From Diplolepis rosae (Eukaryota; Arthropoda; Insecta; Hymenoptera; Diplolepididae), in contig JAPYXD010000686.1 in NCBI GenBank assembly GCA_030998225.1, forward strand, positions 3,224,001 to 3,288,000: DNA of 64,000 nt, written 5' to 3'. Below the pieces are notes generated by a model that had not been told where the DNA came from, made no database searches, and saw only the letters and a list, made by a program, of their open reading frames with translations. Each line of letters starts with the position of its first letter. The first letter of the stretch is position 1. The translations under genes were made by a program, and so were the position numbers. Below are positions 1-64,000 of this stretch, one piece after another.

Positions 1-1500
1 TTCATGAGATTGGAAAGTTTGGATATCTCAAATAGACTTATATATTAATCGTATAAATTCGAGCTCTTTCCATTAAACCTGCAATCGTAGAATTTATTTA
101 TAGAAATCGGTATAGATCAGACACTCATATTGTGAATACTGATACAAATTGTTTGATAATAGTTTCAGAATAGTTTTCAGAAAAGTAGCTCAAAACATAA
201 ACTTAATCTTCGAAATGAACCTATTCCTATTCAGCTTCACACCAAAGAATTTATTGCAGATACGGGTATGGATGGGAAATAACAATATGTGTATGTATAT
301 ATGTATGTTTATGTGTATATATGTGTGTATGTGTATGTGTGTATATGTGTATGCATATATATATTCCAACATAGTTTTAAAATAGTTTTGATAAATAGCC
401 TCAACCAATTCAGTTTTTGCACCAAAGATCTTATTGTGGTTACAGTTAAGTTTGCATACAAAAATAGACTTATAAATTAATTTTTTATACATTTTAAATA
501 ATCGTTTAGAAAATGTTTATAAATTGTTCTTCAGTCCAAAATTTAGAAAAAAAATAACATTAATGCTTTATATCAAGCCCCTCCCATTTAACTTGTATTT
601 GAAGAATTTATATTTTTTATAGTCGAGAATGCTCTCGAAATAGTTTTCACACAAATAGTTGGAAAAAATATATATACATATCTCAACATCGTTCTATTAT
701 AGTTTAGGAATAACAGTTCAAACAATTATGAATAATTGTTTAAGAATGCTTTCGAAATATTTCTTCTGACAAATATTTCACAAATTATCATTTCAACATA
801 GTTTTAAAATAGTTTAGTAAAAATAGTTCAAACAAATGTGATTCAAAATAGTTTTCAGACAAATAGTCCCAAAAAATATACATATTTCAACATATTTTTG
901 AAATAGTTTTGAAAATATTTCAAACAAACCAATTTTGCTGTGAATTATATTGTTATAACTTGTTCCAAAATGCACCCAAAATAGTTTTCAGACAAATAGT
1001 TCAGAATATGTATGTGTATGTGTATGTGTGTGCATGTATGTGTATATGCATGTGTATGTATATATATATATGTATATATATGTGTATATATGTGTGTATG
1101 TATGTGTGTGTATATGTATATATATATTTCAACATAGTTTTATAATAGTTTTAGGAAAAATAGTTCAAACAAATGTGAATATTGCTTATGAATTGTTTAA
1201 GAATGGTTTCGAAATAGTTTTCAGACAAATAGTTCAAAATATATATACATATTTCAACACAGTTTAAAATGGTTTAGGAAAATAGTTCAATCAAATCCCT
1301 AATAGCCTCAACCAATTCAGTTTTGCGTATTTTAATCGTAGTCACCGCTATGTACAAGAAATGCAAAAATGTTAATATTTTTATACATAGCTTATAAATA
1401 GTATTAAAATAGTTTCGAAAAAAACTAGTCAAGAGATATCCTTAATGGTCTATACCAGGCTATCCATATTCAGCTTCGCAGCAATGTATATATCCAAACT
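1..1500. repeat. AT-rich region with degenerate interspersed repeats and two TATG-type microsatellites
   Basis: No gene is supported here. Short motifs such as 'aacatagttttaaaatag' and 'agttcaaacaaat' recur many times between about 120 and 1430, giving a ragged tandem array with units of roughly 50-120 bp. Two purine/pyrimidine-alternating microsatellites built on TATG/TGTA lie near 285-365 and 1005-1125. The apparent reading frames in them (strings of M, Y, V, C and I) are products of the repeat, not proteins. Confidence 0.7.
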
Positions 1501-1599
1501 TTCCTTCTTGTATTTAATATATCAAGTACGCCTTTTGTGACATATTTTAAGCATTCCAGTAACTCAGAGAAAATATGTGAAATTATTGCCAGCAACCTT

Positions 1600-1725
1600 T
1601 TTGTATTTTCTAGATTTTAATAAATATCACTGATGAGGGCTCCGATCAGAGCCGAAACGTTTGATTAAATTTGACTTAATCGTTTTATGGACCCTAAAGC
1701 CAATTTTCCAACAACATACCATTCT
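1600..1725 (+). mobile_element. Penelope-like tail with hammerhead-ribozyme-like core
   Basis: The sequence has CTGATGAG, then a GGCTC/GAGCC stem with a short loop, then GAAAC. This is the conserved core order of a hammerhead ribozyme (CUGAUGA, stem II, GAAA). About 35 bp downstream is 'tggaccctaaagccaattt'. The same two-part signature recurs on the other strand near 53000-53110, and the tail motif recurs in the hairpin at 17156-17247. Hammerhead motifs are known from the terminal repeats of Penelope-like retroelements, which is the basis for the name. No reverse transcriptase is present. Helix I and the cleavage site are not clear by eye. Confidence 0.45.
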
Positions 1726-1789
1726 ATTCTAAGGAACATTGAAAAAAAATAATCAAATGGTCGCGCTTTATTTATTTTTTATAAGTTTG

Positions 1790-2170
1790 GCAGTTTGCTC
1801 ATTATCTATAGAGCCTCTTCTTTTTTAACTAATTATTATTTATAATTTATATTTACAATTATAATTACCTATAATATTTAATATTTATAATATTGATCAT
1901 GCAATAATAGTTATATTCATTTGTAACATTTAATATTCGTAATATTTATCATGTCATAATAATTATATTTATTTATAATATTTAATATTCATGATATTTA
2001 CAATGTAATAATAATTATGTTCTAACACAACGAGAATTCACAACTGCCAAATAATCAATGTGGTATCTGGATATCTCTAATGATTGACAATGTCTATTTA
2101 TTTATTTATTTGTTCATTTATTTATTTATTTGTTTATTTATTCATTAATTTATTAATATATTAACAATAA
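1790..2170. repeat. Low-complexity AT-rich stretch
   Basis: Dominated by 'aatatttaatatt' and 'tttatttattt' type repeats. I see no coding potential or recognisable element. Confidence 0.6.
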
Positions 2171-2239
2171 ACCCCTTATATGCACTTGTGTGAATACATT
2201 TATCATAAATAGTGTAAAAAAAAAAATAAAAGAGATATG

Positions 2240-2760
2240 AACGCGGGACGCCCATCCAGCCATCTTGCACTAAGCTGCTTAACCTGCGTGATCGCTTGTG
2301 TGGCAGCAACCGAAGGTTAGTGCGGCGCTCGCTGACAGCACGAACGAGAATGTTGGTGAAAACTAGATCGCCACGTTCGTGCCACATTCACTTCCAGTTT
2401 GAAAGTTAATCATTAATTACGGGACGAAGACTTAACGAAACACCGCAATTCTTTCGTGTGACTGTGATTGTTCTTATGTTGTCTCTATTTTCGTGGTTTT
2501 CGTTCCCGTTTCCACGCAAAAGGCGGAAACTTGAGTCTGGGCCGTCTCAATAGGTACCCCGCCTCCCACTCACATCTCTCTCTCTTTTCCTCGCTCATTT
2601 GTTATTCTTACCAATTGCCCGTGCCATACTTATATGCATTGATTGGGTTGAAATTGAACACATTGGTTGTTAATAATAAATAAATAAAGGTATTAAAAAT
2701 ATTATTTTAACTTGTAAACTTAAAAATTTCAATAAAATAGATTTGTTAGATCACAAAGGG
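2240..2760 (+). mobile_element. Partial Ty3/gypsy LTR/leader fragment
   Basis: This GC-richer stretch leads into 'ttaccaattgcccgtgcc', which is also found in inverted orientation near 49950-49980. There it likewise sits between an LTR and the leader repeats of a Ty3-type fragment. I therefore read it as the LTR-proximal part of the element whose gag start follows at 3173. Neither LTR terminus can be placed here, so the left border is approximate. Confidence 0.45.
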
Positions 2761-2800
2761 ATTTGACCTTGAGGCTAACCTTGATGATTTGATAAACAAA
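2755..2800 (+). repeat. Retroelement leader repeat (GATTTGACCTTGAGGCTAAC type), single copy
   Basis: The motif 'gggatttgaccttgaggc' followed by 'taac' and 'gatttgat' matches the three direct copies in the leader of the element at 60.3-61.5 kb and the two inverted copies near 49860-49935. In every case it lies between the LTR side and the gag start, so it marks the untranslated leader of this family. Confidence 0.7.
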
Positions 2801-3172
2801 TCATTTTACATGAAGGGCACATGCAGTTGGTAAAGAAGAATATTTTATTATTTTAAGAAATTTATTGTTAAAAATTATAAATTTACAATCAATTGAGCGA
2901 TTATTTATTTGACTTAAATATTTGAAATAATTATATCTTTATATCATTATATTATTTTCTAATGAACAAATAAAACTTTCATTTCAAATTTTATTGTTAT
3001 TGAAAATAAATAAACAAATCAAAAATAAATTTTACTAATCTCATTTTATTTTTCTTGAAAAACAAATTTTATATATAGTTTTTTTAATTGTTATAAACAA
3101 ATGATAATTTAAAATAACAATAAACAATCTAAGAACGCTCAATACAAAATATTGTGAAGTTATCATGACCCA

Positions 3173-3810
3173 ATGTCAAAACCAAATATCCCTTTAGAAT
3201 CTACCACAAAAGTTATAACACGTAGTCAAGCTATACAAGATAGTCAGCTTGCAAAAATAGTAGATTTGAATCAAAATGGTAATTAAAAAATAAAATCAAT
3301 TAGAAATAGAGAATATTCAACTGATAATAAGCGCCAAACTATCCCTGATCCAATCCCTACAGAGCAAGAATTAGATAACACATTTAAGTTAGATGATTCA
3401 AGTTTAGATAAGACTAATTAATAATCAAAGTATATCAAGTAAAGATTAAAAAAAAACTAGCGGGTTTCATTCAAGTTTCTGTCCAGATTTAAGCATTGTA
3501 ACAGGATCTAGTAATCAAGATCAAACTCTAACGAACGAATTATCTTATTTTTACGAATTCAATTTGCTAAGCTCAAGAGTAATAACAATAGACCAAAAAA
3601 CTTTAAAAGAAAGATTGGAAACCTCATTAGCACGCGACTCTATAATTAGTAGCAATGACAGCGACGACGACAAAAGCGACACAGAAGTCATAAATCAAGA
3701 TAATCCCGTATGTAACGACAGACTCACTAGCGAGGGAAGACGCCAACGAAAGTGTCGCACAAATGCCCAACGTGATCTTATTTGTAGGGCGCCAGATACT
3801 GATCTGTAGT
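3173..3810 (+). pseudogene. gag: Ty3/gypsy gag, N-terminal fragment, broken
   Basis: The ATG at 3173 opens a frame with 'VITRSQAIQDSQLAKIV', the same N-terminal block (ITRSQ..., LAKI) seen in the gag starts at 61570 (+) and 35551 (-). Stops follow soon after. The second part (3564-3809) has a Ser/Asp-rich stretch 'SNDSDDDKSDTE' like that of the 61570 copy (about residues 170-180). The core capsid and zinc-knuckle parts are absent. Gag binds and packages element RNA. This copy cannot make it. After about 3800 the sequence stops resembling the family. Confidence 0.65.
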
Positions 3811-5175
3811 ACCGAATGAAATTAAATTTTCCAACTTTAGCTTTATTTCCGACAATTCTGACCTCTAGTCATTTCTTAATAAATTACTATGCTTAATAAT
3901 ATTCTAATATTCCCGGTTAAGTTGGTAGACGGGAACATGGGGGCGAACACTTGGATAGGTCGAACACAAAACAATAGAATTTCTAAAATAAATAACACAC
4001 TTATAGAGCTGATGTGGATAAAATAACATGAGCCTAATTTATTAATAAAGTATTAACCAGAATAACATCAATTACTTCTCTACAGCAATTACGCATCAAA
4101 ATATTTAAACTTGTTTAAAGAGGAATGTTCAGTAACTACTATCCTAGCTAAATCTAACCTTGATTTACATAACTGCGCTATGATAATAATATGTGATGTA
4201 CGTTGACAAACATAACTTCTCTTCACTAAACGGCAAGATCTCCAAATGCTTAAAACTAATTCTCTCTAATTTTATATTTACTCAAATTCTCTCAACAATC
4301 TAGAACTTCTAATTATTTACTAAAAATTATTTCTGACCTTGTCTTCAATCTCAGCTGAAGGCATAAGGTCAACTGAAAATCAACAACATCTATATTCAAA
4401 CTCAAATCTCTTCTCTAGGCTACCTTGACTCTATAATTTAAACCTACCAAATCTAGAATTCACACCTTAAATTTCTACTCTAACCCGGATCTCAATTATA
4501 TACAGAAATCTGACTTTACTTTATACTCTAATGTTATATTTCACTGGCTAGAATTCCCTAAAGCTAACCTATAACATGGCCATCCTCAGCGTGCTTTTAA
4601 TTTTGTCGAGAGAGAGGACATGATCAGGCACCTACCTGGGTTCCAGACACTCCGCTGAGAGTTCGATTGTTTACTCTGCCTTGGCTAATTTTGTCTTTAC
4701 TGGCTACACGGCACCAACTCCTCTCCTTCCTCACAAAAAGGCACTCAAATTATTATACAATTTAACTGCAGTCGAGAGCTTGCTGCCCGAACGAGTTCTG
4801 CTGTTCCGCTGTTCCTTCTTCTCGCACTACTTGTTCATTCCACCTACAGGTGGCGTCCATTTCGCTGCAGACGAGCACTTTGTCCGGGAGGTAGCGTACC
4901 CACGCGGTCACTCTGGCAACTAGCCTACTAGCTGTCAATGTTGACAATATGTCTGCCGCCAAGTTCCACTTCGATTGACTTGTTATTGTCGATCGATATT
5001 TCGCTTACGTGTGATCGCGTACACCACTCTGTGTCGTGTGGTTGTAACTCTCGATTTCGTACCGGCAGTGAAAGAGTGGTGAATAAGTGTATACATAGTC
5101 TTTGATATGTAGTGTGAGTGCAGTGTGTGTGAGATCAGCTGTCATCGAGGGAATTCTCGTTGTCGTCTGGAGCCA
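3811..5175. other. Unassigned region left of the large DNA transposon
   Basis: I recognise no gene. The minus strand at about 3787-3797 has TGGCGCCCTAC, the usual start of a tRNA-Lys primer-binding site, which could mark the end of an unrelated LTR to its right. I could not find matching LTR ends, so I do not call an element. From about 4560 the sequence becomes GC-richer and less repetitive. The DNA transposon then interrupts it at 5176, and the other half resumes at 14151. Confidence 0.4.
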
Positions 5176-5690
5176 CCCAGATAGCACCAAATATTCCCAG
5201 AACCTTCCAGGAAGTTTCCGACGGAAGGATCGGAATATTCCACAGGAAAGTTCCTGGAAGGTCCTGGGAATAAAGAAAATGTCCGCCCGTCAGGGAATAT
5301 TTCATTGAAAGGTTCGTGGATTACTCCTCGAGAACCTTGGTGGAAGATGTAATGAGAATCTTCGGAAAATAGTCTTACGACATCTTCCAGGATGATTCAG
5401 CAGCAATACTGAGGGAAAATGCGCAGGGAATATTCGTGATACATTAATCAGAAATATTCTGGGAATATTTACGAACATTATTCCTGGAAGAAAAAGAAAC
5501 AATATATACATATATATTAAACATTATCATTTAAATATACAGTATATTCTTATTTAAACTATTAGGACAGTGAAAGGAATGAAGACCGCTAAATAATGTA
5601 CAGGTAAGTAAAATTTTATTTCACTCGGTACAATTATTAACTTTGCTGTGATTAATGTTTGCCTGTTTTCTCTTTTTTATTCTAAGTTCA
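5176..5690 (+). repeat. Left terminal inverted repeat, rich in GAA/TTC units
   Basis: This is the inverted copy of 13636-14150. The outer 100 bp is packed with alternating GAA and TTC blocks, for example GGAATATTCC at 5232-5241 and GGAAAGTTCCTGGAAGG at 5245-5261. Such subterminal short repeats are where CACTA transposases commonly bind. They also resemble heat-shock elements (nGAAnnTTCn). Confidence 0.75.
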
Positions 5691-8600
5691 TGATCTTCAT
5701 CTGATTCTTCTTCGGAATTTAAATTTATTTGCGCTTCCGCTTGTACATGACTTCGGTGTTTCTCTCTAAAATATAAAAACATATTAGCAATGTGCATAAA
5801 TTTATACGGTTCTGAATTGTTATGAGAATAAAATACTGAAATAATAAAACATACTAACTTAATTCGTTTTTCGCGTTTTTCACAGGATATTAGCCAATCT
5901 TGAATAGATTTCTCCATCTCGGCGGTTGTTGCATGTGGAAACATTTTTCCGGTACAATCTGTATAATAAAACAGTTTAGCGTTAATTGACTTTCCTGACA
6001 TTATTATAAAAATGGTGTAATAGAATTATTCAAATATAATTTAAAAATATATGCTTACGTTTCACTATTTTATAAAGAAATAGTTCTTTGAAACAACTCT
6101 TTTTCTTCGACCGACCTTTAAATGAATATTCTTTTCCAGCTGAATATGAAAATAGATAGTCCATAAAACCACTCACTGTCATTTGGAGTGTTCTAAGCTT
6201 TCCCAGACTCATAAGAGCGAATACCTAATGTAATTTAAAAGTAGTATTTTTCAGAAAAAATAATCAATTAGGAACCGTACTATTGTATTTCAGTTTCAAA
6301 AATGTATACCACTTTCGAGACGAAGCTTTTATCTGAAAGCATATTCTCAATTTGTAGAATCTCTTTTTTTGTTTTTGTTGGAAACATTTGTAGCGTTTCC
6401 TCTTCGCCTAGAATACTTGCTGCTGCTTGTTCAGGAGAAACCTTTGAAACAGATTCTCGGCTGCAGAGAGATTCTAACATGAGACCGATTGTGTTGGTCT
6501 TTTTAATAATTAGTAGCTGGTAATTATTTACTGTAAGAAAGCAACGTTAAGATCAATGGAACTATTTGCTGAGTGTGATATTTAAATGAGAAATAAATTG
6601 TAATACTAGTACAGAAACTTACAGCCCGATAGGTCCTCTGGTGAATCGATGAATCTACTGGATGAAGTTCGATGTAATTTCTGGATTTGATTTCCATTTA
6701 CGTCGGATATTTTTTCATTGATAGAAGCTGTACATGTAAACAAAGAAATTATAGATTCCAATTTATATTCATTTCAAAGTTATTATAAGTGAAACTCTAA
6801 ATTAAAACTGTAAGTGACGTATTCATTATTCATGTATTTGTTATTTTCAAAACACTAAAAATATCTCAAGGGCATGTGATACTTTAACCTAAGAGCAGGT
6901 TAGTTTCTACGGGTTTTCCCACAATTTCCAATTTTTGAAAATAGTAATTGTACCCAGACGTCCGTGTTTATCTTCTTCACTTCTGGGTACTATTATGTTT
7001 TGGAAAAATTAAAAAGTGTGGAAAAAATCCGTACGAACTAAAGTGCTCTTAGGGTAACCCTAGCGAACTGGCTGAACGGTAGCTTTACGCTGTACCGTAA
7101 AGCTATCGTAAAGCTGTCGTAAAGTAGCATTATAACTCGTGAATGAGGCAAAATAAACATTCAAAATGTTTTTATCCTTATTCTACGTTGAAAATAACGT
7201 TAACTGGTAATTGAAATATGCAATAATTTTGCTAAAATGTTTTTTTGCTAAAAATTGAAAAAAACATAATACTTGTCATTGAAGGCAGTGCAGTGGTTCA
7301 TCACTTTCCTTGTCTTCACCGTCAGGATTGAATATTTGTTAGAGTGAGATGAAAGTATAGTTGTGTCTCACTCCAACCAATGGTCAACTTTAATGGAGAA
7401 GTTCCACAAAAGGTGAACCACTGCACTGCTTTCAATGGCAGGTATTATGTTTTTTTCAATTTTTACCGTGAATAAAGAAATTATTGCATATTTCAATTAC
7501 CAGTTAACGTTATTTTCAACGTAGAATAAGGATGAAAACATTTTGAATGTTTATTTTGCCTCATTCATGAGTTATAGTGCTACTTTACGATAGCTTTACG
7601 GCACAGCGTAAAGCTACCGTTCAGCCAGTTCGCTAGGGAAAGTATCGTATGCCCTTAAATATTTTTTTTTCTCACGTACAGTCTATACAATTGTTAAGGA
7701 CCGTTTGGCAGCTTCGTTTTTTCTTCAGTTGGCCGTTGGATTCAGAAATACCAAGTTCTCTGCTTTCTGTATTGTTCTCGTTGACATCTATCTAAAAAAA
7801 AAAGCGTCGATATTTTCAAGCAATTTCTTTTTATAACATATACAGTACGTTTATGATGAGATGGTACACCCTACTGCGCTTACGCGATAAGTTTTAAATT
7901 TCATCGGTTGCTGAGTGTGAGCCGCATTTTTTACATGAATGTTATATAAATTTTAAAATACCATTTTGACGCTTGGGTGGAGAAGGTGATCGTTCAGAAT
8001 GTGCTTCAAGACGGTGATCGTTCAGATTTAGTTTCAGAAAGGCGCTAATTCTAAATTGGATTCAGAAAGTTATTCATTTGGAGAAATATTATTAATAAGT
8101 CCAATTTTGGAAGAACACCTCCTTGAAGCTGATTCCGAACGAGCACCTTCTTGAAGCAAATTCTGAACGTTCGCCTTCTTCCAGCTAAGCGTCGATTTTA
8201 TCCTTCCATAAATATAATTTATTAATTGAAAACAGAAATACTTGATGCGAACGAGGGATTCGGTTTATTTTGAAATTTCAGTCTGAAACTAAAAAAAAAA
8301 AAAGAAGAAAAAATTTTCAAATAGACATATGAATTTGGAAACAGATATAAGATATCTATAACTTACTGAAGCTTTTTCTTTGATCTCGCCAGAACTTTCC
8401 ACATTACGTATGTAGATGTTGTTGATGGTATCTGTGAAAGAAAATAACTGGTTAAATGAAATATATTTTCCATAATTATAACAATTTTTATGTAAAATTT
8501 CTATTTTTCTCTCTCATACAACTACAAGTCATATTAGTTATATAAATTTACATATCAACTTACTTTCTTTATTACTGGAACTGGAGAGAGAAATTTTATT

Positions 8601-10131
8601 AGAATCAGAAATTAATGGAATGATGGGTTTTTTGGGAATATATTTTGTTTTTGCTGAAAGCTTATCTTCTTCTTGATCTTCGTCAAAGTTTTTAGCGAAC
8701 CGTATATGCCTCGACTTCTTCAACCTTTCCATGTTTGTAGTTTCATCGCTGTCTAATTCCGACAAATCTAAAAGCAACGTCATTGCTTTCTGTGCCGCTT
8801 CGTAGGTCTCTGGAAATGTCAGATACTATTGTAGGGAACTATAAATTTTAATCGAACATTGCCGTACTTCCCGAATTTGTATTTGTTGAATTGAAATTAT
8901 ACATATCTTTTTTAAAGTTTACATCTCACAATTATATTAAGTACGACTCATTATTTTTCAATTAAGAAAACCTTAAACGCGTTTTTCTCAAAACGACTTT
9001 TAGCACTAGGCGCAGGTGATTTCTGAAAAACGGCTTTACTAATCGACTTCAAATTTTAGGACCATATCGCCCGTACCTCCTCTTTGGTAGAATTTTAATT
9101 TTAACTCATATTTTCGACCTGATAGCGACACTCATACAGATTAAGAATCTTTCTAAATTTTCTGTTTCAAATTACCTACGCCAGCAAGGTGATTTTTTTA
9201 CATGGGTGCACTCATATACAAATAAAGAAATAAATATGCATTTTGATATGAAAAGAATATTTTTCCATTCTTTAAAAGTACCCCTTTCAGCGAAAAAAAA
9301 TTTGTGCCATTACACGCAGTACTAATTATGGAAAATTTTAGAAAAGAGGAGTTAATACTTACTTGCATAACGTAAAACCCGTAAAACTGGCCATGGTTTC
9401 ATCTGATCATCTGCCCATTCACTACATGGCTGTTTGTCTCTATTGACAAGTATTTTCAATAAATCTTTTTTACTTCCGCATGGAGGAAAGTAGCTGGCGA
9501 CCATTTGCTCATCATCCTCATGATCGAAAACTGCCCAACTAGTTCTGATGACTTCAATGCCATCTTCAAATTCCACAATTGCGAAATCAGACAACTCAGC
9601 TTTTGATGTGCTGCACATTATAAACATATGTACAAGTAATGCTATTTTATTGACAAAATTAAAGTAATGGATTCGATGAATATATAATTAATAAATTCGG
9701 AAAGTTATTTACGTATTCACATAAAATAAATATGTAGAAATTATATTTCGCAGTAGCGCGTAAGGTTGCATGGCAAGATTCGCAAGCTTGCAGCAGCCTT
9801 GCGATGTAAACCTTGCAACAACGTTGCATCAACCTTGCAATCTCTGTAATTTCTGCAATCTTACGTACTACTAGGGTTTTATAAGAAATACAATCCAATA
9901 AATTTGGCACGCAAATATATATACATATTCCGAATTTATTTTTAGGTGAGAGAATAATAATTGGATGTAAAAATAGATTTCTTATTAATTATTCGATCCT
10001 CAAAATTTGATCTCGTCATTTTACTTAACAAATATTGTACATATTTTTCGCTCCAGTGTAAAACAATTAGTATTAGTAATAAATTAAGAGATATATAATT
10101 AAATTATTTAATTTTTTACTTACCTTGACAT
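5621..10131 (-). CDS. DUF4806-domain accessory protein of the transposon, 10 exons, 482 aa predicted
   Basis: Exons, in translation order on -: 10131-10124, 9610-9363, 8809-8564, 8432-8367, 7787-7680, 6727-6623, 6530-6310, 6224-6059, 5994-5859, 5765-5621. I placed each at a GT donor and AG acceptor, and the frame stays open across all nine introns to a TGA. The start is ATG TCA AG next to GTAAGT. The N-terminal part (about residues 1-110) has 'FAIVEFEDGIEVIRTSW' and 'KPWPVLRVLRYA', like the N-terminal block of insect DUF4806 proteins. The middle is Ser/Lys/Glu-rich and poorly conserved. The last 150 residues show the DUF4806 pattern: 'FPTKTKKEILQIENML', 'YSFKGRSKKK' and 'ATTAEMEKSIQDWL'. Such proteins occur in insects, often with transposons, and their function is unknown. 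The gene is divergent from the transposase and may share its promoter. A fold-back element sits in the intron 6728-7679. Exon edges are predictions. Confidence 0.75.
7058..7638. mobile_element. Fold-back/MITE-like element in an intron of the DUF4806 gene
   Basis: The element starts CCCTAGCGAACTGGCTGAAC and ends with the reverse complement. The two halves are inverted copies over about 200 bp each (TTTACGGTA-type and AACGTTATTTTCAACGT-type blocks). A second inverted pair inside (about 7280-7305 and 7405-7435) contains GCAGTGCAGTGGTTCA. It has no coding capacity. CCC...GGG termini recall piggyBac-type elements, but no TTAA duplication flanks it. The minus-strand intron remains spliceable in my model. 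Confidence 0.7.
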
Positions 10132-10896
10132 GTTCTGAGGGTTGTAAGTCTCAGGAAAAATAAACAAAATGGAGAATTCCGGCCGGTTAGATCCGCAGTG
10201 ATCCGCAGTAATTTAAACTTTCAACTGTTACAAATTGCATAGTGATTTCCATAAGGGCAATAAAAATCAATAAAAACCTCAATCGCTTTATTTTCATAGC
10301 AAATATTAAAGTTAGACATTTTTTCGCTTTTTAGCCTCACTTTTATTTAAATTATTCTTGATTTGATTTAAATGATTGTTAATTCTAATATTTCATGAAG
10401 AAAATAAGAAAATCGAATTTTCAGGTGATTATGTTCAACTAACCTTAGAATTATATCCGCGACGTGATTTAAAGAAACCAATTTTCTAATTGTTTGCTTT
10501 CTAAATTATATTTTTAATATATCAATTAATCATCTGTTTCAGTTATTGAAATACATATTAGCCATTGGTTAAGTCTAGTGACTACTAGCTAACAACAACA
10601 AAAAAGAACTTTTGTCATTTTCGTCATCTTGTCATTTTGGGTGGCAATGTGAAACGAGGTAAGAGAAATTTACATTAAATACTTAAAATGACCACAATTT
10701 CAATTTTCCATCATTAAAATCAATTGTAATCATATTATATTTTATTCATTATTCTGATGCAAGAACCTAATCTGAAAGTTCAATTTTCATTGTCATTCGA
10801 AATAAAGAATTTTTGTAATCGAACTGCTTCTTTATTCTATTCAGGAAATAAATTTTCTGGAATGAGTTCATTCTTCAGAATAACTTAAAATAAACC
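10132..10896. promoter_or_regulatory. Shared upstream region of the two divergent transposon genes
   Basis: About 765 bp separate the two start codons, which point away from each other. The sequence is AT-rich with no ORF. A bidirectional promoter is inferred from the arrangement. No TATA box or initiator stands out enough to place a start site. Confidence 0.4.
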
Positions 10897-13221
10897 ATGG
10901 GCAAGATAAAAGGTAGTAAGACGCCACGAGTATGTGGCTATTCAACGCGACATTTTCGGCGTATACTACGAAACCGGATTAACGAGGACATGCGATCTAT
11001 AATGGAGACAGAAAATCAACGTCTCATTGAAAATAGACGTGATCCTGCTGAAATAGAAAATAAAATATCAGTGATTAAGTTGCTTGATAACAGTTTTCCA
11101 GGGACAAATTCAAACTGTTTTGAAAAGCCAACAGAGGTTTCTGACAAATTTTCAGACACGGTGTGTCTGGAAGCAAGCATTACTTGTACATATGAGGACT
11201 CTAGCGAACACTTATGTGCTGAAAAACAATTTTTACATTCGGACCTTGACAGCGAGTGTTCTATATTTGATGATGAATGTGTATGGGCAACACTGGAGGA
11301 TAGCATTACAAATTCATACTCAGACGTTGATTGTGAAGCTTTAGAGGATGCTGTACAAGATGAAGTTGTCGGAAATGATTACTGTCATTTCGACCTGGAA
11401 AATGATCTAGAAAAACGGGAAAAGTTGAAGAAAGAGACTTTGAAAAGTTCGTTACGTTTCTGGGCGATAGCATTTCGTGTTAGTTTAGCTGCGTTAACTG
11501 CGTTGCTCTTAATTTTAAGATGTTTCACACATGCAGATTTGCCATTAGACGGTCGAAGTTTACTGGGTACTCCTAAACACACCTTGATATTCGAAATAGG
11601 CGGCGGCCAATATTATCATTTCGAACTTAGAAAAGCACTTCAAGGAATTCTGCGAGATCATAAACGGAGAGGCAAGCAAACTGAACACGTCAAATTACTC
11701 GTGAATATTGATGGATTACCAATATTTAAGTCGACTGGTAAAAGTTTATGGCTTATTCTATGCTCAGACATAAACGGAAAAAAAGTATATCCTATCGGAG
11801 CTTTTTTTGGGAATAAAAAGCCCACGAATGCTAACGAGTTCCTAAAAAGTTTCGTTGAAGAAGCAATAGAATTTAGTAAATATGGATTCATAGACAACAA
11901 CGTGAAAGTACGAGTAACGTTTGAAGGCTTGATCTGCGATGCCCCTGCAAAATCTTTCGCATTGTTTTTAAAAGGCCATACTGGTTTTGACAGTTGCTCA
12001 AAGTGTCTGATTCAAGGTCAGTACATTCTAAAACAGATGCAACGGAAAAATAGCAAGCGATCCGGAAGGGTGTGTTTTCCAGGCATAGGGCCATTCAACT
12101 TGAAAAACGACGAAGACTTCGCGCGCAACGTTTATAATGATTTCGATGAGGAAACAATTTTAAAAGCAATTCCGAACTTTGGTGGTATTTCATCTGTACC
12201 CTTGGATTACATGCACCTCGTTTTACTAGGAGTTGTTAAGAAACTTATTAGTCTATGGCTGCTGGGTCCTTTAAAAGTACGGTTGAGTGCAATGCAAGTT
12301 AATAAAATCACTAAGAGGTTGCTGACTTTACGTTGGAGTATACCTAGTGAATTTGTAAGAAAACCAAGAACGCTACAAGAGTACAGATTTTGGAAAGCAT
12401 CGGAATTCCGTACATTTCTACTCTATACTGGACCAGTTGTACTGAAAAACATACTGCCGGCAAAAATGTACTTTAATTTCATAATGTTGCATTCAGCGGT
12501 AACAATTTTAATCAGTGACACTCACCAATATGAAAAAAGTAATATAGATAGTGCCCACGAAATGCTACAATACTTTGTAAAAGATTTTGCAAAAATATAC
12601 GGAAAAGAATACGTGTCTCATAATGTCCACAATTTACTTCATATGGCTGCAGATGTAAAGAAGTATGGAGCACTTAAGAGATACAGCTCCTTTCGTTTCG
12701 AAAACTACATGTCATCGATTAAAGCGATGTTAAGAAAAGGAGATAAGCCTTTAGAGCAAATAGCTCGCAGATATGAGGAAATAGAAGCAGCTGAAAAGCT
12801 GAATTATTCTTCACTCGTTCCTGAAAGAACTTTAAAGGAACCCCACAGCAAAGGGCCCTTAACAAACCAGTGTACTGACGTGAAGCAGCAATATAAAGTA
12901 TTGAAAACCGAGTCCTACTCTATTAAGAGCAATAATTGCAACAAGGATAGCTGCATTCTTCTAAAAAATGAGACTTTTATATCAGTTAAAAATATTGTAC
13001 AATTAAACAATAACGATATTCGCTTCATTGGAACAAAATTTTCGCCAAGTGAAAGTTTGTACGAGGAACCAGACTCAAGATTATTGAATATCCACATCAT
13101 GAAGAACGATTCCGGCGCAACGTTTCATTCTCATTCTTTGGATGATGTAGCGGCTAAAGTGTGGCAAATGCCATGTGGAAAAGGACGAATTTTAATTCCT
13201 CTACTGCACTCTTGCCACTAA
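10897..13221 (+). CDS. CACTA/EnSpm-like transposase, intact, 774 aa
   Basis: The start ATG has a good Kozak context (AACCATGG). Residues 1-180 are Ser/Asp/Glu-rich and variable. At about 185-230 lies 'SLRFWAIAFRVS...LPLDGRSLLGTP', a block seen in insect transposases of this type. It looks hydrophobic but is probably not a membrane segment. The likely RNase-H-fold core follows: 'VNIDGLPIFKS' with D272, 'LICDAPAKSF' with D348, a zinc-type pair C367/C370 in 'DSCSKC', and 'PLDYMHLVLLGVVKK' with D437 and H440. Further on are 'SEFRTFLLYTGP' and 'HNVHNLLHMAADV'. The product should bind the element ends and cut and paste it in the nucleus. The frame has no stops or frameshifts. The superfamily name rests on my recognition of these blocks, and the DDE third acidic residue is not assigned. 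Confidence 0.75.
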   Translation: MGKIKGSKTPRVCGYSTRHFRRILRNRINEDMRSIMETENQRLIENRRDPAEIENKISVIKLLDNSFPGTNSNCFEKPTEVSDKFSDTVCLEASITCTYEDSSEHLCAEKQFLHSDLDSECSIFDDECVWATLEDSITNSYSDVDCEALEDAVQDEVVGNDYCHFDLENDLEKREKLKKETLKSSLRFWAIAFRVSLAALTALLLILRCFTHADLPLDGRSLLGTPKHTLIFEIGGGQYYHFELRKALQGILRDHKRRGKQTEHVKLLVNIDGLPIFKSTGKSLWLILCSDINGKKVYPIGAFFGNKKPTNANEFLKSFVEEAIEFSKYGFIDNNVKVRVTFEGLICDAPAKSFALFLKGHTGFDSCSKCLIQGQYILKQMQRKNSKRSGRVCFPGIGPFNLKNDEDFARNVYNDFDEETILKAIPNFGGISSVPLDYMHLVLLGVVKKLISLWLLGPLKVRLSAMQVNKITKRLLTLRWSIPSEFVRKPRTLQEYRFWKASEFRTFLLYTGPVVLKNILPAKMYFNFIMLHSAVTILISDTHQYEKSNIDSAHEMLQYFVKDFAKIYGKEYVSHNVHNLLHMAADVKKYGALKRYSSFRFENYMSSIKAMLRKGDKPLEQIARRYEEIEAAEKLNYSSLVPERTLKEPHSKGPLTNQCTDVKQQYKVLKTESYSIKSNNCNKDSCILLKNETFISVKNIVQLNNNDIRFIGTKFSPSESLYEEPDSRLLNIHIMKNDSGATFHSHSLDDVAAKVWQMPCGKGRILIPLLHSCH

Positions 13222-13635
13222 TTGGCCAAGTTCTAGAAACTTCTTCACTTGAAAACTCCGGTAGGTTGGATATCTTATCTTTTTAAAATTCTTTCAGATA
13301 TTTTAAATACTTTTCATTGAATTTTAATATTTTATTATAATTCTTTGAACTGTTTGAAAATTTTTAAATAAAATTAATATTTAAAGGCTTCTCAAGCTTA
13401 AAAGAGGTTTATCATTTATCATCAGATTATCGGCGCCAGCACAGCCGCAATTTTGCTCTGATCGATTAGCATAGTTATCACTTCACTTTTGGCCTATTCT
13501 GTAACAGTACTCGTAATCTGTTGGTTCATCTTTGGACTTGGTGTTGGTCTCAGTAAGAAAAATCAAGTTTACACTAATAAAATAATGTTAGCAGATGATT
13601 TTTTTCCGAAACGTACCGTTCATAACTTTTACATT
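13222..13635. other. 3' flank of the transposase inside the element
   Basis: AT-rich, with no ORF of note. It includes a GC-richer patch near 13430-13530 that I cannot assign. The poly(A) signal AATAAA occurs at several places, and I cannot say which is used. Confidence 0.4.
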
Positions 13636-14150
13636 AAAACATAGAATAAAAAAGAGAAAACAGGCAAACACTAATCATAACAAAGTTAATAATTGTACCG
13701 AATGAAATAAAATTTTACTTACCTGTACATTATTTAGTGGTCTTCATTCCTTTCACTATCCTAATAGTTGAAATAATAATATACAATATATTTAAATGAG
13801 AATGTTTAATATATATGTATATATTGTTTTTTTTTCTTCCGGGAATAATGTTCGTAAATATTCCCAGAATATTTCTGATTAATGTATCACGAATATTCCC
13901 TGCGCATTTTCCCTCAGTATTGCTGCTAAATCATCCTGGAAGATGTCATAAGACTATTGTCGGAACATTCTCATTACATCTTCCATCAAGGTTCTCGAGG
14001 AATTATCCACGAACCTTTCAATGGAATAGTCCCTGACGGGCGGACATTTTCTTTATTCCCAGGACCTTCCAGGAACCTTCCTGTGGAATATTCCGATCCT
14101 TCCGTCGGAAACTTCCTGGAAGGTTCTGGGAATATTTGGTGCTATCTGGG
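13636..14150 (-). repeat. Right terminal inverted repeat of the large transposon
   Basis: This is the reverse complement of the left end at 5176-5690 with a few substitutions and small indels. The near-identity of both ends supports recent activity. It contains a non-functional duplicate of the 3' end of the DUF4806 gene ('aaaaaagagaaaacaggcaa'). Confidence 0.75.
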
Positions 14151-14411
14151 CAGAGAAAATACCCCATCGCCGTACTCAACCCTTTTCATGCTGTGCACAT
14201 CTCGTGACAACTACTCCAAGGTATGTACATTTTAGTTCTTATTTTTGTCTAAAAAATCATATTAAGGTAATTTAACTAGTAACCTGAGTAGGATAGAAAT
14301 ACTTATATAATAAAATAATGCCTAAATATATATTAAATATTGTATTTTTAATAAGTAGTGAGTCCCTTCCGGACAGCATGATGTTCACTTTATTTAAATA
14401 ATCTTTGTTTA

Positions 14412-14964
14412 TGTGCCTCCGGCGCGGAAACTTGTTTTTCCGTTACAGCTAAGAGTAACGGAATATTGTGTATACCGTTACAGAGAAATATAATGTAAAA
14501 ATTGAACTGAGCATGCGCATATAGTCTTACAGCGGAGCAGAATCTTCTTATTCTTCTTCTTGTTCGTACAGCGTTAGCACCCTACAGAAAAAGCCTTGTA
14601 CATTTGAACTGCGCATGCTTTATTACAACAAGCTACTACTACACAAGATCTATAAAATCAAAATGGCCTGGACTAGTCGTGACATATCAAGTGTGATGAC
14701 TAGCACCGCAAACATCTACAATACCAGATTAGATTCGAGTGTACGCATAAAAAATCGTATCCACGCCGAAGTCACATAAAATAGAATACGTGCCAATGCA
14801 CACGATTCGGGAAATTACGAGACTCGCGACAAGCTCGCAGGACTGATCGCGCCTCGGCTGCGTCTCGGCTTTGCCTCAGCTACGCCTCACCTACGCCTTG
14901 ACTTTGATCCCCTACGAGCATTGTCGCTCGTCACGCAATAACCCTCATTGAGCGCCTGGGCACG
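14412..14964 (+). repeat. LTR-like repeat, copy 1 (TGTGCC...GGCAC)
   Basis: Starts TGTGCCTCCGGCGCGGAAAC and ends near GGGCACG, so the ends are short inverted repeats as in LTRs. It shares most of its length with 16465-17095 in the same orientation and with 54153-54551 inverted. Blocks such as 'ttttccgttacagct' and 'gcgcatgcgcatatagtc' match. The two + copies also share 'taatatacta' just outside the right end, so both may have carried the same internal start. No primer-binding site was found. Confidence 0.55.
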
Positions 14965-15049
14965 TAATATACTATTCTTTTCAGGATCAGGAGGGAGCAG
15001 GGATCACGGCGTGATCGTCACGTCACACGTAATAGTAAATAACGAAAAA

Positions 15050-15688
15050 ATGGACGTAGTCAAACCCAACAGCCAGCAGGTATCCTTACGCGATGAGCTA
15101 GAGGTAGTCCCATTGTTCGACGGAAGTAACCTCCCATTGTCACACTTTATTGAGGGTTGCACGGAGGCAAAGGCAATGCTACCGACACCTGCACCTCAAA
15201 AAAACCTCGCGAGATTATTACGAGGTAAATTATCTGGAGAAGCCAGAAAATGCATTTTTGGTTCAACTTATGCAATAGAAGAATTGATAAAAAAATTAAA
15301 AGGAATATATGCCCCTGCGAAAAGCGTGTACCAGTTGCAGAAAGAATTAGGTAATACATTTATGTGGGAGAGAGAAAATGTACTTTCGTATGCTGCTAGG
15401 ATGAAAGAAATTGCCGACAAAATCGAAGATGTTCACAGGCTCAATAATAATAATCAGTTAGATAATAATTTTGCATAAAACCCTGGGAGGGGCGTAATTC
15501 AATGTTTTATACGCGGCTTGCGTACTGAGTTAGAAATTCCTGTAGAAGAAAAGGACACATTCAAGGAAGTAATTAATGATATAATAGATATTGAACGAAG
15601 ATTGGCTGCAAATTCTGCACTGCGAAGAAATAGAAATACGGATTATTTAAAAACCGAAGAATTAAGTAATAATAAAAATGATAAAACC
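15050..15688 (+). pseudogene. gag: Ty3/gypsy gag fragment, broken
   Basis: The ATG at 15050 opens a frame with 'QQVSLRDELEVVPLFDGSN' and 'LSGEARKCIFGSTY', the capsid-like core of insect Ty3 gag. It closely matches the gag at 62.2-63.4 kb. A stop at 15476 falls after 'NNNQLDNNFA'. The same protein resumes in another frame from about 15496 ('VIQCFIRGLRTELEIP...') to about 15688, where unrelated minus-strand sequence joins. The zinc knuckle and all of pol are absent here. The pol fragment at 17944 may be its original continuation. Confidence 0.7.
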
Positions 15689-15722
15689 GGCCTACATAAA
15701 TTTATCACAAAACAATTTATTA

Positions 15723-16455
15723 CTCATCTACTTGTGCGTGTGTAAGCGATTTGAAGTAATCATGATGTTCCGGTGGTATGTATCGTGATAGGTCAATTAT
15801 GTCCTTAAATTTTGCTGTTGTAATTTGTCTGATATTTTTATACAATGGTGTCAATACAATATTTTCGAATTTTTTTGGTCTACCCCGACGTGGTAATAAA
15901 TTCAGGATTTTAAAATTTTCATTCTTATTTATTGATTTCTCATATAAAATTTTATACGGTTCATTTCTGACAAAACGCATCCAACATATTTTCAACCAGT
16001 TTATCGATTCCTCATCAGAATTCTTCATTCTTTTAAAAATTGCGTCTTCTAATAATATTGTTGATACAAAATCTTCTTGTCTCATTTCATTTAAAATAAA
16101 ATCATTACCTTTCCGATACTTTTTAATAATCTTGTAATAATCCTGTAATAATCTTGGGGAACGAACAGTAAATTATTTTTTTTAATGACATTTCTACCAC
16201 GCCAAAATCTCTATCATTTGGAAAAAACGAATGTCCTGATATTAAAAATTTGTGATCTATGATTTCCACATTATTTTCCAAAGTTTGTACAATTTTTAAC
16301 CACATTAAAGCTACTTTAATGTTCCTATTTTGCCCGGTGCACATGTCACTGTAATCTATAATGCGTCTTTCACTTCTTAAATTAACATGTTTTAGAATGC
16401 ATGAAACAATTTTTTTGAGCACTTCTGGATGCAATAGTTTCCAGTTTGAGTACAA
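15723..16455 (-). pseudogene. DUF7869-like transposon-derived protein, C-terminal remnant
   Basis: Two minus-strand frames (16455-16123 and 16085-15720) read as one protein with a break near 16100. 'YSDMCTGQNRN' followed by 'HKFLISGHSFFPNDRDFG' is a signature I associate with insect proteins of the DUF7869 type, probably an RNase-H-like transposase remnant. 'RRGRPKKFENI' looks like a small basic DNA-binding patch. A possible N-terminal piece lies at about 17270-17430 on the same strand (acidic, 'SDSEEE'), cut off by the LTR-like repeat at 16465-17095. Function is unknown. Confidence 0.45.
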
Positions 16456-16464
16456 TATCTTTTA

Positions 16465-17095
16465 TGTGCCTCAGCCGCGGAAACTCGTTTTTCCGTTACA
16501 GCTGAGAGTAAAGCAATGTTGTATATTCCGTTACAGAGGAATACAATGTAGAAATTGAACTGCGCGTGCGCATTATAGTCTTGCAGCGGAACGCAATCTA
16601 TTTCTTATTCTCTTTCTTCTCACTTCTTCTTCGTACAGCGGAACGCAATCTATTTCTTATTCTTCTTCTTCTCACTTCTTCTTCGTACAGCGTTAGCACT
16701 GACTACTACACAAGACCGATAAAATCAAAATGGCCGGGACTAGTCGCCAATTGGCGCCCGCTTCGTACAACTAGCGCAGCAAACAACTACAATAAGTAGT
16801 AGATTAGATTCCAATGTACGCATAAAAACTCGTATCCGCACCACAGTCACATAAAATAGAATATGTGCCAATGCACACAATTCGGGACACAGCGAGACTC
16901 GCGACAATGCTCGCAGGACTGATCGCGCCTCGGATTCGTCTCGGCTTTGTCTCCACTTCGTCTAGGCTTTGCCTCAGCTACGTCTCGGCTACGCCTCGAC
17001 TATGCCTCACTTACGCCTCGACTACGCCTTGGCTTCGATCTCCTGCGAACATTGTCGCTCGTCACGCAATCACCCTCATTGTGTGCCTAGGCACA
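16465..17095 (+). repeat. LTR-like repeat, copy 2
   Basis: Direct copy of 14412-14964 (TGTGCCTCAGCCGCGG... to ...CCTAGGCACA). An internal duplication of 'cttcttcgtacagcg' makes it longer. It ends with a run of related CGCCTCG-type triplets ('cgtctcggctacgcctcgac'). It separates the two parts of the DUF7869-like remnant, which suggests insertion into it. Confidence 0.55.
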
Positions 17096-17155
17096 TAATA
17101 TACTAATTCCTAAATTATGTTTAATTGTAGTTAGGACTTGTATCGACCCTTCGAT

Positions 17156-17247
17156 GAATATTCGATATATGTATAAATTGGCTTTAGGATCCAGAAATAA
17201 TGAAAATTCTGGATCCTAAAGCCAATTTATACATATATCGAATATTC
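17156..17247. repeat. Perfect inverted repeat, 41-bp arms, 10-nt loop
   Basis: Arms 17156-17196 and 17207-17247 are exact reverse complements around the loop ATAATGAAAA. The inner part contains GGATCCTAAAGCCAATTT, the tail motif found downstream of the hammerhead-like core near 1690. The hairpin is thus probably two Penelope-like tails joined head to head. Confidence 0.8.
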
Positions 17248-17830
17248 CGTTTAATCTTTCGCACTTTTTGAATGTAGATTCATCGATCTTTTCTCCATTT
17301 TTATTCGTATCTTCATCCACTGAAGACGAATATTGTTCAATAATTCTGTTTCTTTTTCGATTTTTTTAAAAATCATTAGTTACTATTTCTTCTTCACTAT
17401 CTGATCAAAATGGTCGTATTCTGTTCTTCACCATGGGTGGAATAATTTCTAAAATTTATTAATAAATTTTAAGTTTTATATTAAAATTTTATATTACACC
17501 ATCCATATGTTACACCACACGTTCAAATTACAGACAAGAAATTACCTTTTAAGGATAAGTTAATAGATCAAAACTAAAAGAAAGCATTTCCTTGTTCAGA
17601 CGATGTTTAGAAACGTTTATATAATCTTAAATAGAAGAAAAAAAACACAAAAATTCATACCAGGGTCGATATAAACGCCCAGTTGGCCATATATGAATGG
17701 TGTAACATATGGATACGATATTAATTAAACGTACTGGTTTTTCAACTAACGCAATTGTCCAAAAACTGAGGTTAACTTGTAAATACTACTTAATTATTAA
17801 GAAAATTTTCTGTGAAAAAAGGGACGCTTC

Positions 17831-17902
17831 CACTCCGCTGGGTATCGAGCCCAGGTCCTTTCGATTGCCGGTCGAATGCTCTGTCATCTGAGCTACGGAG
17901 GT
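17831..17902 (-). other. tRNA-derived sequence (tRNA pseudogene or SINE head)
   Basis: Read on -, it has an A-box-like TAGCTCAGATGACAGAGC, an anticodon arm TTCGA-CCGGCAA-TCGAA, and a T arm CTGGG-CTCGATA-CCCAG. Only 5 of 7 acceptor pairs form, and position 33 is C instead of U, so a working tRNA is unlikely. Both pol III promoter boxes are kept, which fits a tRNA-derived SINE. No CCA is encoded. Confidence 0.55.
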
Positions 17903-17943
17903 TCCACAACTTTTCTCACAGAAACTTGTTAACGCCATTCAAT

Positions 17944-18520
17944 TCCTACTGCAGATGAGGCTCCAATTTTTTCAAGAAAATATAGATTTCCCCCAGTTAA
18001 CAAGGAACAAATGACAAGACAAGTCGATGACTTATTAGAAAATAAAAGAATCAATCCCTCACAATCACCATATAACACTCCAGTGTGGATAGTTCCTAAA
18101 AAACCTGATTCTCAAGGATACATAAAATGGAGAAAGGTTCTTGATTATCGTTAATTGAATGAAAACACAATTGGCGATTCGTATCCTCTGCCTAATATAA
18201 ACGATATACTTGATTCACTAGGATCAGCAAAATATTTTTCAGTGTTTGATTAAGCTTCTGGTTTTCACCATATAAAAATGGACTCAAAAGACTCTCATAA
18301 AACCGCATTTTCCACTCCTCACGGTCATTACAAATTCGTTAGAATGCTTTTCGGTTTGAAAACAGCACCCGCCACATTTCAAACTTTAATGGATTTAGCA
18401 TTAACTGGATTAATCGGAACGGAAATTTTTGTATACCTTAATGAGATAGTTATATATGCAAATGAATGTAAATGCAGACGCTCTCTCCAGAAACCCTATT
18501 GATGATAACATGGAGAAATC
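17944..18520 (+). pseudogene. pol: Ty3/gypsy reverse transcriptase fragment (decayed)
   Basis: The translation shows 'SQSPYNTPVWIVPKK', 'SYPLPNINDILDSLG', 'FHHIKMDSKDSHKTAFST' and 'FGLKTAPATFQ', the order of Ty3 RT motifs. It has in-frame stops at about 18153 and 18251. The catalytic YLDD box is changed to YLNE near 18435. The sequence then jumps straight to 'VNADALSRNP', the end of RNase H, so the thumb and most of RNase H are deleted. It resembles the minus-strand copy at 32458-33363 and is older. Confidence 0.8.
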
Positions 18521-20085
18521 AAGATATTCGCAAGTTGATGACATTGATACTTTTATGACTTCTCAAGAAAAAATGCTTTCCAAGAAAACTTTTACAAGAA
18601 ATAAACAAGAAAACTCTGAAAATGAGGTAAAACCTCTAAAACAAAAACCTTGAATCCAGGAATTATACCAGACGACGTACATCGTTTTAGCGAAATTTCG
18701 GAAGCCCAAATATTAAATATTGACTCAAAAGTTCCACAATTTTTTCAAGAATTCCTTAGTTGAAGAATCATTCAGTGAGATTGGTAAGAATATTTTTAAA
18801 TGCACAATTTTATTCAAAAATATAGCTTTAGGACTTATTTTTATGACAATATTTTTATTAAGCCGAATTTTTTCCAAAAAATACGAAAATTTATCATGGA
18901 AAACTATTAATACAAGAGCTCAAAAGAGAATACAACAAGAAAAAGCAAAAAATTTGGATGGAAATGACACACAAGAAAAATTAGAGGAAAATTTTTCTTC
19001 TAAACCTCTTGTGAAAAACCGCGAGGTAGGCCAAGAAGAAATCTTATTACAAATTTAAAAAATATTCGCTCTCAAACAGAAAGGAAGAGAGGTAGACAAA
19101 GGAAACAAATATATGAAGTTGAATTACCAGAAATGAATATGCAATAGGAAAGCCGAACCAAAGTAGAATCAGATTCCGACTCTGATCCTGATTATTTAGA
19201 TTATTTAAAACAAACTTAAGCAAGAGACAGAAAAAAGAAGAATGCCAAGAAGCCTAAAAATATTAATGAATTCGAAAGCAAAGTAAGTGAGAATTATTCT
19301 CCAACCTCAGAAGATGAAATCAACGACATTGCAACCTCACACGAAGGAAATGATGAAGAAAATTAGGACGAAAATTCGGAAGAGAATTTTGAAGAAGATT
19401 TTGAAGAAAATTTCGAAAAGGATTTTGAACACAATTTTGAAGACAATTTTGAAGACAATCTCGATTAAAATTTTGAAGAGAAGTTTGAAGAAAACCAAGA
19501 AAAAAAATTGGAAGAATTTGAAGAGCCTTATTTTAAAGAAAATTTTAAACTAAACTGAAGATCTCAAATAAATTCTGGAAAAAACGATAATAATCATGAT
19601 GATTATAATCGTCAACGCCCAGAACCTCCTCCTATAAACTCTCAAACAGAAAAAATTATAACGAGGAAAAATATAGTTGAATGTGGCGATCAATTAAATA
19701 TGCGAAAAGATAATTATGCATATTTCGTTACAACAAATGAAACTCCTCGCGACAACGGATAAAAAACTTTAGGACAACGCAAAACTCTACTAAAATTAAA
19801 CAATTTACAAAAAGGGATACCAAAAGAAACTAGGAAAGGAATCTAAGAAAGGAAACTACTACTATTTTGCACTTCCAATTGAAGAATAAACTAAAAACAA
19901 TTCATCCGAAACTTTAAATAATATAAATATATTAATTTTCTCAATACGCGCCTGATCTCAAAATTTGAAATTACGATCAACTAGTATTTTTAAAACTTCC
20001 AGAATTAATCATATACCTTGGGAAAAGGTAAAATCAATCTTCGACTCAAATTTATTCAAATTCTACTACAAAAATTTTAGTTTGT
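18521..20085 (+). pseudogene. RNase H-integrase linker of the decayed + strand Ty3 element
   Basis: Corresponds in position to 29000-31690 (-) of the other copy. It is rich in Glu, Lys, Asn and Asp, with repetitive GAAGAAAATTTTGAAGA-type runs near 19360-19550 and no long frame. Remnants such as 'PRGRPRKK'-like basic patches occur on both copies. The linker appears to evolve fast, and nothing functional can be assigned. Confidence 0.5.
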
Positions 20086-20089
20086 AATG

Positions 20090-21163
20090 GAATAACGCAA
20101 TATCGAAAAAATGAACAACGAACTCATTTAATTGAAGAAGCTCATTCTTCAGCATTAGGAGGCCATAAAGGCGTTACAAAAACTTATAGCCGAATTCGGC
20201 AAAAACTTTTTTGGGAAAATATGAAAGTGGACATTCAAAAATATATTCAAGGCTGCTTACAATGTCAAATGAAATAATTAATCAGAGTCAGAACAAAAAA
20301 TCGTATGGTAACCACTGTCACACTCACTACTGATTTTGAAAAAATATCAATGGACATTTTTGGTCCACTACCTGAGACAAAATCTGGTAAGTTATATATT
20401 CTAACCATACAAGACAATGTTACAAAATATTATTTAGCAATACCTCTTCCTAATCACCAAGCTAGTACGATAGCAGATGCTTTCGTGAAAAAATTTATTT
20501 GCATATTGGGATCACCGAAAGGAGCACTTACTGACCAAGGCAGAGATTTTTAAAGTAATTTATTAAAAAGATTGGCAAACCGTTTTAGAATTAAACAATT
20601 TCGAACCACTGCTTTTCACCCTCAATCAAAAGGGTCATTAGAACGTTCACATCATGTTTTAGGAGAATATCTCAAATAATTTGTCGCAAAAAATTTAGAA
20701 TGGGATGATTGGCTTGAACTAGCAATGTTCTCGTATAATACTAGTCGACATGATGGCACAAAATGTACACTCTATGAATTGATTTTTGGTAAACTAGCTA
20801 GTGAACCTTCCAGTGACTCTTTATCACAACAAGAAAAATTACAAACATAAGACGATTATTTAATTAATTTCGTAACATAACTACACGATATGCGAACACA
20901 AGCAAGAGAGAATCTTATTTCAGCAAAAGAAAAATCGTAAATATATTATGATAAAAAAAAATCCTTTAGAAGTGAAAATTGGAGATAACGTATTCTTATT
21001 ACAAGGAGGTAAAATTAAAAAACTTGACAGCCGTTATACAGGGCCTTATGAAATATTGGAAGTGTTAGGAAAAGGGAATGTCAAAATAAGCTATAAAGGA
21101 AAACTTACTGTAGTTCACATTAATAGACTAAAACGGTCCAATGTGCAAGTTGTAACGTGGTAA
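20090..21163 (+). pseudogene. pol: Ty3/gypsy integrase, decayed
   Basis: Motifs in order: the HHCC zinc finger ('HSSALGGHKGV...CLQCQ', with a stop just after), the first Asp in 'SMDIFGPLP', the second in 'LTDQG' (followed by a stop), Glu in 'GSLERSHH', then the C-terminal domain 'DSRYTGPYEILEVLGKGNV...VVHINRLKR'. There are at least six in-frame stops. It matches the minus copy at 28031-28839 domain by domain. In that copy a CARD-like ORF follows directly. Here the matching ORF lies at 40388, beyond the inserted mariner and provirus. Confidence 0.85.
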
Positions 21164-21947
21164 ATTACGTTAGCTTTTTTTACCACGAGCGGCAACGACA
21201 GGATCGAGCCCAAGCCACCTTTTTTAATTGAAACTCAACACTGTCAGGGATAGTCTGAGAGCTCCTCATAAAATTCTTTTATTTTTTATTGTTTTTCTGG
21301 CCGTTTTCTTTCCTTATTTGTTTCATTTAAAAACACCAGCTTGAAAGGCGCCGCCTAGGAGATCGCTATGTTACCATCGCACGCAGAGGGGTTCACAGGC
21401 AAGCCACAGAGGGCATCACCCAGCAGGCATGGCATCTGAAACGACAACGTGCTGCAGCCCATGGTTTCAAACACCGTCGCACCATTATTAATATAATTAA
21501 TATAGAGAGGGCTTGACGAGTTGGAACAATTAGAAATTATATTATATGTTGTATATTAGCCTTGTCTATTCGCAACTGCTGTGTTGTTTGGCAAATAGCC
21601 AAAGAGGGAACATTATTAAGAGTCTTAAATTTTTTTAAATGGACGCTAACATGGACTTCGATTTGGAGGAGATAAGGCGCGAGATTTCGTCCAGAAGCCC
21701 GGTAAGTCTTTGAGACTATATTCCGGGCCATTCTAAACATTTTTTTTGTTTTGATGTCTTCCATTGACACCCGCGTGACTCTCAGGCTCTCCAGGAGTCT
21801 GCTCGCCATTATTGGCAACAAATTCATATTCACTTTTGAATTTATATCGAGCCAGGGCCTTGCCGAATAATATACATATACATATACAATTTGAACAAGA
21901 TATACAAATTTTATTTTGTCGATAGATGGTAAAAAAAAAAAAATTAA
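21164..21947. other. Unassigned insertion between integrase and the CARD-like ORF of the + element
   Basis: About 780 bp, moderately GC-rich in 21170-21470 ('aggcgccgcctaggagatcg'). There is no convincing ORF: the 98-codon frame at 21537-21833 (-) shows no recognisable domain. The other copy has only 31 nt in this position, so most of this is inserted DNA, perhaps a LINE or MITE tail. Confidence 0.4.
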
Positions 21948-21956
21948 TATTGGATC

Positions 21957-21977
21957 TGTGACGTCCTGAGTTTTTAA

Positions 21978-22009
<32 letters not shown>

Positions 22010-23394
22010 TTCCTATCTAAAGTCTAGAGCCAATTACCCTAACTATGTTCCTCTGTTTATTGTTAAAATTAACAATTAAACGAGTAGAGGACGAGCCAAA
22101 TGAATTAGATTGCAACTGATGTTAATAATAATTTATTGTAAAAATACAAATTTTATTTTAACCCAAGCGTCTTTTTTAGTTGTTGGTTACAGGCTGTTTT
22201 CCTTTGGTTGGTCGAGTCTGATTGGTCCAACCTTAAAGGAAAACACACCGTGAGTCTAAAGGGCTCAAAAGAAAATAGAAAAGAGAACTTTAATAAAAAC
22301 AATGTTCTTTTAACTTACCGGTTGTTGTTGATGAGGAGGCCTCTTGAAAACGATAATCCTTTAGGTTCCGTTAATCCTCTGGTAATCGGGTACCTCCCCT
22401 AATTACCCTTGTTGACCAATAGTGGCAGGTTAATCCTTTGTTTAACAGGTATCCTTATTTTGATACCTCGATGACAATGGCTTAAAATCCAGTTTTATCG
22501 AAATTCAGTCCGTTGTTATTAGATTGGTTTTCCCGAACACGTGGAAATTACGACCACATAGATTTATTGCGGTACGGCGACGAAAACCGGTTCTAACGAT
22601 GCTGCTCGATCGTACGCTCCCTTAGACTCCCTTAGACTGGTGATTAGGCCTTGCAGCCTGGCTTATATTGTCGTCTGTAGTCTCAACTCGTAGGTAGAAA
22701 GTATGGGAATTTGAGTTCCATGGTTTCAATAGCTTTTTCGAAGTCCATTAGAATCTTAGGTGTCAGTGTGGTGAGTTGAGATTATGGGCCAGTTTGCTGG
22801 TGTGCTGCGTTGGTGAGCTTAGGGACTCACACCGATTTTCCAAGTCCATGTGGGTCATGCTTTCGTGGTAAGGGTGTACTCACATCTTCTCAAGGGCTGT
22901 GTAAACCCGTACCACCAGGTTTTTAGGGAGATTTAGTCGCAAGGGTCAATGACATTATTTGTATACATAGGTAAGGAATAGAGTAACTATAATACAATTG
23001 TTGTATATAAATGGTGATTATGATTTGTTTATAATTCTATTAATCTTTATATTTACACATTGCTTTTGTTTATAAAATAACATAATAGAAATAGTTATTA
23101 AAAGATCGTATTTTATAATTAATTGCTGATTGTTGATTAACATCAAATAAGAATATTAACAATGATAATTATTATTATAAACATTATTATTATAAAATTT
23201 GAAGTAAAATTATTGTTACATAATATTTGTTGCACTTTGACAATTATTGTTACTAACAATATAAAATATTAATAATAATAGTGATTAATAATAATTTTAA
23301 ATACAAAGGTTGAAGTAATATTGTTGTTATATAACATTTTTTGCATTTTGTTAATTGTTGTTATTAAACACAGTAATAATGATAGTTAATAATA

Positions 23395-23397
<3 letters not shown>
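21957..23397 (-). repeat. 3' LTR of the provirus (truncated on the internal side)
   Basis: Aligns in the same orientation with 36541-38840 apart from the solo LTR inserted there. The identity is high ('tgtgacgtcc', 'agtcgcaagggtcaatgac' and many others). It stops matching at the TA microsatellite near 23400, so about 210 bp of U3 present in the other LTR are missing or replaced here. Confidence 0.8.
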
Positions 23398-23436
<39 letters not shown>

Positions 23437-23445
23437 TTTATTTAA
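23398..23445. repeat. (TA)n microsatellite
   Basis: A run of TA repeats at the point where the two LTRs stop matching. It is a likely site of slippage or deletion. Confidence 0.9.
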
Positions 23446-23459
23446 TAAATCTAATAGTT

Positions 23460-23697
23460 TACGTCCTGCGTCATGCTAAGCTTGTTTTTTATTCGTAGAT
23501 CGTTCGCTAGTGCATGTGTAGTTTATACAATCTTTAATTACCGTACAATTAGCAACGAATGTAGGAATATTATTGAAATATGTAGACGTAATTTCGTAGT
23601 TTGGACCTATAAAATCATATTTTATGCTTAACTCGTTAATTAGTTGCATAGGGCTAGTGACGGTGGCAGCGTTTATTGTTGTTAATGGTACTTTCAT
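23460..23697 (-). pseudogene. dsRNA-binding-domain (dsRBD) protein fragment
   Basis: The ATG at 23697 opens 'SPMQLINELSIKYDFIGPNY', matching the first helix and first strand of a dsRBD (P..L..E......P.YE). 'PTFVANCTVIKD' follows (strand 2), then 'TNKKQA', which fits the basic KKxAK helix-2 start. A stop falls there (23476-23478), and the same frame continues with 'HDAGRKLLDLL', the expected rest of helix 2. The domain is therefore almost complete and broken by one stop. A homologous piece lies at 58070-58200 (-). dsRBD proteins bind long dsRNA and include RNAi cofactors. Whether this belongs to the provirus or is a captured host-like gene is open. Confidence 0.55.
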
Positions 23698-23699
23698 TC

Positions 23700-23999
23700 T
23701 TTCTGAAACACGTAGAAAATATATTTGCAGAAAAAGTAGAAGTTGCTTATTTTTTATATATCTTTAACGAGTAAATTATAAGGCTGCAGTGCATGTTAAC
23801 AAAGCTTATATTCAATCGTATATTTAAAGGAGGTAAGTAGAGTATTTTAGTATAGGCTTTGTTCCTAAGTTAACTCAATGTTTTTATTATAAAATGTTTA
23901 TAATAATAAAAGTGGTGGCATGATTTATTTATTATTATTTTTTTTTTGAGAAAGGCAAAGGAAAAAATATATGTATTTTAATAATTTTCTTTTATTGTT
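23700..23999. other. AT-rich spacer
   Basis: No ORF or recognisable site. It lies between two minus-strand ORFs of the provirus 3' region. Confidence 0.5.
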
Positions 24000-24461
24000 T
24001 TAATCTCTTTCTAGTATAATAGTAGAAGCTTCGGAATCATATTCGTATTCCAAAGCTTCGCTGTCTGGATCTGATTCGGAGCCTGTGTCAGGTTCCGAAT
24101 CAGAAATTACTTCGTCATTTTGAATTGTGTGATTTAAATAAGCTATGCATTCATTACAAAGATTGGCCCTTTTTCGTACAAAACATATTTGTTTCTCACA
24201 GATGTAGCAATTTATATCAGAGATATTTTTAAACGGTATGCAAATACGAAGGAGGTCGCCTATATAAGGGACGTCCTCCTGGGGAATTTCTTTAAGAAAA
24301 CAATGTTCGCATAGTGGTTTTAAAGTGATTTGATGCATAAGTGTTATGCCATTAATGTCGAGGCTACTGCAACAAAAATAATCAGAATACTTTGTTTGTC
24401 TTGATGCAATCATTGTATTTTCCTTTGCGGCTTGGGGAGTGTGTTTATTCAAAGGCAGCAT
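24000..24461 (-). CDS. Cys-rich acidic accessory protein, 153 aa, unknown function
   Basis: Open from ATG with no breaks. Cysteine pairs occur in order: 'LCEHCFLKE' (C..C), a single C in 'LRICIPF', 'NCYICEKQICF', then 'LCNECIAYL'. This pattern could bind two zinc ions. The last 35 residues are very acidic ('SDSEPDTGSESDPDSEA'). It resembles the neighbouring ORF 24732-25088 in the order C..C - C..C - C..C and in the segment after it, so the two are probably ancient duplicates. I do not recognise the family. Its position is downstream of env in the - strand provirus. Confidence 0.5.
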   Translation of the reverse strand: MLPLNKHTPQAAKENTMIASRQTKYSDYFCCSSLDINGITLMHQITLKPLCEHCFLKEIPQEDVPYIGDLLRICIPFKNISDINCYICEKQICFVRKRANLCNECIAYLNHTIQNDEVISDSEPDTGSESDPDSEALEYEYDSEASTIILERD

Positions 24462-24731
24462 TTTCCTGTGAGAAAAATATTATGTTTTTAAGTCATAATA
24501 ACGACAACGAAAATTCGCTTTATGTGCTTAAATTGTAATTAAAGAAAAGAATCTCTACTAGAAAGATAGGCTGAATACATATCCACATTTTTTTCTCTTT
24601 TTTTTTTATTCATGCCACAATTAGAAGAAAAAGTATTTGGGAGCATTCAAGTTTAGATTCATGCATACTAAGGATACTTAATACTTTTCTTTTACATCTT
24701 TTTCATATTACATGCGTTATAAGATGAATTT

Positions 24732-25088
24732 TTATATTTCTATTTCAATTCCATTTTGTATGAGATTCTCATTGTCTAGGAACTTATCGATGCATTGGGT
24801 ACATTGAAAGGCTGTACAACAAATGGATATTATTGTGATGTTACAAAAGAAACAGACCGTATTAAATCGACGTATTTGTCCGATTGAATGCCAAGTGTTT
24901 CGACGTTCAAAGCTTTCTTTTTCATAATCTGACAATTTGAGGTAACAATATTCACAAATACGCATTGCATAAGATTGTATAGGATTTAATTTAATGATTA
25001 TGATGAGAGTACAAATCCTTAACATGTCGCTTCTCGAGTTCCTAGAATAAAAGGGTCTTTTTACCATAATTTTTATTGGTGACAGCAT
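24732..25088 (-). CDS. Cys-rich accessory protein, 118 aa, paralogue of the next ORF
   Basis: Intact frame from ATG. It shows 'ICEYCYLKLSDYEKESFE', 'VCFFCNITI' and 'QCTQCIDKFLDNENLIQN', spaced like those of 24000-24461, but lacks the acidic tail. A basic N-terminal stretch ('KRPFYSRNSRSD') could bind nucleic acid. Whether it is translated on its own or by splicing is not known. No homologue is visible in the + strand copy, which has an F-like env in this place. Confidence 0.45.
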   Translation of the reverse strand: MLSPIKIMVKRPFYSRNSRSDMLRICTLIIIIKLNPIQSYAMRICEYCYLKLSDYEKESFERRNTWHSIGQIRRFNTVCFFCNITIISICCTAFQCTQCIDKFLDNENLIQNGIEIEI

Positions 25089-25223
25089 GCAGAGAGATTA
25101 ACTAAACAAAAGTAAAGAATTAGATTAGTAGTCATAATTACACACATATACTCATGTTATTAAAAATTAAAACTAAAATAAAAGTGGCGTGCGTAAAAGA
25201 TTCATGCTTATCGTCTAACAATT

Positions 25224-25825
25224 GTAATAAGGATTTGATGGACTAAATCTACATTTCATGCACTTTTTATAGGAATTTGTGGGTGATTGGTTGTATGAGG
25301 TTGAAGGTTGAGGAATTGGGTGGATTGGTAAGTTATGTCTGATTCTTTTTTTGAAAGGCAGATTATTTATCTGTTTTATATTAGAACGTTCATTTTTGTT
25401 TGATTGTGAAAGTGGATTGGTTTTTAAAGAATTGGATTCTAAATTTACAGTTAAATTTTGAAAGTCATTTTTAAGATTATTAGTTTTTTCTGTTTCTATT
25501 TTCTTAAGTCTTTCATTTGATCAGTTGTACAAAGGCTCATATACGTTGAGGATGTATTTGAATATTTGATGCGGAAAGTTAACATTTGTGGTTTTGAGAT
25601 TCGGAATTTTTTACAAGTATTTTGTAATTCTTGGAAGGATTGATAGGAATTGGAGACTTGGGCTTCTATTTCCGGTATCATATTCAATAATGTTTCTGTA
25701 ACATGCTGCTTTGTTAGTTCAGGATCATATGCCAGCCCAGTTACTTTTTGTTTTTTATACTCTGCTGTGATTTCAAAAAATAATTCATTTTTCTTACCGT
25801 TTTTTAATTTATAAGAGTAGTTCAT
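25224..25825 (-). pseudogene. dsRNA-binding-domain accessory protein after env, broken
   Basis: Starts at ATG 25825, 11 nt after the env stop. Residues 1-55 read as strands and helix 2 of a dsRBD ('FFEITAEYKKQKVTGL', then 'TKQHVTETLLNMI'). Residues 60-105 start a second one ('ELQNTCKKFRISKPQML'). A stop at 25496 ends the frame. The adjacent frame continues to about 25224 and ends with 'CMKCRFSPSNPYYNC', a Cys-rich tail comparable to the zinc knuckle at 46059-46307 of the + copy. The + copy at 44951-46055 is its counterpart. An RNA-binding, possibly RNAi-suppressing role is inferred only from the fold. Confidence 0.5.
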
Positions 25826-25836
25826 GCTGATTACTT

Positions 25837-27594
25837 TTAAAAGTGGAAAGTTTGAGGTATATTAGATAGTTCTGTTAGTTCATTATGTGGATATAGGCTG
25901 GATGATTCTTTTTTCCTTTGTTTACCTGTTTTAATGTTTTCTTCGAGTAGATGTGTAGATATATCGGGTGCTGAAGGATTTGTATCGAGTGATTCTTGTT
26001 GTTGGTCCTGTGTCCTTTGGTTTTCTCTACCTAAATGTAATAGAAGATTAGTTACGGAGTCCCAAATAGCTCCTATTAAGTGAAATGACCAGCCAAAAAC
26101 AGTGTAAAGTGCATAACCGTGAATTACGGTATCAATTATTATTTTAATGCCTCTTATGATAATGATTACTTCTATAAATCCTGCGCTAACTGTGCCGAAA
26201 TTCGAGAATACTGTCCATATTTTTGTCCAAGTTGAGTGAGCAATTTTTTCAATAGTTTCCTCATCTGAAAGATTCATTAACGAGATTCCATGATTTAAAG
26301 TAGATTGACCCATGATTCCGCGAGATAGTGTGTTGAGAACCATCGGTTTTTCCGCGGGAAACATTATATGATCGCGCAGTTTGTTTAAATCCGATTGAGA
26401 ATATATTCCGCTTGTTTCAAGATGAGCTGGATTTGTATATCGCCATGTGGGTTTTGTCAAAGGTTTCATTGTTTCTGGGGGTAAAGATTGGATTTGGAAT
26501 TAATTTATACCAAGCATTTCCTAAAAAATACATAATTGAAACAAAAGAGTTACAACTTGTTTAAGTGCCTTTGTTTGTTAAGATGTGAGTTGTCGGTGTA
26601 ATAAAAAAAGTCTGATTTCCTCTATAGATTGGTAGGTGTAAATAACATTCTTCTGTTTTGCGATATTTAATCTCAATTGGGATACATTTAATTATATGCA
26701 CAACTTCTCCTGCAATTATCGACATGTAACCTGGACCTTTGATTAAATGGTAAGCAAATTCATCAGGAGCTTGAGTAGCTAAAATTAAAGTATTTTAAAA
26801 AAATTGTTGCTCTAATTTACATTTTTGAGTTAAAACATCATGATATAGTTTGTCTACTTCATTACGAATGTATTTGCGTAACCTTTATATAATATTTCAT
26901 ATTTATTAAAATTGCAAATGTCATCTGGTAAAGGATTCCAGAAGGGTTGTCCTCCTTCCATATAAACACAATGAGATTCGGAGAGTGAACATATGACTCC
27001 CGATCGCAGGTGAATTTTGGTTATATTTAGATTGACTGGAGTATAATATTCTTGAAGTGTTATTTTTATTACGCCTTGTACGATTACATTATTCCATGTG
27101 CCAAAAGGGTCTGAATATTGAGTTCCAGAGCAATCTCCATTCCTAGCTAAAGATCCAGCTAGTAATACGTTGTGATAAGATGTTTGATTAACTTTTAAAT
27201 TTGAGATTTGTAGGTTTTTGTCTAAAGATATTTTTCCTGATGAGTGTAGTGTGTTACATTGTTGATGTGAAAGTTCATGTATGTATTCACTTTGTCCATT
27301 ATTTACTGCTGAAATATGTTTATGTATTCCACAGTGAGATATTGTACGTCTAATGACTATCTTGCATTGTCTTACTTGGGTCAGTGTAAAATCACTAATT
27401 TGTAAGAGTTGAATGTAAGTTGTTTCTACGTGTAATTTAGGTTTAGGTATATCGCATTCTCCTACCTCAAGCAGAGACAGTGTTGTTAATTTAAGTTGAT
27501 TCCATCCACAGTCGTATCCGATGATTGCTCCTACAGTCCTTCTCATCAATGTGAGCATGACTAAGGTTGTCAGTTTTTTCTTTCCGGACCCCAT
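25837..27594 (-). pseudogene. env: Chuvirus-like glycoprotein env gene, broken
   Basis: The N-terminal frame (27594-26854) begins with a short hydrophobic leader. Next comes the segment 'IGYDCGWNQLKLTTLSLLEV', a block I associate with chuvirus-type glycoproteins. Paired Cys (C in 'QCKIVIRR', 'SHCGIHKH', 'QQCNTLH') follow. A stop ends it at 26854. The middle is decayed with further stops. The C-terminal frame (26469-25837) has hydrophobic segments 'AGFIEVIIIIRGIKIIID' and 'LYTVFGWSFHLIGAIWD', expected for a membrane anchor, then a hydrophilic tail. The + copy at 40789-44817 is homologous. Class III-type glycoproteins of this sort mediate entry. This copy is not expressible as a single protein. 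Confidence 0.65.
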
Positions 27595-27713
27595 GTCTAG
27601 AAAAGGAATTTTTTTAGTTAACAAATTTTTATTCGTTTTCAGAAATAAAATTTATTTGTTAACTGATTTGTTATTCTTTTTTATATTGGGTATAATAAAT
27701 ACTTTTTCAATAC

Positions 27714-27995
27714 TTATTCAACGAGATCGCAAATTTCTGCTAATAATCCTTGTCCAGATTGTCGTAAACTTAGTATACAATTGTGGTATGCAAGTAGACC
27801 ACGAGTTTTTATTGCGAGTATTATGTCTTCTATAGTCGATGGTTTTGTTATATCATAAAGCCATAGTGGAATGTTATGATCATCTCGGTTGAAGATTTTA
27901 TTTCTTATTAGGAATGGCCAAATTGTTACTATATCTATGTTGTTGACAAGAAGATCGCAATATTTATCTATTCTTTTTCGATGGATGGGATCCAT
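27714..27995 (-). CDS. CARD-only-like small protein, 93 aa
   Basis: The ATG at 27995 lies 31 nt after the pol stop, and the protein ends just before env. The whole length fits one caspase recruitment domain: six likely helices, starting with 'IHRKRIDKYCDLLVNNI' and 'IVTIWPFLIRNKI', an Asp pair 'NRDDHN', then 'EDIILAIKTRG', 'LAYHNCILSLRQSG' and 'GLLAEICDLV'. The run 'RG..AY...L.SLR..G...LA' is the most typical part of the CARD pattern and resembles apical caspase and adaptor CARDs. The frame has no stops even though neighbouring pol and env are broken. A homologue sits at the same position in the + copy (40388). A decoy of apoptosome or inflammatory-type CARD assembly is a hypothesis. Death-fold relatives (DD, PYD) are the main alternative. 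Confidence 0.65.
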   Translation of the reverse strand: MDPIHRKRIDKYCDLLVNNIDIVTIWPFLIRNKIFNRDDHNIPLWLYDITKPSTIEDIILAIKTRGLLAYHNCILSLRQSGQGLLAEICDLVE

Positions 27996-28029
27996 CGAAT
28001 AACGATATCTGAAAGTAGTTTCCAATTTA

Positions 28030-28839
28030 GTCTGCTTTATTTAATCGAGCACGTTTTAGTCGATTAATATGTACTACTTTTGGCTTATTTTTAATTTGAA
28101 TTTTAACATTCCCTTTTCCTAAAACTTCTAAAATTTTATAAGGACCAGAATATTGATTTTCGAGTTTTTTAGGTTTCGGACCACTTAGTAAAAATACTTC
28201 TTCATCAACGTTGAAATTTTGTGGGCTTATATTTCAATCGTAGTATTTTTTTGATTTTTCTTTTGCTGCAATAAGATTATCTCTAGCAATTGCTCTTATT
28301 TCATGAAGTCGGGTTACTAATTTAATAAAGTAATCATCATATGTTTCTAGTTTTTCATGTTCTGGAAGGGGTTCGCTTGAAGGTTGTCTGGCATGAATGC
28401 TTGTGTTGTTAGAAAATGTGGCTAGTTCTATCCAGTCATCCCATTCAGAATTTTTACTAACAAATTGTTTTAAATATTCAGCAAGTTCATGATGAGATCT
28501 TTCCAAAGATCCATTTGATTGTGGATGAAAAGCTGTTGTTTTGAATTGACGAATTCTAAATATTTTGCCTAATCTTCGGATAAGATTACTTAAGACATTT
28601 TTTCCTTGATCAGTAAGAACTGCTCTAGGTGATCCGAAAATGCATATAAATTTCTTCACAAGAGCATCTGCTATAGTACTTGCGAGAGAATTAGGAAGTG
28701 GTATTGCTAATGAGTACTTAGTAAGGTTATCTTGAATTGTTAATATATATTCGTTTAATTTTTGTGTCACAGGCAATGGACCTACAATGTCCATAGAAAC
28801 TTTTTCAAAGGCAGTTGCAGGAGTATCAATTATTATCAT
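28030..28839 (-). pseudogene. pol: Ty3/gypsy integrase, broken
   Basis: 'SMDIVGPLP', 'LTDQG' and 'GSLERSHH' carry the D, D and E catalytic residues. The sequence between 'FSNNTSIH' and 'ARQPSSEP' is shorter than in the + copy, so about 15 residues are deleted. A stop falls at 28234. The C-terminal domain continues as 'ENQYSGPYKILEVLGKGNV' and 'VVHINRLKRA' to the pol stop at 28027-28029. The HHCC finger upstream (28900-28990) is frameshifted right after 'SALGGHKG'. Confidence 0.85.
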
Positions 28840-29832
28840 AGGTTCTTTTGTTTTTACCCGTACAAGTTTTTTTAATTGACATTTTAAACAAGTTTGAATA
28901 CATTTTTGAATATCTAGTTTCCTTTATGTCCACCTAAGGCCGATGAGTGAGCTTCTTCGATTAATTGAGATTTTTGTTCTTCAGTTGCATATTGTGTAAT
29001 TCCATTACATATTATGATTTTTATTGATGAGTCAAAAAAAGCTAATTTTATGGTACTTAAAACTTCTTCCCATGAAATATTATTAATTTCTGGTGTTTTT
29101 GCTATACTAATTGTGCGTAATTTAAGGCTCTTTGCTTTTGAATGAAGTGAACTTAAATTTTCTTTTCATTCAGATTCTATTGGTAATGCTAGGTGGTACT
29201 GTAGTCCTCTACGAAATTCTTGTACATGACCTACGCAAAGATTTTTAAATTGGGGTAACTCGTTACGTTTCAGTAAAATTTTAGAACCATTATCTCGTGG
29301 TTCATTTTTGGTTGAAATAAAATAAGCATAATTGTCCTTACGCATTGTAAGTTGATCTCGACATTCGATTATATTGCGGTTTATCTTTAAGTTTACGGCC
29401 GGCAGGTCCTTCTCAGCGGGGGGCAGTTCCGGTGGCGGTCGATTTCCTAAGTCTTCAGATACTATATTTTGAGTTTGTGTGTCTAGGTCATTATTAAAGT
29501 CTTCATTATTTTCTTATTCGGTATCTTCTAAATGATGATTTTTGTGTTGTAGAGAATTTTCTTCCATTAAAATATCGGATTCATCAGAAAAAGAATCCAA
29601 ATTTGTGTTTTCTTTGATCAAAGGATTTTTATTAAATTCATAATCTGAATCAATTTCATTTCCATCTTCTTCAAGATCATAATTTTCTTTTTCTTTCTGT
29701 TTCTTTTTCTGAGGTTTGTTCTTATTTTTGATTAAAATTTTTAGTGTAACCTTTCTTGGTCTGCCTCTTTTTCTCCCAGATATAGGTACTGATATAGTTT
29801 TATTCTTAATAATTTTTCGTTTTTATTTTCTC
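28840..29832 (-). pseudogene. Pol linker and integrase N-terminus of the provirus
   Basis: Minus-strand remnants only. The zinc-finger part of integrase is damaged at about 28920. Upstream is an acidic and Lys-rich linker with several stops (for example near 29515 and 29830). It corresponds to 19000-20280 of the + copy. Confidence 0.6.
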
Positions 29833-30010
29833 TTAGGAGGTTCGTTGTCGCTTTTCTTCGTCTTTTTCTTCATTTGAGTCTGAAAAATCTTTATATCTTG
29901 GCTGCTTATATATTTTCACAATTTGTTTTCTTGCTTGATTTCGAGTCAATATTGCATTTATTTTTGACTCTAGTTTTGTATTTTGTTTTTGCTTCAATTC
30001 TGATAATATA

Positions 30011-31302
30011 CTAGGTTGTTCAAAAAGTTTTGAAAGCGGAAATGAAAATACGTTTTTTTTGGTGAAATCACTTTTATTGCTCAGTATAATCTCCCATAAG
30101 ATCAATAAATTTGGTCCAACGGTCTTCCAACTTGTTTATCCCATCATGGAAGTGACTTTCTGAAAGGCCTGCAAAATACTCCTCTACGACGGCTATAACC
30201 TCTTCGTTTGATGAAAAATGCTTCCCACGAAGGAATTTCTTGAGGTGTGGGAACAGCCAGAAGTCAGAGGGAGCTAAATCAGGCGAATAAGGTAGATGCT
30301 GCAACAATTCGTACTTTAATTCGGTTATTTTAGTGATGGTTTTTTGAGCTGTGTGAGCGGGTGCATTGTCTTGATGAAAAATGATTTTTTTCTTCTGCAA
30401 ACCGGGTCTTTTTTCACGAATTTTTGCATCCAATTGATCCAAAAGGTTACAATAATATTCAGAATTTATTGTTTTGCCAGTTTGGAGATAATCCACCAAT
30501 AAAATCCCTTTTGCATCCCAAAAAACTGATGCTAACACCTTCTTCGCCGATTTCTGGACACGAACTCGCTTCGGTGCCGAAGTGCCTGGTTCACACCACT
30601 CCTTAGCCTCTTGTTTTGATTCAGGATCATGATGGAAGACCCAAGTCTCATCCATAGTGATGAATCGACGCAAAAAACCCTTTTTATCCTTTCGAAAACG
30701 CTCCAAATGTTGCTCAGAAAGTCGCATTCGAACGTGTTTTTGTTCCATTGTGAGCGAATGCGGCACCCATTGTGCACAGAGCTTTCTGAAACCCAAAACT
30801 TCACGTAAAATATGACTCACACTGCCTAATGAGATGTCTAGGGCCTCTGCTAAATCTCTCTTGGTCAATCGACGATCTCCCAAAACCATATCCTGTACTT
30901 TTGCTATGAATGCTGGTGTTGATGCACTTTTTGGACGTCCTGAGAGTGGATCGACTTCAACGCTTTTTCGACCACGTCCAAACTCTAAAACCCATCGATG
31001 CACACTTGGAAATGAAGGAGCAGCTTCCTTTAACACTTTCGCCATTTTTGTATGAATTTCCGTTGTTGATAAACCTTCCAAAACAAAGAATTTTATCACT
31101 GCACGATATTCGGTTTTTTCCATTGTACAAAAATACACTGACACGTCAACTTCAAATGGCTTGTAAACAAGCAATGAATTGACAGAGTGGAATGACACTT
31201 TGAGTATGTTCATATGAAAGATGAAATCTTAAAATGGCGTAGAAGTTTTGGTTCTTCTACTGCTCTATAGATGTCGCTTTCAAAACATTTTGAACAACCT
31301 AG
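30011..31302 (-). mobile_element. Mariner, irritans-type, complete and intact
   Basis: The inverted ends CTAGGTTGTTCAAAA...TTTTGAAAGCG match over about 27 bp with one difference. TA lies on both sides (30009-30010 and 31303-31304). The length, 1292 bp, is normal for mariner. It sits in the RNase H-integrase linker of the provirus, whose sequence continues on both sides, and is the youngest insertion in the nest. Confidence 0.92.
30074..31123 (-). CDS. Mariner transposase, intact, 349 aa
   Basis: I chose the ATG at 31123 ('MEKTEYRAVIKFFVLEGLS') because the upstream codons fall in the 5' untranslated part and family members have about 345-350 residues. An N-terminal helix-turn-helix pair (about 1-110) includes 'LTKRDLAEALDISLGSVSHI', with the linker around 'WVPHSL'. 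The DD34D catalytic triad is present: Asp in 'TMDETWVFHH', Asp in 'FHQDNAPAH', and Asp in 'YSPDLAPSDFWLFP'. The sequence 'VFWDAKGILLVDYLQTGKT' points to the irritans subfamily. No stops or frameshifts are present, so it could still be active. The enzyme cuts at the element ends and inserts at TA. Confidence 0.95.
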   Translation of the reverse strand: MEKTEYRAVIKFFVLEGLSTTEIHTKMAKVLKEAAPSFPSVHRWVLEFGRGRKSVEVDPLSGRPKSASTPAFIAKVQDMVLGDRRLTKRDLAEALDISLGSVSHILREVLGFRKLCAQWVPHSLTMEQKHVRMRLSEQHLERFRKDKKGFLRRFITMDETWVFHHDPESKQEAKEWCEPGTSAPKRVRVQKSAKKVLASVFWDAKGILLVDYLQTGKTINSEYYCNLLDQLDAKIREKRPGLQKKKIIFHQDNAPAHTAQKTITKITELKYELLQHLPYSPDLAPSDFWLFPHLKKFLRGKHFSSNEEVIAVVEEYFAGLSESHFHDGINKLEDRWTKFIDLMGDYTEQ

Positions 31303-31309
31303 TATATAA

Positions 31310-32460
31310 GATTACCAAATTTTCGGTTTCGTCATCAGAGCTTGAATTTTGATTGAAGGATTGTTTTTCCTCGAGTTTTGAAGAATTTGTGGCTACCGGA
31401 GTTTCGGGCTCGCCATCAGAATTTTTGTCGTTAATATATGTTTGTATTAAATAGAAAGGATTTGTATGTTTCTTAGAATTTGTAGATTTTGTAGGATTTG
31501 TTGATTTTGTAGATCTTGTTTTCGTCTCATAATTCTCTTCTTTATCATTTTCTTTGATGAAATATTTTGAATCATTATTGTTTTTAGATTCAGCGGTAAT
31601 TGTTTTATTTTCATTTTCTTTAATATTCTCAACAGGATTTCGAGATAATGCATCAGCATTAACATTCGTTTTTCCTGCTTTATATACCACATCGAAGTCA
31701 TATTCGGCTAATTTAAATCTCCATCTTGTTACTCGAGAACAAGGGTCTTTAGAATTTTGGAACCATATTAATGGTTTATGGTCGGTTACTAGAGTAAATC
31801 GTCTGCTGTAAAAGTAAGGTCGAAAGTGCTGAACGGAGAAAAGTATTGCTAGTGCTTCTTTTTCATAAGTGTCGAATTTTCTTTCACTGTCACTAAGTGT
31901 ACGAGAAGTATAAGCTATCGGTTTATCTTGTCCTATTTTTCCTTGAGAAAGTATGCCTCCTATCGCATATCCGGATGCGTCTGTAGTTAATATAAAAGGT
32001 TTGGAAAAATCTGGTCGCTGCAGTAACGGTTCGTCGCATAATTTTTGTTTTAAATTATCGAATGCTACTTGCTATTTTTCAGTCCAAACAAAACGTGTGT
32101 CCTTTTTTAGAAGTTGTTTCAAGGGACTTGCAATTTTCGAGAAATTTTCTATAAATCTTCTGTAATAACCGGCTAAACCTAAAATTGTTTAATATTCTTT
32201 TCATTTTTTGGTCTTGAAAATTTTTGTACAGATTTTATTTTTTAAGGATCGGGTCTAACTCCGTTTTTGTCCTCAATGTGTCCTAAATAAGCTAGCTCAG
32301 GTCTGATAAATTCACATTTATCAGGTTGCAAATGTAAGTTACTTTTTCTAAGTCGATTCATAAGTTCATCGAATTTTGTTTCATGTTCTTCTAATGTATC
32401 TGCATATAGAACAATATCATCTAGATAAACAAAAAGTTCGGTTCCTTGTAATCCTGTTTA
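31310..32460 (-). pseudogene. pol: RT palm/thumb and RNase H of the provirus
   Basis: Read on -, after the stop at 32458-32460 come the catalytic 'FVYLDDIVLYAD', 'LAYLGHIEDKNG', and RNase H signatures 'FRPYFYSRRFTLVTDHKPL' and 'VNADALSRNP' (the end of RNase H). Stops occur near 32250 and 32190. After the RNase H end an Asn/Ser/Lys-rich linker runs to the mariner insertion. Confidence 0.8.
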
Positions 32461-33363
32461 TACTATATCCATAAGTCTTTGGAATGTTGCTGGCGCATTT
32501 TTTAATCCAAAAGGCATTCTATCAAATTCGTAGTGTCCAAATGGAGTTGAAAAAGCTGTTTTATGTGAATCTTTAGGATCCATTGGAATATGATGGAATC
32601 CAGTGGCTATATCAAAGACTGAAAAATATCGCGCGTTTCCCAATTGATCTAAAATGTCAATTATGCTTGGTAATGGATAGGAGTCTCCGATCGTTTTGTC
32701 ACTTAATTTCCTGAAATCTAAAACCATTCTCCACTTTCTTTGTCCATGTGAATCTAGTTTTTTAGGTACAATAAATACTGGTGTATTATAAGGTGATTGT
32801 GAAGGCTTAATTATTTTATTTTTTAAAAGTTCATTAACTTGTTTAGTGATTTCTTCTTTGTATGCTGGTGGAAATCTATATTGTTTTGAGAAAATTGGTC
32901 GTTCATCTACTGTAGGAATTAAATGCATAGCAGTATTAGTTGGTTCTAAAGGTTTATCTGGTATTTGGAATCTATCTGAATGTTTAACAATTAATTTTGT
33001 TACATGATTGAACTCTTCTTGAATCAAGTGATCTAAACGAAGTAATTCTTTGATTATTTTAATTCTACTTTCTCCTGTGATTTTATAAAATTGAGATATT
33101 ATTTGTTCTGTGTCACTAGAATTTATAAATTTGTCTATTAATTCTTCAGGGGATTTGTTATGATTCTTGTTCGTAAAAGTGTTAATTTGTTTTGTAATTG
33201 GTTTAATTAAAGTACTACTCATTGTGATTTCTTCAAAATCTTCTAGCATAACTATAGGACTTTCTAGTTCTATAGGTATAGAAAGTATGCTTGCTACTTT
33301 TATATAGGCTTTTCCACCATGATCTTTGACAATAGAATTTCCTGCATATATTCCTTTTTTCAA
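32461..33363 (-). pseudogene. pol: Ty3/gypsy reverse transcriptase, N-terminal part
   Basis: A 300-codon open frame. It has 'SQSPYNTPVFIVPKK', 'WRMVLDFRKLSDKTIGDSYP', 'FSVFDIATGFHHIPMD' (first catalytic Asp) and 'MPFGLKNAPATFQRLMD', ending in a stop before the YLDD box. The upstream 150 residues form the spacer after protease. It is better preserved than the + copy at 17944. Confidence 0.85.
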
Positions 33364-33390
33364 ATTATGTAAAGGTATAAATCCTTCTTT

Positions 33391-33735
33391 TTAATTTGTA
33401 TTTGAAATTCGGATACAAAGAGTATAGATAAATAGTATAGATATATAATTTATACTGACGTCATTATCAGTGAAAAATTCGGATCCTAGTACTCCATCTT
33501 CTTCTACTGGTACACTATTTGGAATTAAATTAAAAATTGTGGGATATCCAAAAATATTGAGTGTTATCTGACCCAATGTATAAACTGGTACACTATTTAT
33601 ACATGTGAGGCGTAAAATTTCATCCTGATTTATTTCCACGTTGTGATCAATTATATTTAGTTTTATTAAATTACGTCCTGCTCCTGTGTCTATCACCATA
33701 CGTGCTGGGTTTTTCAGACCATCAGCAGATACCAT
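33391..33735 (-). pseudogene. pro: Retroelement aspartic protease
   Basis: 'ARMVIDTGAGRNLI' holds the catalytic DTG. 'LGQITLNIFGYPTIFNLIP' and 'EEDGVLGSEFF' follow the usual strand pattern, the latter being the ILG/ALGxxF-type element. It cleaves Gag and Pol in the particle. A stop separates it from the RT frame (about 33380-33390). The protease at 63.5-63.9 kb is its close homologue. Confidence 0.8.
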
Positions 33736-34030
33736 AATAGAAGGAATTAGGTTGTCTGAGTGTACATTTATTTTTGTATTTATAATATTCTGATTGGAAG
33801 TGGGTGCTGTAAAATGTTTTAAAAGGCCTCCCTCATTGCACCCTGAGCGGGGAGGGGTCTGGCGTTTCCCTGGTTCTGTTTCTCAGCTCTTTTAGGTTGT
33901 TGTTGCTGTTTAAGCGATTCGTTGTATGCTTGACGCCGAATTTGTCAATTGTCTGGCCTATTTTTTTACAGTAATTACAATTTTTATTATTATTTATTTT
34001 TGGATAATTCGCTGAAGCATTTTGAAATTC

Positions 34031-35551
34031 TCAATTTCTATTAAAATTGCTAGTTGTTTGCTGTCTCCATGAACTTTGGTTTGGTAAGAACGACTGAGGT
34101 CGCCATTGACCTGGATTCTCCTGACGGGGGATCCATTGACTCACGTTTGATTGTGGACCTCTGTTAAAAGGTTGCCGTTGATTATTTCTTTCGTACAAAT
34201 TTTTATTATATAGAGGATTTCTTATAGGCTGTAATGTTTTTCCATAATTGTTTGAATATCCTTGTCTGTTTGAGGTTATTTTATTCCATTGTCTACAGGT
34301 GGGAGCTGTATGTCCTCTTCTTCCACAGATTTGACAAAAAATATCTTCTTTAGCAATATTTATTCTATTCCTGTCTCTTTTTTCTGAAGAATCTGTAAAA
34401 TTATCATCTTTCTGTTTATACGGTGAGCGTGCAGACCGCAGTGCTGCAGTTACTGTAAGTTTTCTTTCCATTTCTATGGCATTATTTACTGTGTCCTTAA
34501 AGTTGTGAATGCCTTGTAATCTAGATTCAATTTCGGTTTTTAATCCTCGTAAAAAGCAATCCCGAATGTCGCTGTCAAGGGCTGCTTGAAAGTTTGCGTC
34601 TATTTTATCATTATTATTTGCTTTATGGGCATCTAATATTTTTTCTCCGAGTTTCCTAACACGAGTTACGTAGAAAATTACTTTCTCACTATCCCATTGA
34701 TAAATGTTACCTAATTCACCTTGTAATTGATATACTGATTTATTTAAGGAATAAACGTGTTTAAGACTATCTATAATATCTTCTACACTTCTGTATTGTC
34801 CTCCACTGACATTAGTTAAGTTTGATTCTGTCCCTGCAGGAAACATATCTTTTGCTTCTCTACATCCTTCTATAAATTGATCCAGAGATATATTATCTCC
34901 TGTAAATATTGGTACAACTTCTAGTGCATCTCGCAATGATACTACTTGATTATGAGCAACAGTTATAATTTGTGGGTTATTGGTAGTCATTTTATTTGAA
35001 ATAGGCGAATATTCTTCTTTATATTGTTTAGTTAGAGGTTCTAATACTTGTGGATCGATAGAAATTGATTTTTCGGGATCTTCTGCTAATTTGCCTGGAA
35101 ATTTGTAATTTAATTCACGGTCTGAATCTTCTGAGGATTCAGATAAATGTAATTGTTCTTTATAATTTGAAGTATTTGTTGGGATCAAAGTGCGGTCAAA
35201 TTTATCGACTATAGTAGAATTTCCGGTTAAATTTGATGTATCAAAAATACTTTTATAGAATAATATTGAATCTGTTAAAGTTGATCGGTCGTTTGGGGGT
35301 ATACTAGAACTAATTATTATACTAGTTTCTTGATTAGAATTTTCTGATAACTAATTTTTGGGACGTAGAGGCACTAGTATTTGAAGGAGTATTTGGAATT
35401 TTCGAATCCTGGTTTTCAGCTGTTCTTTCTTAATTTCAAAAGTTTTTTTCCTATTGTCTTCTATAATTTTAGCAAGCTTTGGATTGTTTTTAGTCTGACT
35501 ACGAGTAATACTTTTTGTTGTTAAATTATCTTTCTTATTTTCCACAGACAT
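34031..35551 (-). pseudogene. gag: Provirus gag, broken once
   Basis: The ATG at 35551 starts 'TKSITRSQTKNNPKLAKII'. The frame stops at 35351. The rest is open from about 35188 to 34031. Core: 'VVSLRDALEVVPIFTGDN' and 'SVYQLQGELGNIYQWDSEKV'. One zinc knuckle, 'CQICGRRGHTAPTC' (CX2CX4HX4C), lies about 90 residues before the end, followed by an Asn/Gln/Arg-rich tail. Compared with 62295-63461 it lacks the strongest Asn repeats. Confidence 0.8.
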
Positions 35552-36513
35552 TTGGATTCAAGATCATGACGATGAAAAAAATATATAATTTTTGTCTAAT
35601 TTAATCGATTTAGGTTTAACGGTTTTTCATAAAAAATTCTTAGATAAAAAATATATAATATTTTTTGTATATTTGACGAATTTTAATTAAATAATTCAAT
35701 AAATAAGAATAAACATTTAAAGAAGAAACAACAAATAAATTTAATTTTTATGAATTTTATGAAATTTGTGTAAAATTGTATAAAAATTTATGACATATGT
35801 ATCTAGAGCATCAAATTTGTGCAAAAGATTGTTTTAATCCGCCTTAAACAATCCAAATCTTATATTTTATATGGTGAGAGATTATTTATATTTTATTATC
35901 GTAACCACTAAATATTTTGTATCATAAAAAAAATATATATTTTAGCCGCGCAATATTTTGGAATTATAAAATATTAAATTTGGTTTTAAAATGTTTCGAA
36001 AATTAAGAAAAAATTGATATAATTTTATTCTAGGCACAGTTTAAGTAATATAGAATTGCTTATAATTCTCAAATGCGGAGGCAAAATATTTCTCAATATT
36101 GAATCAAATCTCGTACACACTGTTTTTGTTCAAAATATTTTATAGAGGCACCTATTAAAATTATATTAAGATAGTAAAAACTTGAATACAGGAAATTTGA
36201 ATTTAGATTTGAATAATTATTATTAGACTATATAATAATTTTTGATAATATTTTTATGTATAATTTATTTATTTAAAGTTGCAAAATAAATTACATTTGA
36301 TTTTCTTTGTATTCAATTTTTTAAAGGAAATTAAAACTGCTACCAACTTGTCGACTTGTTCAATGGTTATTAAAAAAAGATAATTTTAATTATTAGAAAA
36401 ATTTAACTCAAACTGAAATTATTTTAAAGAAATTTCAGGAGATTTTTGTAAAAAATGTGAAAAATATTCAAGAAAAAATTTGCATAAAATTCATAAGGCT
36501 TGATGTATGCCAA
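35552..36513 (-). other. Untranslated leader of the provirus
   Basis: AT-rich, with no ORF. It runs between the primer-binding site and the gag ATG (about 960 bp). I do not see the GACCTTGAGGCTAAC repeat that marks the leader of the 61-kb element. Confidence 0.6.
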
Positions 36514-36527
36514 CGGCCGATGCACCA
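36514..36527 (-). promoter_or_regulatory. Primer-binding site, tRNA-Gly type
   Basis: TGGTGCATCGGCCG on -, 13 nt after the LTR end. It is complementary to the 3' end of an insect tRNA-Gly(GCC), including CCA. The match covers 14 nt and then breaks, whereas the element at 60 kb matches 18. Confidence 0.75.
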
Positions 36528-36540
36528 GAATAATTACCTC

Positions 36541-39052
36541 TGTGACGTCCTAAGTTTTAAAATTATAATATATACATATTTCCTATCTAAAGTCTTAAGC
36601 CAATTGCCCTAACTATGTTCCTCTGTTTATTGTTAAAATTAACAATTAACCGGGTAGAGGACGAGCCAAATGAATTACATTGCAACTGATGTTAATAATA
36701 ATTTATTGTAAAAATACAAATTTTATTTTAACCCAAGCGTCTTTTTTAGTTGTTGGTTACAGGCTGTTTTCCTTTGGTTGGTCGAGTCTGATAGGTCCAA
36801 CCTTAAAGGAAAACACACCGTGAGTCTAAAGGGCTCAAAAGAAAATAGAAAAGAGAACTTTAATAAAAACAATGTTCTTTTAACTTACCGGTTGTTGTTG
36901 ATGAGGAGGCCTCTTGAAAACGATAATCCTTTAGGTTCCGTTAATCCTCTGGTAATCGGGTACCTCCCCTAATTACCCTTGTTGACCAATAGTGGCAGGT
37001 TAATCCTTTGTTTAACAGGTATCCTTATTTTGATACCTCGATGACAATGGCTTAAAATCCAGTTTTATCGAAATTCAGTCCGTTGTTATTAGATTGGTTT
37101 TCCCGAACACGCGGAAATTACGGCCACTTAGATTTATTGCGGTACTGCGACGAAAACCGGTTCTAACGAAGCTGCTCGATCGTACGCTCCCTTACACTCC
37201 CTTAGACTGGTGTTTAGGCCTTGCAGCCTGGCTCATATAGTCGTCTGTAGTCTCAACTCGTAGGTAGAAAGTATGGGAATTTGAGTTCCATGGTTTCAAT
37301 AGCTTTTTCGAAGTCCATTAGAATCTTAGGTGTCAGTGTGGTGAGTTGAGACTATGGGCCAGTTTGCTGGTGTGCTGCGTTGGTGAGCTTAGGGACTCAC
37401 ACCGATTTTCCAAGTTCGTGTGGGTCATGCTTTCGTGGTGTGGGTGTACTCACATCTTTTCAAGGGCTGTGTAAACCCGTACCACCAGGCTTTTAGGGAG
37501 ATTTAGTCGCAAGGGTCAATGACATTATTTGTATACATAGGTAAGGAATAGAGTAACTATAATACAATTGTTGTATATAAATGGTGATTATGATTTGTTT
37601 ATAATTCTATTCATCTTTATATTTACACATTGCTTTTGTTTATAAAATAACATAATAGTGATTTAAATAGTTATTAAAAAGAACGTATTTTATAATTAAT
37701 TGCTGATTGTTGATTAACATCAAATAAGAATATTAACAATGATAATTATTATTATAAACATTATTATTATAAAATTTGAAGTAACATTATTGTTACATAA
37801 TATTTGTTGCAACTTTTATAAACAATATGAAATAATTATAATAATAGTGATTGATAATTATTGTAAATACAAAAATTGAAGTAACATTGTTATTATTTAA
37901 TATTTCTTGCACTTTGACAATTATTGTTAATAACAATATAAAATATTAATAATAATAGTGATTAATAATAATTTTGAATACAAAGGTTGAAGTAATATTA
38001 TTGTTATATAACATTTGTTGCATTTTGTTAATTGTTATTATTAACAATAGTGTCACATCCCGTGACGCATTTGAATGTACTATAGGCACCGGCTAGGTCT
38101 AGAGAGAAATCTGAGGAAATTACTAAAAGAGAGAGAAAAACACCAATTGAAAAGAGAGCTATAACTACGTCACACGCAACGGGAGACTGCGCAACGCGTA
38201 ACGTCACCAAAAAATATAATATAAAAAGGACACGCCGCCAAGGGAAAACTAGTCTTCTGAGCAAAATTAAGTGCGGCAAATTTCTAAAATCTTAAAAGGA
38301 TTCACAGCGTGAGATACGTGTTTAATTCAGTTTTCCGAAGAAACGTGTCGTAAATTCTCCGATTGCACTTTCAATCTTTGAAAGGATCTTAGAGTCAGTG
38401 TAGAGTGAGATAACTATTCTTGTCCTCCTCACACCAGTGGGATATTTGTTTCTGTCTTCCTCATATCAGTGGGATACCTATTGCTGTCTTCGTCGCACCA
38501 GTGGAAGAATCATTCTCTCTCCCTCACACCTGTGAGGATCATTCATAAAAAAGGGACTATTCACAACTCAACAAAGGTACCGAAAATTCTCTCTACTCTT
38601 TACCTATTCCCTGTGCCATTGTTTGAATCTCTGTAAAATTTTAACCTTGTTTGTATCTGTGTTAATTAAAATAAATTCAATTTGTATTACTTTACTAATC
38701 GTTGTGTTCTTTTCATTGACTTATCCTCATCCCTAAGCGAGGATCATTCGATCCTAACTTAAAACGAGGAATCTTCGATCAAAGTTAGTATTTGCATACT
38801 TGTGACGTAACAATAGTAATAATGATAGTTAATAATAATAAAAAGTAATATTTGTTGTAATTAGTATTTTTTCAATAAAATCAATTGTTTATTGATATTT
38901 TAGTTAATAGTAATAGTGAAATTATTTATAAAAACAATTAGATGTATCTAGCAACAATATTTATAACAATAATAAAATGTTTTATATGATATGATAGCAT
39001 AATAGTATTATATAATTATAATATATAATATAACTGTCATGGATACGTGACA
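36541..39052 (-). repeat. 5' LTR of the provirus, interrupted by a solo LTR
   Basis: In + coordinates it starts TGTGACGTCC and ends ATACGTGACA. In element direction that is TGTCACGTAT... to ...GGACGTCACA, so the TG...CA ends are present. Without the insertion at 38051-38812 it is about 1.75 kb. Much of the right part is (TAA/ATT)-rich. Confidence 0.8.
38051..38812 (+). mobile_element. Solo LTR of a related Ty3 family
   Basis: TGTCACATCCCGTGACGC... to ...TTGTGACGTAACA, 762 bp, flanked by ATAG on both sides (38047-38050 and 38813-38816), the 4-bp duplication expected for Ty3. A TATA box 'ataatataaaaagg' lies near 38215-38230. It is the same family as the inverted fragment ending at 50527, and its ends resemble the LTR at 59042-60285. 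It arose by LTR-LTR recombination after insertion into the provirus LTR. Confidence 0.85.
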
Positions 39053-40300
39053 GATCTATAACTTAATTCGTGCGGTTTTTTTCTTTAATTTGAACGTTTA
39101 TTTAAGAAAAACATGTACAATAGTATTATTCAGAGTATTGCACATCTACAGCTATGACTTTTTCCCATCTTCCCTGTAACTTGTGAATCCCATGCCAAAA
39201 GAACTGCGCTGGCTTGGCTGCCAAGAATGAATCAAGCCAATTTTTTATACCCTGTTCTGATGTAAACAGTATTCCAGTGAGGGCCGTTCTGCATCGACCG
39301 GAACAAGTGGTAGTCAGAAGGGGTAAGGTCTGGGCTATAAGGCGGGTGAAGTAAAACTTCTTATCCACTTTTTTCCAAATAGTTCGTAACCGGAATAGCA
39401 ACATGGGGCCGAGGGTTGTCATGATGGTCTCGTCTCTGGTCGCATATTCCGGGCGTTTTTCGCCTATTGCTCTCTTCAAAGAAATTAATTGTGTTCGGTA
39501 GCGTTCTCCATTGATTGCTTCACCCGGTTTCAGCACCTCATAACACAGCACACCCTTCTGATCCCACCAAATACAGAGCATTACCTTTGCGCCATGGATA
39601 TTCGGCTTTGCCGTTGATTTCACATATGATTTTTTGCGCTTGGGGTTGTCGTAATGGATGCATTTTTTATCAGCAGTAACAATCCGATGCAAAAATGACT
39701 TCTTTTTGTGGCGTCCCAGCAGCATTTCGGACATGAAAAATCGCCTTTCAACGTCTTTCGGCTTGAGTTCATGTGGAACCCCATTTCCTTGCTGTTGAAT
39801 GTATCTGGCTGCTTTTAAACGATTTGAAATGGCTGCTTGAGTGACTCCCAGAAATTTTGCGAGCTCTTCTTTTATTTGGCAACAATCTTCATCGAGTAAT
39901 GCTTTCAGTTCTTCATCTTCAAATTTTTTTGGCTGCCCAGTACGTTCTTCGTATTCTAAGCCAAATTCACCACTTTTAAATCGTGCAAACCACTTTTGGC
40001 AGGTTCACTAAGCTAGAGCAAGTTCACCATAAACTTCCACCAAAATACGATGAAGTTCGGCAGCAGTTTTTTTCATATCAAAGTAATGAAGAAGAACTCC
40101 CCGCAAAAACACTTTCAGGCACAAAGTTCGACATTTGAGTAAATAAAAATTATTGTTGTTTACGCTTTAAATGAATGACATATACTGAAAAAGACGCACA
40201 ATAACAGTAGCGTACCAACGCATGTTCGGAATATTGGAACGATGGAATAATAATCAAATTACTCTCTTAGCAAACCGCACGAATTAAGTTATAGATCCAA
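39053..40300 (-). pseudogene. Mos1-type mariner transposase remnant (mariner A)
   Basis: The frame 39734-39126 (-) has 'ADKKCIHYDNPKRKKSY', 'WWDQKGVLCYEVLKPGEAI' and 'ISLKRAIGEKRPEYATRD', matching Mos1-type proteins. The second catalytic block (HHDN) is lost by indels: the frame reads 'ETIMTTLGPML' there. The N-terminal third lies upstream (about 40130-39740) in other frames. It is dead. Confidence 0.85.
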
Positions 40301-40387
40301 TATAAATTTATATATTTTATATAAAAAATATATACAACAATAAAAATCAATCAGGAAATTTAGACATAACACATTATTTTAGATATA

Positions 40388-40690
40388 ATGAAACAAATTC
40401 ATCGCAAAGGCATAGATGATCTCATTGAAATAGTTCCCTGTTTTGTAGACATGGTAGCTCTCTGGCCATATTTAATTCAAACTGGAATTTTTAACGAAGA
40501 TGACTTTAATATTCCCACATGAAGCAGAAACCTGAACAATTCAGATATAATAAAAGATATTTTTTCTACGATCAAAACAAGAGGATCGGATGCATACAAA
40601 AAATTATTTCTCAGTTTACGGCTATCAAATTACATTGTCATAGCCGACATGTTGGATATAATGAACTAGGAACGCAAAATACAAAAAGTA
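40388..40690 (+). pseudogene. CARD-like ORF of the + strand Ty3 element, broken
   Basis: The ATG at 40388 opens 'IHRKGIDDLIEIVPCFVDMV' and 'ALWPYLIQTGIFNEDDFN', then a stop at about 40520. A neighbouring frame continues 'IIKDIFSTIKTRGSDAY' and 'LFLSLRLSNYIVIADML'. It aligns end to end with the intact 93-aa protein at 27714-27995, with 35-45% identity by eye. The position is the same: upstream of env. This is independent support that the ORF is a regular gene of the family. Confidence 0.55.
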
Positions 40691-40788
40691 AATCAATAAC
40701 TTCAAAAATATACATATGTAACGATAAAACATTTTTCTATTCTTATATTACAAAGCAAGCTGCTAATTAGAACCTCCTTTTTCCAGAG

Positions 40789-43700
40789 ATGGGATTACGA
40801 GGCTTCCTTTTGGCACTGCTCACTTGCAACTTCAACTATATAACAACAGTCTACGCCATGATAGGATTCGATTGCGGATCAAATCAATCAAATATTGCGA
40901 CATTATCTTTGCTAGAGGTAGGAGAATGCGATCTACCTCAATCTCAAATACATGTTGAAAGAACTTATATACAACTTTAACAATTGACTGCATTTTCAAA
41001 TACAAAAGTAATACAATGCAAAATAGAAATTCGACGTGCTATTTCTTATTGTGGTATGCACTCACACATTTCCATAGTTGCAAATGGCCACAGTGAATAT
41101 ATACATGATGTTACACGAGATCAATGTAATCAAATGCACACAATAGGAACATTTTTAGTAACCCCTTCTCTTCAGATATCAAAGTTAAAAGTAAATGAAA
41201 CTTCATTTCATTGAGTTACTTTAGCAGGTTCTGTAACACCTAATGGAGACTGTACTGGTACACAATTTTCTGACCCATACGGAACATGGAATAATCTCGT
41301 AGTCCAAGCAATATTCAAAATAACTTTACAAGAACATTACGCGACTATTCATTTAAATTCAAATAAAATTCAATTTGGATCTGGCTTAATGTGCACACTT
41401 TCTGACTCATAATGTACAGACGTAGAATATGGACAAATATTCTGGAATAAATTACCTAATGACGTATCTAATTTTAACAAGTATGAAATTATTTATGAAG
41501 GACCAGCAAATAAAACATATGACAACACGACAGACAATTCTAAAACCTTTTATTCTTTAACGGCTGAAGATTAGTCCAGTCGAATTAGAATTCAAGATGG
41601 ATGCGAGAGCAAGATCCGAGATTTTTATTCGAATCGCTCAAAAATATCATAGTAATTGACGTACCATGTTTTGCGCCTCGAGTTTCCTTGTGCGTTTTGT
41701 AAAACAAATGTTCAAAGCCAAAAAGTGCGAAAATAGGCCATTTTTTAAATACATTTTGTTATTTTACTCTTAAAATATCAGTTTTATGATGAAATTTTAT
41801 TAGAGCAAAGTTGCAAGGCACAAAATTTGCTACAAAATGTTGTGTTGTGAAGTTAAAAGATTTGATTTTCCTCCGCCACAGCGGCCGAACAATAAATAAA
41901 AAATAGTCGAAAAACAGCGATTTTCAGCGTAGGGCAAAAACTTGATTCGGCGCCTTCAAAATCGTCGCGCGCTCTTCGCTGCCACTTATCTCGGCGAATC
42001 GATATAGCAAATCAAGAGCAATCTAATGATGTACATACTTCTAGTCTGTTTTTAAAAGTTTATGAATGTTTAACGTCATTTGGGATTTTTCTAATTTTGA
42101 CATTGCACAATCATACAATTTTCAAAGATAATTCTTAAATACGCAAATACTTTTGCAAATCGTATACCCATTTTGAGTTCAGAATTTAGATTCGCACAAA
42201 ATTTTTTTTACAGCATCTTTTTAGTAAATTAACCAACACTTTTATCGGGATTTTCAAAAAAAAATTTTTTTTTGAGAGATATATTAATTTAAACTTTTGA
42301 TAAAATTGGATAAAATGCTAAATTCTCTTGTGCAGCTCTTGTACAGCTAGTGAGGTGCAATGAATTCTTTTTCCAAGTAGACGGTACCTTTTTTTTATTC
42401 ATAATGATAGTCTTATAATTGTTAAAAAATCAATCCTTTTTGTTAAAAATGGAATGCATTTATTTTTGGAAAATAAAAAGTACACATTCTGTATAGATTA
42501 TGAAACATAAATTTATTATACATAACATAAATAAAAATTACAAAAATATTCATCCGAAAATCTAACGTAATAAGCTAGAAAATAAAACAAACCCGAAATC
42601 GATTAGATTATATCAACTGGAGATAATTAATTTTAAGTACAAGAGAATTTAGCATTTTATCCAATTTTATCAAAAGTTTAAATTAATATATCTCTCAAAA
42701 AAAATTTTTTTTTCGAAAATCCCGAAAAAGTGTTGGTTAATTTATTAAAAAGAAGCTGTAAAAAAAATTTTGTGCGAATCTAAGTTCTGAACTCAAAATG
42801 GGTGTACGATTTGCAAATGTATTTGCGTATTTAAGAATTATCTTCGAAAATTGTATGATTGTGCAATGTCAAAATTAGAAAAATCCAAAATGGCGTTAAC
42901 CATTCATAAACTTTTAAAAACAGACTAGAAGTATGTACATAATTAGATTCCTCTTGATTTGCTATATCGATTTAAAAAAATAATCGTCAAATTTGGTCGA
43001 TTAGAAGCCGAGATAAGTGGCAGCGAAGAGCGCGCGACGATTTTGAAGGCGCCGAATCAAGTTTTTGCCCTACGCTGACTGTTCCCTCCTCTCCGATTTT
43101 TGCCATTCCCGCGCGCGTTTGCCTATCTGTTAGAATTAGTTGCACATAGATCGTCAAAGTAATCGGTTTTCTTCAACAATATATCGAAAGAAAATTGATA
43201 AAGCTATATGCTGGAATTTTTTTTTTCGTTTAATTGTTGCTGAAATCTCACTCACATGCAGCCGACTTTGGGATTCAATAACTTCAGATTGGAAGGTCGA
43301 ATTGAAGCGTTCAAAGTGCTCAAAGATTCATTTTTGCAAGCACTTTCACAGGGTCTTTTCAGACTTGAAATTTGTCAAAAAAACCGCGGAGTTATTCATT
43401 TTGCAATTAATGTACAAATTACAACCCCCTTTTAAATAATCGTTTGAATGTGTTAAAAAATAAAAACCACTCATCTAATCATTGAATATGATAGTTTTAT
43501 ACTTGCAGTATGTGTAAAAAAAATCACGCTATGTGTGAAAAAATTTTCCTGGTGTATATGTTAATTCTTAAAAGTTATGTTATTTTGAAAACTCTTAATA
43601 AACAATTACATTACTCGGTAACTAAAAGAGATATTGAACTCGAGTTTCAGGCATTCGAAAGGTAAAGAATTAAATATTTTAAAGGCGAAACAATCATTTA

Positions 43701-44817
43701 GATTTATTAATATTTTCAATTTTAAATGTGCGTGCAAAAAATCGCTGTTTTTCGACTATTTTTTATTTATTGTTCGGCCGCTGTGGCGGAGGAAAATCAA
43801 ATCTTTTAACTTCACACCACAAAATTTTGTAGCAAATTTTGTGCTCTACAACTTTGCTATAATACAATTCATCATATAAACTGATATTTTAAGAGTAAAA
43901 TAAGAAAATGTATAAAACATGGTACGTCAATTACTATGATATTTTTGAGCGATTCCAATAAAAATCTCGGGTCTTGCTCTCACATCCATGTATCCCAATT
44001 TTCCATCCTAATTCGACTGGACTAATATAACCTTCGTACTGTCTGAAAAAACAAGAAAACCAGTTTGCAGTTACGTTTTAATACAAACTGAACATCCAAA
44101 ATTATTTATTTTTTGATACCAGACCTGGTAATTCATTTTTAGAAAATAAACATTTAGAAGTTTCAAATATGGACATTTTTATATACGTTAACTCTGAATT
44201 TATATATGTGAAAAGACACATATGCACTGAAATAAATAGACTTTATCACGACGTTCTTACTCAACGATGTATACTTGAACAGCAAGTTTTTAGAAATACA
44301 TTAACCTTAGCAACCCAATCACCAGACGATGTTGCAAATTACTTCCATATTCTGTCGAATCCAACCAACTATAGTTAAACCTCTCGCAAAAGCAACATGG
44401 AAGTACACAAATCCTTCATCCTTAGCGACATGTGGCATTTATACTCAATCTGATTTTGATGAACTACGAGATCATATTATGATTCCAGAAGAAAAACCAA
44501 CGATTCTAAATTCTTTAGCAAGAGAAATAACAGGGCATCCAACTATTAATCAAGGAATATCATTAACGAGTTTATTCAATGAAGATGTAATTGATAAAAT
44601 TGCTGAATTGATTAAATTGATAGCGGATACCATTATTCATGGATATGCACTACACAGATTATTTGGATGGTCTCTCCATCTACTAGGCGCCTTCTGGGAT
44701 TCGGTCACTAACCTCTTATTACACTTAGATACCCATCGACCTTCTGGACCTCCTGCTGAGAGCCATCAAAAACTGCTAACAGCTTCAGCGCCACAAATCT
44801 CGAAAGAGGCACCGTAA
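40789..44817 (+). pseudogene. env: Chuvirus-like glycoprotein env of the + element, split by a transposon
   Basis: The first part (40789-41573) has a hydrophobic signal-peptide-like start, then 'MIGFDCGSNQSN' and 'SLLEVGECDLPQ', with Cys spacing like the - copy. Stops fall near 40978, 41212 and 41410. A TA-flanked element (41574-44022) interrupts it. The second part includes 'DVLTQRCILEQQ' and the C-terminal hydrophobic segments 'YALHRLFGWSLHLLGAFWD', ending at 44817 with a Pro/Ser-rich tail. It lacks about 20 residues of the membrane region seen in the other copy. It is not functional. Confidence 0.65.
41574..44022. mobile_element. Palindromic DNA transposon, TA duplication, 2449 bp
   Basis: The ends GTCCAGTCGAATTAG... 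and its complement are flanked by TA (41572-41573 and 44023-44024). Inverted similarity continues inward for about 350 bp ('ccgccacagcggccgaac'). A second, inner pair of arms (about 41934-42330 and 42640-43078) shares 'agggcaaaaacttgattcgg' and centres near 42480. I find no transposase; the ORFs 43140-43439 and 43634-43879 look incidental. It is probably a non-autonomous or fold-back element. Confidence 0.75.
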
Positions 44818-44950
44818 AGTTTATCATATTACGCAAATACTACTACAGGCATAGATCACAATAATACAAACACAACTCTTTATCCTCACTCTGAACTAAA
44901 AGAAGAATTTAGTAGAACCCACTACTCTATCCAAATCTAACATCTTCAAA

Positions 44951-45560
44951 ATGTCGCAGGTTCCTTTTAATAATTTATTGAACAAACTCATTCAATAAAG
45001 AGGAGATCCACCCTTAATTACGAAGTACTCATTGAACGAACCATTAATAACGAGTATTTATTTCACGCAAATTCACAATATAAAAATTACATAATTATGA
45101 GTAGTGGCAAAGATAAAGATAATGTAAAACAAAAGGTAGCACGGAATTTATATCAAATCTTAATAAATGAATCGGAAAAAACCTATCAAAATGACCAACC
45201 AAATTTTATTAGTGAAAATTGCAAGAAATTAAATGAAATTTGCACTCAAAACAATTTTGATATCCAAAATATACGGTTTTACAAATAAAAACTTTATCAG
45301 AAGATTCAGCATACATAGCAATTTGTTTCATTAACAACATTAAACAAATAGGAATAGCAAATTTGATAGAAACAGCTAAGGATTTTGCTGTCATCAAAAT
45401 TATTAATTCTCCTTCGCATAAAGATGAGAAATGTGAACTAAGTTTGGTAAACTCACTAGAACATTTGCATGTAACAATTGAAGACTCATCTATAAACGAT
45501 CCAAAACCTTGAAGGAGTAGCCAAAAAACAAAACCTATTACCTTAAATAACAATCGTGTT
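44951..45560 (+). pseudogene. dsRNA-binding-domain accessory ORF, domains 1 and 2, broken
   Basis: After the env stop, 'MSQVPFNNLLNKLI' begins at 44951. In shifting frames there follow 'YEVLIERTINNEYLF' and 'NVKQKVARNLYQIL', which is helix 1 - strands - helix 2 of a first dsRBD. The stretch 'KKLNEICTQNNFDIQN', then 'SAYIAICFINN' and 'LIETAKDFAVIKII', fits a second; ETAKDFAVIKII is close to the typical basic/Ala helix. Stops and frameshifts break the gene. The minus-strand counterpart is 25224-25825. Confidence 0.5.
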
Positions 45561-45722
45561 GAAAATACAAATGCATTTAAAGTGAAATAACATAATAATC
45601 ATACTACATCGTCTTTTCCTACGAAAAGCTTTAAAAATGTTTTAAATGCGGATATAGACCCCCCAACCAGTACAATAAGTTCTAATATAAAAATTCTATA
45701 CCTATTCAGGAAATGAACTACA

Positions 45723-46055
45723 ATGGAGCATTACTACGACGAGCCTACCCACCTACCAACTTACCAAAAAAATATATACAGAACAGACTCCATGGGATTT
45801 TTAAATCATGTAGAAATTTTAAGAAAATTCACGATAAAATATGGATTGCCGTTACCGCAATATACAGTCTATCCTGACCCAAATTCGAAAACAAAGTTAT
45901 TTTTTCTGTCACAAATTAATATAAATGAACATTTTGTTATACAAGCCGGCCCCACTAGCGAATTAGCAGAAAATAGAGCAGCATTAAAATTATTGTTCCT
46001 ATTAATGAGATCATACGACCTATGCGACGAAAAATTTTATAATAATGATGATTAA
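45723..46055 (+). CDS. dsRNA-binding-domain protein segment (domain 3), 110 aa
   Basis: Open frame with 'NHVEILRKFTIKYGLPLPQY' (helix 1 and the P.Y turn), 'KLFFLSQININEHFVIQAG' (strands 2-3) and 'SELAENRAALKLLFLL' (helix 2). The order and spacing match a dsRBD. The basic KKxAK residues of helix 2 are replaced (SELAEN), so dsRNA affinity may be weak and a protein-protein role is possible, as in third dsRBDs of RNAi cofactors. It is probably the third domain of the ORF that starts at 44951, now cut off from it by stops. The next ORF follows after 3 nt. Confidence 0.6.
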   Translation: MEHYYDEPTHLPTYQKNIYRTDSMGFLNHVEILRKFTIKYGLPLPQYTVYPDPNSKTKLFFLSQININEHFVIQAGPTSELAENRAALKLLFLLMRSYDLCDEKFYNNDD

Positions 46056-46058
46056 AAA

Positions 46059-46307
46059 ATGCAAAAAACAAAAAATCAAACTGTTCAAACCGATCCAAGA
46101 CTAAAATTAATACCTTGGGAAAATTCCTGTAGATTTTGTAACAATAAAATGCATGCTACAAAAGAGTGCCGTAGACGAAATATTTTTAAAGTAGACAAAT
46201 CAACCCGATTTCCCCCTCCAGTTCCACCAAGAAACTCCTCAACATTTAGTAGACTTTTTTCCCCTTTTCTCCAAAAAATTTCTAGACCTAAATCCAACTA
46301 TATGTAA
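46059..46307 (+). CDS. Zinc-knuckle protein, 82 aa
   Basis: 'CRFCNNKMHATKEC' is a CX2CX4HX4C knuckle at about residues 26-39, with a basic patch 'RRRN' after it and a Pro/Ser-rich C-terminus ('FPPPVPPRNSS'). Only one stop codon separates it from the dsRBD frame before it, so it may be the tail of the same ancestral protein. The - copy also ends its dsRBD protein with a Cys-rich motif. A nucleic-acid-binding role is likely. Confidence 0.55.
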   Translation: MQKTKNQTVQTDPRLKLIPWENSCRFCNNKMHATKECRRRNIFKVDKSTRFPPPVPPRNSSTFSRLFSPFLQKISRPKSNYM

Positions 46308-46366
46308 ACAACCTATTTTATCGAATATTAATCCTACTTTTCTTTTTCAGCCTTACGAGAAGCCTA

Positions 46367-48146
46367 ATGAATTTCCTTAATCAACTAGCATCCAGAGTGT
46401 GTTTTATTTTAATTCCACTCCTTTTCTCCAAAGCGGAAAAATACTTCATAGACTCACAATTTTCTCATTCTTCAGGGATTTATTTTGAACCAATTTCAAA
46501 AGTTCGTCTTTTTTCTGAAAAATATCATTTTATATCTTATATCGATATCGTCTAACCAGACGTACTTATTACAAGATAATAGATTCCTCACATAAATTAT
46601 ATGAATATTGCATACTTTCAAATATTGCCAATAATTGTAATTTATACCATCATCAAAGACAACTTGATTTTATAGAACACCGAATCAACTATTTTTTCGA
46701 AGAAATATCATTTATATCTAGACAAGGTCATAATATCACGAATATTTCAAAAAATAATGATCCATTCTTGCAACAGATACAAAAAGTACTTTTAGGATTG
46801 AGAATAAGACAGGAAACCTCCCTTTACTGGATCAAAGAAAATTTATTCCTGCCTCCTTATCCATTTTTCCAAAAAGTGACGAATCTTTCTTCAAAACTTG
46901 GCAATATTATGACCTACAAAGATTGGCATAATTCTCAAGAAGATCCAAATATTCACCTATATCGAATATTAGCAGCCAATTGGCTTAAAGACCTGCATGA
47001 AATTTCTCAATCTTTCCTTTCACTCCTTGCCAACTTACAGAAGCTATTACCCATGCCGCAACTAATTTATGGCACCCTATTCTACTTCCTGATACCTTCT
47101 TAGACTTCAAATACAACAAAGAAGACCCACACCTTTCAACATCCCTTTTTTCTATGGTTCTTCCATTTTCTAAAATACAATACTTCTTATTCGATAAGTA
47201 CTTGATTTTTATTATGACTATACCAATCCCATCTGCTGAAGAATTTCAATTATTTGAACCACATCCAATTGTAATACATCTCGATTTTAATACCGACGTG
47301 TTTTCTTCTATTTAAATAAAACCTCAAATTTCTTATCTCGCTATTTCTTCAAATAACCAATCATACTTTACAACAAATGAAAATTTCCTCATTGCATGTT
47401 ATCAAAATAAATTCCAAACATTTTGTCACCCACCAAGATCTATATCTAATAACGATAACAATCCTATTTGTGAAACATCAATGTTTCTAAATTCTCAATA
47501 ATAAAAATGTGAAATATTCATCAGTTTTAGTGAATATCCCTTTCTAACACCATTGCAATTTCATCATGGATGGCTATACTCAACAATTTTTCCCCGAAAT
47601 ATTTTCTTATCATGTTTAAAAAACTCTAAGACCTTAATCACACTCCAAGGAATAGGAATTTTGCAAACAAAGTCAGGTTGCAATTTGGATTCATCAACTC
47701 CATATTACCATCTCCAAAACCATTTGAATATAATAGATAATTCAATTCCAGTCAGCAAATAAACCACAGCACTTGCTATAATTTCACCATTTTTATATAA
47801 TATTTCTATTCAAGAACCTCACGTACTAAGAAAAGTATTACTTGTTCTTCAACAAAAAGAAGACATGTCATTATAAATCTTCGAAAACCACATCTTTATC
47901 CTTACAAAATATGCGAACGTTCAAAAAATTATTCCATCTATTTTGATTCCTAGTGCACACAAATTAACATTAGCACTAATTATGATCACTTTACTTATGA
48001 AAACGATTTTAGGATTAATATTATTGAGAATTCAAAAAATATCTAAAAAAATAAATATAACGCCAACACGCATAGAACTTGTACAGAATACTCCTTTGAG
48101 CTCAGTGACAAAACCTTTACTGACCGACTTGACATTCAAGTTTTAA
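46367..48146 (+). pseudogene. Second envelope-like gene, F-type (errantivirus/baculovirus F-like), decayed
   Basis: In several frames there are 'GIYFEPISKVRLFSEKYHF' near the start (the N-terminal block of insect Ty3 Env), 'SLYWIKENLFLPPYPFF' and 'KNLDLHEISQ'-like helical stretches in the middle, then 'LQGIGILQTKSGCNLDSS' and 'VQKIIPSILIPSAHK'. A hydrophobic anchor 'LTLALIMITLLMKTILG' lies near the end with a basic cytoplasmic tail. More than ten stops are present. The order fits an F-like Env of about 590 residues. It lies downstream of the glycoprotein and dsRBD genes without an LTR between, so one element would carry two envelope types. Confidence 0.45.
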
Positions 48147-48149
48147 CCT

Positions 48150-48560
48150 TTTCTTTCTTCCAATTTCTTTTCACCCTTTTTGTATATAGACTTAAAGGCA
48201 CTTTAAAAATTTCTTTCAGATACAGATACATTCCATCCTTTCCTTTCTTAAAAACCACCTGCATGATAGTCTAATATTCTATACCATTAGAAGGACAATT
48301 TTTGTACTCACGCCTTCAATGTGTAACTAAAGAAGTAACAATCTGTTATATAAAAATTGTTTTTCTAACGGAAAGTAAAATACTTCTAACAAAATCTTTC
48401 ACCTTGCACGATTAGAAATATATTCGAAAAGTTATCATTCAACCCCCTTATCGAAACTTAATAACAAAAATCTATTTTAAACAATTTGTTGAAATGATAC
48501 CAACTTCAGCTAAACCTATTATTAATCATCTTGTATAAGCTTTTGGCAGGAGCATGTACC
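48150..48560. other. 3' end region of the + element, no LTR found
   Basis: AT-rich. I looked for an LTR start or polypurine tract after the F-like env and found none that matches the other LTRs, so the right border of the + element is unknown. Confidence 0.4.
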
Positions 48561-48566
48561 CTTTTT

Positions 48567-49353
48567 ATTATAAAAGATGCTGGTTTGCGATCAATGAGGG
48601 TCAAATATAAAGAAAAAAACACTTTATAATCTCAAAATTGTTGCAACGCTTTATAACGCCAATTTGAAGATTGTTAAACAAATATTATTAAACAACGATT
48701 ATTCAAATAGCTTCATCGATAAAAATATTCGATCTATAACTTAATTCGTGCGTTTTTTTTGAAAATTTGAACGTTTATTAAAGAAAAACATGTACAATAG
48801 TATTATTCAAAGTATTGCTCATCTGAAGCTATGACTTTTTCCCATTTTTCCTGCAATTTGTGGTTCCCATCCGAAAAGAATTGCGCTGGCTTGGCGACCA
48901 AGAATGAATCAAGTCAATTTTTGATACCCTGTTCTGATGTAAACCGTATTCCAGTGAGGGCGTTCTGCATCGAACGGAACAAATTGTAGTCAGAAGAGGC
49001 ATGGTCTGAGCTATAAGGCGGGTGAGGTAAAACTTCCCATCCACTGTTTCCAAATAGTTCTTGATCGGAATAGCAACATGGGGCCGAGCGTTGTCATGAT
49101 GGAAAATTATTGCCTCGTGTCTGGTCGCATATTCCGGGCGTTTTTCGGCTATTGCCCTCTTCAAAGGAATTAATTGTGTTCGGTAGCGTTCTCTATTGAT
49201 CTTTCCACACGGTTTTTTAGGCAGCTCATAATAAAGCCTGATGAGCTTGGCAAATCCATATCCAACGAAACGTCGCAATAATTTTGACATTATAAAAGGT
49301 TTTCTTCTTTATATTTGACCCTCATTGATCGCAAACCAGCATCTTTTATAATA
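48567..49353. mobile_element. Small inverted-repeat element containing mariner B fragment
   Basis: Arms of about 54 bp, for example 'gatgctggtttgcgatcaat' at 48577 and its complement near 49324-49343. The interior holds a mariner piece and 'MSKLLRRFVGYGFAKLIRLY' on -. The arms do not match known mariner ends. I cannot tell whether this is a MITE carrying a mariner or a folded duplication. Confidence 0.55.
48731..49210 (-). pseudogene. Mos1-type mariner B, 3' fragment
   Basis: The left end has GATCTATAACTTAATTCGTG. On -, the sequence then covers 'KRAIAEKRPEYATRHEAIIF' and 'HHDNARPHVAIPIKNYLE', with frameshifts after it. The 5' half is missing: similarity stops near 49210. The 'HDNARPHVA' block holds the second catalytic Asp, which mariner A has lost. 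Confidence 0.8.
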
Positions 49354-49355
49354 TT

Positions 49356-50527
49356 AATATGGACGGTGACACTACCATTTCTTCACATATACTCTTTTTA
49401 GTTTTCCTATTAGTTCTTCCGTGGTTGCATAAGCTGAACCGGAAATGCATTTTCTAGCTTCTCCAGATAATTTCTTCGTTATTTACTATTACGGGATTAT
49501 CTTGATTTGTGACTTCTGTGTCGCTCCTGTCGTCGTTGCTGTCGTTGTTGTTTAAAGAAAAATGAGATTAGTAAAATTTAATTTTAATTTGTTTATTTTT
49601 TTTAATAATAATAAATTTTGGAATTCAACTTGTAGTTTTTCATCAGGAAATAAAATAATGATATAAAGATATAATTATTTTAAATATTTTAGTTAAATAC
49701 ATAATCGCTCAATTCATTTTAAATTCATAATTTTTAACAATAAATTTCTCAAAATAATAATAATTATTAATGAAAATATTTGTGCTTTAAACTTACATTC
49801 AAACTTAGTTAACAAATTAGAATAATTTTTACATAAAATAGGTTGTTTTAATCACTTATGTTAACCTCAAGGTCAGATCCCTGCGTGATTTGTTTATTAA
49901 ATCATCAATGTTAGCCTCAAGGTCAAATTATTTTGTGATCTAAATTGATGCATACAAATATGGCTCGGGCAATTGGTAAAATAATAACTAACAAGAAAGA
50001 GAGGGAGGAGGAGAGATAGAGGGGGTGAGTAAGAAAGGGAGATAGGGGGGGGGGTCTGTACCTTATAAGTTCTTTTAATTACTTCAAGCAATCCTCGCAG
50101 GTGTGACTGCGATGGAGTGAATATCCCACAGGTGTGGCAAGGACACAACAACTATTCACCCTTTTTGGTACTGAGTCTTAGATCCCTTCAAGGATAGTAA
50201 AACGGACCACGGTAAATTCATGACTCTCGGGTCTTTACACTGTCAAACTGCACGGTATAATTGTCTCACGCTGAGAATCCTTTTTAGTTTTTTAGAAAAT
50301 GCCGCACTTAAATTCTGCTCACAAGACTAGTTTTCCCATGGCGGCGTGTCCTTTTTATATTATATTTTTTGGTGACGTCACGCATTTCTGGTTATCTCGC
50401 TGTGTGTGATGTCGTTATACCTCTCTTTTCAATAGGTGGTTTTCTTTCTCTTTAGTGATTTCCCCAGATTTTTCTCTAGACCTAGCTTGTGCCTATAGTA
50501 GATTTTAATACGTCGCGGGACGTGACA
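49356..50527 (-). mobile_element. Ty3 LTR-leader-gag start fragment, inverted
   Basis: The LTR starts at 50527 (-) with TGTCACGTCCCGCGACG and matches the solo LTR at 38051 well ('tataaaaaggacacgccgcc' near 50355). The 3' LTR end is lost around 49960. Two leader repeats (49860-49935) follow, then a gag scrap 49356-49560 ('cgtaatagtaaataacga' is shared with 15030). A C/T-rich tract 'ccctctatctctcctcctcc' lies between the LTR and the leader. Confidence 0.7.
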
Positions 50528-50675
50528 GTGACATATTTTCCAAAAAACCGGACATATTTTTTTATACCAACACGAACTGCAAATAAAGGATGATAAGCCT
50601 TTAATTATCTAAACATATCTCATTTTAAGAGATCTAGACTCATCAGAAATAAATAATTAACTGCAGCTGGCAATT

Positions 50676-52231
50676 CTTCGTAGATCGAATAGTCCCTACA
50701 TAAATCCCGTAGTGAATAGTTTAACGAAAGATGAGAGTATTAGGATATTTCTGGATGCATGCAAATTAAATGAAATTATGGTGAATTTCTGTGAATGTGC
50801 AAAATAATGTGGAAGCAAAATAATGTCAACAATGGACATAACTAGTTTCTTCTGGCAAATTCCCCTAGCCGAGGAATGAAGAAAATATACGGCGTTTCAA
50901 CACGAGGATAAATGTTTCGAATTTTGGGTAGCACCCTTTAGCCTAAAAGCAAGTACAGCAGCACTGTCCAGAGCTCTAGATTTTGCCCTCAACGGTCTAG
51001 GGAATTTTTACTTAACTTTTATCTACGATATTTCCTGTGCCTCTGAAAACGTAGACCAACATCTACAACATTTGGAATTACTTTCCCATAGACTTATGGA
51101 AAATAATGTAACAATTAATCTGGAAAAGTCTCACTTTTTCACATAAGAAGTTGAATTTCTTGGACACAGTTTAACGTCGACTGGTATGAAGCTAGATCCA
51201 GACAAAATTGAAACCATTCTGAATTTTTCCAGACCTAGAAATTTAAAAGAATTGAGGGGATGTTTAGGTTTAATAAATTTCTATACCAATTTTTCAAGAA
51301 ATTACGCAGCGAAAACAGTTCCACTTTTGGAACTATTCAAAACAGGAGTCAAATATGCATGGAACAACGATTTGGAAAGAGCTTTTAATAAAATAAAACT
51401 TCTGTGCAGCAGCTCAGTTCTGTTGAACTATCCCGAGATATAAAAATTCTTTTATTTAAAAACTGATGTAAGTGATATGGCATTAGGTGCCGTTCTGTTT
51501 TAACACGTTGGAAATGGAAATCCATACTCAATTACTTATGCCAGCTGAACCTCAAAGGGCGTTGAACTGGCATATTATACAACAGAGAAAGAGCTGTTGG
51601 CGGTTGTATGGGCCCTACAGGTATTGCGTTCGTTCGTTCATAATGCGTGGCACAAAGAATAAAAATTCGTCGCGTTAAACTAATTTCGATGGAAATCGTT
51701 TAGTTTAATGACCCCTCTCAATTGTTCTAATTGAGAAAGAAGTTATTTCATTTTATTTTTATTTATTTTTAGCCGCTCGTAACAAGGGATTTGTCGTGAA
51801 TTTTCAGATCCCTTATTGGAGAGAATCGTGGATCGTGTTGTAGTTAGATTACGATTATTGAAAGGTGCATAAATGAAACCTATCATGAAACTACTCAATT
51901 TACCCCAATCGAACTAGATCTAAACAAGAAACCTGAACGAGTCTTGGAAAATTGGTTAAATCTTCCTCCCAGCAATGCGAAATTAATTTTAATAAGGCTC
52001 ATCGTTTAATAGCCCTAAAAGAAGGTGACAATGTGCTTGTTGCTCAAAAAGTTTCTACAAATCTATGAGGGTCGATATCAAATAAAGAAACAGGTTAGAC
52101 CTGGAACCTATATTCTGCGGAACCCTGAATCCGAAGGAGGAAGAGATATGTTTCACACCCAGGGATTGAAACATTATCACAAGAGAGAAGACAGTTATCC
52201 AGGAGTAGAAGAAACCCGAACTGGGCGTTAG
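50676..52231 (+). pseudogene. pol: Ty3/gypsy pol fragment of another family
   Basis: RT motifs 'SPYINPVVNSL', 'TMDITSFFWQIPL', a degenerate catalytic box 'FIYDISCAS' instead of YxDD, then 'VEFLGHSLTSTGMKLDPDKI' and 'PRNLKELRGCLGLINFYTNF'. The start of RNase H follows ('LKTDVSDMALGAVLF'). A deletion removes the rest of RNase H and the integrase core. Integrase C-terminal sequence resumes ('YEGRYQIKKQVRPGTYILRN', 'GLKHYHKRE'). Several stops are present. This family differs from the CARD-bearing one. Confidence 0.8.
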
Positions 52232-52282
52232 AATCGAGGGAATTAGGGAAACGCGCTTCAAGGACCTGCTGGTGGAACTGAA

Positions 52283-52780
52283 ATGCCTCAAGGAAGCAGA
52301 GATGAGCTAGATTGCACCTTTCAAGGATCCATTGGAGTTAGAGGGACGTTCCGTCATCTCATCCCCCGGATCGAGGTCAAGATCCCTGGCCTAGACCCCA
52401 GCATTGCAGGAGAAGAGGTCGAGAAGGCTGTAAGGGAAATATTTCACCAAGGACTGGAGATAGAAGTCTGGGTCTCTCTGACAAAGAGACCTTACATAAA
52501 GATCAGAAAGGCGTATTTCCTACTAGAGGAGGCAAGGGGCTTAAAACTACTAAAGGTGGCACACATCAGGATCGGGCGGGTCTCCTGCAGTCCCTGCAGG
52601 AAAATTGAGACAAATAGGTTTTACCGCTGCCTTGGTTTTGAACATATGGCGGTGGACTGTCGGGGACCGGACAGAAGCAGGAACTGCTGGAGACACGGTG
52701 AGGAGGTGCACACCGCGGGGGCCTGCACAAGGAAAACGCGAAGAATGATTAATGATCAACAGCAGCTTTTATATTTTTAG
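52283..52780 (+). pseudogene. R1-like LINE ORF1 (Gag-like), C-terminal fragment
   Basis: 'VKIPGLDPSIAGEEVEKAVREI' and 'KIRKAYFLLEEARGLKLLK' are followed by a zinc-knuckle series: 'RCLGFEHMAVDC', then 'NCWRHGEEVHTAGACT' (a CCHC with Cys-to-His change). This is the usual ORF1 end of R1/I-group LINEs. Key Cys of the first knuckle are changed ('CSPCRKIETNRFYRCLGF'). It is GC-rich compared with its surroundings and has a frame open to 52780 that ends in AT-rich sequence. No reverse transcriptase follows. Confidence 0.7.
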
Positions 52781-52990
52781 ATTGCAATGCAAAAACAAAT
52801 ATTATTTTGCCTTTTATTATTAATACTATGATTGTAACACGATAAATGATTAACAATGAATATTATATCAATTACAATATGACAATTAATGTAATTATTT
52901 AACTATTATTTATAATATTGATTGTAACTTTTACATAATAATTACAAAATATTGTTATTAAATATTCATAAAATTGGAGATATATCGACC
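52781..52990. other. AT-rich spacer
   Basis: Mostly A/T with 'attataatattg' repeats. No feature is supported. Confidence 0.5.
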
Positions 52991-52999
52991 CTCAAATAA

Positions 53000-53120
53000 T
53001 AATTTCATAAGATTTTGTTGTTAATACTTGACTTTAGTGTCCAAAAAAGATAACTCAGGAAGTTACATACTTTCAAACGTTTCGACTCTGGTCGAAGTCC
53101 TCATGAGAGATCTTTATTTC
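53000..53120 (-). mobile_element. Penelope-like tail with hammerhead-like core, second copy
   Basis: On -: CATGAG, a GACT/AGTC stem, then GAAACGTTTGA, followed by 'tttggacactaaagtcaa'. It has the same two-part layout as at 1640-1700. The first core base differs (CATGA instead of GATGA), which should weaken any ribozyme activity. Confidence 0.4.
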
Positions 53121-54150
53121 TAAAATATAAAAAAAATTTGATAAAATATTGCCCATATGAGCTCTATTTTGAAATAAACTTTAGTAATGTAATGCGAATT
53201 CTACACTGTTAGAAATTTCTTCCACAATTTCCCAGAACATGTGACTGGAGTTTTATTCAGCTACATCCTCACTTTCTAGTAAACGTATAAAAAGAAAAAA
53301 AAATTTTTATTTCAGTTACAAAGTGTTGAATATTCTGTATATGTTCCACTCAAAATTATGAAACTTTTAATACGAATAATTTCACGTTTTTGTAACAGAA
53401 GTTTAATGCAGTTACATGCAGCTGAAAATTCTGCCACATGCAACTGCAACACAGTTACAGTTACGTAATTCTATGATGAATTTTATAAAAATTCTGTCAC
53501 AGTTTGGTAATTTTGAGATACATTTTATGAAAATTCAGATCTGTTCCATAATATTGAGAAAAATTTAGAAAATTCAGTACATTTTTGCCAAATTTCAAAA
53601 TACCTTTACTCAAAAACATCGTAAAAAACATAAGATGAGTCCAAAATTGAGAAAAACTCAAATTTATTTTTGATTTTCGAAAATGCAGATCAAATTTTAA
53701 TTCTTTTAAAAAATGGTTACAACCAGGTGAAAGATCACGAAAAGGACTGAAGAAAAAATATGAAGTAGAATTTTGCTTTATGCAAAAATAAGTTATATTT
53801 CTTTGAAGAAGAGGCTTCAAATCAAAAGTCTGAAAATTGCTCCCCCCTATTTCAGCAAATATTTATCAAAACGAAAAAAAATTTCTTGTAATAAGTACCA
53901 TGAAAAAGGACTCGAATCAACCAAACTTTAAGTTCGATCAGACGACTTCGTTTTTTGAATTGGTATCACTTGAGAAATTATGCCCCATTAAAAAACGATT
54001 TTTGAGATATTCTTAAAAAACTGGAATACGTGCTAAAATGTCAGAAATTTTAGTGCTCTGTAGTTCAGAAACTATTTGCATTTTTCAAATATATAACAGG
54101 CTGATTTATTCGCTTTTTTAGGACGAATAATTATATTATATTATATAATT
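53121..54150. other. Unannotated AT-rich region
   Basis: About 1 kb without a credible gene. The 107-codon minus frame at 53497-53820 has no recognisable domain and biased composition (F, K, N, S). Confidence 0.5.
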
Positions 54151-54152
54151 TC

Positions 54153-54551
54153 CCGAATGTGTGCATTGGCACGTATTCTATTTTATGTGACTTCGGTGCG
54201 TATACGAGTTTTTATGCGTACACTCGAATCGAATCTACTATTGTTCTTGTTTGCGGCGCTGGTCATTACACTTGATATGTCACGACTAGTCCCGGCCATT
54301 TTGATTTTATCGATCTTGTGTAGTAGTAATGGATTTCAATAGACGCATGTGCAGTTCAAATGTACAAGGTTTTGCCAGTACGGTGCCAACGCTGTACGAA
54401 GAAGAAGAATAAAAAGAAGATTGTGCTTTGTTGCATGGCTATAAGTGCATGCGCAGTTAAATTTTTACATTTCATTCCTCTGTAGCGCAATACACTACAT
54501 TGCACTACTGTTAACTGTAGCGAAAAAACGAGTTTGCGCGCCGGTGGCACA
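54153..54551 (-). repeat. LTR-like repeat, copy 3, inverted and truncated
   Basis: On - it starts TGTGCCACCGGCGCGC and runs through the 'aaaatggccgggactagtcg' block to 'cacacattcggg', stopping about 150 bp short of the other copies' ends. Confidence 0.6.
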
Positions 54552-55024
54552 TAAAAATTTTAATTTGGATTATCCGTTTCTGGAATATCTTGAAAAATGT
54601 GTACCTTTTTCTTCAATTTCCGAAAACTTGTACTAAATGCTGTGATGGGCATCAGATCATCATTTATCCATATTAAAATGTTTGACGTTTGTTTGAGCTA
54701 ATATGTTTTTTAATCGGATCATCACGGATGAAACCTCCAACAATAATCAGCAAAACCGCTGGCACTCTATTTTCTATGATATCTTGTCTAACCTACTTTA
54801 CGGTTGTTGTTGTTTGATTAGTTTGTAAAAATTTCTGATGAGGTGAGACACAAAGTTAGATTCATAAAGAGAAAAGAGTTAACAAGGGGAGAAAATGTGC
54901 AGAAAGCAAATATTGAGCGAAGTAATCAAAACCGTGACAAGATTGTTGACAAAAATCGCGCTGAAGCGACTGCGAGAGCCACGGCCCATCCTACTGGAAA
55001 CCGCATAGTAAACTAAAAACTACA
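54552..55024. other. Unassigned segment with a short Lys/Arg-rich frame
   Basis: A + frame near 54835-55010 reads 'SDEVRHKVRFIKRKELTR' and is open for about 60 codons, but it has no ATG start or known domain. It may be an exon or element scrap. The rest shows nothing. Confidence 0.3.
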
Positions 55025-55026
55025 TA

Positions 55027-56226
55027 TTGGATCTAAAACTCAATTCGTGCGGTATGCTAAGAAATAGCGTAACTCGATTATTATTCCATCGTTCTAATAT
55101 TCCGAACGTGCGTTGGAACGCTACTATTATTTTGCGTCTTTTTCAGTATATTTCATTCATTTGAAGCGTAAACAACAATAATTTTTTTTTACTCAAATAT
55201 ATCGAACTTTGTGCCTGAAAAAGTGTTTTTGCGGGGAGTTCTTCTCCATTACTTTAATATGATGAAAACTGCTGCCGAAAGTCATCTTATTTTGGTGGAA
55301 GTTTATGGTGAAGATGCTCTAGATGAGCGAACGTGCCAAAAGTGGTTTGCACGATTGAAAAATGGTGATTTTGGCTTGGAAGACGAAGATCGTCCTGGGC
55401 AGCGAGAAAAGTTTGAAGATGAAGAACTGGAAGTATTGCGCGATAGAGATTATTGCCAAACAAAAGAAGAGCTCGCAAAATTTTGTGGAAGTCAGTCAAG
55501 CAGCCATTTCAAATCGTTTAAGAGCAGCCAGATACATTTAAAAGCATGTAAATTGGTTTCCACATGAACTCAAGCCGAGAGACGTTGAAAGGCGGTTTTG
55601 CATGTCCGAAATGCTGCTGGAGCGCCACAAAAAGAAGTCATTTTTGCACCGGATTTTTACTGCCGATAAAAAATGCATCCATTACGACAACCCCAAGCGC
55701 AAAAAATCATATGTGAAATCAACGGCAAAGCCGAATATCCATGGCGCAAAGGTAATGCTTTGTATTTGGTGGGATCAGAAGGTTGTGTTGTGTTATGAGG
55801 TGCTGAAACCGGGTGAAGCCATCGATGGAAAACGCTACCGAACACAATTAATTTCTTTGAAGAGAGCAATAGCCGAAAAACGCCCGGAATATGCGACCAG
55901 ACACGGGGCAATAATTTTCCATCATGACAACCCTCGGCCACATGTTGCTATTCCGGCTAAGAACTATTTGGCAAACAGTGGATGGGAAGTTTTACCCCAC
56001 CCGCCTTATAGCCCAGATCTTGCCCTTCTAACTACCATTTGTTCCGGTCCATGAAGAACGCACCACTGGAATACGGTTCACATCAGAACAGGGTATCAAA
56101 ACTTGGCTTGATTCATTCTTGGCCGCCAACCTGGCGCAGTTCTTTTGGGATGGAATCCACAAATTGCCAGAAAGATGGGAAAAAGTCACAGCTTCAGATG
56201 GGCAATACTTTGAATAATACTATTGT
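55027..56226 (+). mobile_element. Mos1-type mariner C, 3' truncated
   Basis: The left end TTGGATCTAAAACTCAATTC follows a TA. The element runs past the transposase stop region and is cut at about 56226, where LINE-like GC-rich sequence begins. The right inverted repeat is missing. Confidence 0.85.
55211..56214 (+). pseudogene. Mos1/mauritiana-type mariner transposase, frameshifted
   Basis: The N-terminal frame (55211-55490) has 'KTAAESHLILVEVYGEDAL', 'RTCQKWFARLKNGDF' and 'TKEELAKFCGSQ' (paired HTH region). It shifts frame near 55490, resumes at 55602 with 'ERHKKKSFLHRI' and 'ADKKCIHYDNPKRKK' (Asp 1 region: ADKK replaces GDEK), then 'IIFHHDNPRPHVAIPAKNY' (Asp 2) and 'HPPYSPDLALL' (Asp 3 position). 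A last frameshift near 56030 precedes 'IHKLPERWEK'-like remnants. It is the best preserved of the three copies of this family. Confidence 0.88.
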
Positions 56227-57420
56227 TGCCTTTTGTTGCCGCTTCCTCCTGTTGAGGCTGAAAAAGACGACAACTTTGTCCTCGCTTCGTCCCCGTCTCT
56301 ATTCTCCTCCTCCAGATTGTCCATTATCGCTTCCAATTGTGGAAGCGCATCTTTACCGTCGTTGCAGACGTTTGGCTGTCGAGAAACGGCAGCCGTCATC
56401 ATTCTAATTAGCGCACGCATCTCCTGCATGCGCTCCTCGCTCTTCCTCTCCGACTCCTGGATTATACGGCAAAGTGTCGCCATATCCTCCTTCGTTGCTG
56501 CTATACTGCCCGGCGTGGGCGCTAAGACAGCAGCAAATGTCGGCCTCTTTTAAGCCTTCTCTTTCTCCTTACCTTTTTCTTTCTTTTGGTTCAACTTCAT
56601 ATTATTATGTAGTAGTTTTTTAAGACGTTTTTTTCATCATGGGAGCCCTACCGCAGTAGCGCTACTATCTTCGCCTGTGTAAATCCCTAATTGTGTGTGC
56701 CAAAACCGAGAAGTGGCTTATCGGCACATTTAGTGAAGCTAATAAAAAGGTTACGGGATAGGCCCGCGCCATAATGATGCAAAAGTTTCAACGTCACCCC
56801 TATCGCCCGACTGGTGCCGGGTCTGCCCCCATACCTGACCCGGACAACAGGCTAGAAGGTGTGCAATTTATGCTACGCAGCGTCGGATATAAGGAAATAC
56901 TGACTAGGTAATCCTTCATTTCTACGCCCGGGAAACCATGATTTAAACCACGAAATTGGCTCCAGACAGTAGGATTGTGAGCGTTTTTCCCAGTTTAACA
57001 TGTGGTTTCACGAGATTCCTGCCCTTCGTGGCGGAACACCGGAGGGACTTACGGTTACCCATATTACTTCTACAGAGGTGAGGTACTGACATCACGTCCT
57101 ACCCTAGTCGAGAGGCTACTACTCGTCCCTTGGCTAGTCTATCGGGAATATCCACCATAAACCAGTCGCAGCCCCATTCACTAAGCATTCCATTCATTCT
57201 GGTGTGTGTAGGTGTCGGCACTCTGCATGTGATTGTGATGTGACCGCAATAGCGCACGCGGGAAGCACAGCGTCGTCACCGTTTGCGCATTTGTGGCGAT
57301 ACCCGGATGAAGGGGTCCCCCGCATTCACTCCGTGTTCGTTCATTCGGCATCAAAAAACATGTTCAAGGTTCCCTCATGCTTTCGCTCCATACCACTTGG
57401 GACCGGCAATGGTGGAGTCA
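56227..57420 (-). mobile_element. LINE-like 5' part with ORF1 start (R1-type, tentative)
   Basis: GC-rich. On -, an ATG near 56605 starts a Lys/Glu-rich peptide. After one stop, the frame 56483-56220 reads 'MATLCRIIQESERKSEERMQ' and 'RALIRMMTAAVSRQ', a coiled-coil-like N-terminus as found in LINE ORF1 proteins. The rest (56610-57420) would be a 5' untranslated region. It is cut at 56227 by the mariner junction. The assignment rests on GC content, position next to a clear ORF1 fragment and the coiled coil, so it is weak. Confidence 0.4.
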
Positions 57421-57475
57421 GTAATAATAATAATAATAATCATAATAATATTAATAATATTTTTTTTTTTTAGGA
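57421..57475. repeat. (TAA)n tract and T run
   Basis: 'taataataataataat' then a run of ten or more T. Such tails commonly mark LINE 3' ends. On + it would end a 56.6-57.4 kb element, and on - it could follow the 57.5-58.1 kb fragment. Confidence 0.6.
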
Positions 57476-57479
57476 AAGG

Positions 57480-58065
57480 AGAAATCCTTTATGCACCGTC
57501 AAGGGAAATCCGCGCCCCCCTGGTGTGTGAGACTCTGCTGCTCGCGTAGCCCTTCCCACTAAAACCCCCTCCCTGTCTCTCGGCCGTGGAATCCTACCCC
57601 GGAACCGCTGTTGTGCATTACTTCCGGGTGGGGGGCTATCTTGAGGCGATGTTAGCCTCTCCCCCTTGCTTCTTCTTCTGTTTCCTGGCGTAAGAGGCCA
57701 AGGTTCTATCCCATAGCGGGCTTTCTAAGGCTTCCTATTTGGTGCTGCCTCCCGAAAGGCTGTACAGCGCATAGTCCCCGGTATATGGTCATTCCGGGGC
57801 TTTTCCCTCCTTGCGGCACAAAGGAAGCACCTCGGCTTCCCTGTGCAGGGACCCGCGAGATGCCCATCCTCACCGCATCGCCAGCAGCAGGAGACCCACC
57901 CGATCTTGATGTGGGTCTCCTTGCGCAGCTTCAGCGCCCTTGCCTCCTCGAGAAGCACATACGCCTTCCGGTTTCCTCTATAGGATGTCTTACTTAAAGA
58001 CTCCCTTAGCTCCAGCTCCGGTACTTGGTCAAAGTAGCTCCTGACGGCACCCTCGACGACTTCCG
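57480..58065 (-). pseudogene. R1-like LINE ORF1 C-terminal fragment
   Basis: The frame 57958-57725 has 'CCWRCGEDGHLAGPC' (CX2CX4HX4C), 'RCFLCAARRE' and the usual ORF1 ending 'IPGTMRCTAFREA'. The upstream part to 58065 joins the dsRBD fragment abruptly. It is related to 52283-52780 but keeps better knuckles. Confidence 0.75.
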
Positions 58066-58069
58066 CTCG

Positions 58070-58240
58070 AATGGTTGTGTTTTTTATTAGGAGATTGCTC
58101 GCTTGTACATGAATGCGTAATACAATATTTAATCCCCGTACAATTGGGAATAAACGTAGGCATATTATTCAAATTTATTGACGTAACCTCGTAGTTTGGT
58201 GGTGCAAAATAGTATAGATATAATCGAATTATTACAAATT
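58070..58240 (-). pseudogene. dsRNA-binding-domain fragment, second copy
   Basis: 'PPNYEVTSINLNNMPTFIPN' and 'CTSEQSPNKKH' align with 'GPNYEITSTYFNNIPTFVAN' and 'CTSERSTNKKQ' at 23460-23697. The first helix is replaced by low-complexity sequence and helix 2 is cut by the LINE fragment. This copy is outside any provirus. Confidence 0.55.
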
Positions 58241-59041
58241 TTATAAATTTTACCAAACTTTTCAAATTTTTAAAATCTTTACGAAGTTTCAGGCTTTTTA
58301 AATTATCGAAACCTTTCAAATTTTCCAAATCTTTAAAAATTTTCAAATTTTTTTTGAATTTTTCAACATTTCCAAACTTAACAAATTGGAAACTCAAAGT
58401 TCCAACTATTTAAATTTTCAAAATCTTTCAAATTTTACGAAATTTTATAAATTAACCCAAATCTTGCAACCTTTCAAAATTTTATAAATTTTATAATTTA
58501 AACCAAAATCTTTCAAATCTAACAAATTTTCCAATTTTTTTTTCAAATGTTGAGAACCTAAATAAATTTCCAAATTTTACTAAACTTTTTAAACTTTCTT
58601 TCGAATTTCACAAAATTTTATAAACTCTATAAATTATGCCAAACTTTTCAAATTTTTTCGAATTTTTCAAGTTTGTTTATTTAAACCAAATCGAACAAAA
58701 TTTTACAAACTTTAAATATTTCATAAATTAAACAAATTTTCCAATTTTACAAACTTTACGGATTTTTAAAACTTATACAAACTTCTTGAATGAAACAAAT
58801 TTTTATAAATTTCCCAAATAAAACAAACTTCCAAAATTTTTCGAAAAACTTTTTTTTTCTAAAACGAACAGAATAAATTAAATTTAATGAAATTTTTTCA
58901 ATTTTTCCAGTTTTTACAATTTTTACAACATTTTATAAATAAAAAAAGTTTATAAATTTTACAACTTACAAAAATTTCTAAATTTCACCAACTTTTTTAT
59001 ATCAAACAAAATCTTACAAAAAGTTACAAATTAAACAAACT
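58241..59041. repeat. Low-complexity AAATTTTACAAA-type array
   Basis: About 800 bp of imperfect short repeats around 'caaattttacaaactt'. No coding potential. Confidence 0.8.
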
Positions 59042-60285
59042 TGTCACGTCCCGCGACTCCACCACCTAGAGCAATAAACAAATTAAGGAACCAATGAAGA
59101 GATCAAGGCAATATTACCACGTCCTTGATTATATTGACTCAACAGCAAGATCTAACAAAAAATAGGAAGATCGTTAAAATCGAAAGGGAAATCTAAATAG
59201 ATATATTTGGCTGTGACATTAACGCCAAGTAATAAATTTCATCGGAACGTGACTCATCGGTAAAGGCAACTCATTCGACTTAAAATACCAAATATGGAAA
59301 AGATGATACACCTTGTTTACTTCCACAGTAGTTGACCTTTTCGTTAGAATCAAATATCAGATAAAATAGACTTGATATATTTGACTATGACACTAATGCC
59401 AGGTAATAAATTTCATCGAAGCATAAGTGATCAGAGAAGGCAACTCATCCGATCTTAAAATACCAAATATGGAAAAGATGATACACCTTGTTTACTTCCA
59501 CAGTAGTTGACCTTTTCGTTAGAATCGAATAACAGATAAAATAGATTGCGACATTAGTGCCAGGTACCGAATTTCATTGGAGCACGAGTCATCAGAGAGG
59601 GCAACTCATCCGATCTTAATACCAAAGGTGGTACACCTTGGTTTTGCTCCCACCATAAGCAACCTTGCAAAAGTTCTATAAAAGGCAAAAATCCCAAGAG
59701 AAGTCAGTCCAGTACCATCATCTCTACACAGCGAGTTCAGTTCAGTCTAGTCCAGTACCATCATCTCTACACGGCGAGTTCAGTTCAGTCTAGTCCAGTT
59801 TTATTATCTCTACGCTACGAGTTCGGTCCAGCCTCATCAGATTTTACCGCTACTCAGACGAATTCCTACTCGATGCTGAGTTCAACGACATTAGAAAGTG
59901 AAGGGGAATCACCGTCCAAAATTCTCTCTAAACTTGGATCAAGAATCGACTAGACCAACCGTCTCAACAAGGAATTTCCCATCAAACAAATGCTATCTCA
60001 ACGATCTCAACGAGGACTCAACTGACCACCTTCGCTCCACTGGACTCAATAATTCATCAGACAAATTTCACTCGGGTAATTACAAAAGTACATCTAAATT
60101 TCAATTCGATTTCCAATTCCATGATGCTTATTCGTTTCTCAATTTGATTGTCAATAAACATACTTTATATCAATAACGATTCTCAATCACTGACTTCTCC
60201 TCATCCCTTAGAGAGGATCCTTTTCGATCCTAACATAAAACGAGGAATCTTTTAAGAAGAGATATGTTACGTTTCTGACGTAACA
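59042..60285 (+). repeat. 5' LTR with U3 tandem repeats and promoter
   Basis: TGTCACGTCCCGCGACTC... to ...TTTCTGACGTAACA, 1244 bp. U3 has two and a half copies of a unit of about 150-185 bp ('gatgatacaccttgtttact'). After the start site a 43-bp unit with 'tccagtaccatcatctctac' is repeated. AATAAA at about 60150 may be the poly(A) signal. No matching 4-bp flank can be tested because the other LTR is outside. Confidence 0.8.
59677..59709 (+). promoter_or_regulatory. LTR core promoter: TATA box and initiator
   Basis: TATAAAAG at 59677-59684 and TCAGTC at 59704-59709. The distance from the TATA T to the initiator A is 29 bp. TCAGTC/T initiators are usual in arthropod Ty3 LTRs, so transcription and the R region probably start at 59706. 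Confidence 0.75.
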
Positions 60286-60302
60286 TACCCAATCTTCTTT
60301 TT

Positions 60303-60320
60303 TGGTGCATCGGCCGGGAA
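60303..60320 (+). promoter_or_regulatory. Primer-binding site complementary to tRNA-Gly(GCC)
   Basis: TGGTGCATCGGCCGGGAA, 17 nt after the LTR. It is the exact complement of the 3'-terminal 18 nt of insect tRNA-Gly(GCC) (CCGATGCACCA end, as I know it). This sets the strand and the LTR border. Confidence 0.85.
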
Positions 60321-60449
60321 AACACTTGAAGTCAGTGAATGGGATATCGAAATTTCATAATTATTAGGAATCAAACTTGATAAATTGCAATTATAATTTA
60401 TATGATTTCACACATATTTTGCTAAAATAAAATAAATTGGATAAAATCA

Positions 60450-60730
60450 CGAAAGGATTTGACCTTGAGGCTAACTTGAGTGATTAAATAATCATTTTAT
60501 TTTATTTGAAATTTTACACATATATCTTGTTAAAATAAAATAATTTTATCAAATCACAAAGGGATCTGACCTTGAGGCTAACCTAAGTGATTAAATAATA
60601 ATTTTATTTGAAATATTATTTTATTTTCTGATTTCTTGTTATTTTTGTACAAACTGTGTTAAAATAAAATAAATTCTGTTGATTCACGCAGGGATTTGAC
60701 CTTGAGGCTAACTTGAGTGATTAAAAGACT
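60450..60730 (+). repeat. Three direct leader repeats
   Basis: 'gatttgaccttgaggctaac' and close variants begin near 60470, 60562 and 60692, each followed by 'gtgattaaa' and an A/T spacer with 'ttttatttgaaat'. The spacing is about 90-130 bp. The family-wide conservation in the leader suggests a packaging signal, enhancer or insulator-like role. Confidence 0.8.
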
Positions 60731-61569
60731 TATTTTATTTGAAATTTTATTATCGGAATTTTTGAAAGTGCAGAGATTACATAGGATTTTGTGCTTGAGT
60801 CATGCCTGTCTAATCTCGTACTTCTTTAATTCTAAATTGTTGACTAAGTTTTAATTTGAGTTAAAACGAGAAAAAGCAGCACAAGAGACTATAAGTCCTT
60901 TTTAGATTCGTTGAACGGTCACCATTTGATTACGATCAATTGGGTAAGGCGAAATTCAAGTGCTCATATACAGTATCGTTTGAAACTTTTATTTTAACTC
61001 TGTTAACTAACAGAATATTTTTAATTGCAAAAGATTGACCAAGATGCTGTGCTTGAGTCAGGCTTGTCCAATCTTGCATTAATTAAATTCTGTATAATTT
61101 ATAATTTTGTTTATGTGTGTGTAATAAAGAATATAACAAAAATTTTTTTTTGTGAGTGTAACAATTATTTAAAACCCATTTATGACCTATACCATTCGAC
61201 AATTATATTTTTAAAAAAACATATCAAGTATCCCAGGTAAGACAAGGAACAAAATTATTTTCAATAAGAATAAATTTGAAACAAAAAATTCTAAATAAAT
61301 ATTTTTTCTGTAAGCACATGGAAATTGGTAGAATTAAGGCACATTATTTTTAAGAATTTTGATTGATGATTATAAATTTACCTGACTCGGAACATAGAGA
61401 CAATTCATATTTTCTAATAACAAATTATTAATCACATTTATTGATTACAAAAAATTTTAATCGAAAGATATTTGAAAAAATTTTCTGTTGATCCAAATTA
61501 ATATTTATATATTGCAATTTTAAAAGTGTCTCCATGTACGTATCAGTAAATTTTATTTTATAATAACCT
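60731..61569 (+). other. Remaining untranslated leader
   Basis: Contains two shorter similar stretches ('tgtgcttgagtcatgcctgtc' type, near 60791 and 61041), then AT-rich sequence up to the gag ATG. Frames here are short and lack domains. Confidence 0.5.
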
Positions 61570-63461
61570 ATGTCGGGACCCAACCCCAGTGAATTAGGGA
61601 AATCACAAATTCAAGAAAATCCTATTACGCGCAGTCAAGTTAAGAAAAATACTGAACTTGCAAAAATTGTGGCACAAAATCAAACTGGTCCCCTTAAACC
61701 AAAAAGAACAGTTACTGTAAAGGAAAGGGTAACTAAAGATAATTTTGAAAATATTTATAACAAGGACAAAACAAATATCAGTTTGCAATTAGATAATATT
61801 TCTTTGGAGAAAACCTTAACGTTTGAACAATTCGAAACTGCCGGAACAAGCAATTCATCTGACTCGAATAATTGGCGTAATTCAAATTCAAAAACTAATT
61901 CGAGTATTATTTGTGTATCAACTGATCAGGACGAAACATTAAAAAACGAAACTACTTATATTGACAACGAAAATATAAGTTTACTTAGTTCAACGATAAT
62001 TCCAAAAAACACAGTCGAAGAAAGAACTAAAATAAATTTATCAGAAAACTCTCTTAAACGCCAAACAGTTTTAAGTAATAACGATAGCGACGATAATAGT
62101 ACCGACAACGAACAAATGGAACAAATTGTTCACAAAAATCCTGCAGAAAACGTTAATCCAATTAGAAACAACGAAATGGTCCACCTAATAATCAACAAGT
62201 ATCCTTACGCGACGCGTTAGAAGTAGTACCCTTATTTGATGGAAGTAATATTCCATTATCACATTTCATTGAAGGATGTTATGAGGCAAAGGCAATGCTG
62301 CCAACATCCGCAGCTCAAGAAAATCTAGGACGATTATTAAGAAGTAAATTATCAGGAGAAGCGAGAAAATGTATCTTTGGATTGACTTATAATAATATGG
62401 AGGAACTAATTGAGAAACTTAAAAGAGTATACGCCCCAGCAAAAAGTGTGTATCAGTTACAAGGAGAATTAGGGAATACCTATATGTGGGAAAAAGAGAA
62501 CGTACTTTCCTATGCAGCCAGAATTAAGGAGATTGCTGACAGAATCGAAGACGCTCATAGACTCAACAACAATGGACAAGTAGATAATACCTTCAAACAG
62601 AACCTTCAAAAAGACGTTATTCAATGCTTTATTCGTGGTCTGCGTCCCGAATTAGAAATTCGAGTGAAAACAAAGGAAACATTTAAAGAAGTTTTCAATG
62701 ACACAATCAACGTAGAAAGAGACTTGGCAGCATCATCCGCACTACGGAGAAATAAAAATTCAGATTATTTAAAAATGGATGATGCTATAAATAATAGAAA
62801 TAATAAAACAGCTCGGTTCAATGTTGCCCGAGATAACAACATAAATTGTATAATATGTAAAAAACCAGGTCATGTTGCTGAAAATTGTTATCATTTAACC
62901 AAAGCACAAGAAGCAGTATCTAGAAAACAAAATCCTAATTTTTTTATGCAAAATCAACAGCCTAGTAATAATCACCAACGACGAGAAAATATTTACAATA
63001 TTTCTGCAAGAAATAGTTACCGGAATAACCACTTTTTAGGAAACAGAAATAACAATTATGACAATAATAACTATCCGAATAACAATTTTTCAAGGAACAG
63101 GAACAACAATTACAATAACTTTTCAGGTAACAGAAATAATTATCCTAACAGCAATAGATTCCATAATTACAATAATTTTTCGAGAAACAGAAATAATGAT
63201 AATAGACAAGAAAATCTAGATCACAACAGTTATGCAAATCACAGACAATTTTTAAATCAAAATAGCCAACGAGAAATGCGAAATCAGCAATTAATTAGAC
63301 CAAATCAAAATTATCCACAAAAATCAGAAGTTATATGCAACTATTTTAAAAAACCAGGACATATTATAACAAATTGTAACGTTAGATTAAATAAACAACA
63401 ATCGCAAAATTCGGAAAACTCAAACGCTCTCCCCAGTACGGGTGCACTGAGGAAAGCGTAA
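61570..63461 (+). pseudogene. gag: Ty3/gypsy gag with one frameshift
   Basis: The ATG at 61570 opens 'ENPITRSQVKKNTELAKIV', then a Ser/Asn/Asp-rich stretch with 'SNNDSDDNSTDNEQ'. The frame ends at 62220. Just before it, the capsid core continues in another frame ('QQVSLRDALEVVPLFDGSN'), so about one base was lost near 62180. The second frame is open to 63461: 'LSGEARKCIFGLTY', 'SVYQLQGELGNTYMWEKENV', knuckle 1 'CIICKKPGHVAENC', a long Asn/Arg/Phe repeat region (about 63040-63230), then knuckle 2 'CNYFKKPGHIITNC' in which the second Cys is Phe. Gag packages element RNA. Confidence 0.8.
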
Positions 63462-64000
63462 GGCAAGAACCAGAAGCATCCACTTCTAACGATCAACCGG
63501 CTATAAAGATAAGCGTTTCCAAACCAAGTATAATTCCATCGATAATGATATGCGCAGACGGTCTTCAAAGCTCTGCTCGGATGATGATAGATACCGGTGC
63601 TGGTCGTAATTTGATTAAACAAAATTCCGTAAATCCTAATTTGCCAGTAGATGAAAAAATAGTGTTAAAACTTACAGGAATAAATAATTTACCACTTTTT
63701 ACAATGGGACAAATACAAATAAACATTCTAGGATATCCAACAATATTGAATATAATTCCTAATGAAATTCCAATAGATGAAGACGGAGTTCTAGGTTCAG
63801 AATTTTTTCGAGAAAATAAAGTCAATATAAATTATGTATCAAAATGTCTAGAAATACAAAATAAATTGTATCCATTTGAATCGACACAGATTTTAACAAT
63901 TCCAGCTAGAACAGTAACAACATTTTATGTTCCAATTGAAAATACTGAAAAAATCGAAGGTTACGTACCTCGGCTACATTTTGGCGAAGGGATTTATGCA
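63385..64000 (+). CDS. pol: Retroelement protease / start of Pol, partial
   Basis: The frame is -1 relative to gag, overlaps its last 75 nt or so, and is open to the end of the window. 'ARMMIDTGAGRNLIKQ' carries the DTG catalytic triplet. 'MGQIQINILGYPTILNIIP' and 'DEDGVLGSEFFREN' follow, and 'ARTVTTFYVPIENTEKIEG' starts the spacer before RT. The overlap suggests expression by -1 ribosomal frameshifting, but I see no classic heptamer. It is homologous to 33391-33735 (-) and better preserved. Confidence 0.8.

What the first reader, a model, noticed from the sequence alone, without database searches (positions are those of the whole stretch)
27714..27995. A CARD-only-like gene inside an endogenous-retrovirus-like Ty3 element
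Seen: an unbroken 93-codon ORF 31 nt after the pol stop and before env. Its length, helix spacing and the 'IKTRG..AYHNCILSLRQSG' run fit a caspase recruitment domain. Known: CARD-only proteins act as decoys of apoptotic and innate signalling complexes. Inference: the element uses it to delay apoptosis or immune signalling of the cell it occupies. I know of no described Ty3/errantivirus-type element with such a gene.
Basis: partly seen in the sequence, partly recalled or inferred. Interest (0 to 1): 0.93.

Follow-up and report, generated by a model that had tools for sequence, protein, structure and literature searches.

The report
CARD gene carried by wasp retroelement
A family of virus-like jumping elements, probably in a wasp, carries a small, well-preserved gene for a caspase recruitment domain, the docking part of the cell-death machinery, which may let the element delay the death of the cell it occupies.

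The parts
27714..27995 (-). CARD-only ORF, 93 codons (element 1)
   Evidence: CARD identity
21955..23398 (-). LTR of element 1 (3' in element sense); ends are those of the BLAST alignment
   Evidence: 93.4% identical to 36539-37971 over 1458 columns
36539..37971 (-). LTR of element 1 (5' in element sense); ends approximate
34031..35350 (-). gag-like ORF with a weak zinc-knuckle match
   Evidence: PF14893 E 0.011 and PF14392 E 0.016, both below cut-off
33391..33882 (-). protease region of pol (DTGAG seen by eye)
   Evidence: PF13650 E 0.15 only; weak
32458..33390 (-). reverse transcriptase part of pol
   Evidence: PF00078 E 6.4e-19; Ty3 RT 4ol8_A E 5.2e-36
31280..32071 (-). RNase H part of pol
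   Evidence: PF17917 E 3.5e-37; Ty3 7q5b_A E 3.5e-23
30074..31228 (-). mariner/Mos1-type transposase gene inserted within pol
   Evidence: PF01359 E 6.5e-24, PF17906 E 7.2e-6
28234..28923 (-). integrase part of pol; the pol-frame stop follows at 28029-28027
   Evidence: PF00665 E 3.6e-9; stop
26854..27651 (-). env, N-terminal piece, chuvirus-type fusion glycoprotein
   Evidence: PF24664 E 7.6e-82, profile 4-241
25837..26499 (-). env, C-terminal piece; env of this copy is split over frames
   Evidence: PF24664 E 3e-64, profile 450-649
25496..25861 (-). ORF after env, matched in several sister copies, no family over cut-off
24732..25097 (-). cysteine-rich ORF, no family
24000..24479 (-). cysteine-rich ORF, no family
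17936..18463 (+). RT of a second, diverged element
   Evidence: 73% DNA identity; 72% aa identity over 17936-18400
20223..21135 (+). integrase of the second element
40388..40663 (+). second CARD copy, 41% identical, one in-frame stop
   Evidence: E 1.9e-18
40846..41511 (+). env N part of the second element, with stops
   Evidence: 60% aa identity, E 4.9e-91; three stops in frame
44311..44817 (+). env C part of the second element
   Evidence: PF24664 E 5.9e-39
45717..46055 (+). dsRNA-binding-domain ORF of the second element
   Evidence: PF00035 E 0.0055, below cut-off; TARBP2 2cpn_A E 0.0085; the homologue in L019 passes the cut-off

Best explanation
The ORF is a CARD-only protein gene carried as a regular accessory gene by a Ty3-type, env-bearing retroelement lineage. 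SHOWN by computation: CARD family and predicted fold, with initiator-caspase CARDs (CED-3, caspase-9, Dronc) as the nearest solved relatives; a fixed place between pol and env; retention as an intact 93-codon frame across diverged subfamilies with a purifying substitution pattern. INFERRED: the single CARD, with no protease or NB-ARC attached, binds the CARD of the host initiator caspase (Dronc) or of its adaptor (Dark/Apaf-1), fills the CARD-CARD surface without recruiting a catalytic domain, and so blocks or delays apoptosome-driven death of the cell in which the element is expressed, which buys time for particle production and spread. Also inferred: the element may have captured a spliced transcript of the host's own CARD-only gene.
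Confidence: 0.58

Rival explanations
1. CARD, but used as an activator or seed: it nucleates Dronc or Dark assembly at low level (non-apoptotic caspase signalling) or promotes death of the cell, rather than blocking it.
For: CARDs can form activating filaments and disks; many of the structural matches are CARDs in assemblies.
Against: It has no effector domain. The one viral CARD-only protein with functional data that I saw inhibits apoptosis (PMC4457926, abstract). Killing the cell would not obviously help an element that spreads through living cells (inference).
Confidence: 0.1
2. CARD that acts as a copy or rival of the host's own CARD-only protein (the L041 gene) in a pathway that is not the apoptosome.
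For: The nearest cellular homologue that I found is that host gene, the one outlying match in this genome, related to P0041 of Belonocnema kinseyi and P0082 of Leptopilina boulardi.
Against: The nearest solved relatives are initiator-caspase CARDs, which points to the apoptosome. The role of the host gene is unknown.
Confidence: 0.2
3. Reverse origin: the intron-bearing host gene is a domesticated element CARD, perhaps an antagonist, and the element had the CARD first.
For: In the tree the three host-type rows fall in a 12-row set together with element subfamilies (support 85/87, not starred). Holding the element CARDs as one clade costs 1.37 lnL units, p-AU 0.397, so neither direction is rejected.
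Against: In the 45-row tree the host-type rows sit on a basal, unresolved fork. The host gene has an 89-bp GT-AG intron inside the domain and no integrase or env match in its fetched flanks. Loss of an intron through RNA is simpler than a gain (recalled general knowledge).
Confidence: 0.3
4. Passenger or structural role: the ORF is kept for particle or RNA reasons, not for its CARD function.
For: Some copies carry a truncated 56-codon version with no env matched.
Against: Same 93-codon length, CARD core residues conserved across subfamilies, purifying pattern.
Confidence: 0.07

Closest known systems
Iridovirus CARD-only proteins (e.g. GIV-CARD, 91 aa; Lymphocystis disease virus CARD protein)
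   Same: Stand-alone CARD of about 90 aa in a virus-like genome; top BFVD rows, at weak E; GIV-CARD reported to inhibit apoptosis (PMC4457926, abstract)
   Different: Large DNA viruses of fish; no sequence closeness shown; here the carrier is an LTR retroelement, probably of a wasp
Initiator-caspase CARDs: Dronc, CED-3, caspase-9
   Same: Best sequence and fold relatives among solved structures
   Different: There the CARD is the prodomain of a protease; here no catalytic domain
Host CARD-only gene (L041; homologues Belonocnema kinseyi LOC117174601, Leptopilina boulardi LOC127278982)
   Same: CARD-only, about 100 aa, closest cellular homologue found
   Different: One locus with an intron, no retroelement genes matched beside it
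Anakin elements (BEL/Pao with chuvirus glycoprotein, mosquitoes; PMC7642597, passages)
   Same: LTR retroelement with a chuvirus-type env
   Different: Anakin is BEL/Pao; here RT and RNase H best match Ty3. The words CARD and apoptosis do not occur in that paper's main text
Gypsy elements with env in insects: errantiviruses, and gypsy elements with type III fusion glycoproteins (PMC13172572, passages)
   Same: Ty3-type element with env; a figure legend of PMC13172572 speaks of gypsy elements with type III fusion glycoproteins in mosquitoes
   Different: The errantivirus env is described as likely from baculovirus (PMC12440569, passage), here it is PF24664. CARD is not mentioned in PMC13172572 (0 occurrences)
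Gypsy-flanked Jingchuvirales glycoprotein EVEs in Hymenoptera (PMC10084718, Results section and passages)
   Same: Same env type beside Gypsy sequences in Hymenoptera
   Different: That paper saw no clear evidence of glycoprotein capture by Gypsy; here element 1 has LTRs, gag-pol and env, and 28 of 36 places show IN-CARD-env

Membership tests
CARD (PF00619) | Profile score over the curated cut-off (23.9 bits) | tested here: met
   In one search: L021 30.9, L018 26.6, P0048 27.3, P0047 26.6, P0082 25.1 pass; L011 equals it; P0041 (19.3) and P0051 (13.5) do not pass. The window copy itself does not (14.4), nor P0002 and P0003.
CARD (PF00619) | Six-helix bundle of the death fold, CARD type | tested here: met
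CARD (PF00619) | Homotypic CARD-CARD binding | not testable with these tools
   Needs a binding experiment
Viral CARD-only apoptosis inhibitors | Stand-alone CARD encoded by a virus or virus-like element | tested here: met
   93-codon ORF with its own ATG and stop between pol and env
Viral CARD-only apoptosis inhibitors | Inhibition of caspase activation | not testable with these tools
   No functional data
Ty3/Metaviridae | RT and RNase H of Ty3 type, in the order RT-RH-IN | tested here: met
   Ty3 RT E 5.2e-36; Ty3 RNase H region E 3.5e-23; rve after RH. No RT tree was built.
Ty3/Metaviridae | Flanking LTRs | tested here: met
   93.4% identical pair of about 1.44 kb; exact ends and target-site duplication not resolved
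Errantivirus with baculovirus-type env | Baculovirus-derived env | tested here: not met
   Both env pieces match only PF24664 Monjiviricetes_fusion (E 7.6e-82 and 3e-64) at E up to 1 in Pfam
Anakin (BEL/Pao with chuvirus env) | BEL/Pao-type RT | tested here: inconclusive
   Best RT matches in PDB are Ty3, but no BEL/Pao RT was compared directly
dsRNA-binding domain (PF00035), accessory gene of sister subfamilies | Profile score over the curated cut-off (23 bits) | tested here: met
   L019 25.1 bits; the window ORF 17.7 bits is below; L028 gave no match. No dsRBD was found in element 1 itself (Pfam on its ORFs).

The most novel reading that the evidence does not exclude
An insect Ty3-type endogenous retrovirus lineage has assembled a two-part counter-defence kit: a CARD decoy captured from a host CARD-only gene (as acutely transforming retroviruses capture host genes) against the apoptosome, and, in several subfamilies, a dsRNA-binding protein against RNA interference. 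Both travel with a chuvirus-type env, and the kit helped the lineage reach a high copy number in this genome.
Probability: 0.33. Interest if true: 0.95.

Novelty: new variant of a known kind. Interest (0 to 1): 0.86.

Why it matters
Insect retroelements are usually pictured as fought mainly by small RNAs (recalled). A conserved CARD gene would mean that cell death is a selective barrier for them too, and that Ty3-type elements, like some DNA viruses, carry parts of the death machinery. It makes testable whether apoptosis limits retroelement spread in insects. It also documents an LTR-bounded Ty3-type element with a chuvirus-type env in what is probably a hymenopteran, where the 2023 survey (PMC10084718) saw no clear Gypsy capture; gypsy elements with type III fusion glycoproteins are mentioned for mosquitoes (PMC13172572, passage), so the env alone is not the new part.

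Tried and rejected
Chance ORF: rejected, because two capped genome lists of 150 matches each and protein lists of 71 and 95 hold relatives, and 21 of 26 places read have the same 93-codon length. Other folds: PF24406 (E 0.68 for the window copy; best 0.0068, 3 of 46 members) was set aside as weaker than CARD. Influenza PB2 rows (E 0.29 and up, half-domain) were treated as noise; none appears at E up to 1 with the A4 profile. PDB search with the six-row profile A1 gave nothing. Viral contigs: five pattern matches, none confirmed. CARD near host caspase exons: a profile of my own found only weak matches, all on the minus strand of the loci (best E 0.082), in the fetched flanks of eight PF00656 matches, so the host Dronc CARD was not located and the element CARD could not be compared with it. 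Origin by tree: not resolved; the Dronc row fell among the element rows on a branch of length 4.1 and the host-type rows fell in a set with element rows (85/87), so that rooting is not reliable. Whether env-bearing elements without a CARD also exist in this genome was not tested. Expression: no RNA data at hand. LTR ends and target-site duplication: looked at, not resolved.

Full report
Where it lies. The window is G000:C358:3224001-3288000 of a 757.7-Mb genome in 428 contigs. Named relatives of the protein come from Belonocnema kinseyi (Cynipidae, Cynipoidea) and Leptopilina boulardi (a cynipoid wasp by recall), so the host is probably a cynipoid wasp; that is inference. The element runs on the minus strand between two LTR copies (21955-23398 and 36539-37971, 93.4% identical). 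Its parts in order are gag-like ORF, RT, RNase H, a mariner-type insertion, integrase, CARD ORF, env in two frames, and further ORFs. RT and RNase H best match Ty3 among solved structures. Env matches PF24664 Monjiviricetes_fusion in both pieces.

The ORF. ATG 27995, TAA 27716-27714, 31 nt behind the pol stop. The frame is open upstream to 28040, so a fusion to pol by frameshift is not excluded. The window copy alone gives PF00619 at E 0.04, 14.4 bits, under the 23.9 cut-off. By phmmer its five PDB hits, at E 0.6-1.5, are all named caspase or (pro)caspase-9. This is suggestive, not decisive, and a six-row profile found nothing in PDB.

A standing gene of the lineage. The same window holds a second, diverged element on the plus strand. 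Its RT (17936-18463) and IN (20223-21135) lie left of element 1; its CARD (40388-40663, 41% identical, one in-frame stop), env pieces and a dsRBD-type ORF lie right of it. I read this as element 1 having inserted into element 2; that is inference. In the whole genome, 150 of 1109 candidates were scored with the window protein, and the 150 listed match at 45-100% identity; with P0041 it was 150 of 1113. The lists are capped, so copy number is a lower bound. Of 40 loci held (36 distinct places, taken from the best matches and from a hand-picked spread of identities), 28 places show IN, CARD and an env piece in order; 3 show CARD and env without IN in the fetched flank; 4 show IN and CARD with no env match in the fetched flank; 1 shows the CARD alone. 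Of 28 loci read for the ORF, 23 (21 of 26 distinct places) have exactly 93 codons, two have a C-terminal extension (117, 119), two are 56-codon truncations, and for one my script found no ATG. On 12 of the 27 ORFs kept, chosen to represent subfamilies, Nei-Gojobori dN/dS has a median of 0.21 in 48 of 66 pairs; 18 pairs are saturated; one pair (window copy and L010) is 1.26 on 11 changes. Of the 22 loci with an env N match, four have an open frame of 678-697 codons, stop to stop; the window copy is not such a one.

Neighbour genes. An ORF after env (25496-25861 in element 1) is matched in several sister copies and has no Pfam family over cut-off. A dsRNA-binding-domain gene follows in several other subfamilies (matches in L011, L013, L017, L018, L019, L023, L025, L026, L028). 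L019 passes PF00035 (25.1 against 23 bits), the window ORF 45717-46055 is below it (17.7 bits) and matches TARBP2 at E 0.0085; L028 gave no Pfam match. I found none in element 1 itself or in the fetched flanks of its close sisters L009, L010 and L027.

Host homologue. One place, C395:2883529 (L041), matches exon 2 of Belonocnema LOC117174601 at 72%, E 1.4e-17; the next rows are at 61% identity or lower and E 1.4e-11 or weaker (150 of 739 candidates scored). Exon 1 lies upstream; a GT-AG intron of 89 bp joins them in frame to a 101-aa CARD-only protein. No integrase or env match was found in its fetched flanks of under 1.6 kb. Exon 2 alone gives PF00619 at E 8e-4, 19.8 bits, under the cut-off; exon 1 alone gives none. 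P0055, from an unnamed source, shows what looks by eye like the same intron read through. In the two named wasps I did not examine the intron. The element copies have no intron there. Capture of a spliced transcript by the element is the simpler reading, but the trees do not decide: a basal unresolved fork, a weakly supported place among element rows (85/87), p-AU 0.397.

Mechanism. Established knowledge (recalled): insects activate Dronc through CARD-CARD contact with Dark, and CARD-only proteins of vertebrates and viruses block such contacts. GIV-CARD inhibits apoptosis and lowers caspase-8 and -9 activity (abstract of PMC4457926). With the nearest solved relatives being initiator-caspase CARDs, a decoy of the apoptosome is the most likely role (about 0.6). 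Steps shown: domain, predicted fold, position, conservation. Steps inferred: expression, binding, effect on cell death, benefit to the element.

Literature. Ten searches gave no paper that, by its listing, describes a CARD gene in an LTR element; only the listed rows were seen. I saw abstract, outline and passages of PMC12440569, passages of PMC7642597, PMC6540820 and PMC13172572, passages and the Results section of PMC10084718, and the abstract and outline of PMC4457926. PMC10084718 reports Gypsy fragments beside chuvirus-type glycoproteins in Hymenoptera but no clear capture; PMC13172572 mentions gypsy elements with type III fusion glycoproteins. The library lacks most subscription journals, so absence there is weak evidence.

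Noticed in passing
45717-46055 (+); L019:789-1109; L011, L018, L023, L025: dsRNA-binding-domain gene after env in several subfamilies; a possible RNAi-directed accessory protein.
   Followed up: partly
L041:1274-1659 (G000:C395:2883529): Host CARD-only gene with an 89-bp intron, homologous to uncharacterised genes of two named wasps.
   Followed up: partly
17936-21135 and 40388-46055: A second, diverged element on the plus strand, apparently split by the insertion of element 1.
   Followed up: partly
L015:2536-2655; L016:3309-3428: Truncated 56-codon CARD copies with no env matched; look like internal deletion derivatives.
   Followed up: partly
G000: Dozens of copies of one CARD subfamily have the same score and length, which suggests a recent burst.
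   Followed up: no
24000-24479 and 24732-25097 (-): Two cysteine-rich ORFs between env and LTR, no Pfam family; alike by eye.
   Followed up: partly
L010:4931-5680: The ORF after env is 249 aa in this copy and holds a hydrophobic stretch in its second half (by eye).
   Followed up: no
30074-31228 (-) and 39126-40004 (-): Mos1/mariner-type transposase genes, one inside pol of element 1, one just before the second CARD.
   Followed up: partly
17830-17902 (-): Rfam tRNA match (44.4 bits) next to the RT fragment of element 2; ARAGORN reported none.
   Followed up: no
10894-13221 (+): Unbroken 775-aa ORF without a Pfam match at E 0.01; looks like a transposon protein by eye.
   Followed up: partly
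P0066: An 87-aa protein that joins the first half of the CARD to env sequence (PF24664), probably a deletion copy.
   Followed up: no
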